The translations under genes and the position numbers were made by a program. Positions 1-43,814 of a DNA stretch of 43,814 nt are shown here, in pieces. This DNA comes from a virus: positions 1 to 43,814 of IMG/VR virus record IMGVR_UViG_3300023229_000029. One strand, given 5' to 3'. Below the pieces are notes generated by a model, which worked only from the letters and a program-made list of their open reading frames with translations, had not been told where the DNA came from and searched no databases. How positions within the stretch are numbered: the stretch's first letter is position 1; each line of letters begins with the position of its first letter.

Positions 1-1
1 T

Positions 2-406
2 ATGGCAAATACTACATTCTCAGGACCAGTCCGATCGGAAAATGGTTTTGAATCAATAACAACAAATACAACAACAGGTACTGTAACAACTAACGCTACT
101 TACGGAACAAGTATCACAGGTGGTGTTCAATCATTATCCGGTGCTGGTGCAGTTGATTTAACTAACTTAATAACTGAATTAACTACTACTGGAGCTGATG
201 CATTAACTTTAGCTGATGGGACAACTTCAGGCCAAATCAAAATTGTTACTATGATTGTTGATGGTGGAGATGGAACTTTAACTCCAGTTACATTTGCAAA
301 TGGAACTACAATTACGTTCGATGCAGTAGCTGAATCAGCTACTTTAGTTTGGAATAGTACTATTGGTTGGGTTGCAACTTCAGTTCAAGGTGCAACAATA
401 GCTTAA
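2..406 (+). CDS. Probable virion structural protein
   Basis: A 134-residue, Thr/Gly/Ala-rich protein with no Cys and a beta-strand-like pattern, starting MANTTFSGPVRS. Short proteins with this kind of start are common among marine phage structural genes (from memory). It precedes another small structural-type gene that also starts MANT. The ATG lies at the second base of the window, so its ribosome binding site is out of view and a longer N-terminus cannot be excluded. The exact role (head decoration, fibre or other) is unknown. Confidence 0.7.
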   Translation: MANTTFSGPVRSENGFESITTNTTTGTVTTNATYGTSITGGVQSLSGAGAVDLTNLITELTTTGADALTLADGTTSGQIKIVTMIVDGGDGTLTPVTFANGTTITFDAVAESATLVWNSTIGWVATSVQGATIA

Positions 407-420
407 TAATTAATAACTCT

Positions 421-446
421 GTGAGAGAGAGTAATGTCTCTCTCAC
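421..446 (+). promoter_or_regulatory. Intercistronic perfect hairpin
   Basis: A 10-bp perfect inverted repeat (421-430 with 437-446; arms GTGAGAGAGA and TCTCTCTCAC) encloses a 6-base loop. It lies between two structural genes and is followed by the AGGAGA ribosome binding site of the next gene. There is no T-run after it, so a complete Rho-independent terminator is unlikely. An mRNA-stabilising or processing hairpin that sets different levels of the two structural proteins is more plausible. Confidence 0.55.
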
Positions 447-466
447 CATGATAGGAGAACAATAAA

Positions 467-877
467 ATGGCAAATACAATAACAGGTCCAGCAATTCAAT
501 TTCAAGGTGACCGAAAATTAATTAACACATGCTTTGTCTTAGCTGACGGAGGAAATGCAAGTTCTATTACTTTAGTGGATGTTTCAACACTTACACCTAG
601 TGGAGGAAATAATTGCACTCGAGTAGCATTAAACAAAATATGGTATCAAGGTGCTGGAGCATCAAATTCTTCCGCAACGATGACTTGGGACGCTACCACA
701 GACGTTCCTTTTCTTTCTTTAAACTATGATAATAACTTTGATTTTTCTAGTTTTGGAGCACTTCAAAATACACAGGCCGCGGGTTATTCAGGGGATGTTC
801 TTCTAGAAATTCCAGCTACAAGTGTCGCGGGCCAAGAGTACGTGGTTTGGTGCGAATGGATTAAGTATTACGATTAA
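467..877 (+). CDS. Probable virion structural protein
   Basis: A 136-residue protein beginning MANTITGPAIQF, with alternating hydrophobic/polar strands and aromatic residues typical of a beta-rich virion protein. A clear AGGAGA ribosome binding site lies 9-14 bases upstream. It sits between another small structural-type gene and a DUF6321-like gene. I do not recognise a named family. A decoration or minor capsid protein is inferred from neighbourhood only. Confidence 0.7.
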   Translation: MANTITGPAIQFQGDRKLINTCFVLADGGNASSITLVDVSTLTPSGGNNCTRVALNKIWYQGAGASNSSATMTWDATTDVPFLSLNYDNNFDFSSFGALQNTQAAGYSGDVLLEIPATSVAGQEYVVWCEWIKYYD

Positions 878-879
878 AT

Positions 880-1152
880 ATGGAAATAAAAACTTCCGTT
901 AAATCTGGTAATTTTCGCCCTACAAAAAGTGGGGCGGGGATGACTACTAAAGGAGTTAAAGCTTATAGAAAAGCAAACCCTGGATCTAAATTAAAAACGG
1001 CTGTTACAGGTAAAGTTAAACCTGGATCTAAAGCTGCCAAAAGACGTAAATCTTATTGTGCAAGGAGCGCTGGTCAAATGAAACAATTCCCTAAAGCAGC
1101 AGCTGACCCAAAGTCTAGGCTTAGACAAGCTAGAAAAAGATGGAAGTGTTAA
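880..1152 (+). CDS. DUF6321-like basic phage protein
   Basis: A 90-residue, strongly basic protein. Its central block (NPGSKLKTAVTGKVKPGSKA, then RRKSYCARSAGQM) and the ending RLRQARKRWKC match what I remember of DUF6321, a family frequent in marine phages. Function is unknown. The charge (many Lys/Arg, two conserved-looking Cys) suggests nucleic-acid contact or packaging into the particle. The start follows the previous stop by two bases, so translation is probably coupled. Confidence 0.8.
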   Translation: MEIKTSVKSGNFRPTKSGAGMTTKGVKAYRKANPGSKLKTAVTGKVKPGSKAAKRRKSYCARSAGQMKQFPKAAADPKSRLRQARKRWKC

Positions 1153-1155
1153 AAA

Positions 1156-1530
1156 ATGAATTTCAAATACATAGCAGGTATACCAGTTATTATCTCAATT
1201 TTAGTAGCAATTTATTCTGGTATTAATTACGCATCCAAACTTACTAATATTATTGATGACAATGAAAAACAGATCATGATGTTAAAAAAAGATGTTAGTG
1301 ATAATAGTAAAAAATATTCAGAAGCCAGGGAAGAGATGTTTCGTGAACTAACACAATTAAATAATTGGTTAGGTAGAGTTGAAGCAACTGCAAAAACTGT
1401 TGAGAAACTTATTTATGAAACAGCATCAAGAGCAGAACTAGAAGCTCTTAATAATTCTTATTACAAACTTAATGATAGTATTCGTCAGATAGAGTACGAT
1501 ATTAAATCTCTTAAAGATGGCGGGTACTAA
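1156..1530 (+). CDS. Small membrane-anchored coiled-coil protein
   Basis: A 124-residue protein with one N-terminal membrane segment (about residues 5-25). A long heptad-like helical region rich in Lys/Glu/Asn follows (about 35-120). It is the first of three genes (with 1530 and 2216) that share a TM-plus-coiled-coil design. Such anchored coiled coils occur in inner-membrane spanins and other lysis accessories, but nothing here proves that. Its stop overlaps the next ATG (TAATG). Confidence 0.65.
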   Translation: MNFKYIAGIPVIISILVAIYSGINYASKLTNIIDDNEKQIMMLKKDVSDNSKKYSEAREEMFRELTQLNNWLGRVEATAKTVEKLIYETASRAELEALNNSYYKLNDSIRQIEYDIKSLKDGGY

Positions 1531-1799
1531 TGCAGGTTGACCTTAATATTAAAACCCTAGTTTTAATAGGTACAATTTTATCAGCGCTGATAGGTAATGT
1601 TTTTATTGTAGGTAAAATACATTCAGACTTTGAAGTTATTAAAACTAAAGTTGTAGTATTAGAAAAATCACAAAACGTATTAAGTATTAAACAAGAAGTC
1701 TTAGAATTAAGTTATAAAATTAAAGGAATTAAACTTCAAATAGATCCTGAATACAGAACTCTCTGTCAAAAAGATATGAGCAATATTGTCTGCCAATGA
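1530..1799 (+). CDS. Small membrane-anchored protein
   Basis: An 89-residue protein with a membrane helix at about residues 8-28, then a helical segment and two Cys near the C-terminus. It starts at a TAATG junction with the upstream coiled-coil gene and ends in an ATGA overlap with the secreted protein downstream. The three are almost certainly co-translated. An inner-membrane half of a lysis (spanin-like) pair with the next gene is possible but is inferred only from topology. Confidence 0.6.
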   Translation: MQVDLNIKTLVLIGTILSALIGNVFIVGKIHSDFEVIKTKVVVLEKSQNVLSIKQEVLELSYKIKGIKLQIDPEYRTLCQKDMSNIVCQ

Positions 1800-2203
1800 A
1801 ATCATTACTAGTTATTTGGATAATTATATTATCAATATTGATAGTTCCTTTTGCTTTTGCACAAAACGAATACCTTAATGGTGGTCAGCATTGTAATAAC
1901 CATAGTTTAGAGCCTTATATGGAATATAGATTGAATGAACAACTTTATGATAATTCTAGTGGTAATAATAGTAGAGGTAATAATGGAATGATAGGGATGC
2001 GTTATAACTACAGCTTTGGAGGTACTTGTACCTCAGAATACAAAAGTATTATGCTTGAAAATGAAAAACTTAAACAAGAGTTAGAAATGTTAAAAGTATG
2101 TTCTAGATATAAAGACCTAGAATTAGGTAAAGAGTTTGAAACAGTAAGAAAAAAATGTCAGGGAGTTAATAAAAAACCTCTCAGTGAATCAACAAATAAA
2201 TGA
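1796..2203 (+). CDS. Secreted small Cys-containing protein
   Basis: A 135-residue protein with a good N-terminal signal sequence: Lys after Met, a long hydrophobic core, and an AFA|QN cleavage site near residue 22. The mature part has four Cys and a helical region at about 80-105. There is no lipobox Cys at the cleavage site, so it is not a typical outer-membrane lipoprotein spanin. It should act outside the cytoplasm. It starts in an ATGA overlap with the membrane protein upstream, suggesting a functional pair. Family not recognised. Confidence 0.65.
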   Translation: MKSLLVIWIIILSILIVPFAFAQNEYLNGGQHCNNHSLEPYMEYRLNEQLYDNSSGNNSRGNNGMIGMRYNYSFGGTCTSEYKSIMLENEKLKQELEMLKVCSRYKDLELGKEFETVRKKCQGVNKKPLSESTNK

Positions 2204-2215
2204 TAGGATAATGCC

Positions 2216-2428
2216 ATGAAAATAGAACTTAAACATTTAATTTCATTTTTACCTTTGGTCTTAGCTTTTGGTATCCTTTATGGAACTTTTACAACTAAGA
2301 TAGAGGCACTTGAAACTAAGGTTGAGACTATGGAAGGCATAAGTACTGATGTTGCTATTATTAAAGAAAAAATAATGTGGATGGAAGATTTTATGCTTAA
2401 AACCTATCAAGGTGATTATAAATTATAA
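2216..2428 (+). CDS. Small membrane-anchored coiled-coil protein
   Basis: A 70-residue protein with a hydrophobic helix at about residues 8-25 and a short coiled coil (about 28-62, with repeated LETKVET-type heptads). An AGGA ribosome binding site lies upstream. It resembles the two TM/coiled-coil genes at 1156 and 1530 in layout but not in sequence. The stop overlaps the next start (TAATG). Role unknown; lysis or membrane-associated assembly are guesses. Confidence 0.6.
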   Translation: MKIELKHLISFLPLVLAFGILYGTFTTKIEALETKVETMEGISTDVAIIKEKIMWMEDFMLKTYQGDYKL

Positions 2429-2637
2429 TGGCCATATCAAGGTCTCAAATGTCTCAACAAGTATCCGTAGGAGGAAATAAAATGACAAAACCTGGGTTAT
2501 ATGCAAACATTCATGCAAAACGCAAAAGAATCAAAGCTGGCAGTAATGAGAAAATGAGAAAACCAGGGAGCTCAGGATCTCCAACATCCAATAGCTTTAA
2601 AAAAGCAGCTAAGACAGTCAAAAAAAAGAAAACTTAG
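2428..2637 (+). CDS. Small basic phage protein
   Basis: A 69-residue, Lys-rich protein with Gly/Ser-rich linkers. The stretch MTKPGLYANIHAKRKRIKAG and the C-terminal Lys run recall a small basic family repeatedly found in marine phage structural regions (from memory, no function known). It could bind DNA or RNA or ride in the virion. It is coupled on both sides: TAATG at the start, and its TAG shares one base with the next GTG start. Confidence 0.65.
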   Translation: MAISRSQMSQQVSVGGNKMTKPGLYANIHAKRKRIKAGSNEKMRKPGSSGSPTSNSFKKAAKTVKKKKT

Positions 2638-3212
2638 TGTCAAGAAGAAAACAAGCCGAAAAAATTAAAGCAGACGTTATTCAATGGTCTAAAAAAGTTT
2701 TAGAACCTATGAATAAACACATAGGTTTTCCAGCCTGTCCTTTTGCAGCTAAATGGAGAAAAGAAAATAAAGTACGAATTGAAGTTCGTATGGATAAAAC
2801 GAAATACGAAAAACATCTCACTGATGCAATTAAATCTTGGAACAAAAAACAACATGATATTATTATATATTGTGACCCTTTTTGGTCCCAATATACTCCC
2901 GAACAATTTCAAGAAAAAATAGATTTTTATAATAAAACTTATAACAAAAGAGACGTGTATTTTATGGGATTTCATCCTGAAACTCCTGCTAGCCCTGATG
3001 AACAAGATTTTTTGTGTGATCCTACAGAAGAACCCGTAGAACATTCAGATTTAGAGTACTCTATGATGCTAGTACAGAAGTTTAAACAACTTTATGAAGC
3101 GAGTTGCAAACTGCATAAGATAGGTTATTATGAGAAGTGGCCTGTTGAGTATTACAATGAAGTTGTAAAAACTAGACAAGACACTTACGAAAAACTATTT
3201 AAAAAGGAGTAA
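2637..3212 (+). CDS. Conserved phage protein of unknown function
   Basis: A 191-residue, charged, mostly helical protein with many aromatic residues (for example DPFWSQYTPEQFQEKIDFYN) and no membrane segment. The start is GTG at 2637, overlapping the previous stop as TAGTG. I recognise this as a type that recurs in marine phage structural modules but know no function. Its place just before the head-tail adaptor genes suggests a virion or assembly role. Confidence 0.65.
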   Translation: MSRRKQAEKIKADVIQWSKKVLEPMNKHIGFPACPFAAKWRKENKVRIEVRMDKTKYEKHLTDAIKSWNKKQHDIIIYCDPFWSQYTPEQFQEKIDFYNKTYNKRDVYFMGFHPETPASPDEQDFLCDPTEEPVEHSDLEYSMMLVQKFKQLYEASCKLHKIGYYEKWPVEYYNEVVKTRQDTYEKLFKKE

Positions 3213-3216
3213 TATT

Positions 3217-3351
3217 ATGATGAAAAAGAAACAAGTAATTAAAAAAAGAGGTGGCGGCATGGCTAAAAAGAAACAAGTCATGAAAAAGCGTGGTGGCGGT
3301 ATGATGAAAAGCATGAGCAAAGGTGGATCTGCTAAGTCCAAAAAAAGTTAA
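3217..3351 (+). CDS. Tiny Lys/Gly-rich repeat protein
   Basis: A 44-residue ORF with an AAGGAG ribosome binding site placed inside the end of the upstream gene. The protein contains the unit KKKQV(I/M)KKRGGGM twice, followed by a Met/Ser/Lys-rich tail. It is extremely basic, so DNA or RNA binding, or packaging in the virion, is plausible. Small Lys-rich genes occupy similar spots in other marine phages. Function unknown. Confidence 0.55.
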   Translation: MMKKKQVIKKRGGGMAKKKQVMKKRGGGMMKSMSKGGSAKSKKS

Positions 3352-3357
3352 TTATTT

Positions 3358-4038
3358 ATGGCTACTTCAGGAACAACCACTTTTAATCTAGACATAGATG
3401 ATGTCATAGAAGACGCTTACGAAAGATGTGGTGTTGAAACTAGATCAGGATATGATCTTAAATCAGCTAGACGTAGTCTTAACATTTTATTTCAAGAGTG
3501 GATGAACAGAGGAGTTCATTTATGGAAAGTTGAAAATGTAACTGCAAATTTAACTGCTGGAACTACTACTTACACTGCTCCAAGTGATGCTAGTGATCTT
3601 TTAGAAATGACTTTTAGAAGAGTTTCAGGAGGAAATACTACTGATACTACAATGTCAAAAATATCTAGATCAGAGTATCAATCTTTACCTAATAAATTTT
3701 CTCAAGGACAACCTACTCAATATTATGTTGAAAGAAATTTATCTAATGTAGAAATTAGTTTATATCAAACACCTGACACTACTGACACTCAAATAAATTA
3801 TAATTATATAGGAAGAATACAGGATGTTGGAGCTTATACAGACCAGCCCGATGCACCTTTCAGATTTTTACCCTGCATGGTATCAGGACTGGCTTTTTAT
3901 TTATCTCAAAAAAAGAATCCTCAAATGACTCAATCTTTAAAACTTTATTATGAAGACGAGTTACAGAGAGCTTTAATAGAGGATAGTCAAAGAGCATCCG
4001 TTCACATCGTTCCTAGAAGCTATTATATAGGTTCCTAG
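3358..4038 (+). CDS. P22 gp4-like head-to-tail adaptor
   Basis: A 226-residue protein with an N-terminal helical part (DVIEDAYERCGVETRSGYDL, then RRSLNILFQEWMNRG). This is the signature I associate with the P22 gp4-type tail accessory/adaptor family of podoviruses. A beta-rich middle and a helical C-terminus follow. It would sit between portal and tail nozzle and close the neck after packaging. It is followed directly by a Zn-binding structural protein and a second adaptor. The portal gene itself is not in the window. Confidence 0.75.
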   Translation: MATSGTTTFNLDIDDVIEDAYERCGVETRSGYDLKSARRSLNILFQEWMNRGVHLWKVENVTANLTAGTTTYTAPSDASDLLEMTFRRVSGGNTTDTTMSKISRSEYQSLPNKFSQGQPTQYYVERNLSNVEISLYQTPDTTDTQINYNYIGRIQDVGAYTDQPDAPFRFLPCMVSGLAFYLSQKKNPQMTQSLKLYYEDELQRALIEDSQRASVHIVPRSYYIGS

Positions 4039-4039
4039 T

Positions 4040-4372
4040 ATGTCTACCTTTGCAACAGGTAAATTCGCTTTAGCTCTTTGCGATAGATGCGGACAACAAT
4101 ATGATTTTCATCAGTTAAGAGAAGAATGGAACCGACTAATGACGTGTCCTGAATGCTTTGAAGTAAAACATCCTCAATTAAATCCCCCCTATCATGCTGG
4201 AGATGCTCAGGCTCTACCTTGGGCTAGGCCTGCGAGACAAGAGCCAATGACTGTTTTTGTAGGGGCTCCAGGAGACTCTGCATTTGAATCAAATGGAATG
4301 CAACCATCTAAACAAATCAGGCAGTTGCTTGTCAGTTCATTTGTTGGTAATGTGACAGTGGTGATATCATGA
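4040..4372 (+). CDS. Zinc-ribbon virion-associated protein
   Basis: A 110-residue protein with two CxxC knuckles (C14/C17 and C36/C39) around a helical linker, forming a probable zinc ribbon in the first 45 residues. A Pro-rich section (about 48-70) and a hydrophobic C-terminus follow. Proteins with this CDRCG...CPECF layout recur next to head-tail adaptor genes in marine phages (from memory). Its ATG follows the adaptor stop by one base and its end overlaps the next gene by four bases. Confidence 0.7.
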   Translation: MSTFATGKFALALCDRCGQQYDFHQLREEWNRLMTCPECFEVKHPQLNPPYHAGDAQALPWARPARQEPMTVFVGAPGDSAFESNGMQPSKQIRQLLVSSFVGNVTVVIS

Positions 4373-5049
4373 ATTATTCTGAACTTTTAACAAATGTAAG
4401 AAACTACACTGAAGTATCTAGTGATGTGCTAAGCAATGCTGTTATTAATGTTTTTATTACTAACACTGAAAATAGGATCGCTAGACAACTAGATAGTGAT
4501 GATCAAAGAAGATATGCTACTACAGCCACTGTGTCCAATAATTCTTTTTTAGATGTCTCAGGACCTGAAGGAGGTTTTCGATTTGCTAGGGCATTACAAC
4601 TTGTTAAATCAGATGATACAAGAATTTGGCTACAACAGAGAGATGCTACTTTTATGGACGAATACGCTGTAGAAAGATCTACTACAGATGCAAATTTTAC
4701 TGGTCAACCTAAATACTGGGGAAATTGGAACAATAATACCTTAATAGTGGCTCCTACTCCTGATCAAGTTTATACCATAGAAATGTGGTACGATGAGACT
4801 CCTGAACACATAGATACTACTAGTGGCACTGCTACTACTTTTATATCAAATAATGCTCCTGAAGTATTATTGTATGCAGTTTTAGGAGAAACTTTTTCTT
4901 ACTTGAAAAACCCTCAAGATATGCAATTATACGAAGCTAAGTATCAAGGTGCCCTGCAAGATTTTGCACAGGAACAGATGGGACGTAAACGTAGGGATGA
5001 GTATCAAAATGGTGTGTTACGAATTCCAATGAAATCTATGACACCATAA
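4369..5049 (+). CDS. Phage adaptor/tail nozzle-like protein
   Basis: A 226-residue protein: N-terminal helical part with FITNTENRIARQLDSDDQRR, a beta-rich centre (YWGNWNNNTLIVAPTPDQ) and a C-terminal helical part (LLYAVLGETFSYLKNPQDMQ). I associate this layout with the SU10-type adaptor family of short-tailed phages. It starts in an ATGA overlap with the zinc-ribbon gene. It probably forms part of the neck between portal and tail hub. Confidence 0.7.
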   Translation: MNYSELLTNVRNYTEVSSDVLSNAVINVFITNTENRIARQLDSDDQRRYATTATVSNNSFLDVSGPEGGFRFARALQLVKSDDTRIWLQQRDATFMDEYAVERSTTDANFTGQPKYWGNWNNNTLIVAPTPDQVYTIEMWYDETPEHIDTTSGTATTFISNNAPEVLLYAVLGETFSYLKNPQDMQLYEAKYQGALQDFAQEQMGRKRRDEYQNGVLRIPMKSMTP

Positions 5050-5065
5050 AAAAAGGAGTAATAAA

Positions 5066-5509
5066 ATGACAATTGATCAAGCAGTATGTGCTTCATTTAA
5101 ACAGGAGCTGTTAGCAGGTGACCATAATATCGATGGCGATACAATTAATCTAGCTTTATTTACAAGTTCAGCAACATTAAATGGAAACACAACAGCCTAC
5201 ACCACAACAAACGAAGTAGGTAATTCAGGAACATACGCAGCAGGTGGAGCAACTCTAGCGAGTGCAACTATCGGCTTAACAGCAACTAGTGCGACAGCTT
5301 CAACAGCATTTGTTGATTTTGCAAACGTAAGTTTTACATCAGCAACAATTTCAGCTCAAGCAGCTGTGATCTATAACAGATCTTCAGCAAATACTAACGC
5401 AGCTATTTGTGTTCTTGATTTTGGCGCAGTAAAAACATCGACAAACGGTACATTCACAATCGCATTCCCAACAAATGATGCATCAAGTTCTATATTAAGA
5501 ATATCCTAG
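5066..5509 (+). CDS. Probable virion structural protein
   Basis: A 147-residue protein, rich in Ala/Thr/Ser and beta strands, preceded by an AAGGAG ribosome binding site 9 bases before the ATG. It starts with a short helical part, then a DTINLALFTSSATL strand and ends ASSSILRIS. This kind of small all-beta protein is frequent in marine phage tail modules (from memory); decoration or fibre attachment are possible roles. It lies between the adaptor and a repeat-rich fibre-like gene. Confidence 0.7.
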   Translation: MTIDQAVCASFKQELLAGDHNIDGDTINLALFTSSATLNGNTTAYTTTNEVGNSGTYAAGGATLASATIGLTATSATASTAFVDFANVSFTSATISAQAAVIYNRSSANTNAAICVLDFGAVKTSTNGTFTIAFPTNDASSSILRIS

Positions 5510-5523
5510 TCTAGGAGGTCTCC

Positions 5524-6255
5524 ATGGCAGATTTACAAGGTTGGGGTAGAGGCACCTGGAGTTCAGGTTCTTGGGGAGAATTTATCCCTGTCGAAGTTAC
5601 AGGTAATCAAGTCAATACCTCTTTAGCAGACGTATCTGTTTCCGTAGGAACAGGAGTTATTGTTTCTGCAACAGGACTTCCAATTAATTCAACTTTAGCA
5701 GGCGTATCTGTTTCCGTAGGAATAGAAGTTAATCCAAATCCTGTTGTAATCAATACAAGTCTAGGGTCAGTAGACATAGAGATTAGTTCAGTTATTGAAC
5801 CAGCCGCTGTTACATTAACTACTACTTTAGATAATGTTACTGTTATTGAAGGAACAGGAATTATTGTCTCTGCAACAGGACTTCCAATTAATTCAACTTT
5901 AGATAATGTCACTGTTTCCGTAGGAACAGGAGTTATTGTTAATCCAAATCCTGTTGTAATCAATACAAGTCTAGGGTCAGTAGACATAGAGATTAGTTCA
6001 GTTATTGAACCAGCCGCTGTTACATTAACTACTACTTTAGATAATGTCACTGTTTCCGTAGGAACAGGAGTTATTGTCTCTGCAACAGGGATAGGTATGA
6101 CCTTTAGTGAGGCTTCTATATCTCCTACTGGTGATGCTTTAGTTTTCCCAACTTCATTAACTATGACCTTATCCTTAGCTAATATATATTCAACTCCATG
6201 GGCTAATGTAGTCACAAATGCAAATAATACTTGGACAGGGGTAGACGCAGCTTAG
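5524..6255 (+). CDS. Repeat-rich fibre-like structural protein
   Basis: A 243-residue protein. The N-terminus carries a Trp/Gly motif (GWGRGTWSSGSWGE, residues 6-19). Most of the rest is internal repeats of Val/Thr/Ser strands (SVSVGTGVIV, LPINSTL, NTSLGSVDIEISSVIEP). This is typical of an elongated beta-structured fibre. An AGGAGG ribosome binding site lies upstream. A similar Trp/Gly motif occurs in the gp10-like protein at 13187. The DNA repeats behind it could vary in number by recombination. Confidence 0.7.
   Translation: MADLQGWGRGTWSSGSWGEFIPVEVTGNQVNTSLADVSVSVGTGVIVSATGLPINSTLAGVSVSVGIEVNPNPVVINTSLGSVDIEISSVIEPAAVTLTTTLDNVTVIEGTGIIVSATGLPINSTLDNVTVSVGTGVIVNPNPVVINTSLGSVDIEISSVIEPAAVTLTTTLDNVTVSVGTGVIVSATGIGMTFSEASISPTGDALVFPTSLTMTLSLANIYSTPWANVVTNANNTWTGVDAA
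5728..6047 (+). repeat. 210-bp period direct repeat in fibre-like gene
   Basis: The 110 bases 5728-5837 recur without a mismatch at 5938-6047, a spacing of 210 bases. Shorter related blocks (the SATGLPINSTL coding segment near 5660 and again near 5865) lie around it. The reading frame is preserved because the period is a multiple of three. Near-identity at DNA level, not only protein level, implies recent duplication or ongoing homogenisation. Confidence 0.85.
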
Positions 6256-6256
6256 T

Positions 6257-7744
6257 TTGTCTAAAATTTTAGTAGGACTGTATATATGTAGACATGACGC
6301 AAACATGTGTACATTTGATGGAAAAAATTTCAAATATCTACAATTAGAAAGATATTTTAATATTAAGCATTATTCTAATCCTAATCTTTTTGAATGGCAA
6401 AAAATTTTAAAGGATGTCTTTCATTATGATACATCTGATGTAAAAGCCATAGGCATATCGTTAAATAATAATTATAATGGAAACTATTATCAAAATCAAA
6501 ACGATGTTGTCGAACAAAAAAATATTTTTAATTTAGACGTACCTACCTTCAATGTTGATCATCATTACGCACATGCCTTATCTTCTTTAAGCAATACTAA
6601 AAATCATTTTGTATCTGACTGTCAAGGTAACTATAGAAGATGGATGTCTGTATTAGATGATAAAAAAATTATTGACACAAAACATGATCCAATGAACGGT
6701 AAATCATTTGGTCTTGCCTTAGATGAGATGGGATTTTTTATGGGAGTTGGGCCTGCTTATCATTTTGATAATGCAGGAAAAATAATGGCTTTTAATGGAT
6801 ATGGTGAAATTAATAATACTTATTTAGATTTTATGAATAAGTATGGATTAGAGCATTCTCAAATAACACTTGAATACAATAACTTAGAGAATGTTTTAAA
6901 TAAATTTTTGACTCCAAAAGATACATGGGATTTTGTCAAAACTTTTCATCATAGGTACTCTATATTATTTGAAGAATATTTAAAAAAATTTTTTAAAGAA
7001 AAAGATTCTTTTACTTACTCAGGAGGAGTAATGCAGAACATTGTTATTAATACTAAATTAAGAGAAAAGTTTTCAAATATTGAAATTAATCCTATAGGAT
7101 ATGATGGAGGATTATCAATAGGAGCTCTCGAAGCAGTAAGACAAATATATGATTATCCTAAAATTAAAATATCCAATTATCCTTTTATTCAAGAAGATGA
7201 GTGTCCTGAAGAACCTACACAAGACACAATAAATAAAACTGCTGAGTTGTTGGCTCAAGGTAAAGTTATAATGTGGTATCAAGGTAAAGGAGAAGCTGGT
7301 CCAAGAGCTTTAGGTAATAGATCAATATTAGTAAATCCAAATGTTAAATATGCCAAAGAAATGGTTAATGAAAAAGTAAAAAAGAGAGAGTGGTATAGAC
7401 CATACGGAGCTAGTGTAAAATTAGATAAATATAAAGATTATTTTAAATTAGATTGGGAGAGTCCATACATGCTATATCAGGCTCAATGTCTTGATCCTTT
7501 TAATTTGCAATCAATTACTCATGCAGATGGCACTTGTAGAATACAGACGGTCTCATCTACTAATAAAATATTTTATAGTTTATTGGACAGTTTTGACAAA
7601 ATTACAGGTTTTCCAATACTATTAAACACTTCTATGAATTTGCCTGGATATCCAATAACAGGGAGTTTTAATACTACAAAAAAAATGTTTGACAATTCGC
7701 AAGCTGATATATTAATCATAGGTAATGAAATACTTAAAAAGTAG
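6257..7744 (+). CDS. NodU-type carbamoyltransferase
   Basis: A 495-residue member of the NodU/CmcH/TobZ carbamoyltransferase family. The N-terminal Kae1-like domain carries the early ICRHDANMC motif, the HHYAH metal-binding motif (H102, H106) and D121. The C-terminal YrdC-like domain carries the hallmark GEAGPRALGNRSIL. The family moves carbamoyl from carbamoyl phosphate through carbamoyl-adenylate to a hydroxyl of a sugar or small molecule. The start is TTG at 6257, two bases after the previous stop; the next ATG would delete the conserved HDA motif. It lies between two fibre-type genes, suggesting a late role in modifying a surface glycan or virion component. Confidence 0.9.
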   Translation: MSKILVGLYICRHDANMCTFDGKNFKYLQLERYFNIKHYSNPNLFEWQKILKDVFHYDTSDVKAIGISLNNNYNGNYYQNQNDVVEQKNIFNLDVPTFNVDHHYAHALSSLSNTKNHFVSDCQGNYRRWMSVLDDKKIIDTKHDPMNGKSFGLALDEMGFFMGVGPAYHFDNAGKIMAFNGYGEINNTYLDFMNKYGLEHSQITLEYNNLENVLNKFLTPKDTWDFVKTFHHRYSILFEEYLKKFFKEKDSFTYSGGVMQNIVINTKLREKFSNIEINPIGYDGGLSIGALEAVRQIYDYPKIKISNYPFIQEDECPEEPTQDTINKTAELLAQGKVIMWYQGKGEAGPRALGNRSILVNPNVKYAKEMVNEKVKKREWYRPYGASVKLDKYKDYFKLDWESPYMLYQAQCLDPFNLQSITHADGTCRIQTVSSTNKIFYSLLDSFDKITGFPILLNTSMNLPGYPITGSFNTTKKMFDNSQADILIIGNEILKK

Positions 7745-7791
7745 TTGAGTATGTCAATAAAAAAGAGTAAATTTTAACGAGGTTATAAAAA

Positions 7792-9111
7792 ATGGCATCA
7801 ACATATTCAGATAGACTTAAATTAGAGATTATGTCCACAGGCGCAAACGCCAGTACATGGGGCACTAATACAAATAATAATTTAGATGTAATTGACGCTT
7901 TTATGTCAGGCTATCTTTCAAAGTCAGTTGCGGGTTCTTCTAACATTACTCTTACAACTGCTAATGCCTCAGATACAGCAGAATCATCTAATAGAACAAT
8001 ACGATTAACAGGTGCTTTAACAGGAAACATTGTTGTATTTATTCCCGCAGTAGAAAGTAAATATTCTTTTTTTAACAACACAACAGGTTCATGGACTTTA
8101 ACAATTGCAGCAACAGGACACACAGCAAATGGTATTGTCATTGCTCAGAGTGCAAAAACCACAGTATTTTGTGATGGCGCATCAAATTACAATGTAGAAA
8201 TTCTTTCTTCTACAGATGCAGGAGCCTTAGCCTCAGGAACTTTAGCTGACGCAAGATTTCCTGCAACATTACCTGCAGTCAGTGGAGCAAATTTAACAAA
8301 TTTAGACGCATCAAATTTAGCCTCAGGAACTTTAGCTGACGCAAGATTTCCTGCAACATTACCTGCAGTCAGTGGAGCAAATTTAACAAATTTAGACGCA
8401 TCAAATTTAGCCTCAGGAACATTAAGTAATGATCGTCTTGATACTGTACCTACAACTAAAGGTGGAACAGGACTAACAAGTCTTGGTTCTGCGGGACAAA
8501 TTATTCAAGTAAACGCACCAGGTGCAGCACTTGAGTATGCTGATGCAGGAGGCGGAGCAATTGGTAATGTTACAACAGCTACACAATTGACAAGTTCAGG
8601 TACTATTACAACTAGAGCAGATACTTTATTTGCTATCGGAATTGCAGTTGGTGGAGGCGGGTCAGGTGGCTGTGGTGGACACGGATTTGGTCAAGGCCAA
8701 GGACAACCAGGTGCAACAACTACAGGTTTAGGTTTGACAGGTGCAGGTGGAACACAAGGTGCAGCAGGGTATCCAAATCCAGGATCTAATGGCGGAGCCG
8801 GAGGAGCGGGGGGCGGAATGCTCGGTGGTGCAGCAGGCGGAACTGGCACTCCAGGAAAATTAGGTTCAGGAGGAGCAGGTGGTACAAATCCTTTTGGCTT
8901 AGGAAGTGGCGGACAGGGGTCTCCAGGAAGTGGTGAACATGGCGCAGGCGGAGGAGCAGGCGGAGCCTTTAGCGATATCACAGGACCTTTCACAAGAGGT
9001 GGTACACTTTCAGTGACAGTAGGAGCAGGCGGTATTGGTAGACCAGGTGGTAGAGGTACAGGTCAGTCTGGTGCAGCAGGAATGTTTAGATATTCGGAGT
9101 ATTATACATAA
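7792..9111 (+). CDS. Tail fibre with glycine-rich C-terminal tip
   Basis: A 439-residue tail-fibre protein. The N-terminus (TYSDRLKLEIMSTGANASTW) is typical of marine phage fibres that attach to the tail. Two identical 30-residue repeats (ASGTLADARFPATLPAVSGA type) form a shaft. From about residue 285 the protein becomes extremely Gly-rich, resembling adhesin tips built from polyglycine helices. This part contains X-Pro-Gly triplets (QPG, NPG, TPG, SPG, RPG). A GAGG ribosome binding site lies upstream and the tail chaperone gene follows at a TAATG overlap. Host recognition is the likely role. Confidence 0.85.
   Translation: MASTYSDRLKLEIMSTGANASTWGTNTNNNLDVIDAFMSGYLSKSVAGSSNITLTTANASDTAESSNRTIRLTGALTGNIVVFIPAVESKYSFFNNTTGSWTLTIAATGHTANGIVIAQSAKTTVFCDGASNYNVEILSSTDAGALASGTLADARFPATLPAVSGANLTNLDASNLASGTLADARFPATLPAVSGANLTNLDASNLASGTLSNDRLDTVPTTKGGTGLTSLGSAGQIIQVNAPGAALEYADAGGGAIGNVTTATQLTSSGTITTRADTLFAIGIAVGGGGSGGCGGHGFGQGQGQPGATTTGLGLTGAGGTQGAAGYPNPGSNGGAGGAGGGMLGGAAGGTGTPGKLGSGGAGGTNPFGLGSGGQGSPGSGEHGAGGGAGGAFSDITGPFTRGGTLSVTVGAGGIGRPGGRGTGQSGAAGMFRYSEYYT
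8227..8420 (+). repeat. 90-bp perfect tandem repeat in tail-fibre gene
   Basis: Two complete copies (8227-8316, 8317-8406) and the first 14 bases of a third are identical in DNA. The unit encodes 30 residues of the fibre shaft, so copy-number change keeps the frame and alters shaft length. Exact identity argues for recent duplication. Confidence 0.9.
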
Positions 9112-9458
9112 TGGCTAAGTGGTATAAGATCAATGATATTAAGGTAGTAGAAGTTTCTGATACCTCAGTAATAGGTTGGTATGAAACATCGAACGACAAT
9201 GTCGTACAGGGTTGGTGGTTTCAAAATGGTGATGTCGCTGATTCATATACTTACGGTATTGATGCTTTAAGAGAAGCTAGAGATTTAGCATTAACATCTT
9301 CTGATTGGACACAATTACCTAACTCACCTTTAACAGATTCAAAGAAAGCAGAATGGGCTACATATAGGCAGGAACTAAGAGATTTTCCTGCAAGTCACAC
9401 AACATTTACTGTAACCTTGGATGGCACAGACACAGTGTGGCCTGTTCAACCTTCCTAG
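9111..9458 (+). CDS. Tail fibre assembly chaperone (Phage_tail_APC-like)
   Basis: A 115-residue protein with a small beta-rich N-terminal part (Trp-rich GWYETSNDNVVQGWWFQNG). The diagnostic C-terminal motif follows: SDWTQLPNSPLTDSKKAEW, then YRQELRDFP. That motif is what I know as the phage tail assembly chaperone family (Pfam Phage_tail_APC). Such proteins help fold or trimerise the fibre encoded just upstream, and the two genes are coupled by a TAATG overlap. Confidence 0.85.
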   Translation: MAKWYKINDIKVVEVSDTSVIGWYETSNDNVVQGWWFQNGDVADSYTYGIDALREARDLALTSSDWTQLPNSPLTDSKKAEWATYRQELRDFPASHTTFTVTLDGTDTVWPVQPS

Positions 9459-10066
9459 TGTTTTTAAAAAATAATTATTGGTTTTATGATAAAGCACTTA
9501 ATCCAAAAGTGTGTCAGCAAATAATTAATTATGGTAATTCTTTAAAAGAAAACGCAGGTGTTACATCTGATACAAGTGAAGGCACTGAGGAAGATAAAAA
9601 CAAATTAGCTCAAATCAGAGAATCTAGAATAGCTTGGATTCCACAACTAAGATGGCTTAATATTTGGTTTTGGGATTTTGCTATGAACGCAAATAAATCT
9701 GCGAATTGGGATTTTGATGTTAATATGTCTGAACAATATCAATTTACAAAATATAGAAAAGGTCATTTTTATGGTTGGCATCAAGATTGTGGACCTGATA
9801 ATGTTGGAGATGGTTTACAAAGAAAACTATCTTTAGTTTGCACATTAACTAATCCTTCTGAGTATGAAGGAGGACAACTAGAAATATGTGATCCACAAAT
9901 GTCTCCTATCAGAAAGTTAGAAGATAAAATACATAGTGAAGAACAATGGTTCAATCAAGGAACAGTAATTATTTTTCCTAGTCATATGTGGCATCAAGTA
10001 AAAAAAGTTACTCAAGGTACTAGATATTCTTTAGTGACATGGTTTAGAGGAAAGGAATTTGAATGA
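9458..10066 (+). CDS. 2OG-Fe(II) oxygenase, prolyl-4-hydroxylase type (1)
   Basis: A 202-residue Fe(II)/2-oxoglutarate oxygenase. The metal triad is H108-x-D110 (in YGWHQDCG) and H179; R189 would bind 2-oxoglutarate. The strand after the triad (TNPSEYEGGQLEI) matches the P4Hc/PKHD type. I start it at GTG 9458, which overlaps the previous stop as TAGTG; an upstream in-frame GTG at 9437 would add seven residues inside the chaperone gene. It is the first of ten such enzymes and sits directly behind the tail fibre and its chaperone. Family role: hydroxylation of Pro or other protein residues; substrate unknown. Confidence 0.88.
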   Translation: MFLKNNYWFYDKALNPKVCQQIINYGNSLKENAGVTSDTSEGTEEDKNKLAQIRESRIAWIPQLRWLNIWFWDFAMNANKSANWDFDVNMSEQYQFTKYRKGHFYGWHQDCGPDNVGDGLQRKLSLVCTLTNPSEYEGGQLEICDPQMSPIRKLEDKIHSEEQWFNQGTVIIFPSHMWHQVKKVTQGTRYSLVTWFRGKEFE

Positions 10067-10716
10067 CAACATTTGAACAAGAAAATTACGTTATAATAAA
10101 AAAAGCTATTAGCGAAGAGATAGCTAGTTTTGTGAATGAATATTTTAATATGAAAATGAAGGTTACAGCAAAACTTTTTGAAGCAAATATGATTTCTCCT
10201 TTTGAAGAAAACTATGGAGTATTTGATGACCATCAAGTTCCTGGTGCTTTTTCTTCTTATTCAGATATAGCTATGGAAGTTTTACTTAATGCCTTACATC
10301 CTTTAATGGAAAAAGAAACAGGTATTAAATTAATATCTAATAATTCTTATGCACGTGTATATTTAAAAGGTCAAAAATTACCAAGACATAAAGACAGATT
10401 TGCATGTGAAATATCTACTACCCTTAATTTGGGAGGAGATCCATGGCCTATTTTTTTGGAGCCTGATGATAAAAAAGGTATAGAAGAAAATGGAAAATAC
10501 ATATCTGAAAATAGTAAGGGTCTTAAAGTAGATTTAGGTCCTGGTGACATGTTAATATATAAAGGAAATTTACTCGAACATTGGAGAGAACCTTTAGAGG
10601 GAGACAGATGTACACAAGTATTTCTTCATTATAACAGAGCTGATCATAAAGAGCCGCCATTTGATGGAAGAGAATTTTTAGGTTTACCAAGTTGTTTCGT
10701 ATTAGGCAAAAAATAA
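10063..10716 (+). CDS. 2OG-Fe(II) oxygenase (2)
   Basis: A 217-residue Fe(II)/2OG oxygenase. H109-x-D111 (LPRHKDRF) and H173 form the metal site and R182 is the likely cosubstrate ligand (HWREPLEGDR). PGDMLIYKG before the distal His is typical of the double-stranded beta-helix. It starts in an ATGA overlap with oxygenase 1, so both are made together. It shares little sequence with its neighbour beyond the fold, arguing against simple tandem duplication. Substrate unknown. Confidence 0.87.
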   Translation: MTTFEQENYVIIKKAISEEIASFVNEYFNMKMKVTAKLFEANMISPFEENYGVFDDHQVPGAFSSYSDIAMEVLLNALHPLMEKETGIKLISNNSYARVYLKGQKLPRHKDRFACEISTTLNLGGDPWPIFLEPDDKKGIEENGKYISENSKGLKVDLGPGDMLIYKGNLLEHWREPLEGDRCTQVFLHYNRADHKEPPFDGREFLGLPSCFVLGKK

Positions 10717-10774
10717 AGTTTTACAGTAAACACTTTTCTTTATTAGAAAAACAATATATGGAGTAAAAAAGAAT

Positions 10775-11596
10775 ATGATTAAACCTGAAGAAATAAAAGA
10801 TAAGAATTTTAAGTTATTTTTAGGAATGCCTATGTATGGAGGAATGTTATCTGAAACTACATTACATGGTTTATTGGATTTACAACAATGGTCGTTGTCA
10901 AAACAAAAAAATGTTGAAATGAGAATACAGACCATGGGTAATGAAAGTTTAATAACTAGAGCAAGAAACACGATTGTGTCAATGATGATGGATGCTCAAG
11001 ATTATGTTGCGACTCATTTACTTTTTATAGATGCAGACATTGGTTTTAGTTGGCAAAACGTTGAAAGATTAATTTGCGCTGATAAAGACATTGCCTGTGG
11101 AGTATATCCTAGAAAACATTTACATTTAGAAAAAGCTAATAAATATATTCAAGAAAATCCTGATATATCTCCTGATGAATTAGAGGCTAGAATATTAGGA
11201 TATAATATTAACTTTGATAACCCTAAAGAATTAAAAGGAGAAAATGGATTTTTCAAAGTACAAGAAGCCGCTACAGGAATGATGTTAATTAAAAGAGAGG
11301 TTTTAAGAAAAATGATGAAAGCTTACCCTGAAAGAAAATATGAATCTGATCAAATTGTCAATGGTGGCTACTATAAATCAGATAATTGTTACGATTTGTT
11401 TGCAGTTGGTCCTTATGAAACTTTGGATCAAAAAAGATATTTATCAGAGGATTATTACTTTTCAAGATTGTGGCAACAACTTGGTGGAGAAATTTGGGCA
11501 GATTTAGCAAGTCCATTAACTCATTTTGGAAACAGAGCATTCAAGGGACATGTAGGTACTTTAGTAACAAAAGTAGATGATTCAAATAATAGATAA
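10775..11596 (+). CDS. GT-A fold glycosyltransferase
   Basis: A 273-residue glycosyltransferase-like protein with nucleotide-sugar/metal motif D86-A-D88 (LLFIDADIGF), an ESLITRARN segment near residues 57-65 and an acidic catalytic-type SEDYYFSR near the end. GT2-like phage proteins of this kind are known from marine viruses. A GGAG ribosome binding site precedes the ATG after a 58-base gap, and the gene lies between oxygenases 2 and 3. It may glycosylate a hydroxyl made by a neighbouring hydroxylase, or a surface glycan. Confidence 0.8.
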   Translation: MIKPEEIKDKNFKLFLGMPMYGGMLSETTLHGLLDLQQWSLSKQKNVEMRIQTMGNESLITRARNTIVSMMMDAQDYVATHLLFIDADIGFSWQNVERLICADKDIACGVYPRKHLHLEKANKYIQENPDISPDELEARILGYNINFDNPKELKGENGFFKVQEAATGMMLIKREVLRKMMKAYPERKYESDQIVNGGYYKSDNCYDLFAVGPYETLDQKRYLSEDYYFSRLWQQLGGEIWADLASPLTHFGNRAFKGHVGTLVTKVDDSNNR

Positions 11597-12086
11597 TTTT
11601 TTTAGTATATATAGTAGAGACTACTATTTATTTGCGAAACAGCTTACGTTTCATGAGTCATTAAATTATAAAAATCTTATGGGATTTGATGACAAGCATG
11701 TAGATTTTCCAGGACGCAGAACTTTACAACTTAGCACAGAGTCACCTTTCTTTTATTTAAATATTGTAAATAATGTTTATGATAGGTTTGGTATAAAATT
11801 AGACGATACAGCAGGAGTATATTGTCATGTTAGATTTGAAAATGATAGAGATGATTGGATACACACCGATAAAGGAAAAACAATATTGGTATTTTTATCT
11901 GAAACAAATTTAGACTCTGGAACATGTTTTTTTGATAATAATGATAATCTTACTGATAACATTAGTTTTATACATAATAGAGCTGTAATGTTTGATGGTA
12001 ATATAAAACACATGTCAAAAAAAAATTATGGTTCAACAATAGAAGATGGCAGGATGACTATTAACATATTTATTGAAAATGCTTAA
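11577..12086 (+). CDS. 2OG-Fe(II) oxygenase (3)
   Basis: A 169-residue Fe(II)/2OG oxygenase. H96-x-D98 (DWIHTDKGK) and H145 form the metal site and R159 is the cosubstrate Arg. It starts inside the glycosyltransferase gene (20-base overlap) and its end overlaps oxygenase 4. Compact length and the motif SETNLDSGTCFF between the two halves suit a small P4H-like hydroxylase. Substrate unknown. Confidence 0.85.
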   Translation: MIQIIDNFFSIYSRDYYLFAKQLTFHESLNYKNLMGFDDKHVDFPGRRTLQLSTESPFFYLNIVNNVYDRFGIKLDDTAGVYCHVRFENDRDDWIHTDKGKTILVFLSETNLDSGTCFFDNNDNLTDNISFIHNRAVMFDGNIKHMSKKNYGSTIEDGRMTINIFIENA

Positions 12087-12618
12087 ATCTGTAAAAGAAG
12101 GGTCTATATTATTAAAGCCTCAATTTCTACCTTTAGAGGTTTATAATTCCACTCTTGATATATTTAACAACAATAAATTTTACGCAACATATCAGCCTTC
12201 GGAAATATTCTATGGTAATAGATTACAGGCTTATCCTTGTCATCAGTATATATTAAGAGAAGATGAAAATAAAATATTTACAGATCTTATGTGTCAATTA
12301 TTAGAGACTCCTATAGAACTTTTTACCATTGCAAGAAAAATTATAACCACAGAGATACAACAGTCAAAGTGCAATACAAAATATGGCTACATACATCAGG
12401 ACTCTCATTGTGATCTAGCGGCTGTATTACCTTTTGATCAAACAGTAGACGGAGGAACAGCTTTCTTTGAGAATATTTGGGATAAGTATCCCGATATAAC
12501 AGTAGGTGCATATCCTAACAGGCTTATTGTATACAACTCACAAAGACCTCACTCGCCTTCACATGATTTTACATTTGCAGAAAGAAAGGTTTTAGCCTTT
12601 ATGATAAAGTTGAAATGA
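12079..12618 (+). CDS. 2OG-Fe(II) oxygenase, DUF6445-like (4)
   Basis: A 179-residue protein with H106-x-D108 (YIHQDSHCD), DGGTAFF, distal H158 (QRPHSPS) and R169: a complete Fe(II)/2OG site. The layout reminds me of DUF6445, a 2OG oxygenase-like family. I use ATG 12079, which overlaps the previous stop by eight bases; an in-frame TTG at 12073 would add two residues. It is coupled to oxygenase 5 by ATGA. Substrate unknown. Confidence 0.8.
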   Translation: MLKSVKEGSILLKPQFLPLEVYNSTLDIFNNNKFYATYQPSEIFYGNRLQAYPCHQYILREDENKIFTDLMCQLLETPIELFTIARKIITTEIQQSKCNTKYGYIHQDSHCDLAAVLPFDQTVDGGTAFFENIWDKYPDITVGAYPNRLIVYNSQRPHSPSHDFTFAERKVLAFMIKLK

Positions 12619-13166
12619 AACTAGAAGTAATACAGTTTTCAATTCATAGTTTATATTCTGTCTATATTGTAAGAGATTATTTATCTCAAGAAGAGTTGCA
12701 CAAGCTTGATAAGGCTCTCAGAGATAAAACAGAAATAGATGAGATGAATAAATCTACTAATGTAAAAGGTAATATGACTTCTTATTCTGCTCTACAAGAT
12801 GTACAAGAATGCACAGATTTGATTGGTAAGGCAATCTTTACCATTGATTCAATAGTTAAACTAAGGAGCTCTCATGGAAGAGATAATTTTCTATATCGTG
12901 TTACTGATGCTTGGGGAATGAGACACAACACTAATGACTATTCTATAAATCATGCTCATTATCCTTCTCATTGGTCTGCTGCTTTTTATACTACTGTGCC
13001 TGATCCTAAGCCATTTATGAAGCTTATTGAGTTTAATAATAAAATAGAATTGGATAGTAATATGTTAATTATATTTCCTGCTATGGTTAATCACGAGGTA
13101 TCTATTAATGAATCTGATAAAGAAAGAATATCAATGGCTTTTAATATTGATGTGGAAAAACAGTAA
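12615..13166 (+). CDS. 2OG-Fe(II) oxygenase, HxH (TIGR02466-like) type (5)
   Basis: A 183-residue protein. After AWGMRHNTND comes H113-A-H115 (INHAHYPSHWS), distal H160 (MVNHEV) and R171. This is the HxH form of the fold seen in the TIGR02466/2OG-FeII_Oxy_5 group rather than the usual HxD. It ends the second oxygenase run, 20 bases before the gp10-like tail gene. It starts with ATGA on oxygenase 4. Whether the second His binds iron cannot be told from sequence. Confidence 0.78.
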   Translation: MKLEVIQFSIHSLYSVYIVRDYLSQEELHKLDKALRDKTEIDEMNKSTNVKGNMTSYSALQDVQECTDLIGKAIFTIDSIVKLRSSHGRDNFLYRVTDAWGMRHNTNDYSINHAHYPSHWSAAFYTTVPDPKPFMKLIEFNNKIELDSNMLIIFPAMVNHEVSINESDKERISMAFNIDVEKQ

Positions 13167-13186
13167 AACTGTAGTATATTATAGAA

Positions 13187-15010
13187 ATGTCCTTAGTAAA
13201 TTTTAGACCAGATCCAGGTATTAATAAAGAAATCACCGATTACACAGGTGCAAATAAGTGGACTGACGGTGATATGGTTAGATTTTTCCAAGGATTACCA
13301 CAAAAAATAAAAGGTTGGGAAAAATTTATATCTACAACCCTTGTAGGAGTGGCAAGAGATCAGCACGCTTGGGTGGCATTAGATGGCACAAGATATAACG
13401 CCATAGGCACAGACAGAAAATTATACGTAATAGAAGAGGGTACTGCATTTGACATTACTCCTTTAAGAAGAACACAAGCTCGTACAAATCCTTTTACCAC
13501 TAATGCCACTACTTCAGTTGTTGTTACTGATACAGCACATGATGCTCATCAAGGTGATTTTGTTACTTTTGATAGTTTTAGTGCAATAGATGATTTAGAT
13601 ATGAACAAAGAGTTTGAAGTAACTTCTATTGTAAACACTTCCGCATATGTCGTAACTCATACAAGTACCGCTTCAGGATCTACCGCTTCGGGCGGAGGCA
13701 CGGGCAATATGAAGTATCAAATAAACATTGGTCCTTCTCTGTCAACTTCAGCTTACGGTTGGGGTACAGATACCTGGGGAGCAGGTACATGGGGCACACC
13801 TTCAACCTCATCAAACGTAACATTAGAAGCTAGACAATGGTCATTAGATAATTTTGGTGAAGATTTAATAGCAACTGTTTTAAATGGTGGTGCTTTTAAA
13901 TGGGACACATCAGTAGGTGTATCAACAAGAGCATCTCAAATTACTAACACTCCCACAGCTTCAAGGCTAAGTTTGATATCTACTCCTGATAGACATTTAA
14001 TATTTATGGGTACTCAATCGACAATAGGTTCAGAGCCACAAGATGATTTATTAATAAGATTCTCTAGTCAAGAAGATATAGAAACTTATCAACCAACGGC
14101 TGAGAATACAGCTGGATCACTAAGAGTTGCTGACGGATCGCGAATCGTGGGAGCAACAAGATCAAGAGGTCAGATACTTGTATGGACCGATACTTCTTTG
14201 CACTCTCTACAATTTATAGGTCCACCATTTACTTTTGGTCTAAGACAATTAGGTCAATCCTGTGGTATTATAGGACAACACGCTGCTATAGATATTAATG
14301 GTAATTCTTATTGGATGTCTCAAAGTTCTTTTTATGCTTTCGATGGTACTGTTAAAAAACTACCTTGCACTGTAGAACAGTTTGTTTTTAATAATATAAA
14401 TCAAACAGGAGCAGAAAATGCTTTTGCAGGACATAACGGTGAATTCAATGAAATATTATGGTTTTACCCTAGAACAGGATCAGATCAAATAAACGCTATT
14501 GTAGCTTATAATTATTTAGAGGGAACTTGGTGGACAGGAACATTAGCTCGATCAACGTGGATTGATAGAGAAGTTTATGATATCCCTATAGCTACTGAAT
14601 TTTTTCCTTCAGCAATAGCTAACAACGAAGTTATTCTCGGACTAACAGCAGGATCTAGTCAAGCATTTATACATGAGACAGGAAATGATGCTGATGGAGC
14701 AGCAATTACAGCTTATGTAAAGTCAGGTGTAGTAGAATTAGGGACAGGGGATGAGTTTTCATTTGTATCAAAATTAATTCCTGATATACAAAATCAAGAA
14801 GGAGTTTTGAACGCAAAGTTAGAGTTTAAAAATTATCCAAATAATAGTATAAGTGTCACAAAAACTGCTAGCTTTACTGATAGCACAGAGTTTGTTAGTT
14901 TAAGAGGCAGAGGAAGAGAGTTTACTGTTAATCTTGTGTCTAACACTACAGGCACATCTTGGAGGGCGGGTACTCAAAGATTTGATATACAACCTGATGG
15001 CAGAAGATAA
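13187..15010 (+). CDS. P22 gp10-like tail hub/DNA stabilisation protein
   Basis: A 607-residue protein with a start (VNFRPDPGINKEITDYTGAN) and overall beta-propeller-like repeats (TPDRHLIFMG, LVWTDTSLHSLQF, YWMSQSSFYAFDG) that I recognise from P22 gp10-type head-completion/tail proteins of marine podoviruses. It would plug the neck and link the adaptor to the tail tip. A Trp/Gly motif (GWGTDTWGAGTWGT) lies at residues 191-204. It is a structural gene lodged between two runs of oxygenase genes. Confidence 0.82.
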   Translation: MSLVNFRPDPGINKEITDYTGANKWTDGDMVRFFQGLPQKIKGWEKFISTTLVGVARDQHAWVALDGTRYNAIGTDRKLYVIEEGTAFDITPLRRTQARTNPFTTNATTSVVVTDTAHDAHQGDFVTFDSFSAIDDLDMNKEFEVTSIVNTSAYVVTHTSTASGSTASGGGTGNMKYQINIGPSLSTSAYGWGTDTWGAGTWGTPSTSSNVTLEARQWSLDNFGEDLIATVLNGGAFKWDTSVGVSTRASQITNTPTASRLSLISTPDRHLIFMGTQSTIGSEPQDDLLIRFSSQEDIETYQPTAENTAGSLRVADGSRIVGATRSRGQILVWTDTSLHSLQFIGPPFTFGLRQLGQSCGIIGQHAAIDINGNSYWMSQSSFYAFDGTVKKLPCTVEQFVFNNINQTGAENAFAGHNGEFNEILWFYPRTGSDQINAIVAYNYLEGTWWTGTLARSTWIDREVYDIPIATEFFPSAIANNEVILGLTAGSSQAFIHETGNDADGAAITAYVKSGVVELGTGDEFSFVSKLIPDIQNQEGVLNAKLEFKNYPNNSISVTKTASFTDSTEFVSLRGRGREFTVNLVSNTTGTSWRAGTQRFDIQPDGRR

Positions 15011-15177
15011 TGGCTAAATTAGTTTTACAAAGATTTCCTGATCCAAGACCTGAGTATGATGCTCAACAGTCTTCTGAACTTATTAGACAATTAGAGGAAA
15101 TGATACAACAATTAAACACACAGTACACTCAGGATACTCAAGAAGAGAGTACAAGAAGAACTTGGTTCTTAGGATAA
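15010..15177 (+). CDS. Small conserved coiled-coil virion-module protein
   Basis: A 55-residue ORF starting MAKLVLQRFPDPRPEYD, with a helical Gln/Glu-rich middle and ending RRTWFLG. Its ATG shares a base with the gp10-like stop (TAATG) and it ends three bases before the next start. I remember very similar small proteins after gp10-like genes in marine phages. Function unknown; a short coiled coil joining tail parts is plausible. Confidence 0.65.
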   Translation: MAKLVLQRFPDPRPEYDAQQSSELIRQLEEMIQQLNTQYTQDTQEESTRRTWFLG

Positions 15178-15180
15178 GAT

Positions 15181-15534
15181 ATGGCAGACGTATTTAGAAG
15201 ATTTACACAAACAGCACCTAACACAGCGGTCAATACACTTTTTACAGTTCCTACTCCTGATCTTGCAGCGACTCCTCCTGTTCCTGTTTCAACTTTTATT
15301 GTGAAAACTATTATTCTACATAACTCCGCTGGTTCAGGAACCGTTAATGTAAAATTAACACATAATGATGGCGCGGTAGATGTAGAGATAAATAATATAG
15401 ATGTAGCTCACGGAACTACTCAACAACTTAATGGCCCTTATGTTTATGCTGCTGGAGACGCTTTAAAACTTCAAGCCGATGCAACAACTCTTAGTTCAGA
15501 TGTTTCTATATTGGAGATTAAGCAACAACTATAA
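15181..15534 (+). CDS. Probable small virion structural protein
   Basis: A 117-residue all-beta-looking protein starting MADVFRRFTQTAPNTAVNTL, with strands such as STFIVKTIILHNS and TVNVKLTH. It resembles small fibre-base or decoration proteins in marine phages (from memory, no named family). It is coupled by TAATG to oxygenase 6, showing that structural and oxygenase genes share one transcript. Confidence 0.65.
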   Translation: MADVFRRFTQTAPNTAVNTLFTVPTPDLAATPPVPVSTFIVKTIILHNSAGSGTVNVKLTHNDGAVDVEINNIDVAHGTTQQLNGPYVYAAGDALKLQADATTLSSDVSILEIKQQL

Positions 15535-16028
15535 TGAGATTAATACAAGATGGGATGTTGAATAAAGAAGCCTGTGACGCATTAATTAATCTCTATCAAA
15601 ACAACAGGCCACTAACTAAATTGTGGCACAGCACAAATACACTAAATTTAGCGCAAGTAGAAAATCAATACGATCAATTAGCAAAAAAAATAATATTTGG
15701 TATGACAACTTTTTTAAGCACAAAAGGAGCTGTAGTTTATCCTGAACTTTGTCAGGTAGTTCACAGATCTGAAGGTACTTCACACGGTTTACACGTAGAT
15801 GATGCAAGAACTTCAACTGTAATGACCTCTATAACATACCTTAATGAGGACTATAAAGGTGGAGAAACATTTTTTGAAGACGATTTTGCAGTTCCACCTA
15901 AGTTAGGTAGATCCTTGTTCTTTGATGGAAGAGCTTTTAGGCACGGTGTAAATGAAATCAAAGGCAACAGATTCACATTAGCCATATGGTACGCATCAAA
16001 CGTGAACGATTTTTATGGAATTAGTTAA
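15534..16028 (+). CDS. 2OG-Fe(II) oxygenase, prolyl-4-hydroxylase type (6)
   Basis: A 164-residue, textbook small P4H-type oxygenase: H87-x-D89 (GLHVDDAR), the LNEDYKGGETFF strand, distal H137 (FRHGVNEI) and R146. It opens the third and longest oxygenase run. It starts at TAATG on a structural gene and its end overlaps the degenerate cupin by 14 bases. Substrate unknown; protein Pro or Asn/Asp hydroxylation is the family norm. Confidence 0.88.
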   Translation: MRLIQDGMLNKEACDALINLYQNNRPLTKLWHSTNTLNLAQVENQYDQLAKKIIFGMTTFLSTKGAVVYPELCQVVHRSEGTSHGLHVDDARTSTVMTSITYLNEDYKGGETFFEDDFAVPPKLGRSLFFDGRAFRHGVNEIKGNRFTLAIWYASNVNDFYGIS

Positions 16029-16680
16029 ACCTCCGCTCCCTAAAGAAATAGAAAGAAGAATTGCGGAGAAACAGATTCTTAGTTATGAGTTTGTTACCTA
16101 TCTACAAGATCTTATGAAGAGCATTATTAAGAATGAGGATATTGTTATATATCAATTTTCCAAACTTGCAAAATACAGAGTTTTAAAAATAAAAGAAACA
16201 GACATATTAGAAAAAGTAGCAGATAGATATAGATGGCCTAGAGAGTATGAGAAAAAACAACCTTCAATTGAAGTCGTAACATTGGGTGGCAAAGTAGTAG
16301 AAAGTGATTTTAAAGAAGACAACTTTGCTGATGCTTTTGAAAATATTTGCAGGTATCTCGCAGGAGAAGAACTGATATTGCATCGATGTCAAACTTTAAC
16401 AAAAAATTTAACATATACTTGTAGTCTTTTTTCATCAATACTAGGTAGAAATTTAAATTTTAGCGGACATATGAGATTGGGCAGTAAACCAATAAAATCA
16501 ATAAGTTTTTCTTATGATTACCATATTATAATAAAAAATGCTTATGGGCTTTTAAAATGTAGTTTAAATGGTAAGATAAAAATACTCAAAAAAGAAGGAG
16601 CTATTTTTGTTCGCAAAGGTACAAAAATTAAAATACAAGAAATTAAAGAACCAACGTTTTACATAATTTATCATTTATGA
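16015..16680 (+). CDS. Cupin-like protein lacking metal ligands
   Basis: A 221-residue protein with no HxD motif. Its last 100 residues line up by eye with the JmjC/Cupin_4 protein at 20233: the ILHRCQTLTKN, YHIIIKNAYG and EGAIFVRKG segments match FIQDCSRINKR, LIIQVEGK and PGDCVFVPLG. In this alignment the first metal His becomes S166 (D168 is kept) and the distal His becomes Ile. It therefore looks like a catalytically dead paralogue, perhaps a partner or binding subunit. That is my inference; the match needs a profile search. It is coupled by overlaps on both sides. Confidence 0.6.
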   Translation: MELVKPPLPKEIERRIAEKQILSYEFVTYLQDLMKSIIKNEDIVIYQFSKLAKYRVLKIKETDILEKVADRYRWPREYEKKQPSIEVVTLGGKVVESDFKEDNFADAFENICRYLAGEELILHRCQTLTKNLTYTCSLFSSILGRNLNFSGHMRLGSKPIKSISFSYDYHIIIKNAYGLLKCSLNGKIKILKKEGAIFVRKGTKIKIQEIKEPTFYIIYHL

Positions 16681-17195
16681 ATATTTTTAGAGCACAAATA
16701 AAAAAAGACATTATAGATCTTTCTTTGAGCACAATACAAGATATGAAAAAGTCTATGAACGAAGTAAGTTGGAACTGCGATATACGAACATCATTCAACC
16801 TTACCGACAACATATTAAATATTAAAGAATTATGGCCATTAAAATTTTCTATTCTTGAAAGCATACATGCGTACATGTTGAACAATAATAAGTTTTTTGA
16901 AGGATATATAAAAAAGTCTTGGGTCAATATATATGAAAAAGGTTTTTATCAAGAGTTTCATAATCATAAAGATGAAATTGTAAAATATATTTGTGGTGTG
17001 GTTTATTTTACACCTATGTCAAGTTCAATAGAGTTTGGCATTGAAGAGAGGATTGAGCACAAACCTGAAGTTGGTGACATTTTAATTTTTAATGACGATC
17101 AATTACATAGAGTTTTACCTCACAAAGATAGTGATTTAAGAATAAGTTTAGCTTTTAATTATCAAAAAATAGACACATGGAAAGGACTTAAATGA
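16677..17195 (+). CDS. 2OG-Fe(II) oxygenase, HxH type (7)
   Basis: A 172-residue protein of the TIGR02466-like group: SWVNIYEKGFYQEF, then H95-N-H97, distal H144 (DDQLHRVLPH) and R155 (LRISLAF). The HxH is shared with oxygenases 5 and 10. It starts in an ATGA overlap with the degenerate cupin and ends in an ATGA overlap with the halogenase, so it could supply or process a product of that enzyme. Substrate unknown. Confidence 0.82.
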   Translation: MNIFRAQIKKDIIDLSLSTIQDMKKSMNEVSWNCDIRTSFNLTDNILNIKELWPLKFSILESIHAYMLNNNKFFEGYIKKSWVNIYEKGFYQEFHNHKDEIVKYICGVVYFTPMSSSIEFGIEERIEHKPEVGDILIFNDDQLHRVLPHKDSDLRISLAFNYQKIDTWKGLK

Positions 17196-18676
17196 AGATT
17201 TGTATACTAGGGGGAGGTACAGCAGGTTTTATGACTGCAGCGACATTAGTTAAATTATTTCCACAACATGAGATAAAACTTATAGAGTCTCCTCAAGAAA
17301 AAACTGTTGGTGTCGGTGAGAGTACAATATTAGGTTTTAGGTCATGGCTTAAACTTTTAGATATCAAAGATGAAGACTTTATGAGAGATTGTAATGCTAT
17401 TTACAAACTAAGCATAAAGTTCACTGATTTTTATAAAAAAGGTGAGAGCTTTCATTATCCATTCGGAGAAATTAAATATCCTTTAGATGATTGGTGGTTA
17501 TGTAAAACAGCAGACTCTGATTTACCTATTGATACCTATGCTTCTTATAATTATGAGGCCATGACTCAAATAGAGTCAGGACTAATGCACGAGCACGCTG
17601 ATTTTAAAAAAGAAACTGCTTATCATTTCGATGCAAAGCTTTTTGCCGATTGGCTTAAAAAAAAATATTGCATACCTAAAGGGTTAAAATATATCTCGGA
17701 GCATATCAAAGATATTGAACAAGATGATAATGGAATAAAATCACTGAATGGAAAACATGAAGCCGATCTTTACATAGACTGTACAGGTTTTAAATCTATA
17801 TTACTTGGAGAAACTCTTAAAGAACCTTTTGAATCTTATGAAGATTTATTGCCAAATAATTCAGCTTGGGCAACTAAAATACCTTACAAAGATAAAGATA
17901 AAGAATTAGTGCCGTACACAAATTGCACTGCTCATAATAATGGATGGATATGGAATATACCTTTGTGGAATAGAATTGGTACAGGTTATGTTTATTCAGA
18001 TAAATTTACTAGTGATGAAGATGCATTGTCAGATTTTAAAAATTATCTAGGAAAAAAAGATTTGGAGTTTAATAAAATAAAAATGAGAGTGGGAATACAT
18101 AGAAGACTGTTTGTAAAAAATGTATGCGCTGTTGGTTTATCTGCTGGTTTTATCGAACCTTTAGAAAGTAACGGTTTATACACTGTTCATCAGTTTTTAA
18201 TTACTTTAGTTAGACAGATGCAAAGAGAAAAGATAAGTCAATGGGATAAAGACAACTATACATTTGGTTGTAAAAAAATATTTAAACCATTTGCAGACTT
18301 TGTAGCTCTTCATTACGCTTTATCACATAGAACTGACACACCTTATTGGAAAGCAAATTTTAATAAAACTTGGGATGAAAAATTGTATACATTACAGCCT
18401 ACGTCAGTTTACACCTTATTAAATCACGCATTTTTAAGAGATGAAAATTTTTCTTTTGACACACAAGGAGGAGCACATTGTATAGCGACAGGTATGAATT
18501 GGAAACCTAATGATGAAAATATGATAAAATTACAGGACATTACAATGAAAGATATAAAAGAAAGGGCTGAAGAAATAATGAAACAATTAAAGGAAAGAAA
18601 GGAAAAATGGAAAAAAGAATGTAATGAAGAAGGTGTTTCATTTCATGATTTTCATAAACATAATGTTTATTACTAA
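17192..18676 (+). CDS. Flavin-dependent (tryptophan-type) halogenase
   Basis: A 494-residue flavin-dependent halogenase. It has an N-terminal FAD-binding GGGTAG (7-12), VGVGEST (39-45) and K72 aligned with the catalytic lysine of PrnA/RebH (CNAIYKLSIKF). The halogenase signature W-x-W-x-I-P lies at 252-257, and F-x-x-P-x-x-S-x-G at 320-328 (FIEPLESNG). All diagnostic residues are present, so it is probably active. The family uses FADH2, O2 and chloride or bromide to halogenate Trp or other aromatics; a reductase partner is not visible here. The C-terminus is a charged helix. It is coupled by ATGA to oxygenase 7 and overlaps oxygenase 8. Substrate unknown: free Trp, a peptide or protein Trp/Tyr are options. 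Confidence 0.9.
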   Translation: MKICILGGGTAGFMTAATLVKLFPQHEIKLIESPQEKTVGVGESTILGFRSWLKLLDIKDEDFMRDCNAIYKLSIKFTDFYKKGESFHYPFGEIKYPLDDWWLCKTADSDLPIDTYASYNYEAMTQIESGLMHEHADFKKETAYHFDAKLFADWLKKKYCIPKGLKYISEHIKDIEQDDNGIKSLNGKHEADLYIDCTGFKSILLGETLKEPFESYEDLLPNNSAWATKIPYKDKDKELVPYTNCTAHNNGWIWNIPLWNRIGTGYVYSDKFTSDEDALSDFKNYLGKKDLEFNKIKMRVGIHRRLFVKNVCAVGLSAGFIEPLESNGLYTVHQFLITLVRQMQREKISQWDKDNYTFGCKKIFKPFADFVALHYALSHRTDTPYWKANFNKTWDEKLYTLQPTSVYTLLNHAFLRDENFSFDTQGGAHCIATGMNWKPNDENMIKLQDITMKDIKERAEEIMKQLKERKEKWKKECNEEGVSFHDFHKHNVYY

Positions 18677-19196
18677 CGAAAATTTTTTATCAAAAGACAG
18701 TATTAATTTTATTGAAAAAACTGTGTTGAGTAGTTCTTTTCCTTACTTTTATAATGCACATACAATACATGATCCACCAGACAACAACGCTTATATGGGT
18801 CATGATGTACTTAGAAGACCAGAAGAAAGAGCACCAGGGGAAAGCTTTAATTCTACTTATGGCTCACAGTTTCTTAAAATGTTAAAAGATTTTTCGGATA
18901 CAACAGACATAAAAATAAACGATGTATTTAGAATATCAGTTAATATTACTTTTGCGGGTCTGACCGATAATTGTCCCATTCACACTGATCATTCATATCC
19001 ACATCATCAACTTCTAATATATTTAAATGACTGTGATTTAAACTCTAACACAATTGTTTTGTCAGAAGATAGAGCTGAGATAGTGCATTCAATAAAACCA
19101 AAAAAATATAAAGGAGTTTGCTTTAGTTCTGCCCCTCACTATATGGTCTTTCCAAAAAAAGGGTCTAGAATAGTAGCAGTTTTTACATTTGCATGA
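18663..19196 (+). CDS. 2OG-Fe(II) oxygenase (8)
   Basis: A 177-residue Fe(II)/2OG oxygenase with H107-x-D109 (CPIHTDHSYPHHQ), a hydrophobic LLIYLND strand, distal H159 (APHYMV) and R169. I use ATG 18663 (14-base overlap with the halogenase); in-frame ATGs at 18645 and 18624 would lengthen it by 6 or 13 residues, and an AGAAGG sits 11 bases before 18645. It lies directly behind the halogenase. Substrate unknown. Confidence 0.82.
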   Translation: MFITNENFLSKDSINFIEKTVLSSSFPYFYNAHTIHDPPDNNAYMGHDVLRRPEERAPGESFNSTYGSQFLKMLKDFSDTTDIKINDVFRISVNITFAGLTDNCPIHTDHSYPHHQLLIYLNDCDLNSNTIVLSEDRAEIVHSIKPKKYKGVCFSSAPHYMVFPKKGSRIVAVFTFA

Positions 19197-19666
19197 ATAA
19201 ATTTGTAGACAATGTTTGGTATCAAGATAATTTCTATGATCGTGATCAATTAATAGAAATAAATAAACAAATTAAAGAAGGTAATTGGCAGTATAAAGGA
19301 AGCTCTGGCACGGTTGGTGAAGACAATAAATTTTGGTATCAACCTCTAACCGAAAAACAAACAGATTTTTTTAAAGTAATTACTAATAATAAAATAATAA
19401 GGTCTTATGCAAATGGTCAAACTATGACACAACACAGTGGTTTTCATGCGGATGATGGTGATATGACTTATCTTATATATACAGATGAGTGGGACTTGGA
19501 TGATGGCGGAGGCACTGAGTTTCTTCTTGATAATAATACCACTTGTAGTATTTATCCTAAATTTAATAGAGTCGTAAAGTTCAAAGCTAACATATCACAC
19601 AGAGCTTTACCTAATATTAAACAAAACTCATTTAGAATGTCAGTAGCATTAAAAACTCATGAGTGA
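19193..19666 (+). CDS. 2OG-Fe(II) oxygenase, prolyl-4-hydroxylase type (9)
   Basis: A 157-residue small P4H-type oxygenase: H85-x-D87 (GFHADDGD), DDGGGTEF, distal H136 (ISHRALPN) and R148 (FRMSVALK). It starts in an ATGA overlap with oxygenase 8 and ends within the start of oxygenase 10. With the full triad it should be active. Substrate unknown. Confidence 0.87.
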   Translation: MNKFVDNVWYQDNFYDRDQLIEINKQIKEGNWQYKGSSGTVGEDNKFWYQPLTEKQTDFFKVITNNKIIRSYANGQTMTQHSGFHADDGDMTYLIYTDEWDLDDGGGTEFLLDNNTTCSIYPKFNRVVKFKANISHRALPNIKQNSFRMSVALKTHE

Positions 19667-20261
19667 AGTTATTAGTATATTTCCTACAGCTATTAGCGTA
19701 CATGATATTGATGTTAATTTTTCTGATGAAGATAAAAAATTTATAAATTTATGTTTAAATGATCAATACGAAAACACAGGCAACACTACTTCATATGATA
19801 CTTATGTCTTAGAAAAGCTACCAATCTTAAAAGAAAAATTAACGAATAAAATTAATTTTCATTTTTATGAAACTTTAAAACATGTCAAAGAAAGTGAAAT
19901 ATATATTACACAATCTTGGTTAAATCTTACAAAGAAGGATCAATTTCATCATACACATAAACATCCAAACTCTATACTAGCAGGTGTTTTTTATCTACAA
20001 ACTGTTGAAGATGATTGCATATCTTTTGACAATTCTTTAAGAGTGGATCAGGTAAGACCATCAATAGAGTCATTTAATTCTTATAACTCTAGTTTGTATA
20101 ATTTACCTGTACGTAAAAATATGCTAGTAATATTTCCCTCAAGTTTAATGCATAATGTTCCCACAGTAAAAACTGATCAAGTTAGGATAAGTTTAGCATT
20201 TAATACCTTTGTGAAAGGAGTACTAGGTAAAGATGATCAACTTTCAAGAGTCAATTTGTAA
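19659..20261 (+). CDS. 2OG-Fe(II) oxygenase, HxH (TIGR02466-like) type (10)
   Basis: A 200-residue protein starting with the usual group opening (ISIFPTAISVHDI). It then has SWLNLTKKDQF, H100-x-H102 followed by P103, LAGVFYLQ, distal H165 (SLMHNV) and R176 (VRISLAF). It is the clearest TIGR02466/2OG-FeII_Oxy_5 member of the three HxH proteins. It overlaps oxygenase 9 by eight bases and the Cupin_4-like gene by 29. Substrate unknown. Confidence 0.84.
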   Translation: MSEVISIFPTAISVHDIDVNFSDEDKKFINLCLNDQYENTGNTTSYDTYVLEKLPILKEKLTNKINFHFYETLKHVKESEIYITQSWLNLTKKDQFHHTHKHPNSILAGVFYLQTVEDDCISFDNSLRVDQVRPSIESFNSYNSSLYNLPVRKNMLVIFPSSLMHNVPTVKTDQVRISLAFNTFVKGVLGKDDQLSRVNL

Positions 20262-20841
20262 ACAGGCAGCTGAATTAAAACCTTTTGCCTATAAAAATAA
20301 GATTAACGATATTTTTTCATGGCAAGAATTGGCAGCCTTATTAAATACACCTTTAAACACAGATAGGTTTCATGCTACAGGTGTTGAGTGTAGACCAGTA
20401 AATATTGCTAATGAATGGCAGTCAGTTCCTAACGTTATTGCTCCAAAAGACATATATAATTATGCAAGAAATAATGTTTGTTTTATTCAAGACTGTAGTA
20501 GAATCAATAAAAGAATAAATAAAATTTCTCATGATTTAGAGTGGGCTACGGGTTATTCATGTGATGCACATATCTTTTTTTCTGTTTTAGACAATGAGAA
20601 GGACACTGATGGCTTTGGTATGCATAAGGACGTATGTCACAACTTAATCATACAAGTTGAGGGTAAAACTAATTTTACCGTGAAAGATGAGTTTGAAATA
20701 GTATTGGAACCAGGAGATTGTGTTTTTGTTCCACTTGGAGTGTATCATCAAGCTAAATCTATAGAAAAAAGACTCTCAGTCAGTTTTCCAATGAATCCTG
20801 CTCACAAGACAAAACAAGACAGATTTTGGATTGATTTCTAG
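20233..20841 (+). CDS. JmjC/Cupin_4 (RoxA-like) oxygenase
   Basis: A 202-residue protein with the Cupin_4 pattern: GFGMH131-K-D133, LIIQVEGK, PGDCVFVPLGVYH172. This is the layout of bacterial ribosomal oxygenases such as RoxA (YcfD), which hydroxylate a ribosomal protein, and of other JmjC-type enzymes. It is much shorter than RoxA and lacks an obvious winged-helix domain. It closes the enzyme island, overlapping oxygenase 10 by 29 bases. Target could be a virion or host protein; unknown. Confidence 0.78.
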   Translation: MINFQESICKQAAELKPFAYKNKINDIFSWQELAALLNTPLNTDRFHATGVECRPVNIANEWQSVPNVIAPKDIYNYARNNVCFIQDCSRINKRINKISHDLEWATGYSCDAHIFFSVLDNEKDTDGFGMHKDVCHNLIIQVEGKTNFTVKDEFEIVLEPGDCVFVPLGVYHQAKSIEKRLSVSFPMNPAHKTKQDRFWIDF

Positions 20842-20865
20842 TGTTTTCCTCTATAAAACATAAGT

Positions 20866-21123
20866 ATGGCAAAGATTGTAGATGAATCTAAGGTTTTGCG
20901 TTATGACGTACTTCCTAATGGCGTGGAAATTCCTGTTTATAGTGCAAAAGTAGAGACTACTGTCACTAATATTAAAACGGGTCAAGAGTATAATACACAC
21001 GAGGAATGTCAGGCAGATATTGATAATCCAAGTACAGAAACAACAGAAGCAGATATTAGAAGAGATGTTCATGTAACAGCTCCTAATGTATTCGCTGGGG
21101 CTTATGTGCCTCCCGAGGAATAA
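20866..21123 (+). CDS. Small conserved phage protein
   Basis: An 85-residue acidic protein (KIVDESKVLRYDVLPNGVEI, then a Thr/Glu-rich part and ADIRRDVHV). I recall near relatives next to ejection-protein genes in marine phages but no function. It follows the oxygenase island after a 24-base gap and precedes the first large internal-virion gene by three bases. Confidence 0.65.
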   Translation: MAKIVDESKVLRYDVLPNGVEIPVYSAKVETTVTNIKTGQEYNTHEECQADIDNPSTETTEADIRRDVHVTAPNVFAGAYVPPEE

Positions 21124-21126
21124 AAA

Positions 21127-22149
21127 ATGCAACAACAAAAAGAGTATCCACAAATTTACGAATTAGGTCTCGGGTCACTGATTGGAGATTTTTTTGAAAA
21201 CGTCAGAGATGTGGTGGGAGATGTTGCAAAAAAAGTTGCTCCCATAGCTCCTTACCTTTTACCTTTTATCCCTGGTATTGGACCAATGGCTCAACTCGGT
21301 ATTGGCGCTGGAATTAATTTAGCTGCAGGTCAAAAACCAGTTGATGTTGCAAAAAATTTAGCAATACAAACTGCTCTTACAGGAATTACTGGAGGATTTA
21401 ATAAACAAGGTCCTAAGGTAACCACTGCTCAAGGCGGTGGAGAAAATACGCCTTTTCTTAGTCAAGATTTAGGTGCAGAAGGTATTGGAGGAGTTGTACC
21501 TGAAAAAAGTTTTTTTGGTAATTTTAAAGATTCAACAGCTGACTTTTTTACTGATGGTATGGGTGCAAGATTAAATCCAGGTAGTGATGCATCAAAATTT
21601 AACCCTAAATATCAAGCTTTCAAAGAGGCAGGAGCAACAGATCTTGATCTATTGAAGATGGGAATAAATAAGGAAAGAAGTTTCTTAGGAAAATATGGTC
21701 CTTTAATGACCGCGGCTGGTGTTGCTAGCTTACCTTTTTTAACTAAAACTCCTGACGCGCCTGAAGAAGAAGAATACAATTATGTTCCTAACGAATTTTA
21801 TTATGGTAATGAATTAGCTTACCAACTACCTGACATTGTAGGTCCTCAAGGATATATTCCTGACGTAGCAATGGCCGCGAACGGCGGAGAAATAAATGGA
21901 TTTGCTGCTGGGAGTGGTGTTAAAATAGAACATCCTAATGGTAGAGTAAGAGAACATCCTAGACGAATTGGTGAAATATCAGGAGCTGGAACTGGAACTT
22001 CAGACGATATTCCAGCAATGTTAAGTGATGGTGAATTTGTAATGACTGCTCAAGCTGTTCGAAACGCGGGCGGCGGATCGCGAAAAGAAGGAGCAAAAAG
22101 AATGTATCAAATGATGAAAAATTTAGAAAAAGGTGGTAGTGTAGTATAA
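21127..22149 (+). CDS. Internal virion/ejection-type protein (SDGEFVM motif)
   Basis: A 340-residue protein. The N-terminal half is hydrophobic and helical with a Pro/Gly-rich segment (IAPYLLPFIPGIGPMAQLG). The C-terminal part has the motif TSDDIPAMLSDGEFVMTAQA and a basic tail (RKEGAKRMYQMMKN). That motif marks a widespread class of marine phage virion proteins that I take to be internal/ejection proteins. A GAGGA ribosome binding site lies upstream. It is the first of five consecutive, coupled large virion genes. Confidence 0.7.
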   Translation: MQQQKEYPQIYELGLGSLIGDFFENVRDVVGDVAKKVAPIAPYLLPFIPGIGPMAQLGIGAGINLAAGQKPVDVAKNLAIQTALTGITGGFNKQGPKVTTAQGGGENTPFLSQDLGAEGIGGVVPEKSFFGNFKDSTADFFTDGMGARLNPGSDASKFNPKYQAFKEAGATDLDLLKMGINKERSFLGKYGPLMTAAGVASLPFLTKTPDAPEEEEYNYVPNEFYYGNELAYQLPDIVGPQGYIPDVAMAANGGEINGFAAGSGVKIEHPNGRVREHPRRIGEISGAGTGTSDDIPAMLSDGEFVMTAQAVRNAGGGSRKEGAKRMYQMMKNLEKGGSVV

Positions 22150-23186
22150 TGGTAGATTATGTAGAACAAATTTCTAGAGAAGCACCTGATATCGAGGCAA
22201 GAAGACTTGGTCTTTTAGATTCCGCTTTAGGTTTAAGTCGTCAACCTGTGGGAGGATTTCAGTATGATTCAGCTGGCGCTCCTGTTATGGAAAATGTTAT
22301 TGACCCTGCTACGGGTCTTCCTCAACTAGATGCAGACGGGAAACCTATACAAAAACCTGTTAGAGCAGGATTACCAGGGCAAGATATAGTTGGATTATCT
22401 CCTCAACAACAGCAAGCTATTCAATTAGGTGGAGCAGGAATTGGTTCTTTTGAGCCTTACCTAGCTAACGCTCAAACACAACAAACAGCAGGATTATCTA
22501 CTTTAGGTCAAGCGGCCCAACAATTTACAGCTCCAACAGATGCAAATATTTCTCAGTTTATGAATCCTTATCAAGATTCTATTCGAGATGAAATTAATCG
22601 TTCTTATAATATTGCAGAACAGGGAGCAGCAGCTCAGGCAATACAGTCAGGAGCTTTTGGCGGATCAAGAGAAGGAGTTCAAAGAGCAGAATTAGATAGA
22701 AATCGTGCCACAGCTTTAGCAAGAGCTCAGGCCGATAGTTATTTAAATGCTCAACAAAGACAATTACAAGGAGCCGCAGGATTAGCAGGTCTTGCTCCTC
22801 AGTACGGAGCTTTTGCTGGACAGCAAGCTCAATTAGGTGCCACAGGACAACAACTAGCTGGTCAAGATATAAATACTTTATTAGGTCTTGGACAACTAGG
22901 ACAACAGTTCGGAGTCACAGATCCTACTAGTGGAGCCTTTACTCCAGGTCAAGCTCAAGTAGAAGCGCAAAGACAAAACACCTTACAGAATTTATATGAG
23001 CCTTATCAGCGTGTAGGATTTTTATCTGATATATACGCAGGGGCGCCTTCTTCTACTCAAACCATCACTTCAAGCACGGGTCCCGCAGCCCCTCCTCCTA
23101 TCTCCCCGCTAAGACAAATTGCTGGCTATGCAGGACTTGGTTTGGGAGCTCTTAGCGGACTTAGTGGTGTACAAGGATTATTTTAA
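22149..23186 (+). CDS. Gln/Ala-rich internal virion protein
   Basis: A 345-residue protein. The N-terminal region has DPATGLPQLDADGKPIQKPV, then a long Gln/Ala/Gly-rich helical zone (NPYQDSIRDEINRSYNIAEQ, GAFGGSREGVQRAELDRNRA), and a hydrophobic Gly/Leu-rich C-terminus (about 325-345). It resembles internal proteins ejected with DNA in podoviruses. TAATG overlaps join it to both neighbours. Confidence 0.68.
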   Translation: MVDYVEQISREAPDIEARRLGLLDSALGLSRQPVGGFQYDSAGAPVMENVIDPATGLPQLDADGKPIQKPVRAGLPGQDIVGLSPQQQQAIQLGGAGIGSFEPYLANAQTQQTAGLSTLGQAAQQFTAPTDANISQFMNPYQDSIRDEINRSYNIAEQGAAAQAIQSGAFGGSREGVQRAELDRNRATALARAQADSYLNAQQRQLQGAAGLAGLAPQYGAFAGQQAQLGATGQQLAGQDINTLLGLGQLGQQFGVTDPTSGAFTPGQAQVEAQRQNTLQNLYEPYQRVGFLSDIYAGAPSSTQTITSSTGPAAPPPISPLRQIAGYAGLGLGALSGLSGVQGLF

Positions 23187-25534
23187 TGGGCCCAGTATTA
23201 TCTAGACCAATGTTTCAACCTAGCGTTGTTAGAAGAGAAACAGGAAGTTCACCTATGGGAGAAACAAGTAGAGTAGAGACACCAACAGGTAGTATGTTTC
23301 CCCCTGGTTTTAATAAAGATAAATTTACAGTTTTAAAAGACTTAGGTGCTATTAGTTTTAACACTATGAACCAAAATCCGCCTAAAGAAGATTTTCAAAT
23401 TAACTTCGATGACTTCATTAGAATGGGTCAACAAGAAAATGGAACAGAAAAATTAAATGCAATTTTTGACATGATCACTAGACCTTATGGTTTTAATTTA
23501 GAAGAATATGAGAGTTTGCCTATGAGCTCTCAAGAAGAATATTTAAAAAGAGTACAAGGAAAATTATTATTTAATAAGCCAGTTAACAAAGCTGAAGGAG
23601 GAGAAATGACCTCTGATGCTGTCGGTATTGCTGATGGATTAGATAGAGAAGAAGCTCCTGTAGCTGTAAGTGAAGGAGAAGGAATTGCTAAAGTTTCACC
23701 TCAACAATATGTCGAACTTATGAATCAAGTTCGTGGAGATGAAGTTCCTCTTGAGGGAAGAGTGCAAGAATTAGCTATGACTGTAGGAGAAAAAGACGCT
23801 CAAGAAACACCTTTATCTGTTCTAACTTTAGTTCAACCTGTTTTTGAATTAAAAGAGCAAGAGCAAACTGGAGTTGGTTCTGTTCCTGAAGCTCAACAAA
23901 TGATGCAACAACAAGCTCCTATGATGGCACAACAACAAGCTCAACAAATGATGCAACAACAAGCTCCTATGCAAATGAGAAATGGAGGTATTGCTTATAG
24001 AAATCAAGGAACAACCCAAGCTGGTGAACAGTCAAACTTGTTTTCAACATTAGGAGGTATTTACGATCCTGCTCAAATAGCCGCTGTTAAACAATTAGGA
24101 ACAGATTTTTTTGGCCTTAATGCTGCTCCAGTAGATACAGCAGCAAAAAGAAAAGAGTATGAAGCAATGCTTTTAAATAAAGAGGATTTTAGAAATCAAG
24201 CTAAGTTATCTGCGGCCCCGTACTTACTACAATTAGGTTCTATGGCTCTAGATCCTAATGTATCAACTCCTGAATTAATAGCGGGTGGTGCCCAAGGTTT
24301 ATCTGCATTTGGAACTAATATTGGAAAAACAACCTCACAGGTAAAAGATGCTGCATTAAAAATGGCTTTAGCAGATAAACAAACCCAAGAAAATAAAGAG
24401 ATGTCTTTTATAACTGCTTTGGCTCCAAAGATTTTTGAAAATGCATTACAAGACCCTAATCAAACAACAATGGATCTTTTAGATATAAGTTTCAAGACTC
24501 TTGCTAATGCTAGAGCAAAAATTGAAAATAATGTTTTAGGTGAGCAGCTGTTAACAGAGCTAGATATTAATAAGGCTACTTTAGAAAAAAGTTTACTTGA
24601 AAACGAGAACTTACCTGAAGAACTTAGATTAAAGATTCAAAAAGAAATAGCAGGTATTACTTCAGTACAGTTAGGAAATAAAAATCAACTTTTACAAAAT
24701 GACTTTCAAGCAATTACAAATTCTTACGCTGACGATAAACAAAATGCAGAACTTCAAACTCAATTATTAGGTAATATTAATCAACGCTTAATAAACTCTC
24801 AAGAAAATATAAATCTTGGATTTTTAACTAAAGAGAAAACATTAGGATTAGATAAATTAAATGCAGACATCGCGTCATTACTAGGTCAGAACGCTGGTCA
24901 AATTATTGAAAATGATATGAAACAAATAGAATTAGAAAATTTTGATGCAATGCAAACCTTAGAATTACTCGAAAAACAAGAATCAATTAATAAACTAATG
25001 GCAGAAGCAAAGGAGATGGACTTTCAAAAAATTGCCGCAGAGACTACTGCTAGAAAAGAATTTGTATCATTAAAAGTCTATAAAAACACTGATCAAAGAT
25101 ACACATCATTAACTAATCTCATAGCTTCCGCTAAAGAAGATTCCGCAGCAGGTGATGTTGCTTTCATTTTTGATTTTATGAGAATGGTCGATCCTAACTC
25201 TGTTGTTAAAGAAGGTGAATTTCAGTTAGCTGAAGATGCAGCTCCTATAATGCTTAAATTGAATAAGATGTTAAATAAAGCAAGAACAGGTGAAAGATTA
25301 TCGGTTACTCAGAGAAACGAATTCTTATCTACTGCTAGAAGTATTTTTAATCAGTCATTAGAAACATATCGAGCCACTGAAAGTACTTATAAGGAAATAG
25401 CTGGTAACACATTTGGAAAAGATAACGTAGAAGACATTATTCCTGGAATACAGTTTGATGAAAAAATACTTCAATCACTTGGTAATGAAGACGCTTTTAG
25501 TGCTTATCTAAATACCTTAAACGGAGAGGGTTAA
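23186..25534 (+). CDS. Large internal virion/ejection-type protein
   Basis: A 782-residue protein. An N-terminal acidic domain contains REEAPVAVSEGEGIAKVSPQ, a diverged relative of the SDGEFVM motif. A Gln/Met-rich repeat (QQMMQQQAPM, twice) lies near residues 235-262. The remainder is long helical and Lys/Glu/Leu-rich with coiled-coil character. This size and composition fit a podoviral internal core/ejection protein. It is coupled by TAATG upstream, and the next gene begins one base after its stop. Confidence 0.68.
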   Translation: MGPVLSRPMFQPSVVRRETGSSPMGETSRVETPTGSMFPPGFNKDKFTVLKDLGAISFNTMNQNPPKEDFQINFDDFIRMGQQENGTEKLNAIFDMITRPYGFNLEEYESLPMSSQEEYLKRVQGKLLFNKPVNKAEGGEMTSDAVGIADGLDREEAPVAVSEGEGIAKVSPQQYVELMNQVRGDEVPLEGRVQELAMTVGEKDAQETPLSVLTLVQPVFELKEQEQTGVGSVPEAQQMMQQQAPMMAQQQAQQMMQQQAPMQMRNGGIAYRNQGTTQAGEQSNLFSTLGGIYDPAQIAAVKQLGTDFFGLNAAPVDTAAKRKEYEAMLLNKEDFRNQAKLSAAPYLLQLGSMALDPNVSTPELIAGGAQGLSAFGTNIGKTTSQVKDAALKMALADKQTQENKEMSFITALAPKIFENALQDPNQTTMDLLDISFKTLANARAKIENNVLGEQLLTELDINKATLEKSLLENENLPEELRLKIQKEIAGITSVQLGNKNQLLQNDFQAITNSYADDKQNAELQTQLLGNINQRLINSQENINLGFLTKEKTLGLDKLNADIASLLGQNAGQIIENDMKQIELENFDAMQTLELLEKQESINKLMAEAKEMDFQKIAAETTARKEFVSLKVYKNTDQRYTSLTNLIASAKEDSAAGDVAFIFDFMRMVDPNSVVKEGEFQLAEDAAPIMLKLNKMLNKARTGERLSVTQRNEFLSTARSIFNQSLETYRATESTYKEIAGNTFGKDNVEDIIPGIQFDEKILQSLGNEDAFSAYLNTLNGEG

Positions 25535-25535
25535 C

Positions 25536-28046
25536 ATGGAGTTTATTACATTTGATCAAATGATAGAAAGTGGTAAGGCTTCCAAACAACAAAAACAATT
25601 GTTAAATCTTGAGAGATTCGGTTTATTACCTGAGAACATAGCATCGGCTGTAAATACAGAGAGAGAGAATGGTAATTTTCCTAATCCTCTTGTCCCTGTT
25701 CCACAAGAAGAATTTGATGAGTTCAAAAATATAATGGGTATGTTTTTAGGAGATAAAGCAGCTTCCACTGATGAGGACTTTGCTAAAATATATTATTCTA
25801 TAGATAGAACAAAAGAATTTATAACTGATAAAGATGTTTTACAAGAGGTAGGCGCAATTGGTGGTGGAATTATTGCACCAACTGTTCTCGGAGGTCCTGT
25901 GGGAGTGGCTAGTCTCCCTGCAAGAGTAGGAGCTTTTGTTTCTAAGTATCCAAGATATGCAAAAACTTTAGCGGCTTTTTTTGGAGGAGCAAGTGGGTCT
26001 GCGCCCTTCAGTGATAGTTATTTAGAAGCACTGGGCTACGGAGCGCGCGAAGCGGCAGGTGAAGGAGCTTTTCAATTAATGCATAAATATTTTCCATTTC
26101 TAAGAAAATTACTTAAAGGAAAAGACGGCAAAGCTTTGGAAGAAGGAGCTAAATCTTCTCAAAAGATTTTAACTGAAGGTGGAGCAACTTTGACTCCAGC
26201 TAGATTATCTAAATCCCCTACCGTTGACATGATAGAACAATTAGCTGAAATTTCTTTTTTAGGAGGTGGAGCACTTAGAGAAGCAGGAGAAAAAGCTGTC
26301 AATGTTTCTCAGGAACAATTAGGGAAATATTTGAATGACCTTTATTATCCTGGAACAGCAGAAAGAAATTTTGTAAAGAATTTTACAAACAAAGCTTCTC
26401 TTGAAAATGTAGATGATTTGATGAAAAATTTTTTATTAAAAGGAAGAGATTTTTATGACACAGCAGTGAATGCTGCTTATAAAAATGTTAATCAAACTGC
26501 AAAAAAATATTTAAGAAACACTAAAATTATAGATACAAATAAACTGTTATCATCCTTTGATAGACAAATTAAAATTCAGGGTGGTGATATGAGTGATCCT
26601 GCCGTTCAGTCTTTAAGAAAGTACATTGCAAATTTTGCTGACACAGGAAAAGGTGGTGTTGACTTTTTAACTGGTAAAAACATAAGATCTAATTTGTTAT
26701 CAAAAACAGGTTACTATACTACATCAGGAACAACTCCTCCAAAATACTTAAATAAAATAGCAGGTGATATGGCTTCTTACATGTCTAAGTTAATGGACGA
26801 CTCCCTTAAAAAAGCTGTAAAAGAAGGTAAACTTGGAAAAAAAGAAGCCGAAGAAATATTATCTTCATATAAGTCAGCCAATCAAGTTTATAAACAAGGT
26901 AAAGAAACTTTTAATACTAAATTTGTATCTCAATTATTATTAGACGAAACAGCAGGACAAACCTCTAAAACATCTCTAGATGCTATTGACAATGTTTATA
27001 AAACAATTGTAGGCGCGGGAGACAAACCTGGAAGAGCAAGAGAATTTTTTAAATTAATAGACAATGGTGTAAAAAATAAAATTATTACACAAGAAGGAGC
27101 CGATGTTATTAGACAAAAAATGCAGGGTCAGTTTTTTAGTAATGTTTTAAAAGATGCTACTGAAAAAGGAATAATTGACGCTGGTAAAGTGCTTGACTTT
27201 ACTAGTGGAAGAAAAGGACCTGGTGCAAGAGTTTTAAAAGAAATATTTTATGGAAATCAAAGTTCACTTAAAAATATGGAAAAATATTTAAATTCCATGG
27301 TTTTAGCTCAATCTAGGGGTATAGAAAAACAAAAAGGAGCTCTTGCATTTATTTCATCACAATTTGCTGCCGCTGGAACTGTGTTAACTCTTGGAGGAGG
27401 AAGTCCGACAGCGGTTGGAGCTGGTCTAGCTATACTTGGAGGACCTGCAGTAATTGCGAAACTTTTTTCTAGTCCAAAATTTGTAGATAATTTATTAAAT
27501 TTAGAATTAACAAAATCAGGCACAGGTGCATATGCTCGTTCTATGGTACAAGTGCTGAACAATTTAGTAGGTAATCAGTTTGTCGACCCTATTTTAGCTA
27601 AAAGATTTGTTGATGAAGCTATTGTAGAAGATATTTTTCCTGATCCAGATAAATCTTTAAAAGAAATGAAATGGTATAAAGAAGTAGAAGATTCAGATCT
27701 TACATCTGAGGAAAACGATAATCCAGGTCTATTAGACTTGCAGGCAAAATTTAATCAATCTCCTCCAGGTCTTCTAGAAAAATTAGGTATGCAGACCTTA
27801 GATTCAGAACCAAATACACAAGTTAATTCTAATAATGTATTTGCAACAACTGATAAGGGTTCAGCTCCACCATCAATGTCAGCTTTAAATCTTTCTCCCT
27901 TAGGAGAAAGCTCTGCTTCCCCTTCTCAGTCTATAAATCCAAGCACATTAGCTAGTCTAGATGCTGTTGGCATGCCTTTATTTCAGGCCAAAGATGGAGG
28001 CCTAGCTTCCCTTAAAAATTTTAAAAAACCACAGGTAGTATCATAA
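25536..28046 (+). CDS. Large internal virion/ejection protein with hydrophobic segments
   Basis: An 836-residue protein, the largest in the window. A charged N-terminus is followed by Gly-rich hydrophobic stretches (about 108-155, GAIGGGIIAPTVLGGPVGVA). A long helical middle and another Gly-rich hydrophobic patch (about 605-645) come next. The C-terminus has a low-complexity Ser/Pro tail ending QAKDGGLASL. The two membrane-like patches suit a protein that enters the host envelope during DNA ejection. A GGAGAGG ribosome binding site precedes the ATG. Confidence 0.7.
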   Translation: MEFITFDQMIESGKASKQQKQLLNLERFGLLPENIASAVNTERENGNFPNPLVPVPQEEFDEFKNIMGMFLGDKAASTDEDFAKIYYSIDRTKEFITDKDVLQEVGAIGGGIIAPTVLGGPVGVASLPARVGAFVSKYPRYAKTLAAFFGGASGSAPFSDSYLEALGYGAREAAGEGAFQLMHKYFPFLRKLLKGKDGKALEEGAKSSQKILTEGGATLTPARLSKSPTVDMIEQLAEISFLGGGALREAGEKAVNVSQEQLGKYLNDLYYPGTAERNFVKNFTNKASLENVDDLMKNFLLKGRDFYDTAVNAAYKNVNQTAKKYLRNTKIIDTNKLLSSFDRQIKIQGGDMSDPAVQSLRKYIANFADTGKGGVDFLTGKNIRSNLLSKTGYYTTSGTTPPKYLNKIAGDMASYMSKLMDDSLKKAVKEGKLGKKEAEEILSSYKSANQVYKQGKETFNTKFVSQLLLDETAGQTSKTSLDAIDNVYKTIVGAGDKPGRAREFFKLIDNGVKNKIITQEGADVIRQKMQGQFFSNVLKDATEKGIIDAGKVLDFTSGRKGPGARVLKEIFYGNQSSLKNMEKYLNSMVLAQSRGIEKQKGALAFISSQFAAAGTVLTLGGGSPTAVGAGLAILGGPAVIAKLFSSPKFVDNLLNLELTKSGTGAYARSMVQVLNNLVGNQFVDPILAKRFVDEAIVEDIFPDPDKSLKEMKWYKEVEDSDLTSEENDNPGLLDLQAKFNQSPPGLLEKLGMQTLDSEPNTQVNSNNVFATTDKGSAPPSMSALNLSPLGESSASPSQSINPSTLASLDAVGMPLFQAKDGGLASLKNFKKPQVVS

Positions 28047-29560
28047 TGGCTAGAGGAAGAAAAGGAGCTACTGGAAATTTTTCAAAATCAAAAGCTGCTA
28101 AATCACAGCCTAAAGCTAATGAAAATAAAAATAAAAATAAAAAAGAACAAAACTTTTTTGAAAAAATACTTTTTGGAGACAAGCAAAAAGAAATGTCTTT
28201 AGCTGAGGCTAAAAGTAAAGCACTTCAAAACCAAGGTCGCACAAAAGATTTATTTGGCAATGAACTAAATTATGTGAATGTTTTAAATAAAGCAGGAATT
28301 GATTACAATGATATAAAAGAAATTAGAAAATCTGGTAATAATGGACAACTAGCAGCAAGAAATTTCTATGAAAATATTTTAAATAAAGGAATAGCCTCTA
28401 ACCCTTTAGATCAAAATTTAGTAAAAAGAATGCTAGATTATGAAGTACCTTTAGATGAACAAGGTAACCCTATGTTTGATTCATATAGCACAGTAGGCAA
28501 AGGAGACAGAGAATTATTTGGAAACCCTTTAGAAAATGTACCTTTTATAAGGGGTATTGGAGAAGCAATTCCCAATACTCGTAACAAGATAGCTGGTTAT
28601 GCTGCGGATACTGTTGTGGGATTTCCTGGTTTTACTTCAATGGCTAGAGGCCTCATGAATAAAATAGCAGGAGGAAGTGGTGACTATACTTCGGCTCAAA
28701 GATATTTTAAAAATTATTATCCCGATGATCAAGCAAAAGTTAATCAGTTAGCTTTAGCTTCTTTAGACCCTAAATTTCAACGAGATGTTTTCGAAGACCC
28801 TGTATATGCAGCTAGTCAAAACTATGATGGAGCTAGATCAGGGACAGGAGGTGGAATACCTAGTTTAGCTTCCAATATACCTTCTAGTAGCGCACAGTCA
28901 TACAGTGTAGGAGATCAGAGTTCCGCGCTTAGTGAAGGAGGAATTGATAGTATCTTAGCTCGAATAGCTATGGAAAATCAAAATAATTATTCAGAGCCTA
29001 TTTCTTTTCAAGATTCATTAAAAAATGCTACAGCTGATTTAAATACATCAGCAGTTCCTAATCTTGATCCTAGAGTGAATTTTAATACGCGTCTAGGTAC
29101 ATTTGGTGTTAGTCCTCGAGGATTCAACTATAACAATCAAGGAGCCATACTTAATGACAAAGTTAATATCGGAGGAAATATTAATCCTTATGATCAAAGT
29201 TATGGGGTAGGATTTAATTCTTATTTACCAAAAAATATAGGAATATCAGGAGGTTACTCAAGCGGTGGAGACGGAGGAATAATGGCAAGTAAGTTTTTTG
29301 ACTCTGATTTAGAAGGATTTAATGGTTTTGGTTTTAGTGGTGGAGCTAATATGTCAAGTAATGGACAAATTGATCCTAGTTTTGGTATTTCAACACAACT
29401 AGATCCTTTACAAATGTTAGGGCTTGGAAGTGGTCCAATGAATTTTCCTGTCACTGTAGATGCAAGAGGCACTGCAAGAAATGGACGAATTGATCCTAGT
29501 ATTAATTTTTCCGTTCCATTTAGTAATGACTATAGTGGACTAGGTTATTTGTTTAAATAA
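28046..29560 (+). CDS. Probable virion protein with basic N-terminus
   Basis: A 504-residue protein. The N-terminus is Lys-rich (residues 1-35, NENKNKNKKEQ), the middle helical. A Gly/Ser/Asn-rich C-terminal third has repeated strands (NGQIDPSFGIS near 430, NGRIDPSINFS near 480). No family recognised. As the last gene in the ejection-type operon (TAATG coupling) it is probably a virion component. Confidence 0.62.
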   Translation: MARGRKGATGNFSKSKAAKSQPKANENKNKNKKEQNFFEKILFGDKQKEMSLAEAKSKALQNQGRTKDLFGNELNYVNVLNKAGIDYNDIKEIRKSGNNGQLAARNFYENILNKGIASNPLDQNLVKRMLDYEVPLDEQGNPMFDSYSTVGKGDRELFGNPLENVPFIRGIGEAIPNTRNKIAGYAADTVVGFPGFTSMARGLMNKIAGGSGDYTSAQRYFKNYYPDDQAKVNQLALASLDPKFQRDVFEDPVYAASQNYDGARSGTGGGIPSLASNIPSSSAQSYSVGDQSSALSEGGIDSILARIAMENQNNYSEPISFQDSLKNATADLNTSAVPNLDPRVNFNTRLGTFGVSPRGFNYNNQGAILNDKVNIGGNINPYDQSYGVGFNSYLPKNIGISGGYSSGGDGGIMASKFFDSDLEGFNGFGFSGGANMSSNGQIDPSFGISTQLDPLQMLGLGSGPMNFPVTVDARGTARNGRIDPSINFSVPFSNDYSGLGYLFK

Positions 29561-29647
29561 ATGATTAGAAGAATAAAGCTTTTTATTATAAGATTTTTTA
29601 AGAAAAAAGAAGAAAGGGACGAACATGAAATATTTCCAGGAATCTGA
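29561..29647 (+). CDS. Possible 28-residue basic peptide
   Basis: A tiny ORF begins at the base after the previous stop and overlaps the start of the M15 peptidase gene by 23 bases. It encodes Arg/Lys-flanked hydrophobics (MIRRIKLFIIRFFKKKEER). It has no ribosome binding site of its own beyond possible coupling. It could be a small membrane-active peptide near the lysis gene or mere leader sequence. Evidence is weak. Confidence 0.25.
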   Translation: MIRRIKLFIIRFFKKKEERDEHEIFPGI

Positions 29648-30014
29648 ATTAGCCTGCCCTACAACAGGAGTAGTTCAATTAGAAGAAGGTTTTGCTAACG
29701 ATTTAGATGAGCTAAGAGAAGCTTACGGTCATCCAATTGTAGTGACCTCAGCATGTAGAACAGAAGAACACAATGAGTGGTTGCAAGCAAGAGGGTATCC
29801 AGCCTCTAATAACTCATTACATTTAATTGATAATGAAAAATATGGCACAGATACTTGCGCTATAGATATGAAAAGACCTGATGGAGTATTATTAGTTAAA
29901 TTATTTCAAACAGCCTTAAGTCTTGGTTGGACTATTGGGTTAGCTAAAAATTTTGTTCACTTAGATAAAAGAGAAAAATACACAGATCTTGCTCAGATAA
30001 TTTATAGTTACTGA
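29625..30014 (+). CDS. M15-family peptidase endolysin
   Basis: A 129-residue zinc peptidase of the M15 (Peptidase_M15_3) type: TSACRTEEHNEWL, H66 (SLHL), D81 (CAIDMKRPDG) and H112 (NFVHLDKR) give the zinc-binding set. The family cleaves peptide crosslinks of peptidoglycan. It is a stand-alone domain with no signal peptide, so it needs a holin-like partner; candidates are the small membrane proteins in this window. An AGGGA ribosome binding site lies upstream. It is placed at the end of the virion operon, fitting a late lysis enzyme. Confidence 0.85.
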   Translation: MKYFQESELACPTTGVVQLEEGFANDLDELREAYGHPIVVTSACRTEEHNEWLQARGYPASNNSLHLIDNEKYGTDTCAIDMKRPDGVLLVKLFQTALSLGWTIGLAKNFVHLDKREKYTDLAQIIYSY

Positions 30015-30030
30015 ATGAGAGTAGCTTTAA

Positions 30031-30246
30031 ATGATCATTAAATTCTTTTTAGTAGGATTTTTTTGTGTAGCTACAAACGATTGTATTAGAGTATCAGGAG
30101 TATCAGGATTCGATAGCTACGAAGAGTGCGTACGATATGCCAATGCCGTAGAACAAAATTTGCTAAACTATACAAAAGGTAAAGCTGTAGAAATAGATTT
30201 GAGTTGTATTGATGCGTTTGAGCTACCTAGAATAAACTTTATATAG
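30031..30246 (+). CDS. Small secreted or membrane protein with Cys
   Basis: A 71-residue protein with a hydrophobic N-terminus (MIIKFFLVGFFCVA) and Cys at 12, 18, 32 and 59. It follows the M15 peptidase by 16 bases. A short exported protein with disulphides is likely. Related small proteins occur beside lysis genes in marine phages (from memory). Its last 8 bases overlap the convergent minus-strand gene. No clear terminator is seen at this convergence. Confidence 0.6.
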   Translation: MIIKFFLVGFFCVATNDCIRVSGVSGFDSYEECVRYANAVEQNLLNYTKGKAVEIDLSCIDAFELPRINFI

Positions 30247-30427
30247 ATCTTCTTTTAAATGATTTAGGAAATTCATTGTAGTTTAGATATTCAATATAAG
30301 CCCATTGCCAATCATTACCATATTCAGCTTTACAGTAATTTTTTAAATCATTATCGGGGTTGTTTTTAAAAAACCCGTTAAAGAAGTTTAGGAAGTGGTT
30401 CTTAGCACTGTCTGTTAGATTCATCAT
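30239..30427 (-). CDS. Small conserved phage protein
   Basis: A 62-residue protein with aromatic-rich C-terminal part (AEYGNDWQWAYIEYL). I recall small phage proteins with this EYxxDWQxAY pattern, function unknown. It is the last gene of the leftward replication operon and overlaps the rightward late operon by 8 bases. The 50 bases upstream hold no gene. Confidence 0.6.
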   Translation of the reverse strand: MMNLTDSAKNHFLNFFNGFFKNNPDNDLKNYCKAEYGNDWQWAYIEYLNYNEFPKSFKRRSI

Positions 30428-30477
30428 GCTCAGAATATAGGCTAAAAATTATTTTTTACTTGTGTTTTTTTGAGACA

Positions 30478-30651
30478 TCAGTCGTCCATTTCCTTTAATC
30501 TCTCTTGAACAATTCTAGATATATCTTCATGTAAGACCTTTAAGCTACCTATATCTATTTCACAAGGTTTGCCCAAATTATCCTGAAGATCTTCTATCTC
30601 GTCTTTTGTATGACTAATATACAATTTACCGTTTTGATAAAGTACCCTCAT
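30478..30651 (-). CDS. Small acidic protein (57 residues)
   Basis: A 57-residue ORF: MRVLYQNGKLYISHTKDEIE, then a helical, acidic remainder ending RLKEMDD. Its ATG overlaps the stop of the upstream gene as ATGA, the usual coupling in this operon, which supports its reality. Single Cys, no membrane segment, family not recognised. Confidence 0.6.
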   Translation of the reverse strand: MRVLYQNGKLYISHTKDEIEDLQDNLGKPCEIDIGSLKVLHEDISRIVQERLKEMDD

Positions 30652-30887
30652 TTATCTATACATAAACCGTTATCTAAAACAATTTTTTCATCTATCTCAA
30701 TCCATACTTTAGCTCCACAAGATAAAGGTTTATCAGGACTATAAATAATCTTGGAAGGACCTTCTATTTTTACTTCATGAGCATAATTATTTGATTTCGA
30801 TGTTTTAACCGTAATCACAGGTTCTCTAACATTATTTTTCATGTTGGATCTAATTTTATGTTGGTTGATGTGTATTCTTTTTTTCAT
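30648..30887 (-). CDS. Small conserved phage protein (KPLSCGAKVW motif)
   Basis: A 79-residue protein starting MKKRIHINQHKIRSN and containing SPDKPLSCGAKVWIE. I remember this KRIHINQH/PLSCGA pattern from cyanophage and pelagiphage genomes, where it has no assigned function. I use ATG 30887, preceded by AAAAGGAAA; an in-frame ATG at 30941 would run through the zinc-finger gene upstream. It is coupled by ATGA to the next gene. Confidence 0.7.
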   Translation of the reverse strand: MKKRIHINQHKIRSNMKNNVREPVITVKTSKSNNYAHEVKIEGPSKIIYSPDKPLSCGAKVWIEIDEKIVLDNGLCIDK

Positions 30888-30996
30888 TTGTTTCCTTTTC
30901 GTTATAACATTTAATACATAAATATCTTTTAGCATACTCATTAACTTGTAGCATCATTTGTTTAGTATATTCCCTATTACAATGCCAACATTTCAC
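30856..30996 (-). CDS. Tiny zinc-finger protein
   Basis: A 46-residue ORF with two CxxC pairs (C3/C6 in KCWHCNREYT and C27/C30 in YLCIKCYN), a probable zinc knuckle. It starts at GTG 30996, overlapping the DNA polymerase stop as GTGA, and its end overlaps the next gene by 32 bases. Coupled placement and the intact zinc pattern support a real gene. It may bind nucleic acid in replication; function unknown. Confidence 0.6.
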   Translation of the reverse strand: MKCWHCNREYTKQMMLQVNEYAKRYLCIKCYNEKETNEKKNTHQPT

Positions 30997-32873
30997 TTTG
31001 CTTCGCCCCAATTTTTTCCTATAGCTAAGTCTACCTTAGAAGGTATTTCCATTTCTAAACAGTTTTCCATAACCTCTATTATCTTTTCTTGTTGTTCTTT
31101 AGAGCCATCAATACTTATAGCTAATTCATCATGAATTTGAATCATTGGTATAATCCCTTCTTTGTGTAGTTCCACCATTGCTAGTTTAATTTGATCAGCG
31201 GCTGACCCTTGTATTAACCTATTTAATGACTTATAAGTTCCCGCTCTTTTTAACCCTATGTTACTTCCATATTCTTCTACAGCTTTTTCATATGGATAAG
31301 CTTTATGTGCTCCAAAACTTTTAGGTTCCCATAAATCAAAACGACATTGTCTTCCTAACATAGTTCTCACCCTACCTTTTCTTTGAGCATGATCAGAAAC
31401 TTTATCAGCAAGCTGTCTCACAAAGGGAACTCTTTCATTATATTGCCTAATTAATGCTTTTGCTTCCTCAGGAGCAATTCCGAGCTGATCTGCAAGTTTT
31501 CCAACACCCATTCCATAGAAAAGTCCCAAATTAATGGTTTTAGCGCTCTTACGAGGTATATTTGCAATCTCGGCCATGATCGTATGAAAGTCAGTGTTTT
31601 TGTCGCTTTGATAAGCTCCTAGGAGTTTTTTTGCTCCGTCAAGTCCCACTTTATTAGCGTAATGTACCACAAGTCGAGGTTCTTGCTGAGAATAATCAAA
31701 AGAGCCCCAATGCTCTCCCTCCTCAGGTAAAAACAGACCTCTTATCAAACTTCCTATCTTTACTTCTGCATCAGCACCATCTCTAGAAGGTATTTGTTGT
31801 AAGTTTGGGTTGTTATAACTAAACCTACCTGTCACCGTTCCACCACTATCACTTCTTAATTGATTTATATTCGCGTGAATACGACCATTATGATTAAACT
31901 TGTTTATCATGTTGGTGAACGTGGTCCGCGCTTTGTTGTAACTTCTAGCTTCAACAATTGCTTGAGGTAATTTATGAGGATGATTTTCTAAAAAACTTTT
32001 TGTAAAACTAGGATTACCTTTATCGGTTTGTGGATAATCTATTTTAATTAGTTTAAATATTTCAGCAATAGATCTAGCGGCCCAAATATCACATTTCATT
32101 CCAGTTTCATCAGTAATGTATTTTAATAATTTATTTTCTCTTTTTATTAAATCTTTCTCAGCTATAGCAACTGCCTCTAAATCAACTCTAACGCCCTTCA
32201 TTCTCATTTTAATAAGAACAGGTAATAGCTCTAGTTCTAAGTCCAATACTGTTTGTAAATCACTTTTAGTAATTTCCTCTTGTAATCTGTCCCATAATCT
32301 TAAACAAAGTGCAGCATCTTGCTCTGCATACTCTCCTACAAAAGCTGCGGGCATTTTATACATTTCGGATTTTGCATCTACTCCCCATTGAGCCGCGGCT
32401 TCGTATAGTTGCCACTCAGATTTTCCCTCCATTAAATATTCTTTTGATAAAGCATTTAAAGAATAACTAAACCTATTTTCATTTACTAAAGGAGCGGCTA
32501 TCATTGTATCTATAATTTTTCCGTTCCATTGTACTCCCTCAGCTTCTAACCAACCAAAATCATAAGAAGCATTGTGAGCTATCTTATCACAATCAGTAGA
32601 AAGCATTTCTCTTAACCAATCGAAAGTAACATCAGGATCAAAATTAAAACTATTCTCATGTCTAATAGGGTAATAACCTTGCCAACCATCAACAGCTACA
32701 GCTACACCTATAATGTGGCCTTCTTTTGTGGCCCAACCAGGTCCCTTAGTTGTAATGCCAGGATCTTTTGTTTCTAAATCAATAGCAATTCTTTTTGCAT
32801 CTTTTATGTCTTTAAATTCTTGCGGTGGTAACCACTCAGTTTTAGGTTTAAATAGACCTATTTGTTTACTCAT
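30993..32873 (-). CDS. polA: DNA polymerase family A with 3'-5' exonuclease
   Basis: A 626-residue replicative-type family A polymerase. Exonuclease motifs: D32-x-E34 (AIDLET), HNASYDFGWL and YAEQDAAL. Polymerase motif A is SFDYSQQEPR, motif B RKSAKTINLGLFYGM, motif C QIHDEL. There is no 5'-3' exonuclease domain. At the position of E. coli Phe762 the residue is Leu (L449), a variant that has been linked to slower, more faithful copying and to temperate phages. It lies downstream of helicase and primase, coupled by ATGA to a 42-residue gene. Confidence 0.95.
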   Translation of the reverse strand: MSKQIGLFKPKTEWLPPQEFKDIKDAKRIAIDLETKDPGITTKGPGWATKEGHIIGVAVAVDGWQGYYPIRHENSFNFDPDVTFDWLREMLSTDCDKIAHNASYDFGWLEAEGVQWNGKIIDTMIAAPLVNENRFSYSLNALSKEYLMEGKSEWQLYEAAAQWGVDAKSEMYKMPAAFVGEYAEQDAALCLRLWDRLQEEITKSDLQTVLDLELELLPVLIKMRMKGVRVDLEAVAIAEKDLIKRENKLLKYITDETGMKCDIWAARSIAEIFKLIKIDYPQTDKGNPSFTKSFLENHPHKLPQAIVEARSYNKARTTFTNMINKFNHNGRIHANINQLRSDSGGTVTGRFSYNNPNLQQIPSRDGADAEVKIGSLIRGLFLPEEGEHWGSFDYSQQEPRLVVHYANKVGLDGAKKLLGAYQSDKNTDFHTIMAEIANIPRKSAKTINLGLFYGMGVGKLADQLGIAPEEAKALIRQYNERVPFVRQLADKVSDHAQRKGRVRTMLGRQCRFDLWEPKSFGAHKAYPYEKAVEEYGSNIGLKRAGTYKSLNRLIQGSAADQIKLAMVELHKEGIIPMIQIHDELAISIDGSKEQQEKIIEVMENCLEMEIPSKVDLAIGKNWGEAK

Positions 32874-32998
32874 ATTAAGTCCTCCAACATTATAGGGGTT
32901 CTTTCTCCTACATAAGCTCCTGTTATATTAAAATCTATATACTCAATAGCATCTTCTATAGGCATACTATCTCTGTCTATTAATTTCTGTAAATTCAT
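32870..32998 (-). CDS. Small conserved protein between helicase and polymerase
   Basis: A 42-residue ORF (MNLQKLIDRDSMPIEDAIEY, then DFNITGAYVGERTPI). Both ends use 4-base ATGA overlaps, with the helicase stop and the polymerase start. Its EYIxFNxxGAYVG pattern recurs in small phage proteins (from memory). Function unknown; tight packing suggests fixed dosage with polymerase. Confidence 0.65.
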   Translation of the reverse strand: MNLQKLIDRDSMPIEDAIEYIDFNITGAYVGERTPIMLEDLI

Positions 32999-34581
32999 AC
33001 TCTGTACGCCTCTCTACTGTTAGGGGTTATTATATAAAGATTTTCTCTAGCTCTTGAAAAGGCTACATAAAAAAGTCTATGTTCATTAACAGGATTTCTC
33101 TTATAATCTTCATAAGCCATTTTACCTATATCTAATGAGACAATAACATTGTCTGCTTCCCCTCCCTTTTGCTGATGAATAGTAGATAAAGTTATCCTTG
33201 GTTCTTTACCTATATCTTCTCCTTTTGCTTCTAAGTTCTCTAAATAAGCTCGAGTCTCTGTGTTTAATGTAGTCATAACATCTGCCCAATACTGACTAGG
33301 CTCTGCGACAAGTCCATAATCAGATCTTAGTTCATTAAAAGAAACTTTTTTATCAGGCAAAGCTTTTTTTTGTTCTGATACAATTTTTTTATACCCTCTA
33401 GTCACAAAATCTTTTCCTAAAACTTTGTACAAATTTTCTACCATTTTCAATGAAACAGGATTTTCATAAATAGTTAAATCTTTCCATGTTAAAATAGCAT
33501 TTCTTTCTTGAGACTTTACTGAGTACCTATACTTACTATCTTTCATTTTTACTTTAAAAAATACATTTTTTTTAACCAATACTTCTTCTAAACCTTCTCT
33601 AATAGTTCTTGTTCTAGCCATAATTAACCATGACCCTTTGCTCATGTTTATGTTATAAATTCCTTTGACAAATTCTACGTTACCCTCTCTTTCAGCGGGC
33701 ATCCAAACAATATCCCCTGAATTAACAATTTGTTTTTCTACACGTTTAACAACTTCCCAAACTTTTTTAGGAACTCTTTTTGACTGGTCTAAAATAATAA
33801 CTTCCTCTGCTTCTTCTTTTATTTGTAAAGCCTTAGAAACATCTGCATCCGCCCAAGTATAAATAGCTTGATTAGGGTCCATCGCAACATAAGAGGTATC
33901 AGATTTTTTCCATATCTTTTCTGCCATTTTCCATTGAATGGTAGACATGTCTTGCGCTTCGTCAAAGAAGGCTACCTTAAAAGATTTTTGTTTATCGCTT
34001 TTGACATAATCTATTATTAAATCTGTAAAATCTTTTTTAGGACCTACATCTTTAACCATGTATCCAGTTACTCCATCTGTAAATTTCTCATAACCGTGTT
34101 CTTTATAGTATCTTAATCCTTTATCTATATATTCTAATTTATGTTTAATAATGTCAGTCGCAAACATCGACCAAGCGCTATTTAAACTTATGCCTCTTCT
34201 CTTAGATTTCTCTATAAGCTGAATGTACTTTTCATCATAACTAGTAAAAAAACTATCGTCATCATTAGTAACATTGATATTAATCCGTAATACATTTGAA
34301 ATATTCCTCCAATCATTGTTTGATAAAATAAATTCTCTAGTCAAACCCATTTGACGCATTGCAAATGAATGTAGAGTAGAAAAACTTTCTAATTGATTCA
34401 CAGGGATTTTAAAGCGTTTCGCGGCCCGTTGCTTGGCTTCGTCAACTGCTTTATTAGAAAAAGAAAAAAATGCAATATCATCTATTTTCAATCCTTCATT
34501 TATATGTTCTTCAATCTTGTTCAAAATAAAAGTTGTTTTACCTGTTCCTGGTGGACCAATCACTACTTTTGGAGAACTCAA
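32995..34581 (-). CDS. UvrD-like superfamily 1 DNA helicase
   Basis: A 528-residue SF1 helicase: Walker A GPPGTGKTT (9-17), motif Ia FFSFSNKAVDEA, motif II FFDEAQDMS, motif III AMDPNQAIYTWADAD, motif V STIHQQKGGEADNV, motif VI FYVAFSRARENLY. No DnaB-type helicase is visible, so this may unwind the fork, as Dda or UvrD-like enzymes do. The start is TTG 34581 (TTGA overlap with the primase stop); the Walker A motif begins eight residues in, so no later start is possible. Confidence 0.9.
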   Translation of the reverse strand: MSSPKVVIGPPGTGKTTFILNKIEEHINEGLKIDDIAFFSFSNKAVDEAKQRAAKRFKIPVNQLESFSTLHSFAMRQMGLTREFILSNNDWRNISNVLRININVTNDDDSFFTSYDEKYIQLIEKSKRRGISLNSAWSMFATDIIKHKLEYIDKGLRYYKEHGYEKFTDGVTGYMVKDVGPKKDFTDLIIDYVKSDKQKSFKVAFFDEAQDMSTIQWKMAEKIWKKSDTSYVAMDPNQAIYTWADADVSKALQIKEEAEEVIILDQSKRVPKKVWEVVKRVEKQIVNSGDIVWMPAEREGNVEFVKGIYNINMSKGSWLIMARTRTIREGLEEVLVKKNVFFKVKMKDSKYRYSVKSQERNAILTWKDLTIYENPVSLKMVENLYKVLGKDFVTRGYKKIVSEQKKALPDKKVSFNELRSDYGLVAEPSQYWADVMTTLNTETRAYLENLEAKGEDIGKEPRITLSTIHQQKGGEADNVIVSLDIGKMAYEDYKRNPVNEHRLFYVAFSRARENLYIITPNSREAYRV

Positions 34582-36134
34582 AACGGAACCTCTTCTTCAT
34601 CATCAGTTCTTTTCATGTCAGGAACATCTAAGTCTATATCATCAGATAAAATTTCTTCTATTTTCCATAATCTGACTTTTACTTTTTTAATTCTTTTAGT
34701 TAAATCTTCTGCATTGTATTCTTCTCTAAGTCTAACTGTTACCCATGATCTTGATTCTTTAAAATCATTTCTTTTTAAATGATCCATTAAATCTTTTAAT
34801 GCAAAATAAGTAAATCCATCTTCGGTAAAAGATTTTCCTAAAAATACATCTTCAATAGTTATGGCTTCTCCTTGGTGTAAAATAAATTCTTCTAACAATT
34901 CTCTAAACTCACCTTTTTTTGTGACTTCTTCAGGAGGATAATCAATAGAGATATTTTCTAACAATTCTGTATAAGATTGATTCCATTCATTCATGGCCAT
35001 GTTAGGTATCCCTTTATTTAACTGTTCTATGCAAGCTTGAATAACTTTTTTATGGGTCATTAAATCTTCTGTAGAAGCTATTTCAATTCTACGGTCATCT
35101 ACATTGAGAAAGTAACGAGGCGGATCAGATTTATAAACCTTGAGATCAGAATACACTGGATTCTCACGATCATTTTCTCCACCCACCCCGTACTTTCTCT
35201 TCTTACAGAGCCTCTTGTTACAGAGGGATTCAATAGGAGGCTGAGTACATCTGTAAGAATATCTAGGTGCCCCATCAGAGTCACTTTGGGACACTTGCTT
35301 AATGACAACTAAAACCTCGTCAGATTTCAAAGGAGGCTGAATGTACTGACGATTATAGTCCTCAATAAGATTTTTATAATTGTCGGGATCAAATTTTCTG
35401 TAATAAACCCCGATATTAAATAACGCATTGTTTCTTCCACCTTCTCCTACTCCATCATCAGTTAGGATCTGTAAACACGGTGGACCATCTTTTATAATTT
35501 CATTTGTAAAATCAGTTTTAATTTTTTTAAGATCAGAGACAACAAGTTTTTCATAAAGCTCAAAAAATTGCTCTAAAGATAAGGCTCTTCCATCATCTTT
35601 TAAGGCATATCTATTTCGGCCATGATAAGGCATGTTAATCCAACTACCTGTATCTCTTTTCTCTTCACCTTCTTTAGTAAATAATTCTATTTGTTTTGGA
35701 AAAACTTCTGCGCTTGGATAACCCAAGGCCGTAGACATTTCACTAAGCTTTAATTGTATTTCTTTTGCTGAAACTTTTTGTTGTGTAAATAAATATAAGT
35801 GAGCACCTCCACTTTTTGAAAGACACGTAATTAAAGGAAACTTTTTATTAGCAATTTTTTTTAATAATGCCTTATGATCTAAAGGATAAACATCAATATC
35901 TATTGCACCAAAAACACATTCATTATCATCGTTAATTGGAACGATGCCCATTGCGGGATATTCTCCCTTTAAATGTAGTTCAAATTTATCTAAGGTTGGT
36001 GGCTCGTGGACCGTCTTCATCCTAGCCTCTACTTTTTTACCTTGTTGAGGTTCGTTTGATTTCTCAAAAACCCCATGAGCTCTTTCTAAACCCGTAAAGA
36101 TATTTTTAAACTTTTTTACTAATTCTAAATCCAT
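34578..36134 (-). CDS. AEP-superfamily primase with Cys cluster
   Basis: A 518-residue archaeo-eukaryotic primase. The catalytic D79-x-D81 (GAIDIDVYP), SKSGGAH (H112) and the SAEVFPKQ segment define the AEP core (about 1-195). A C-terminal region follows with GGRNNALFNIG and four Cys (C220, C296, C305, C310), which might hold zinc or an iron-sulphur cluster as in PriL-type domains. The last 80 residues are helical and acidic. A strong AGGAGG lies 5 bases upstream of ATG, after a stable hairpin. It makes primers (or is a PrimPol) for the polymerase and helicase downstream. Confidence 0.85.
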   Translation of the reverse strand: MDLELVKKFKNIFTGLERAHGVFEKSNEPQQGKKVEARMKTVHEPPTLDKFELHLKGEYPAMGIVPINDDNECVFGAIDIDVYPLDHKALLKKIANKKFPLITCLSKSGGAHLYLFTQQKVSAKEIQLKLSEMSTALGYPSAEVFPKQIELFTKEGEEKRDTGSWINMPYHGRNRYALKDDGRALSLEQFFELYEKLVVSDLKKIKTDFTNEIIKDGPPCLQILTDDGVGEGGRNNALFNIGVYYRKFDPDNYKNLIEDYNRQYIQPPLKSDEVLVVIKQVSQSDSDGAPRYSYRCTQPPIESLCNKRLCKKRKYGVGGENDRENPVYSDLKVYKSDPPRYFLNVDDRRIEIASTEDLMTHKKVIQACIEQLNKGIPNMAMNEWNQSYTELLENISIDYPPEEVTKKGEFRELLEEFILHQGEAITIEDVFLGKSFTEDGFTYFALKDLMDHLKRNDFKESRSWVTVRLREEYNAEDLTKRIKKVKVRLWKIEEILSDDIDLDVPDMKRTDDEEEVPF

Positions 36135-36148
36135 ATAGCCTCCTAGGA

Positions 36149-36179
36149 AAAGACTAGCCGAGATTATCGGCTAGTCTTT
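36149..36179 (-). promoter_or_regulatory. 13-bp hairpin before primase gene
   Basis: A perfect 13-bp stem (36149-36161 with 36167-36179) with a 5-base loop lies between the SSB-like stop and the primase start. On the minus strand it ends in TCTTTT then CC, so it may act as a weak, read-through terminator lowering primase relative to SSB, or as an RNA-processing hairpin. AGGAGG of the primase follows within 10 bases. Confidence 0.6.
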
Positions 36180-36186
36180 CATAAAT

Positions 36187-37041
36187 TTAGAATGGTAAAT
36201 CAGAGTCTGATTTATTGTCACCTTCAGATGAAGATTGATTATCTTTCTGAGGTTTAGCGTCTACTTCACCACTATGGATTTGTTTTTCAAACAACATACA
36301 GTCCTCATATATTTTTGAAATATTAGAGTTATCCATATCAGTGATCCATTGACCATCGGATACAACCCAACCAAACCATTTTCCTTTTTCATTTTTTTCT
36401 CTGACTGATCTAAGAACATATGATTTAGCAAAATCTTTAGGTTGATACACTTCATCACCATCAACAAGTCTTTGATTGGACATAACTGAATTCCATTGTC
36501 TAGACTTTTTTAATTGTGTTGATTTCATTTTAATAATTGCTTTGGTCCACATACCATCAGGTTCCAATACAACTACATAATGTTCCGCAGTGTTTTCTAT
36601 ATACGTATCGCCACCAACAATTCTCTCTTTATTATCCTCACCTCGAACAACTTTGCCTTCTCTTTTCATTTGTTCAAATTCTGATGGAGTATAAATATTG
36701 ACTGGTGCTCCTGGGCCTTCACCTTTTTCAGCCCACTCTACATATCTTCTTCTATAATAAACTGGAAGAACAGTAACTTCTTTATATGCTTTATCTGTTA
36801 CTGTATTAAATATCATTCCCGCTTCTGCGTTAGGAATATATTCTGAGTCTTCCTTATCAATTTGCGGAGATGTGTCCGAAATTATATTTAAATAAGGAAT
36901 AGCAAAATCTTCAGTTGTCCTCTCTTGTAAAGATGGACCCCCTTTTTTTAAAAGATTACCTAGTGCTACCGCGTTTCCAGTTGTTTTATTCGTTACCGAT
37001 TGTTCTTTTTTCGTTTCTTCTTTTTTCAATGTATTATTCAT
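36187..37041 (-). CDS. Probable single-stranded DNA-binding protein
   Basis: A 284-residue protein: a charged N-terminal tail, a beta-rich core (IPYLNIISDTSPQIDK, VTVLPVYYRRRYVEWAEKG, EHYVVVLEP) and a disordered acidic C-terminus ending DNKSDSDLPF. That tail is the hallmark of SSB-type proteins, which recruit partners through an acidic -DxPF end. Its placement before primase, helicase and polymerase fits. I recall similar proteins annotated as phage SSB in marine genomes. The start is coupled to the upstream gene by TAATG. Confidence 0.75.
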   Translation of the reverse strand: MNNTLKKEETKKEQSVTNKTTGNAVALGNLLKKGGPSLQERTTEDFAIPYLNIISDTSPQIDKEDSEYIPNAEAGMIFNTVTDKAYKEVTVLPVYYRRRYVEWAEKGEGPGAPVNIYTPSEFEQMKREGKVVRGEDNKERIVGGDTYIENTAEHYVVVLEPDGMWTKAIIKMKSTQLKKSRQWNSVMSNQRLVDGDEVYQPKDFAKSYVLRSVREKNEKGKWFGWVVSDGQWITDMDNSNISKIYEDCMLFEKQIHSGEVDAKPQKDNQSSSEGDNKSDSDLPF

Positions 37042-37607
37042 TATTTACCTTTCTTGATTATTATTTTATGACCTACATAGACTCCAAAAGTCTCCATAGG
37101 AAGTTCTTTTCCACCCTCAACTAATTCACGTATGAATCCTTTAAGAGTCATAGGCTCAACCTTAACATTTCTGTCAGTGTCTAAACCTTTACTAGCCAAT
37201 TCAGAGAAAATTTGATCAGCTTTATCGTCTTCTGCTCTACCAAATTTTACAATGATTTGATTTTTTATAATGTCGTCATAACCATTTTCTCTAAGCCATT
37301 GGAATGCTTCCTCTTGCTTATCTTTAGTTATGCTTCCAGTATAAAAAGGTTTTATGTCAACAGACTGGCCATCTCTCATTTTAATAGAGCGGACACCACG
37401 TTCTTCCATAAGCTGAACAATCAGCTCATTTTGTTGACGTAAATTTTCTTTTCTTTGTTTGATTAATAATTCAAGATCATTTAATTCAGTTTCTGATTTT
37501 AAATAATCCTGACACGCTTTTGAAATAGGATCGATCTCACTTACTGCAAAATCTGCTTTATTTCTTTTTAAGTCTAATGCCATTTTCGGCTTACTTTCTA
37601 TAGTCAT
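37041..37607 (-). CDS. Conserved replication-cluster protein
   Basis: A 188-residue protein. The N-terminal coiled coil (about 32-70, ELNDLELLIKQRKENLRQQN) leads to a small mixed domain. The C-terminus has MTLKGFIRELVEGGKELPME and FGVYVGHKIII. The end motif recurs in many phage proteins next to SSB-like genes (from memory); function unknown. A DNA-end or recombination accessory role is conceivable but unsupported. Ribosome binding site AAGGTAA lies upstream. Confidence 0.65.
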   Translation of the reverse strand: MTIESKPKMALDLKRNKADFAVSEIDPISKACQDYLKSETELNDLELLIKQRKENLRQQNELIVQLMEERGVRSIKMRDGQSVDIKPFYTGSITKDKQEEAFQWLRENGYDDIIKNQIIVKFGRAEDDKADQIFSELASKGLDTDRNVKVEPMTLKGFIRELVEGGKELPMETFGVYVGHKIIIKKGK

Positions 37608-37620
37608 CTTTTACCTTTCT

Positions 37621-37971
37621 TTAGTTATTTATGTCGACTCTGATAGGAAAGTAATCTCTTTCTAATCTATCATATTTCAACATATTATATCTACCATTGA
37701 GAATATAGGAAACAACACTTGTCGTCAAGCCTATTAATGCAGGATCTCCTACAAGTAAAATATAATCCGTGTCTTTCACATCTTTTAGCATAGTTTTTAA
37801 TTTTCTTATTGTAGGTTGTGGAGACATAACAATCTGCTTTTGACCTTCAAATAGAAATATTATTTCACCAAATCTTTCTGCTTGTGAGTAGTTTAATGAT
37901 TTGATTGTACCATCAATATGTTTTCTCATGACATTCTGTACAATAAAAACTTTACTTTTTGTATCATTCAT
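37621..37971 (-). CDS. Conserved phage protein, first gene of leftward replication operon
   Basis: A 116-residue mixed alpha/beta protein (SKVFIVQNVMRKHIDG, GEIIFLFEGQKQIVMS, DTDYILLVGDPALIGL). I start it at ATG 37971; an upstream in-frame start at 38034 would extend into the divergent helicase gene. It lies 31 bases from that gene, so promoters of both sit inside each other's coding start. Family not recognised. Confidence 0.65.
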   Translation of the reverse strand: MNDTKSKVFIVQNVMRKHIDGTIKSLNYSQAERFGEIIFLFEGQKQIVMSPQPTIRKLKTMLKDVKDTDYILLVGDPALIGLTTSVVSYILNGRYNMLKYDRLERDYFPIRVDINN

Positions 37972-37993
37972 AATAATTTCTTTCTTAGAATAA

Positions 37994-38022
37994 TTTATAA
38001 CTATGTTATTAAAAAAATACAA
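37994..38022 (-). promoter_or_regulatory. Candidate sigma70-type promoter for replication operon
   Basis: On the minus strand TTGTAT (38022-38017) and TATAAA (37999-37994) are 17 bases apart, just upstream of the 37971 start and inside the first codons of the divergent helicase. The -10 fits well (5 of 6); the -35 is poor (3 of 6). In this AT-rich sequence chance matches are common, so this is tentative. Confidence 0.3.
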
Positions 38023-39463
38023 GTTTAAAACCAATCCTATGGAGCACCAAATAATTGGTTTAGGTGCTATGATGACTCAATTTGAAAATCGTAGCCCTGA
38101 GTATGCTTTATTTATGGAAATGGGTTGTGGTAAAACCAAAGTTTTAATTGATGGTGTTTCCATTTTATATGACAACGGAAAAGTAGATCAGCTTTTAGTT
38201 ATTTGTCCAAACGGAATAAAATATAATTGGAAAGATGAATTAGAAAAACATTTAGCGGATCATATAGAGTTTGATGTACATGTATGGGAAGGAGCTAAAA
38301 CAAAAAAAGAACAAAACGAAATTAAAGAAAAATTATTTCCTGTTAACAATAAATTAAAAATTTTAATTATGAACGTAGAAAGTATCATCACAAAACTTGG
38401 CTCTCAAATTGCCGATAAATTTGTTTACTCAGGAAAAAGTTTAATGTGTATTGATGAGTCGACTATTATAAAAAATATGTCTACAAAAAGAACAAAACAA
38501 TGTATTAAAATTGGTCAGCTAGCAAAGTATAGAGTTATTTTAACAGGTTCTCCTATTACAAAATCTCCTGAAGACCTTTATGGTCAATGTGCTTTTTTAA
38601 ATGAAGATTTACTAGGGTTTAGTTCAATCTATTCTTTTAGAGCTAGGTATTGTGATCAAGTAAAGTTATCATTTGGGGGCCGTAGTTTTAATAAAGTTAC
38701 AGGTTATAAAAGATTAGACGAACTTACAGAAAAGCTACGGCAGTTTTCTTACAGAATAACTAAAGACGAAGCATTAGATCTCCCTGGAAAAATTTATATG
38801 AAGAGAAGAGTTATGATGACTGAAAAACAGCTCAAAGCTTATGTTCAAATGAAAAATTTAGCTTTAGTTCAGTTAGAAGAGGGAGAACTAACAACGGCCA
38901 CATTAATTGCTCAGTTAAAAAGACTCCACCAAATTTCATGTGGGTATATGACAACAGATGAAGGAGGCATTGTAGATTTTTCTGAAAATAGATTGAAAGA
39001 ATTATTAGATACCATTGAAGAAGTAGATGGAAAAGTAATTATTTGGTGTTCGTATAGACATAACATTAGAAAAGTTATTGAAACTTTAGAGAAGAAGTTT
39101 GGAGCGGGGTCCGCGGAAGGTTTTTATGGAGAGACTCCAAGTAAAGAACGTCCTAAAATATTAAAAAATTTTATGGACCCTGAACATCACATGAGGTTCT
39201 TAGTTGGTCACCCAAGAACGGGTGGGTATGGACTAACTTTAACAATTGCTAAGACTATGATTTTTTATTCTAATGAGTATGACTTAGAAATAAGAGAACA
39301 GGCTGAAGCAAGAAATCACCGTATTGGAACTGAAAGTAAAGTAACGTATGTTGATTTGGTTTGCGAAGGGACCGTAGATGAAAACATTTTAAAAAGTCTT
39401 CGAAAGAAAATAAACATAGCTACCCAAATAATGGGAGAGGAGTTTAAGAAATGGCTGATTTAA
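38003..39463 (+). CDS. SNF2/SF2-type DNA helicase
   Basis: A 486-residue SF2 ATPase: Q-motif region (MEHQIIGLGAM), Walker A MGCGKT (40-45), motif II CIDEST, motif III LTGSPITKSP, motif V-like LVGHPRTGGYGLTLT and motif VI QAEARNHRIG. The layout is that of phage SNF2-like helicases. It could remodel protein-DNA complexes or aid recombination and repair. It opens the short rightward operon with methyltransferase and nuclease genes and is divergent from the replication operon. Confidence 0.9.
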   Translation: MLLKKYKFKTNPMEHQIIGLGAMMTQFENRSPEYALFMEMGCGKTKVLIDGVSILYDNGKVDQLLVICPNGIKYNWKDELEKHLADHIEFDVHVWEGAKTKKEQNEIKEKLFPVNNKLKILIMNVESIITKLGSQIADKFVYSGKSLMCIDESTIIKNMSTKRTKQCIKIGQLAKYRVILTGSPITKSPEDLYGQCAFLNEDLLGFSSIYSFRARYCDQVKLSFGGRSFNKVTGYKRLDELTEKLRQFSYRITKDEALDLPGKIYMKRRVMMTEKQLKAYVQMKNLALVQLEEGELTTATLIAQLKRLHQISCGYMTTDEGGIVDFSENRLKELLDTIEEVDGKVIIWCSYRHNIRKVIETLEKKFGAGSAEGFYGETPSKERPKILKNFMDPEHHMRFLVGHPRTGGYGLTLTIAKTMIFYSNEYDLEIREQAEARNHRIGTESKVTYVDLVCEGTVDENILKSLRKKINIATQIMGEEFKKWLI

Positions 39464-39621
39464 GTGATGTATATAAGTTCGTTAAAGAAGATGAATTTAA
39501 AAATGCTTTAAAAGATTTAATTAATTATTGCAAACATGATACTTGCATTAATTTAGGACAATCTGTGAAAATAGTAGAAGAATATCTACAAGGAAAAGAA
39601 ATAGAAAAGGAGAAATTATGA
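39451..39621 (+). CDS. Small helical protein (56 residues)
   Basis: A 56-residue ORF starting inside the helicase end (13-base overlap) and ending in an ATGA overlap with the methyltransferase. MADLSDVYKFVKEDEFKNAL, then YCKHDTCINLG and a charged helix. Coupling on both sides supports it. Two Cys; no recognised family. Confidence 0.62.
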   Translation: MADLSDVYKFVKEDEFKNALKDLINYCKHDTCINLGQSVKIVEEYLQGKEIEKEKL

Positions 39622-40250
39622 AACATAGTTATTATAATATTCCAGGGTGGTTTAATATGCATGAAGCATATGATCAGTTATTGGAAAACTGTAAAGATGG
39701 AGATGAAATTTTAGAGATCGGATGTTTTTTAGGAAGGTCTAGTAGTTACTTAGCAACAAATATAATTAATTCAGGAAAAAGAGTTCATTTACATATTGTT
39801 GATACTTTTCAAGGAAGTTCAGAGCACGCTAATTTAAAAATGGAAAAAGATTTTTTTGATCAATTTAAAGAAAATTGTAAAGCATTTTTAGATGGTGGAA
39901 TAATGACGGCTCATCAGGGAAGAAGTGATAATGAAGAGATACTGAAAAAATGGGAAGACGGTCATTTCGGAGGAATTATTGTAGATGGGGCCCATGAGTA
40001 TGATGCCGTGAAAGATGATATATTGAATTGGTGGCCTAAGCTCTCGGACGGTGGATCGATGATCGGGGATGACATGTCTTTAGCTTCAGTTCAACAAGCA
40101 GTTAAGGATAGTTTTGGTAAGAAATTATGTGATAAAAGTAGTGAAATTTACTTTTATCAGGGCCATGAGCAATGGTTTTCAGCATCAAAAGGCACAGAAA
40201 TCCCTAAATGTGCAAAATTAATCCCTGGCCAAAATACTTTAAATAAGTAA
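39618..40250 (+). CDS. Class I SAM-dependent methyltransferase
   Basis: A 210-residue methyltransferase: motif I ILEIGCFLGRSSSYLA (about 31-46), acidic D at the end of strand 2 (HIVDTFQGS), IIVDGAHEYDAV and a C-terminal LSDGGSMIGDD segment. This matches the Methyltransf_24 group, often acting on small molecules or sugars. There is no DNA-methylase catalytic motif (no DPPY/NPPY or PCQ), so DNA methylation is unlikely. An AAGGAG ribosome binding site lies upstream. It might join the modification chemistry of this phage, though it lies in another operon. Confidence 0.82.
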   Translation: MKHSYYNIPGWFNMHEAYDQLLENCKDGDEILEIGCFLGRSSSYLATNIINSGKRVHLHIVDTFQGSSEHANLKMEKDFFDQFKENCKAFLDGGIMTAHQGRSDNEEILKKWEDGHFGGIIVDGAHEYDAVKDDILNWWPKLSDGGSMIGDDMSLASVQQAVKDSFGKKLCDKSSEIYFYQGHEQWFSASKGTEIPKCAKLIPGQNTLNK

Positions 40251-40272
40251 ATTTTTCCATATACTGATTGAT

Positions 40273-40557
40273 ATGAAAGAAATGGATTATCAATTGGAGT
40301 ATGTTGTTTGGAGAGACACAGTTGAAGAGCACGCGGGATGGCATACTTATAGTGATATGAAAAAGCTGAAAACAGCAGTATGCGATGAGATAGGTTGGAT
40401 TTTAGAGGAAAATAAAGACGAAATAAAATTAATGGCCTCTATGATTAGGAAAGATAAAGAAGGCGGAAGAACAATTGTTATATATAAAAGTTCTATAATC
40501 CACCGTATAACAATTCCCTTGGACCTTTATTCTGATGACATTAAAGAAGTCAACTAA
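40273..40557 (+). CDS. Small conserved phage protein
   Basis: A 94-residue alpha/beta protein (YQLEYVVWRDTVEEHAGW, VCDEIGWILEENKDEI, IIHRITIPLD). Related small proteins with an IGWIxEEN-type motif occur in other phages (from memory), function unknown. It overlaps the nuclease gene by 23 bases. Confidence 0.6.
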   Translation: MKEMDYQLEYVVWRDTVEEHAGWHTYSDMKKLKTAVCDEIGWILEENKDEIKLMASMIRKDKEGGRTIVIYKSSIIHRITIPLDLYSDDIKEVN

Positions 40558-40894
40558 CCCTTCCCTTTTAAATGAGAAACACGTAAAAGGTGTTATCTCA
40601 GAAATAAAAGCAACAGAAATTCTTATTAAAAATGGTTTTTTAGTCTATAAAAATGTCTCCGCTCATGGAATGGTAGACATTGTAGCGATAGATGATCTAG
40701 GAAAAATTTATTTAATTGATGTAAAAACAATTTCTTTTAGAAAAACATATTTTAGTCCCGCTGATAAGATAATTAGACGAATTCCTAGTGATGATCAAAA
40801 AAAATTAGGGGTGGTTTTAATGATTATTGATGGAGAAAGCTTCGCTTTTTCTCCTGTTGACTGCGCTTTAAGTAAAAAAATAAAAAGTCAATAA
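40535..40894 (+). CDS. PD-(D/E)XK nuclease-like protein
   Basis: A 119-residue protein with the restriction-endonuclease-like core. E23 lies in helix 1 (GVISEIKATEILIKNG), D48 in GMVDIVAID, and D62-x-K64 in YLIDVKT. This order and spacing are typical of Holliday-junction-resolvase-like and DUF3799-like phage nucleases. Likely roles are recombination-intermediate or branch cleavage with the SNF2-like helicase upstream. Exact substrate unknown. Confidence 0.75.
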   Translation: MTLKKSTNPSLLNEKHVKGVISEIKATEILIKNGFLVYKNVSAHGMVDIVAIDDLGKIYLIDVKTISFRKTYFSPADKIIRRIPSDDQKKLGVVLMIIDGESFAFSPVDCALSKKIKSQ

Positions 40895-40909
40895 ATTTAT
40901 TTAATGTTT

Positions 40910-40980
40910 TTGAAAATATTTAACTAGAAATGTATATCAAGAATTTGATATAGTGGAGGTTCGCGCGCGTATGTACATAC
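40910..40980 (+). promoter_or_regulatory. Candidate promoter with operator-like dyads
   Basis: TTGAAA (40910-40915) and TATATC (40933-40938) are 17 bases apart: a plausible sigma70 promoter. The -10 lies in a perfect 8-bp inverted repeat (TATATCAA 40933-40940, TTGATATA 40945-40952), as an operator would. A second perfect 12-bp palindrome (GTATGTACATAC, 40969-40980) and CGCGCGCG lie just downstream. A GGAGG at 40955-40959 precedes ATG 40971. A ribbon-helix-helix gene lies 240 bases away on the other strand. Confidence 0.5.
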
Positions 40981-41207
40981 ATATAAGCAATTTAAATATA
41001 GGTATTAATAAGGGGAAAATGACCATGCAAACAGTTGTCAATGAAATAAACGTAAAAGAGAGATTAAATAGATTGACTCAAACAGATTTAGATAGAATGT
41101 CGGAAGATGAACTACAAAAAAAATATATAGAATACCTTCAAAAAAGATTATTAAAAATGGATGATAAAATGAATGAAAAGAAGTGTTCTTGTGGTGAAAA
41201 AAAGTAG
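40971..41207 (+). CDS. Small helical protein with CxC C-terminus
   Basis: A 78-residue protein, or shorter, with a highly charged helical body (DLDRMSEDELQKKYIEYLQK) and a CSCGEKK end. Start uncertain: ATG 40971 has GGAGG 11 bases upstream; ATG 41019 or 41025 has AAGGGGA. It has its own candidate promoter and ends inside a bidirectional terminator. Possibly a small regulatory protein; no family recognised. Confidence 0.55.
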   Translation: MYIHISNLNIGINKGKMTMQTVVNEINVKERLNRLTQTDLDRMSEDELQKKYIEYLQKRLLKMDDKMNEKKCSCGEKK

Positions 41208-41223
41208 GGCAATGCCCTACTTT
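41201..41223. terminator. Bidirectional Rho-independent terminator
   Basis: A 10-bp stem AAAGTAGGGC/GCCCTACTTT with loop AAT (41201-41210, 41214-41223) lies between convergent genes and overlaps the stop codons on one or both strands. It is flanked by an A-run on the left (seven A from about 41197) and T-rich sequence on the right (TTTCTCGTTTT), so it can act on both strands. Confidence 0.8.
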
Positions 41224-41366
41224 CTCGTTTTCTCAAGATAATCTTCTACTAAGATTTCAATTTCTGTTGGAACAGATCGTCTTGTTTTTTTTACAATTTC
41301 TTCAAGCATCTTCCTTGTCTTTGCGGATATCATTTGAGAGACCCATTTAGTTTTGTCTCTACTCAT
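41217..41366 (-). CDS. Ribbon-helix-helix (Arc/CopG-like) protein
   Basis: A 49-residue ORF. A short N-terminal strand region (KWVSQMIS), helix KTRKMLEEIVKKT, turn RRSV and helix PTEIEILVEDYLEKT form a ribbon-helix-helix pattern, as in Arc/CopG-type repressors. ATGA overlap with the upstream gene supports it. It likely dimerises and binds short inverted repeats; the dyads at 40933-40980 are candidate targets. Its stop lies in the terminator stem. Confidence 0.65.
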   Translation of the reverse strand: MSRDKTKWVSQMISAKTRKMLEEIVKKTRRSVPTEIEILVEDYLEKTRK

Positions 41367-41554
41367 ATTGCCTCCAGTACTTGATTAATACTATAAAGTT
41401 CTCTATTAAGTTTTTTAATTTCTATTTCAAATCTTTGATTTAATGTCTCCATTTTAGATTTTTTAATAGCCTTAAAATATTTAGTCAGTAATAACAAAAT
41501 ATTTGCTTTTCTTTTGGAATGTTTTTGTATCCAATATTGTTCTGTCTCGTTCAT
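41363..41554 (-). CDS. Small coiled-coil protein
   Basis: A 63-residue, Lys/Glu-rich helical protein (METLNQRFEIEIKKLNRELY). AAAGGAA ribosome binding site lies upstream. It is coupled by ATGA to the ribbon-helix-helix gene, so it may be its partner. A candidate extended -10 promoter lies 30 bases upstream. Confidence 0.6.
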   Translation of the reverse strand: MNETEQYWIQKHSKRKANILLLLTKYFKAIKKSKMETLNQRFEIEIKKLNRELYSINQVLEAI

Positions 41555-41585
41555 TCTAAAATTCCTTTCTATGAAATTATGGTTA

Positions 41586-41594
41586 ATTATAACA
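41586..41594 (-). promoter_or_regulatory. Candidate extended -10 promoter
   Basis: Minus-strand TGTTATAAT (41594-41586) is a perfect extended -10 (TGnTATAAT). The hexamer 17 bases upstream (TGTGTC) is a poor -35, as often in extended -10 promoters. It would start transcription near 41579, ahead of the coiled-coil and ribbon-helix-helix genes. Confidence 0.45.
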
Positions 41595-41604
41595 AATTAT
41601 TTGC

Positions 41605-41653
41605 TATAGACACAGTAAAAAATAAGGCCCCTATATGTACGCGAGGGGCCCCT
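41605..41653 (-). promoter_or_regulatory. Degenerate copy of the repeated leader (hairpin part)
   Basis: Plus-strand TATAGACACAG (41606-41614 region) matches the CATAGACACAG of the leader repeats. It is followed by a GC-rich stem (GGCCCCT 41626-41632 with AGGGGCC 41644-41650) with an 11-base loop containing TACGCG, like copies A and B. The Shine-Dalgarno hairpin is missing. It lies between two genes of the same train and looks like a decayed sixth copy. Confidence 0.5.
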
Positions 41654-41664
41654 ATTGTAATTTT

Positions 41665-41787
41665 TCAATCTTTATTCCTTTTTATCTGATCTTTTACTTC
41701 ATCAGCATATCGTTCAAGTTCTTCTTTTACGTCCATCTTACTCAAACCTAGTTTTATTAACTTTGCTTTGTATTCTTCTAAGTTCAT
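41665..41787 (-). CDS. Tiny helical protein (40 residues)
   Basis: A 40-residue ORF (MNLEEYKAKLIKLGLSKMDV, then KEELERYADEVKDQIKRNKD), amphipathic helical. Its ATG shares one base with the stop of the upstream gene (TAATG). Coupling and codon pattern support it; function unknown. Confidence 0.55.
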   Translation of the reverse strand: MNLEEYKAKLIKLGLSKMDVKEELERYADEVKDQIKRNKD

Positions 41788-42023
41788 TAGTCCCACCTCT
41801 TTTCTCTGATTGGATCGATTTTATTCTCTAGTTCTGTCACTAAGTCCTGGAGATCCTCTATATCTTTGTGAGATGTCCAAGAGTCATCTAACATGGTGGT
41901 AACTGAAATGCTAATTTCATTGACTAGCTTTCTTAGTTTTAAGTCTACTTTAACGTACATAGGTTTCCTTTCTTTATTCATTCTGTCTTTTTCTTCTTGT
42001 TCTGTTATTTGATAATTACTCAT
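41787..42023 (-). CDS. Small helical early-region protein
   Basis: A 78-residue, charged, helical protein (VKVDLKLRKLVNEISISVTT, then DLVTELENKIDPIREKRWD). The start at 42023 is fixed by leader copy A, whose AGGAGG lies 9 bases upstream. Family not recognised; probably an early host-interaction or regulatory protein by position. Confidence 0.6.
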   Translation of the reverse strand: MSNYQITEQEEKDRMNKERKPMYVKVDLKLRKLVNEISISVTTMLDDSWTSHKDIEDLQDLVTELENKIDPIREKRWD

Positions 42024-42077
42024 TTTAAATGGCCTCCTTTTGCCATAGACACTTAGGGGCCCGCGTAAGGACCCCTA
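42024..42077 (-). promoter_or_regulatory. Repeated leader, copy A
   Basis: Two hairpins before the 42023 start. The distal GC-rich stem pairs 42054-42062 with 42069-42077; one pair is G-U in the minus-strand RNA where copy B has A-U. The proximal hairpin is ATGGC/GCCAT (42029-42033, 42042-42046), with AAAAGGAG in the 8-base loop on the minus strand, that is, the Shine-Dalgarno sequence. No U-run follows either stem. Confidence 0.75.
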
Positions 42078-42087
42078 TGCAATTATT

Positions 42088-42192
42088 TTATAACCAATAA
42101 AAAATTGGATAAGTTACCGCGGTCATAACAATGCCTATGACAATAACCGCTATTAATGATTCACTATCCATTATCTTTTTTTCTTTCTTCAT
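42088..42192 (-). CDS. Tiny single-pass membrane protein (34 residues)
   Basis: A 34-residue ORF: basic start MKKEKKIMDSES, then an uninterrupted hydrophobic helix (LIAVIVIGIVMTAVTYPIFY). AGAGAGG lies 6 bases before ATG 42192; an internal ATG at 42171 is possible. It overlaps the upstream gene by 29 bases. A small inner-membrane peptide, perhaps a holin-like or superinfection-exclusion factor, but that is a guess. Confidence 0.55.
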   Translation of the reverse strand: MKKEKKIMDSESLIAVIVIGIVMTAVTYPIFYWL

Positions 42193-42343
42193 AAATAGCC
42201 TCTCTCAATTGATAAAAAAGGTCATCAATAATGTCTATCCCTAAATCATGTTTATCTATTAAGTTACTGAAATCATTAACTGTCATATCAGCTAATTCAT
42301 TAGATAATTCCTCTAGTCCTGTTTCTTTTTTTTCGTTATTCAT
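42164..42343 (-). CDS. Small acidic early-region protein (59 residues)
   Basis: A 59-residue, acidic helical protein (ETGLEELSNELADMTVND, IDKHDLGIDIIDDLFYQL). Start 42343 is supported by leader copy B with AGGAGG 9 bases upstream. Acidic small early proteins often mimic DNA or block host factors; this is only a possibility here. Confidence 0.6.
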   Translation of the reverse strand: MNNEKKETGLEELSNELADMTVNDFSNLIDKHDLGIDIIDDLFYQLREAIYEERKKDNG

Positions 42344-42396
42344 TCTGAATGGCCTCCTGTTGCCATAAACACTAGGGGTCCGCGTAAGGACCCCTA
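42344..42396 (-). promoter_or_regulatory. Repeated leader, copy B
   Basis: Distal perfect 9-bp stem TAGGGGTCC/GGACCCCTA (42373-42381, 42388-42396). Proximal hairpin ATGGC/GCCAT (42349-42353, 42362-42366) with loop AACAGGAG on the minus strand. Nearly identical to copy A, including upstream ATAATTGCA, so the two arose by duplication. Confidence 0.78.
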
Positions 42397-42401
42397 TGCA
42401 A

Positions 42402-42617
42402 TTATTTTATTTGCTTATAAGAAATGATTTGATAAATACCATCTGCATTTTTTAAGACTTCAGTATCAAATTTTTCTTTGATCTTTTGTAAAATCTTTTT
42501 GTTCTTTGTCTTTTTATATTTACTCAGATCAATTTTTGACTCATGCTGAATAGAAATAATTTTAACTTCTTCCGCAATTGGAAAAAAGTTTTTTAATTTT
42601 AAATTATAACTAAACAT
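42402..42617 (-). CDS. Small basic early-region protein
   Basis: A 71-residue, Lys-rich protein (IDLSKYKKTKNKKILQKIKE, then DGIYQIISYKQIK). It overlaps the upstream gene by eight bases and has no leader of its own, so it is translated by coupling. Family not recognised. Confidence 0.55.
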   Translation of the reverse strand: MFSYNLKLKNFFPIAEEVKIISIQHESKIDLSKYKKTKNKKILQKIKEKFDTEVLKNADGIYQIISYKQIK

Positions 42618-42969
42618 TGACTAACCTATGAACAGTCTCTTCCACTGCCCACCAAGTTAATAAGTTTTTTAATTGAGTCATGGACCCAACATCTTTCCCG
42701 CCGTTAAGTAAAGAAAGATAGGTCAAGATAGAGTCGTCCTCGTATTTCCATCCTTTAGCTTCGTAGAGCATATCCCATATCTCATTCTCATACTTGTCAT
42801 GAAAATCCACAGTGTCCCTATAATAACTTAATTCAGAAACTATTCCTGTCACCATTCCATGATCTAGGATTTGTTGCCATTGATCTTCAGGAATATTGTT
42901 TAATACCCAACCCTCAATTGACTTAGTCCCAATATTATTCTTCTCAACGATTTGTTTTAGTTCTCTCAT
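42610..42969 (-). CDS. DUF7222-like phage protein
   Basis: A 119-residue helical protein with GWVLNNIPEDQWQQILDHG, YENEIWDMLYEAKG and LKNLLTWWAVEETV. This pattern reminds me of small phage proteins grouped as DUF7222; the assignment is from memory. It shares the WVLNN/WLLNN and DHG(M/I) segments with the gene at 43029, suggesting distant paralogy. Start fixed by leader copy C. Confidence 0.6.
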   Translation of the reverse strand: MRELKQIVEKNNIGTKSIEGWVLNNIPEDQWQQILDHGMVTGIVSELSYYRDTVDFHDKYENEIWDMLYEAKGWKYEDDSILTYLSLLNGGKDVGSMTQLKNLLTWWAVEETVHRLVNV

Positions 42970-43023
42970 TTTAAGTAGCCTCCTGTTGCTACAAACACAT
43001 ACAGGGCCCCTAAGGGCCCTGTA
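42970..43023 (-). promoter_or_regulatory. Repeated leader, copy C
   Basis: Distal perfect 10-bp stem TACAGGGCCC/GGGCCCTGTA (43000-43009, 43014-43023) with a 4-base loop (UUAG in the minus-strand RNA). Proximal hairpin GTAGC/GCTAC (42975-42979, 42988-42992) with loop AACAGGAG. Compared with copies A, B and D two pairs of the proximal stem differ on both sides, so pairing is kept. Confidence 0.8.
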
Positions 43024-43028
43024 TTTTA

Positions 43029-43334
43029 TTAGTCTTTAAGCTGATACGAATAATCTATATTCGGTATAGCTACTGTATTTTCATTTTTAACGGCTTTTAC
43101 AATAAGTTTAAAAACATTTGTTCTATTGGTTTGATTAACCCAATCTTTAATAATTCCATGATCTATTAAATCTTGAATTTGATCTTCACCTACAAACAAA
43201 CTATCTAAATTTTTAAAATACCCTAAGTCAATACAATCTTTAAGACATTGATATTGATCTGTACTTTTATTCCACATTTCAGAAAGAATATTATTTAATA
43301 GCCAATCATTTTTCATTTTTTTAGTCCATCTCAT
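43029..43334 (-). CDS. Small early-region protein related to 42610
   Basis: A 101-residue helical protein (WLLNNILSEMWNKSTDQYQC, VGEDQIQDLIDHGIIKDWVN, FKLIVKAVKNENTV). The WLLNN start and a QDLIDHGI segment parallel WVLNN and QQILDHGM of the 42610 product. Start 43334 follows leader copy D with AGGAGG. Function unknown. Confidence 0.58.
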   Translation of the reverse strand: MRWTKKMKNDWLLNNILSEMWNKSTDQYQCLKDCIDLGYFKNLDSLFVGEDQIQDLIDHGIIKDWVNQTNRTNVFKLIVKAVKNENTVAIPNIDYSYQLKD

Positions 43335-43381
43335 TTTAAATGGCCTCCTGTTGCCATAGACACAGGGCCCCTAAGGGCCCT
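43335..43381 (-). promoter_or_regulatory. Repeated leader, copy D
   Basis: Distal stem AGGGCCC/GGGCCCT (43364-43370, 43375-43381), loop UUAG on the minus-strand RNA. Proximal hairpin ATGGC/GCCAT (43340-43344, 43353-43357), loop AACAGGAG. It combines the distal hairpin type of copy C with the proximal arms of A and B. Confidence 0.78.
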
Positions 43382-43395
43382 TGTATTGTATTAGC

Positions 43396-43626
43396 CTAGT
43401 ATTGATAGTGAATACTGGATCTAATTCGTCTTTTCTTGTCCTCTTGTCTTTGAATTTCCTCTCTTTGTCTTGCCTCTGAGTTTTCTTTTTCTTTTGTTTC
43501 AATTTCTTTTCTTATTCTTTGTAAAAGTAAGTTTTGGTCTTTTTCTTCTATGTAGTGAAAACACTCACGACCTTTGTCTACTAAGTGTCTAAGAAAGTTT
43601 AGTTCGCTTATAGTTAGATTTAACAT
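43396..43626 (-). CDS. Small charged coiled-coil early-region protein
   Basis: A 76-residue protein: N-terminal helix (LTISELNFLRHLVDKGREC), then a long Arg/Glu/Lys/Gln-rich helix (about 35-68) and a short SSIHYQY end. Start 43626 follows leader copy E. No family recognised. Confidence 0.58.
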   Translation of the reverse strand: MLNLTISELNFLRHLVDKGRECFHYIEEKDQNLLLQRIRKEIETKEKENSEARQREEIQRQEDKKRRIRSSIHYQY

Positions 43627-43671
43627 ATTAGGTAGCCTCCTGTTGCTACAGACACAGGCCCCGAAGGGCCT
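43627..43671 (-). promoter_or_regulatory. Repeated leader, copy E (UUCG tetraloop)
   Basis: Distal stem AGGCCC with a C(UUCG)G tetraloop in the minus-strand RNA (43656-43661, 43666-43671). Proximal hairpin GTAGC/GCTAC (43632-43636, 43645-43649), loop AACAGGAG. The UUCG tetraloop only exists in the minus-strand RNA, which supports an RNA-level role. Confidence 0.78.
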
Positions 43672-43682
43672 TGTATTTTATA

Positions 43683-43814
43683 TTAATCAATATATTCGTG
43701 AGAAATATAGCCGTCTTCATCTATTATTTCTTTATAACGTGGTCTTCCGAAACCCTCTTCAAAATCATTTGTTTCTTGTAAATCGCTAATTTCTTCAAGT
43801 GTTAAGTTTTCATC
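43683..43814 (-). CDS. Partial acidic early-region protein (cut at window edge)
   Basis: An open frame enters from beyond the right edge and runs 43 codons to a TAA at 43683-43685 (LTLEEISDLQETNDFEEGFG, then RYKEIIDEDGYISHEYID). It is acidic and helical. Its stop lies directly before the distal hairpin of leader copy E, the same spacing seen in the other genes of this train. The start is outside the window. Confidence 0.6.
   Translation of the reverse strand, partial: DENLTLEEISDLQETNDFEEGFGRPRYKEIIDEDGYISHEYID

Follow-up and report, generated by a model that had tools for sequence, protein, structure and literature searches.

An island of ten 2-oxoglutarate (2OG)-Fe(II)-type oxygenase genes, one JmjC/cupin gene, a flavin-dependent halogenase gene and a GT-A-like glycosyltransferase gene occupies positions 9458-20841 of the analysed window, and the explanation that we favour, at a probability of roughly 0.4, is that it is a cassette of late protein-modifying genes whose target would be the receptor-binding tips of the phage itself. 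The analysed window, a fragment, comprises positions 1 to 43,814 of record IMGVR_UViG_3300023229_000029 on one strand. 2OG oxygenases are widespread in marine phages, where they are unexplained and mostly filed under metabolic or DNA-repair genes. Oxygenase-halogenase islands in other marine phages, often by glycine-rich tips, suggest that these phages may chemically modify their own host-binding proteins. Clustered oxygenases tied to the fibre region, together with a 'ferrochelatase' that appears to be another oxygenase, raise the testable question of whether marine phage adhesins are hydroxylated or halogenated. If they are, phage-host binding could hinge on how much iron, oxygen, halide and 2OG the infected cell supplies, and a concrete candidate substrate would be at hand for viral halogenases of the VirX1 type.

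Gene content and conservation of the island

The island and its neighbours contain the following genes, with profile matches and conserved residues:

6257..7744 (+): NodU/TobZ-type carbamoyltransferase, upstream of the island; PF16861 5.8e-51; phrog_1601 2.8e-133; PDB matches are carbamoyltransferases
7792..9111 (+): tail fibre whose C-terminal tip is rich in glycine (31 Gly within the richest 60 residues); phrog_31104
9111..9458 (+): tail fibre assembly chaperone; PF16778 (Phage_tail_APC) 5.8e-17
9458..10066 (+): ox1, 2OG oxygenase; PF13640 3.6e-18; H108, D110, H179 and R189 in 100% of 124 homologues; PDB relatives are PKHD-type hydroxylases
10063..10716 (+): ox2, 2OG-fold oxygenase; phrog_2954 4.9e-44; H109, D111 and H173 conserved in 137 homologues
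10775..11596 (+): probable GT-A-type glycosyltransferase; phrog_34859 (glycosyltransferase) 2e-5; STIV A197 profile match 0.0039; conserved FIDADI
11577..12086 (+): ox3, 2OG-type oxygenase; phrog_274 4.7e-10; conserved H96, D98, H145 and R159
12079..12618 (+): ox4, 2OG-type oxygenase; phrog_1644 4.5e-7; phrog_274 1.7e-6; conserved H106, D108 and H158
12615..13166 (+): ox5, 2OG oxygenase of HxH type; PF13759 4.7e-13; H113, H115 and H160
13187..15010 (+): virion tail/stabilisation protein dividing the island; phrog_3287 6.5e-87
15181..15534 (+): small protein with neither a Pfam nor a PHROG match
15534..16028 (+): ox6, 2OG oxygenase; PF13640 1.6e-9; H87, D89, H137 and R146
16015..16680 (+): 221-aa protein coupled to ox6 and ox7; phrog_29157 (a PHROG of no assigned function) 1.5e-10; AlphaFold model pLDDT 32
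16677..17195 (+): ox7, 2OG oxygenase of HxH type; PF13759 9.4e-10; H95, H97, H144 and R155
17192..18676 (+): VirX1-like flavin-dependent halogenase; PF04820 6.4e-103
18624..19196 (+): ox8, 2OG-type oxygenase, start at 18624 or 18663; phrog_274 6.1e-28; HxD...H...R in alignment
19193..19666 (+): ox9, 2OG oxygenase; PF13640 4.5e-7; H85, D87, H136 and R148
19659..20261 (+): ox10, 2OG oxygenase of HxH type; PF13759 1.7e-19; H100, H102, H165 and R176 in at least 94% of 48 homologues
20233..20841 (+): JmjC/cupin oxygenase; PF08007 1.5e-8; PF13621 3.1e-8; H131, D133 and H172; phrog_8014, common to Syn10

All eleven oxygenase genes were found where an earlier note on this DNA had placed them. The island genes lie in overlapping order on the same strand and are divided by tail genes. 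The note had described coupled junctions broken only by tail or structural genes. Neighbouring genes overlap by 1 to 53 nt, the exceptions being a 58 nt gap before the glycosyltransferase gene and the surroundings of the tail genes 13187-15010 and 15181-15534. The 221-aa gene, omitted in the note, also belongs to the run. Start codons are ambiguous for two oxygenases, at 12073 or 12079 for ox4 and as listed for ox8. No terminator-like site was found on the + strand within the island, and a promoter scan returned no more sites than did shuffled sequences.

A search of other contigs for shared gene order, also proposed in the note, recovered the identical order in contigs L006-L009, from separate, independent metagenomes. 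This order ruled out an assembly artefact and, together with dN/dS values against L007 of 0.05-0.24 for every island gene (0.16 for the 221-aa gene), excluded both chance and assembly error; these values indicate purifying selection on every island gene. Recent tandem duplication was also ruled out, as mutual alignments of the oxygenases gave only short, weakly similar stretches.

Pfam families above the curated cut-offs were assigned to seven of the eleven oxygenases, namely PF13640 for 9458, 15534 and 19193, PF13759 for 12615, 16677 and 19659, and both JmjC_2 and Cupin_8, with an HxD...H site, for 20233. The genes at 10063, 11577, 12079 and 18663 had no Pfam family above cut-off. However, phrog_274 is matched by 11577, 12079 and 18663 as well as by the Pfam-positive 15534 and 19193, and these three were therefore assigned to the 2OG-Fe(II) superfamily, which thus includes ten of the genes, six through Pfam, three through phrog_274 and ox2 through its fold. 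The PHROG names 'DNA endonuclease V' and 'minor coat protein' were rejected because Pfam-positive oxygenases match the same or related PHROGs. Profile searches therefore place most of these proteins in 2OG families, and the intact metal sites claimed earlier are confirmed by family alignments, with HxD...H in seven 2OG genes, the variant HxH...H in the three PF13759 genes (in 19659 it is H100-x-H102 that is conserved, a pair lying one step past the first HTH) and HxD...H in the JmjC gene. Conserved metal ligands are retained in all eleven oxygenases, and iron/2OG-dependent activity is predicted for the ten 2OG-type proteins.

The PHROG matched by ox2, phrog_2954, carries the label 'ferrochelatase'. 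We rejected this label for the family, since ox2 has no Pfam ferrochelatase match and the top Foldseek PDB neighbours of its AlphaFold2 model (pLDDT 87) are 2OG oxygenases, prolyl hydroxylases first; one of the 50 matches listed was deposited as uncharacterised. A new point from this modelling is that the published 'ferrochelatase' partner of phage oxygenases is itself predicted to have a 2OG-oxygenase fold.

For the halogenase, motif definitions were taken from PMC8407142. The protein combines its PF04820 match with GxGxxG and WxWxIP motifs and with catalytic Lys and Glu segments that align to VirX1 and Trp halogenases; its best PDB match is VirX1 (6qgm, 1.5e-100), with the GxGxxG, WxWxIP, YK and EPLES segments aligned. 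These features identify a flavin-dependent halogenase, for which halogenating activity is predicted.

Association with glycine-rich fibre tips

A further new point is that oxygenase islands of pelagiphages and cyanophages often lie beside fibre tips rich in glycine, the island adjoining the gene for such a tip in HTVC023P, 023Pt_psg01, HTVC008M, S-RIM44, Sf-CH11 and Syn10. In a lineage census with clustering at 80%, oxygenases were present in 14 of 18 loci with a glycine-rich tip versus 6 of 31 without (p=9e-5), p-values here being exploratory because the idea of a link between tip and island arose during the analysis. Among contigs found by a tip motif alone, 67 of 71 (27 of 30 clusters) carry a downstream oxygenase; most of these contigs seem to belong to a single lineage, and the motif is absent from the tip encoded in the window. 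Comparisons of independent phylogenetic pairs were not significant (12 to 5, p=0.14; 5 to 2, p=0.45), and shared ancestry may therefore explain the correlation. A weak control was provided by a second tip type, GYDKGGGEQGG, with a downstream 2OG gene in 0 of 10 cases representing only 3 independent clusters, and with oxygenases elsewhere in 8 of 18 contigs. About half of 139 tips encoded at loci carrying two or more 2OG genes contain the proline motif P[PS][EQ]GN, versus 0 of 19 from loci with none; the motif is kept as a lead only, as tip subtype and ancestry are confounded.

Whole-genome checks of two T4-like phages yielded a counterexample in Melnitz, which has glycine-rich tips without an island, and a mixed outcome in P-SSM7, where oxygenases also occur in replication regions. 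HTVC027P carries three oxygenases but lacks any glycine-rich ORF, and some halogenases are located away from fibre genes. The carbamoyltransferase family of 6257..7744 lies near a halogenase in 11 other contigs.

Possible substrates and alternative roles

Under tip modification, the divergent 2OG/Fe(II) oxygenases would hydroxylate protein side chains or oxidise them further, aromatic residues would be halogenated by the VirX1-like enzyme using reduced flavin from the host, and the glycosyltransferase and the carbamoyltransferase, a possible capping enzyme, would cap hydroxyls. The likeliest substrate would be the phage's own glycine-rich fibre tip, encoded directly upstream on the same strand, and its modification may tune how the tip binds its receptor or how stable it is. 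Prolyl/PKHD-type hydroxylases are among the closest solved relatives of named activity, although ox2 also lies near 2OG enzymes that act on small molecules. The earlier note had proposed a late virion- or surface-modification pathway, a view partly supported, in that it agrees with the operon position and with recurrence beside glycine-rich tips; the tip is a candidate substrate, and ancestry confounds the positional statistics. We advance more tentatively a wider proposal that, in marine tailed phages of several groups, variable cassettes of oxygenases, halogenases, glycosyltransferases and carbamoyltransferases diversify glycine-rich receptor-binding tips post-translationally, a chemical analogue of tropism switching by sequence change.

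The enzymes could alternatively remodel the host surface by altering lipopolysaccharide, capsule or outer-membrane proteins, leading to superinfection exclusion or release, with the tail genes being neighbours in a host-interaction region. Such a role was proposed for pelagimyophage host-recognition clusters, which combine tail fibres and glycosyltransferases (PMC7029224), and sugars are also among the substrates of the glycosyltransferase and carbamoyltransferase families; we nevertheless consider this unlikely, as it has no need of late co-transcription with virion genes and no lipopolysaccharide-synthesis set was recognised among the scanned window genes. A role in producing or altering a halogenated and oxidised small molecule during infection would suit the many small aromatic substrates of VirX1 (PMC8407142) and the proximity of the ox2 model to 2OG enzymes of natural-product pathways, among them SnoN and OkaE (Foldseek PDB), but is distinctly unlikely given that no enzyme for building a scaffold (NRPS, PKS, RiPP precursor) was recognised among the scanned proteins of the window, itself a fragment outside which one could be encoded.

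Modification or repair of DNA, with oxidation of bases followed by carbamoylation or glycosylation, is improbable. In cyanophages, oxygenase genes are often found between uvsY and uvsW, and a role in DNA repair has been proposed for them (PMC9146016; PMC3037559), and the ox2 profile has a weak, non-significant Tet-like match (E=0.068). However, a search for both family matches and partners found no TET/JBP match above cut-off among the island proteins and no base-hypermodification enzyme among the scanned genes, the methyltransferase at 39618 is a TylF-like Methyltransf_24 protein and not clearly a DNA enzyme, and the island lies in the tail region with a halogenase. Least probable is that many oxygenases drain the host 2OG pool or supply succinate, thereby changing nitrogen signalling or energy, as put forward for cyanophages (PMC3037559): this needs neither eleven divergent, individually conserved enzymes nor a halogenase, and the proposal is built on NtcA, a regulator of cyanobacteria, whereas Pelagibacter is the host of the closest cultured relatives.

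Comparison with known phages

Judging from replication and tail genes shared in order, the source phage is related to the HTVC023P-type pelagiphages but divergent from them. The DNA polymerases are 52-53% and the tail proteins 40-44% identical, and the order of fibre, oxygenases and tail protein is common to both; the tail protein at 13187..15010 is 40-46% identical to those of HTVC023P and DSL-LC04, a lake phage that is equally close by this protein. Co-located 2OG genes without a halogenase have already been published for HTVC023P-type phages (PMC9599517). HTVC023P and 023Pt_psg01 resemble the window in carrying oxygenases, including the ox1 and ox2 families, between fibre genes and tail protein, but HTVC023P has about 4-5 oxygenases and no halogenase; we found no published halogenase in this lineage, and the partner named ferrochelatase in PMC9599517 corresponds to a predicted oxygenase fold in the window. 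Polyglycine-rich adhesins of the S16 gp38 type share a glycine-rich receptor-binding tip, for which no modification was found among the papers searched. Unlike the HTVC023P and Sf-CH11 tips, which match PF21722 (Gly_rich_2), the window fibre has no match to this family at E up to 0.01.

The number of oxygenases combined with a halogenase had been called exceptional. Eleven is at the top of the sample examined yet not unprecedented, as sister contigs have 12 and several other contigs 10-11. Cyanophage S-SCSM1 carries 24 2OG oxygenases in one genome (PMC9602691), very many of PF13640 and PF13759 and of low mutual identity as in the window, but no halogenase is mentioned in that study. In Sf-CH11 and S-RIM44, which are myoviruses with fewer oxygenases, the oxygenases, halogenase(s) and an ox2-family gene adjoin glycine-rich genes between fibre and neck genes. 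Cyanophage Syn10 is the source of the iodinating halogenase VirX1, and has two halogenases and about ten oxygenase-type genes, mostly annotated as hypothetical. The Syn10/Syn9 region resembles the window in having a halogenase and a run of same-PHROG oxygenases, including the JmjC family, that follows glycine-rich genes of the fibre region, and differs in belonging to a T4-like myovirus with two tandem halogenases, about 41% halogenase identity to the window's and another gene order.

Composition of the oxygenase island

Between 9458 and 20841, one strand carries ten 2OG-type oxygenase genes, one JmjC/cupin gene (20233; genes are named by start position), a halogenase and a probable glycosyltransferase, together with a 221-aa gene and a small protein, both without assignment. 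No + strand terminator-like site was detected within this island, which is split by one feature:

13187-15010, same strand: large tail protein

GC content is 0.30-0.31 in both halves versus 0.35-0.37 in the adjoining structural genes, and identity to the sister contig L007 is 71-95% for island genes versus 35-64% for the virion proteins directly downstream. Profile searches, with a fold comparison for 10063, upheld the reading of eleven oxygenases in the earlier note, with seven placed directly by Pfam; 11577, 12079 and 18663 match phrog_274, as do the Pfam-positive 15534 and 19193. Family alignments likewise bore out the proposed metal sites: HxD...H in seven and HxH...H in three (the three PF13759 members), with the JmjC gene again showing HxD...H. 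An alignment of the halogenase with VirX1, the iodinating halogenase of cyanophage Syn10, covers the flavin and WxWxIP segments as well as those of the lysine and glutamate. Relative to L007, the oxygenase, halogenase and glycosyltransferase genes have dN/dS values of 0.05-0.24 and the 221-aa gene (16015-16680) one of 0.16, indicating purifying selection on all of them. The 221-aa gene is translationally coupled between two oxygenases and has a distant profile match in HTVC008M (L496 45576). Recent duplication of the oxygenases was ruled out because they are only weakly alike among themselves.

The 'ferrochelatase' family

Gene 10063 matches phrog_2954, named 'ferrochelatase' in PHROG, and similarly annotated genes have been read as ferrochelatases in pelagiphages (PMC9599517) and cyanophages (PMC3037559); HTVC023P gp67, a 'putative ferrochelatase', belongs to the 10063 family. 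An AlphaFold2 model of 10063, built with 19 phage homologues, was confident (pLDDT 86.9, pTM 0.84), and the solved structures closest to it belong to 2OG oxygenases, with prolyl hydroxylases from Dictyostelium and Pseudomonas putida at the top (E ~3e-8). Residues H109, D111 and H173 are kept in 99-100% of 137 homologues, and Pfam gave no ferrochelatase match. These fold neighbours, conserved residues and the Pfam result lead us to reject the ferrochelatase name; on this evidence, 10063 is one more oxygenase.

Association with glycine-rich fibre tips

The island follows a tail fibre gene (7792-9111) with a glycine-rich C-terminal end, the tip, and a fibre chaperone. A similar neighbourhood occurs in HTVC023P, 023Pt_psg01, HTVC008M, S-RIM44, Sf-CH11 and Syn10. 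Among loci of the HTVC023P-type lineage (80% clustering), oxygenases accompany 14 of 18 glycine-rich tips versus 6 of 31 loci without one (p=9e-5), and independent phylogenetic pairs run in the same direction (12 to 5) but fall short of significance (p=0.14); these p-values are exploratory because the tip idea arose mid-analysis. On marine phage contigs L361-L477, the glycine-rich tips share a conserved proline-rich loop, TPPVSPPQGNP, and an oxygenase gene comes next in nearly every case. With this motif as the only search criterion, an oxygenase lay downstream in 67/71 contigs (27/30 clusters), and most contigs reaching far enough also encode the lineage tail protein; the motif is absent from the window's own tip. 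Counter to the link, Melnitz has tips but no island. HTVC027P has oxygenases but no glycine-rich ORF, and P-SSM7 carries oxygenases in replication regions too.

We tentatively propose (probability roughly 0.4) that the island modifies the phage's own receptor-binding tip, with the oxygenases, halogenase and possible capping enzymes together producing the modified form; we infer every chemical step. This reading draws on the island's position among virion genes, its repeated occurrence next to such tips across distinct phage groups, the protein hydroxylases among the oxygenase relatives, the possible capping enzymes nearby and the kinship of the halogenase with an enzyme whose active site is large and open (PMC8407142). 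Foremost among the rivals is a change of the host surface, which we consider unlikely. A small molecule as product or target ranks second and is less probable still, followed by DNA modification, which we doubt about as strongly as we doubt some other explanation; a drain on 2OG, ranked fourth, seems very improbable.

Relatives and the range of known islands

The window's tail protein shares 46% identity with phage DSL-LC04 and 40% with Pelagibacter phage HTVC023P, and its DNA polymerase 50-53% with these and 023Pt_psg01. Since related genomes are ~60 kb, the 43,814-base record is probably a fragment of a larger genome. Elsewhere in it, the near-identical, repeat-like hairpin CTGTTTCCGTAGGAACAG occurs three times (5635-5654, 5912-5929, 6050-6067) within ORF 5524-6255. 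The best PHROG for 39618-40250 is a DNA methyltransferase; as its Pfam family is Methyltransf_24 and there is a hint of likeness to TylF, its product may have a target other than DNA. In contig L019, 7623-8399 begins with FFLLAMPRSGNTLFSS, sulfotransferase-like by eye, and its PHROG match is a function-unknown family; genes of this type lie beside the island family not only in L019 but also in L023 and L025. In L026, L027, L031, L033, L034 and L042-L044, the halogenase sits in another kind of setting, where oxygenases are few or absent. Several of these halogenases, like that of cyanophage S-B64, adjoin recombination-nuclease-like genes, perhaps a sign of some different function.

Using the halogenase as query, we recovered 48 contigs; 2OG genes were present in 41 of them and numbered at least eight in 8. 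In the incompletely covered literature, we came across no mention of a halogenase for phages of the HTVC023P type. HTVC023P itself carries four or five oxygenases at the same site, between fibre genes and tail protein. For 58 loci of the lineage whose sequence extends 6 kb or more upstream of the tail protein, the 2OG count in that stretch ranged from 0 to 10 and was zero in 31. The number of oxygenases, earlier called exceptional, thus lies at the extreme of its range, but the kind is already known: there are 12 in sister contigs L007-L009 and 10-11 in L030, L035, L112 and L156, Syn10 has two halogenases and ~10 oxygenases of the window's families, including JmjC, annotated as hypothetical, and S-SCSM1 has 24 oxygenases (PMC9602691).

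Follow-up and report, generated by a model that had tools for sequence, protein, structure and literature searches.

The window analysed here, the whole stretch of 43,814 nucleotides of the IMG/VR record IMGVR_UViG_3300023229_000029, contains on its plus strand, at positions 17192-18676, a gene that almost certainly encodes a flavin-dependent halogenase (FDH) of 494 amino acids. The enzyme is a further member of the already known VirX1 kind and, classified by its sequence, falls into the 'group C', VirX1-type, non-tryptophan halogenases. What appears new is the presence of a VirX1-type halogenase at the gp10 site in the phage group related to HTVC023P; a limited literature search found no earlier published halogenase at this site in these phages.

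Identification of the halogenase and predicted structure

The open reading frame is full length from ATG to stop and is matched by the Pfam family Trp_halogenase (PF04820, E 6.4e-103) and, over residues 1-476, by PHROG 2928 'tryptophan halogenase' (E 4.1e-145). About 30 solved halogenases were matched in a phmmer search against the PDB, with VirX1 at the top (E 1.5e-100). Genes for DNA polymerase, helicases, primase and a gp10-like protein are located on the same contig, so that the initial annotation of a complete phage-encoded FDH is confirmed both by these matches and by the phage replication genes. The motifs that it had listed were all found: GxGxxG (GGGTAG, 7-12), VGVGEST (39-45, with the GVGEST box at 40-45), K72, WIWNIP (WxWxIP, 252-257) and FIEPLESNG (320-328). 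In 31 viral relatives there is little or no variation in the GVGEST box, at K72 and W252/W254/P257 and in most of GFIEPLES, and such a motif set, as read from the sequence, is far beyond chance. Alignment to the tryptophan halogenases and VirX1 gives K72 as the catalytic lysine, E325 (the second E of EPLES) as the catalytic glutamate and S326 as the serine of the halide site; E322 was ruled out as catalytic glutamate by the same alignment. We take the PrnA counterparts of K72, E325 and S326 to be K79, E346 and S347, respectively. Among 52 viral copies, K72 is kept in all, E325 in 51 (the remaining one being X) and S326 in 50.

An AlphaFold2 model of the halogenase, built on the viral alignment, reached a pLDDT of 89.1 and a pTM of 0.89. 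Only residues 317-327 were poorly defined, a span that includes the EPLES strap and that was modelled without FAD. In a Foldseek search with this model the first six matches were VirX1 chains (TM 0.90-0.92). VIA-align gave a Z of 43.5 and an rmsd of 2.0 Å over 485 residues for VirX1, and a similar Z with 2.4-2.8 Å over fewer residues for most tryptophan FDHs; as Z puts several of the latter slightly above VirX1, which has the lowest rmsd and the longest alignment, Z alone was not used for placement. The fold match extends over the whole length, and K72 and E325 align with the catalytic residues of VirX1, PrnA and RebH, so the misplacement of these residues that had been proposed as an argument against the enzyme was not seen when its model was compared with PrnA and RebH. 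By likeness to VirX1, the active site would be open. The intact motifs and the confident model support the earlier expectation of activity, and the halogenase is predicted to be very probably active. No flavin reductase was recognised among the window proteins scanned with Pfam, a scan that did not cover some small open reading frames, in agreement with the initial annotation.

Comparison of the window copy with its three nearest relatives yielded a dN/dS of 0.05-0.11, which is read as strong constraint and not as an exact value because dS is partly saturated, and which indicates that the gene is maintained. That the gene is decayed or misassembled was ruled out on the strength of its 48 relatives, of near-identical contigs recovered from other samples and of this dN/dS.

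Substrate class and relationship with VirX1

In FDHs of groups A and B the Trp4 motif contacts tryptophan; group C, to which BrvH and VirX1 belong, has nothing equivalent (PMC8269204). In one and the same search, this motif was found in 0/66 phage copies and in 23/104 bacterial copies, the latter being the positive control. Its absence from the phage halogenases makes free tryptophan an unlikely substrate, and we hold with high confidence that the window enzyme does not act on it. The viral halogenase profile aligns to VirX1 end to end (3-503), whereas its alignment to most tryptophan FDHs ends at about profile position 410-460. At the Trp1/Trp2 positions the window halogenase has STILGF and YPFGE, and VirX1 has STLGHF and YPFGP. 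The enzymes PrnA, RebH, PyrH and Thal share with the window halogenase the fold, the FAD and halide motifs, the lysine and the glutamate, but the window enzyme lacks Trp4 and its C-terminal region cannot be aligned to theirs by sequence. The group C enzymes BrvH, Xcc-b100-4156, KrmI and MibH (PMC8269204) are likewise devoid of Trp4 and have the same chemistry residues, although they are bacterial and not phage-borne. The phage halogenases carry GEST where most bacterial copies have GEAT.

VirX1 is the product CPUG_00131 of cyanophage Syn10. It has been characterised (structure 6QGM) and is reported to iodinate many arenes in preference to brominating them and to have a large open site (PMC8407142). 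It has in common with the window halogenase the phage clade, the fold (TM 0.92), the GVGEST, YPFG, WNIP and EPLES motifs and a full-length alignment; the two proteins differ in sequence (about 36% identity in the structure alignment), in size (531 versus 494 amino acids) and in origin, VirX1 coming from a cyanomyovirus and the window enzyme from a Pelagibacter-type podovirus. The VirX1 gene directly adjoins a second, divergent halogenase gene (locus L056, 7986-11091), and tandem pairs are also present in S-RIM44, P-TIM40 and P-RSM6. In the initial annotation, halogenases were noted in a few marine phages; they do occur in phages, but more widely than that, with VirX1 already characterised and 78 phage records of the searched collection carrying a relative.

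A tree built from 77 halogenases united VirX1 with all but two of the phage copies in one group (SH-aLRT 99). The two exceptions, the long-branched copy of HTVC008M and a second, likewise long-branched copy in L031, were placed outside the VirX1 clade, and a single bacterial sequence (L057) was placed inside it. Recent capture of the gene from a bacterium was rejected, the phage halogenase clade being separate. The L057 gene (7977-9578) encodes a phage-type halogenase, 49% identical, and has ordinary bacterial genes around it on a contig that appears to be genuine deltaproteobacterial chromosome; it may have left the phage pool by transfer or may point to an unsampled source.

The phage and the oxygenase cassette around gp10

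The DNA polymerase and the gp10-like protein are closest to those of the Pelagibacter phages HTVC023P and HTVC027P and of the metagenomic phage 023Pt_psg01 and of phage DSL-LC04. The contig belongs to a marine podovirus akin to HTVC023P/027P. The window has a G+C content of 33.6%, and its host is likely Pelagibacter or another low-GC alphaproteobacterium. Neither terminase nor portal was recognised among the window proteins scanned, and the IMG/VR record may be a fragment. A Methyltransf_24/TylF-like methyltransferase gene is found on the far side of the genome (39618-40250), with homologues near gp10 in the sister phages L149, L163 and L199. A role as defence system was rejected after a PADLOC search with five proteins gave no match.

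Besides ten to eleven proteins of the 2OG-Fe(II) type, the window encodes a carbamoyltransferase of the NodU type and a protein resembling glycosyltransferases. Most of these genes are located between that for the tail fibre and the one at 20866, and they flank gp10 on both sides. On the plus strand upstream of gp10 are located the carbamoyltransferase gene (6257-7744), which lies between tail genes and recurs in several halogenase loci, and the gene for a probable tail-fibre protein (7792-9111), next to which a tail-fibre assembly protein is encoded (9111-9458). These are followed, on the plus strand, by a 2OG-Fe(II) oxygenase (9437-10066; PF13640, E 3.7e-18), a protein with the PHROG label 'ferrochelatase' (10063-10716), the glycosyltransferase-like protein (10775-11596; phrog_1574, weakly phrog_34859), which is present in 76/79 sister contigs, two 2OG-type oxygenases (11577-12086, phrog_274, HTD...H; 12073-12618, phrog_1644/274, HQD...H) and a 2OG-Fe(II) oxygenase (12615-13166; PF13759). 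The gp10-like 'stabilization / needle head' structural protein (13187-15010, plus strand) anchors the cassette.

Downstream, also on the plus strand, a small conserved protein (15181-15534) separates gp10 from a 2OG-Fe(II) oxygenase (15534-16028; PF13640), a JmjC-fold, ribosomal-oxygenase-like protein (16015-16680) and another 2OG-Fe(II) oxygenase (16677-17195; PF13759/phrog_81). The halogenase gene is followed by genes for a 2OG-Fe(II)-type oxygenase of the phrog_274 family (18624-19196; HTD...H, no Pfam match), two 2OG-Fe(II) oxygenases (19193-19666, PF13640; 19659-20261, PF13759 and TIGR02466-like) and a JmjC/cupin_8 oxygenase with HxD...H (20233-20841). The tight coupling with oxygenases described in the initial annotation is borne out: the end of the upstream oxygenase gene (17195) and the start of the halogenase gene share the four nucleotides ATGA, and the downstream frame overlaps the halogenase 3' end. 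The real start of the latter frame is possibly a later ATG at 18663, and either start precedes the halogenase stop.

Some PHROG labels in this region are doubtful. Outside the PHROG label itself, no ferrochelatase match was obtained for 10063-10716 in Pfam, NCBIfam or PDB sequences. The 'ferrochelatase' proteins (phrog_2954), with homologues in L018, L050, L055 and other loci and in HTVC023P and HTVC008M, have an invariant HxD...H, and their weak matches are to 2OG/Tet-like dioxygenases. Since only weak 2OG matches accompany the invariant HxD...H, the 10063-10716 product is a probable 2OG oxygenase, and published iron/heme interpretations of phrog_2954 genes may have followed a wrong label. 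The label 'DNA endonuclease (V)' that PHROG 274 and 2297 bear (15534-16028, 19193-19666 and 18624-19196) looks wrong by sequence; two of these proteins match Pfam 2OG-FeII_Oxy_3, and for 15534-16028 Pfam contradicts the PHROG label 'DNA endonuclease'.

The JmjC family of the 20233-20841 protein gives profile matches to the ribosomal oxygenases NO66, MINA53 and YcfD with E values of 1e-14 to 1e-11 (NO66, 1.3e-14), and its H131, D133 and H172 (HxD...H) are invariant. This family recurs in cyanomyovirus halogenase arrays, that of Syn10 among them. When modelled, the 16015-16680 protein showed the same fold as this JmjC protein (Z 14.8 to NO66; 2.4 Å over 159 residues against 4y33). It has lost the metal ligands, and its distant homologues in sister phages appear to keep the ligand histidines. 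From the model, it is probably a pseudo-oxygenase, possibly a substrate-binding one. A fixed halogenase-JmjC pair was rejected as obligate, as just 13/80 JmjC loci fetched have a halogenase within the flank examined.

Variation of the cassette in other phages

In 79 sister contigs with gp10 at least 78% identical, 2OG-type genes were present in 78 and a halogenase in 4, a count that is a lower bound since many of these contigs are short; among the 49 sister contigs of at least 12 kb the halogenase count was likewise 4. The gap between gp10 and the homologue of the 20866 gene measures 0.6-4.3 kb in sister contigs without halogenase and 5.9-6.5 kb in those with it, and 5.86 kb in the window. The gp10-flanking region is hypervariable (L137-L215), with 2OG oxygenase sets that differ between sister phages. 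The sister lineage L141/L229 largely retains the block 15181-20841. At the gp10 site of HTVC023P, 2OG genes are present and no halogenase is annotated. The 2OG and 'ferrochelatase' partner genes were already known from HTVC023P-type pelagiphages (Wittmers 2022, PMC9599517), a related lineage with the same gene families at the same gp10-adjoining site as the window, but a halogenase is not described there. For cyanomyoviruses, the presence of prnA and of carbamoyltransferase, 2OG and 'ferrochelatase-domain' genes had likewise been described (PMC3037559).

Most viral halogenase loci have oxygenases within 5 kb, often as immediate neighbours. The cyanomyoviruses Sf-CH11, S-CREM1 and Sf-FP1 show tail/structural genes, then the halogenase and then a 2OG array, and the HTVC008M halogenase adjoins a dioxygenase among terminase genes. 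Halogenase loci with no oxygenase nearby are L025, L041-L043, L047, S-B64 and S-MbCM6, and in S-MbCM6 the halogenase adjoins psbA. The oxygenases kept by halogenase-free sister phages do not depend on the halogenase, and this persistence, together with the rejection of an obligate JmjC pair, makes the halogenase best seen as an optional addition. A substrate shared by halogenase and oxygenases, suggested in the initial annotation, stays plausible but unproven, given the halogenase-free sisters with oxygenases and the halogenase loci without them.

Proposed role and alternative explanations

The evidence is evenly balanced on whether the VirX1-type group C halogenase is one tool in a phage protein-modification array directed at a virion or host protein; that its own target is a polypeptide is a slightly more tentative proposal. 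By analogy with family chemistry, FADH2 from a host reductase, oxygen and halide would give HOX at the flavin, HOX would reach K72 through the tunnel, and E325 would position or activate an electron-rich arene at the open site. From the gene context, this arene would be an aromatic residue in a polypeptide chain. The most likely target would be a tail protein of the virion (or else a protein of the host), which the neighbouring oxygenases would also hydroxylate during late infection, the halogenase being one interchangeable tool of a variable array. The hint of a polypeptide substrate, which falls short of proof, comes from the resemblance of the JmjC partner to ribosomal protein hydroxylases, from the 16015-16680 protein with its matching fold and from the site adjoining tail genes, a location that may reflect merely a tolerant insertion site. 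Counted against the array are the 2OG arrays without halogenase (78/79 versus 4/79 sister contigs), the JmjC genes that are usually without one, the oxygenase-free phage halogenase loci and the small arenes that VirX1 itself takes in vitro. A limited literature search found no proteomic evidence for hydroxylated or halogenated virions.

It is also possible, at a lower probability, that the VirX1-type halogenase is a free-standing auxiliary metabolic gene whose product acts on a small molecule made by the host or the phage (an aromatic metabolite, a quinone, a lipid or a surface-glycan component) and whose substrate is unrelated to the oxygenases. The many small arenes reportedly accepted by VirX1 (PMC8407142) and the phage halogenases located apart from oxygenases favour this explanation, and the nearby carbamoyltransferase and glycosyltransferase-like genes fit a decoration of glycans or metabolites; it is weakened by the halogenase lying among oxygenases in most loci, by the conservation of the 15181-20841 block in L141/L229 and by the fact that no further genes for making an aromatic metabolite were noticed. 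Production of chlorotryptophan from free tryptophan for an antibiotic such as pyrrolnitrin would agree with the names in Pfam, PHROG and GenBank and was proposed by the S-CREM1 authors for the cyanophage gene (PMC9964418). This was nevertheless rejected on the missing Trp4 motif, with its bacterial positive controls, and is highly improbable also because the C-terminal part can be aligned to VirX1 and not to tryptophan FDHs and no prnB-D genes were seen. Hardly more probable is that the protein is no halogenase in practice, being either a flavin enzyme whose function is its HOX or H2O2 output or the product of a decayed gene. The phage has no visible reductase and the 317-327 stretch is of low confidence in the apo model, but this stretch is the EPLES strap, modelled in the absence of its cofactor, and the near-invariance of K72, E325, S326 and WxWxIP across viral copies and the low dN/dS contradict such an explanation.

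Biological significance

To our knowledge, no natural substrate is known for viral halogenases. The window locus points to a testable substrate class, tail or host proteins, and close phage relatives with oxygenases and without halogenase supply natural comparisons. The evidence speaks against the usual reading of phage 'tryptophan halogenases' as chlorotryptophan makers. A broader proposal, which at present we consider rather unlikely, is that an exchangeable system is shared by marine phages whose morphotypes are unrelated. It would comprise 2OG hydroxylases, relatives of the JmjC ribosomal oxygenases, a pseudo-enzyme with the JmjC fold and sometimes a VirX1-type halogenase, and would hydroxylate and halogenate phage tail or host proteins post-translationally, which would then be what viral halogenases do in nature. 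Because SAR11-type phages rank among the commonest ocean viruses, organohalogen production by them could matter ecologically.
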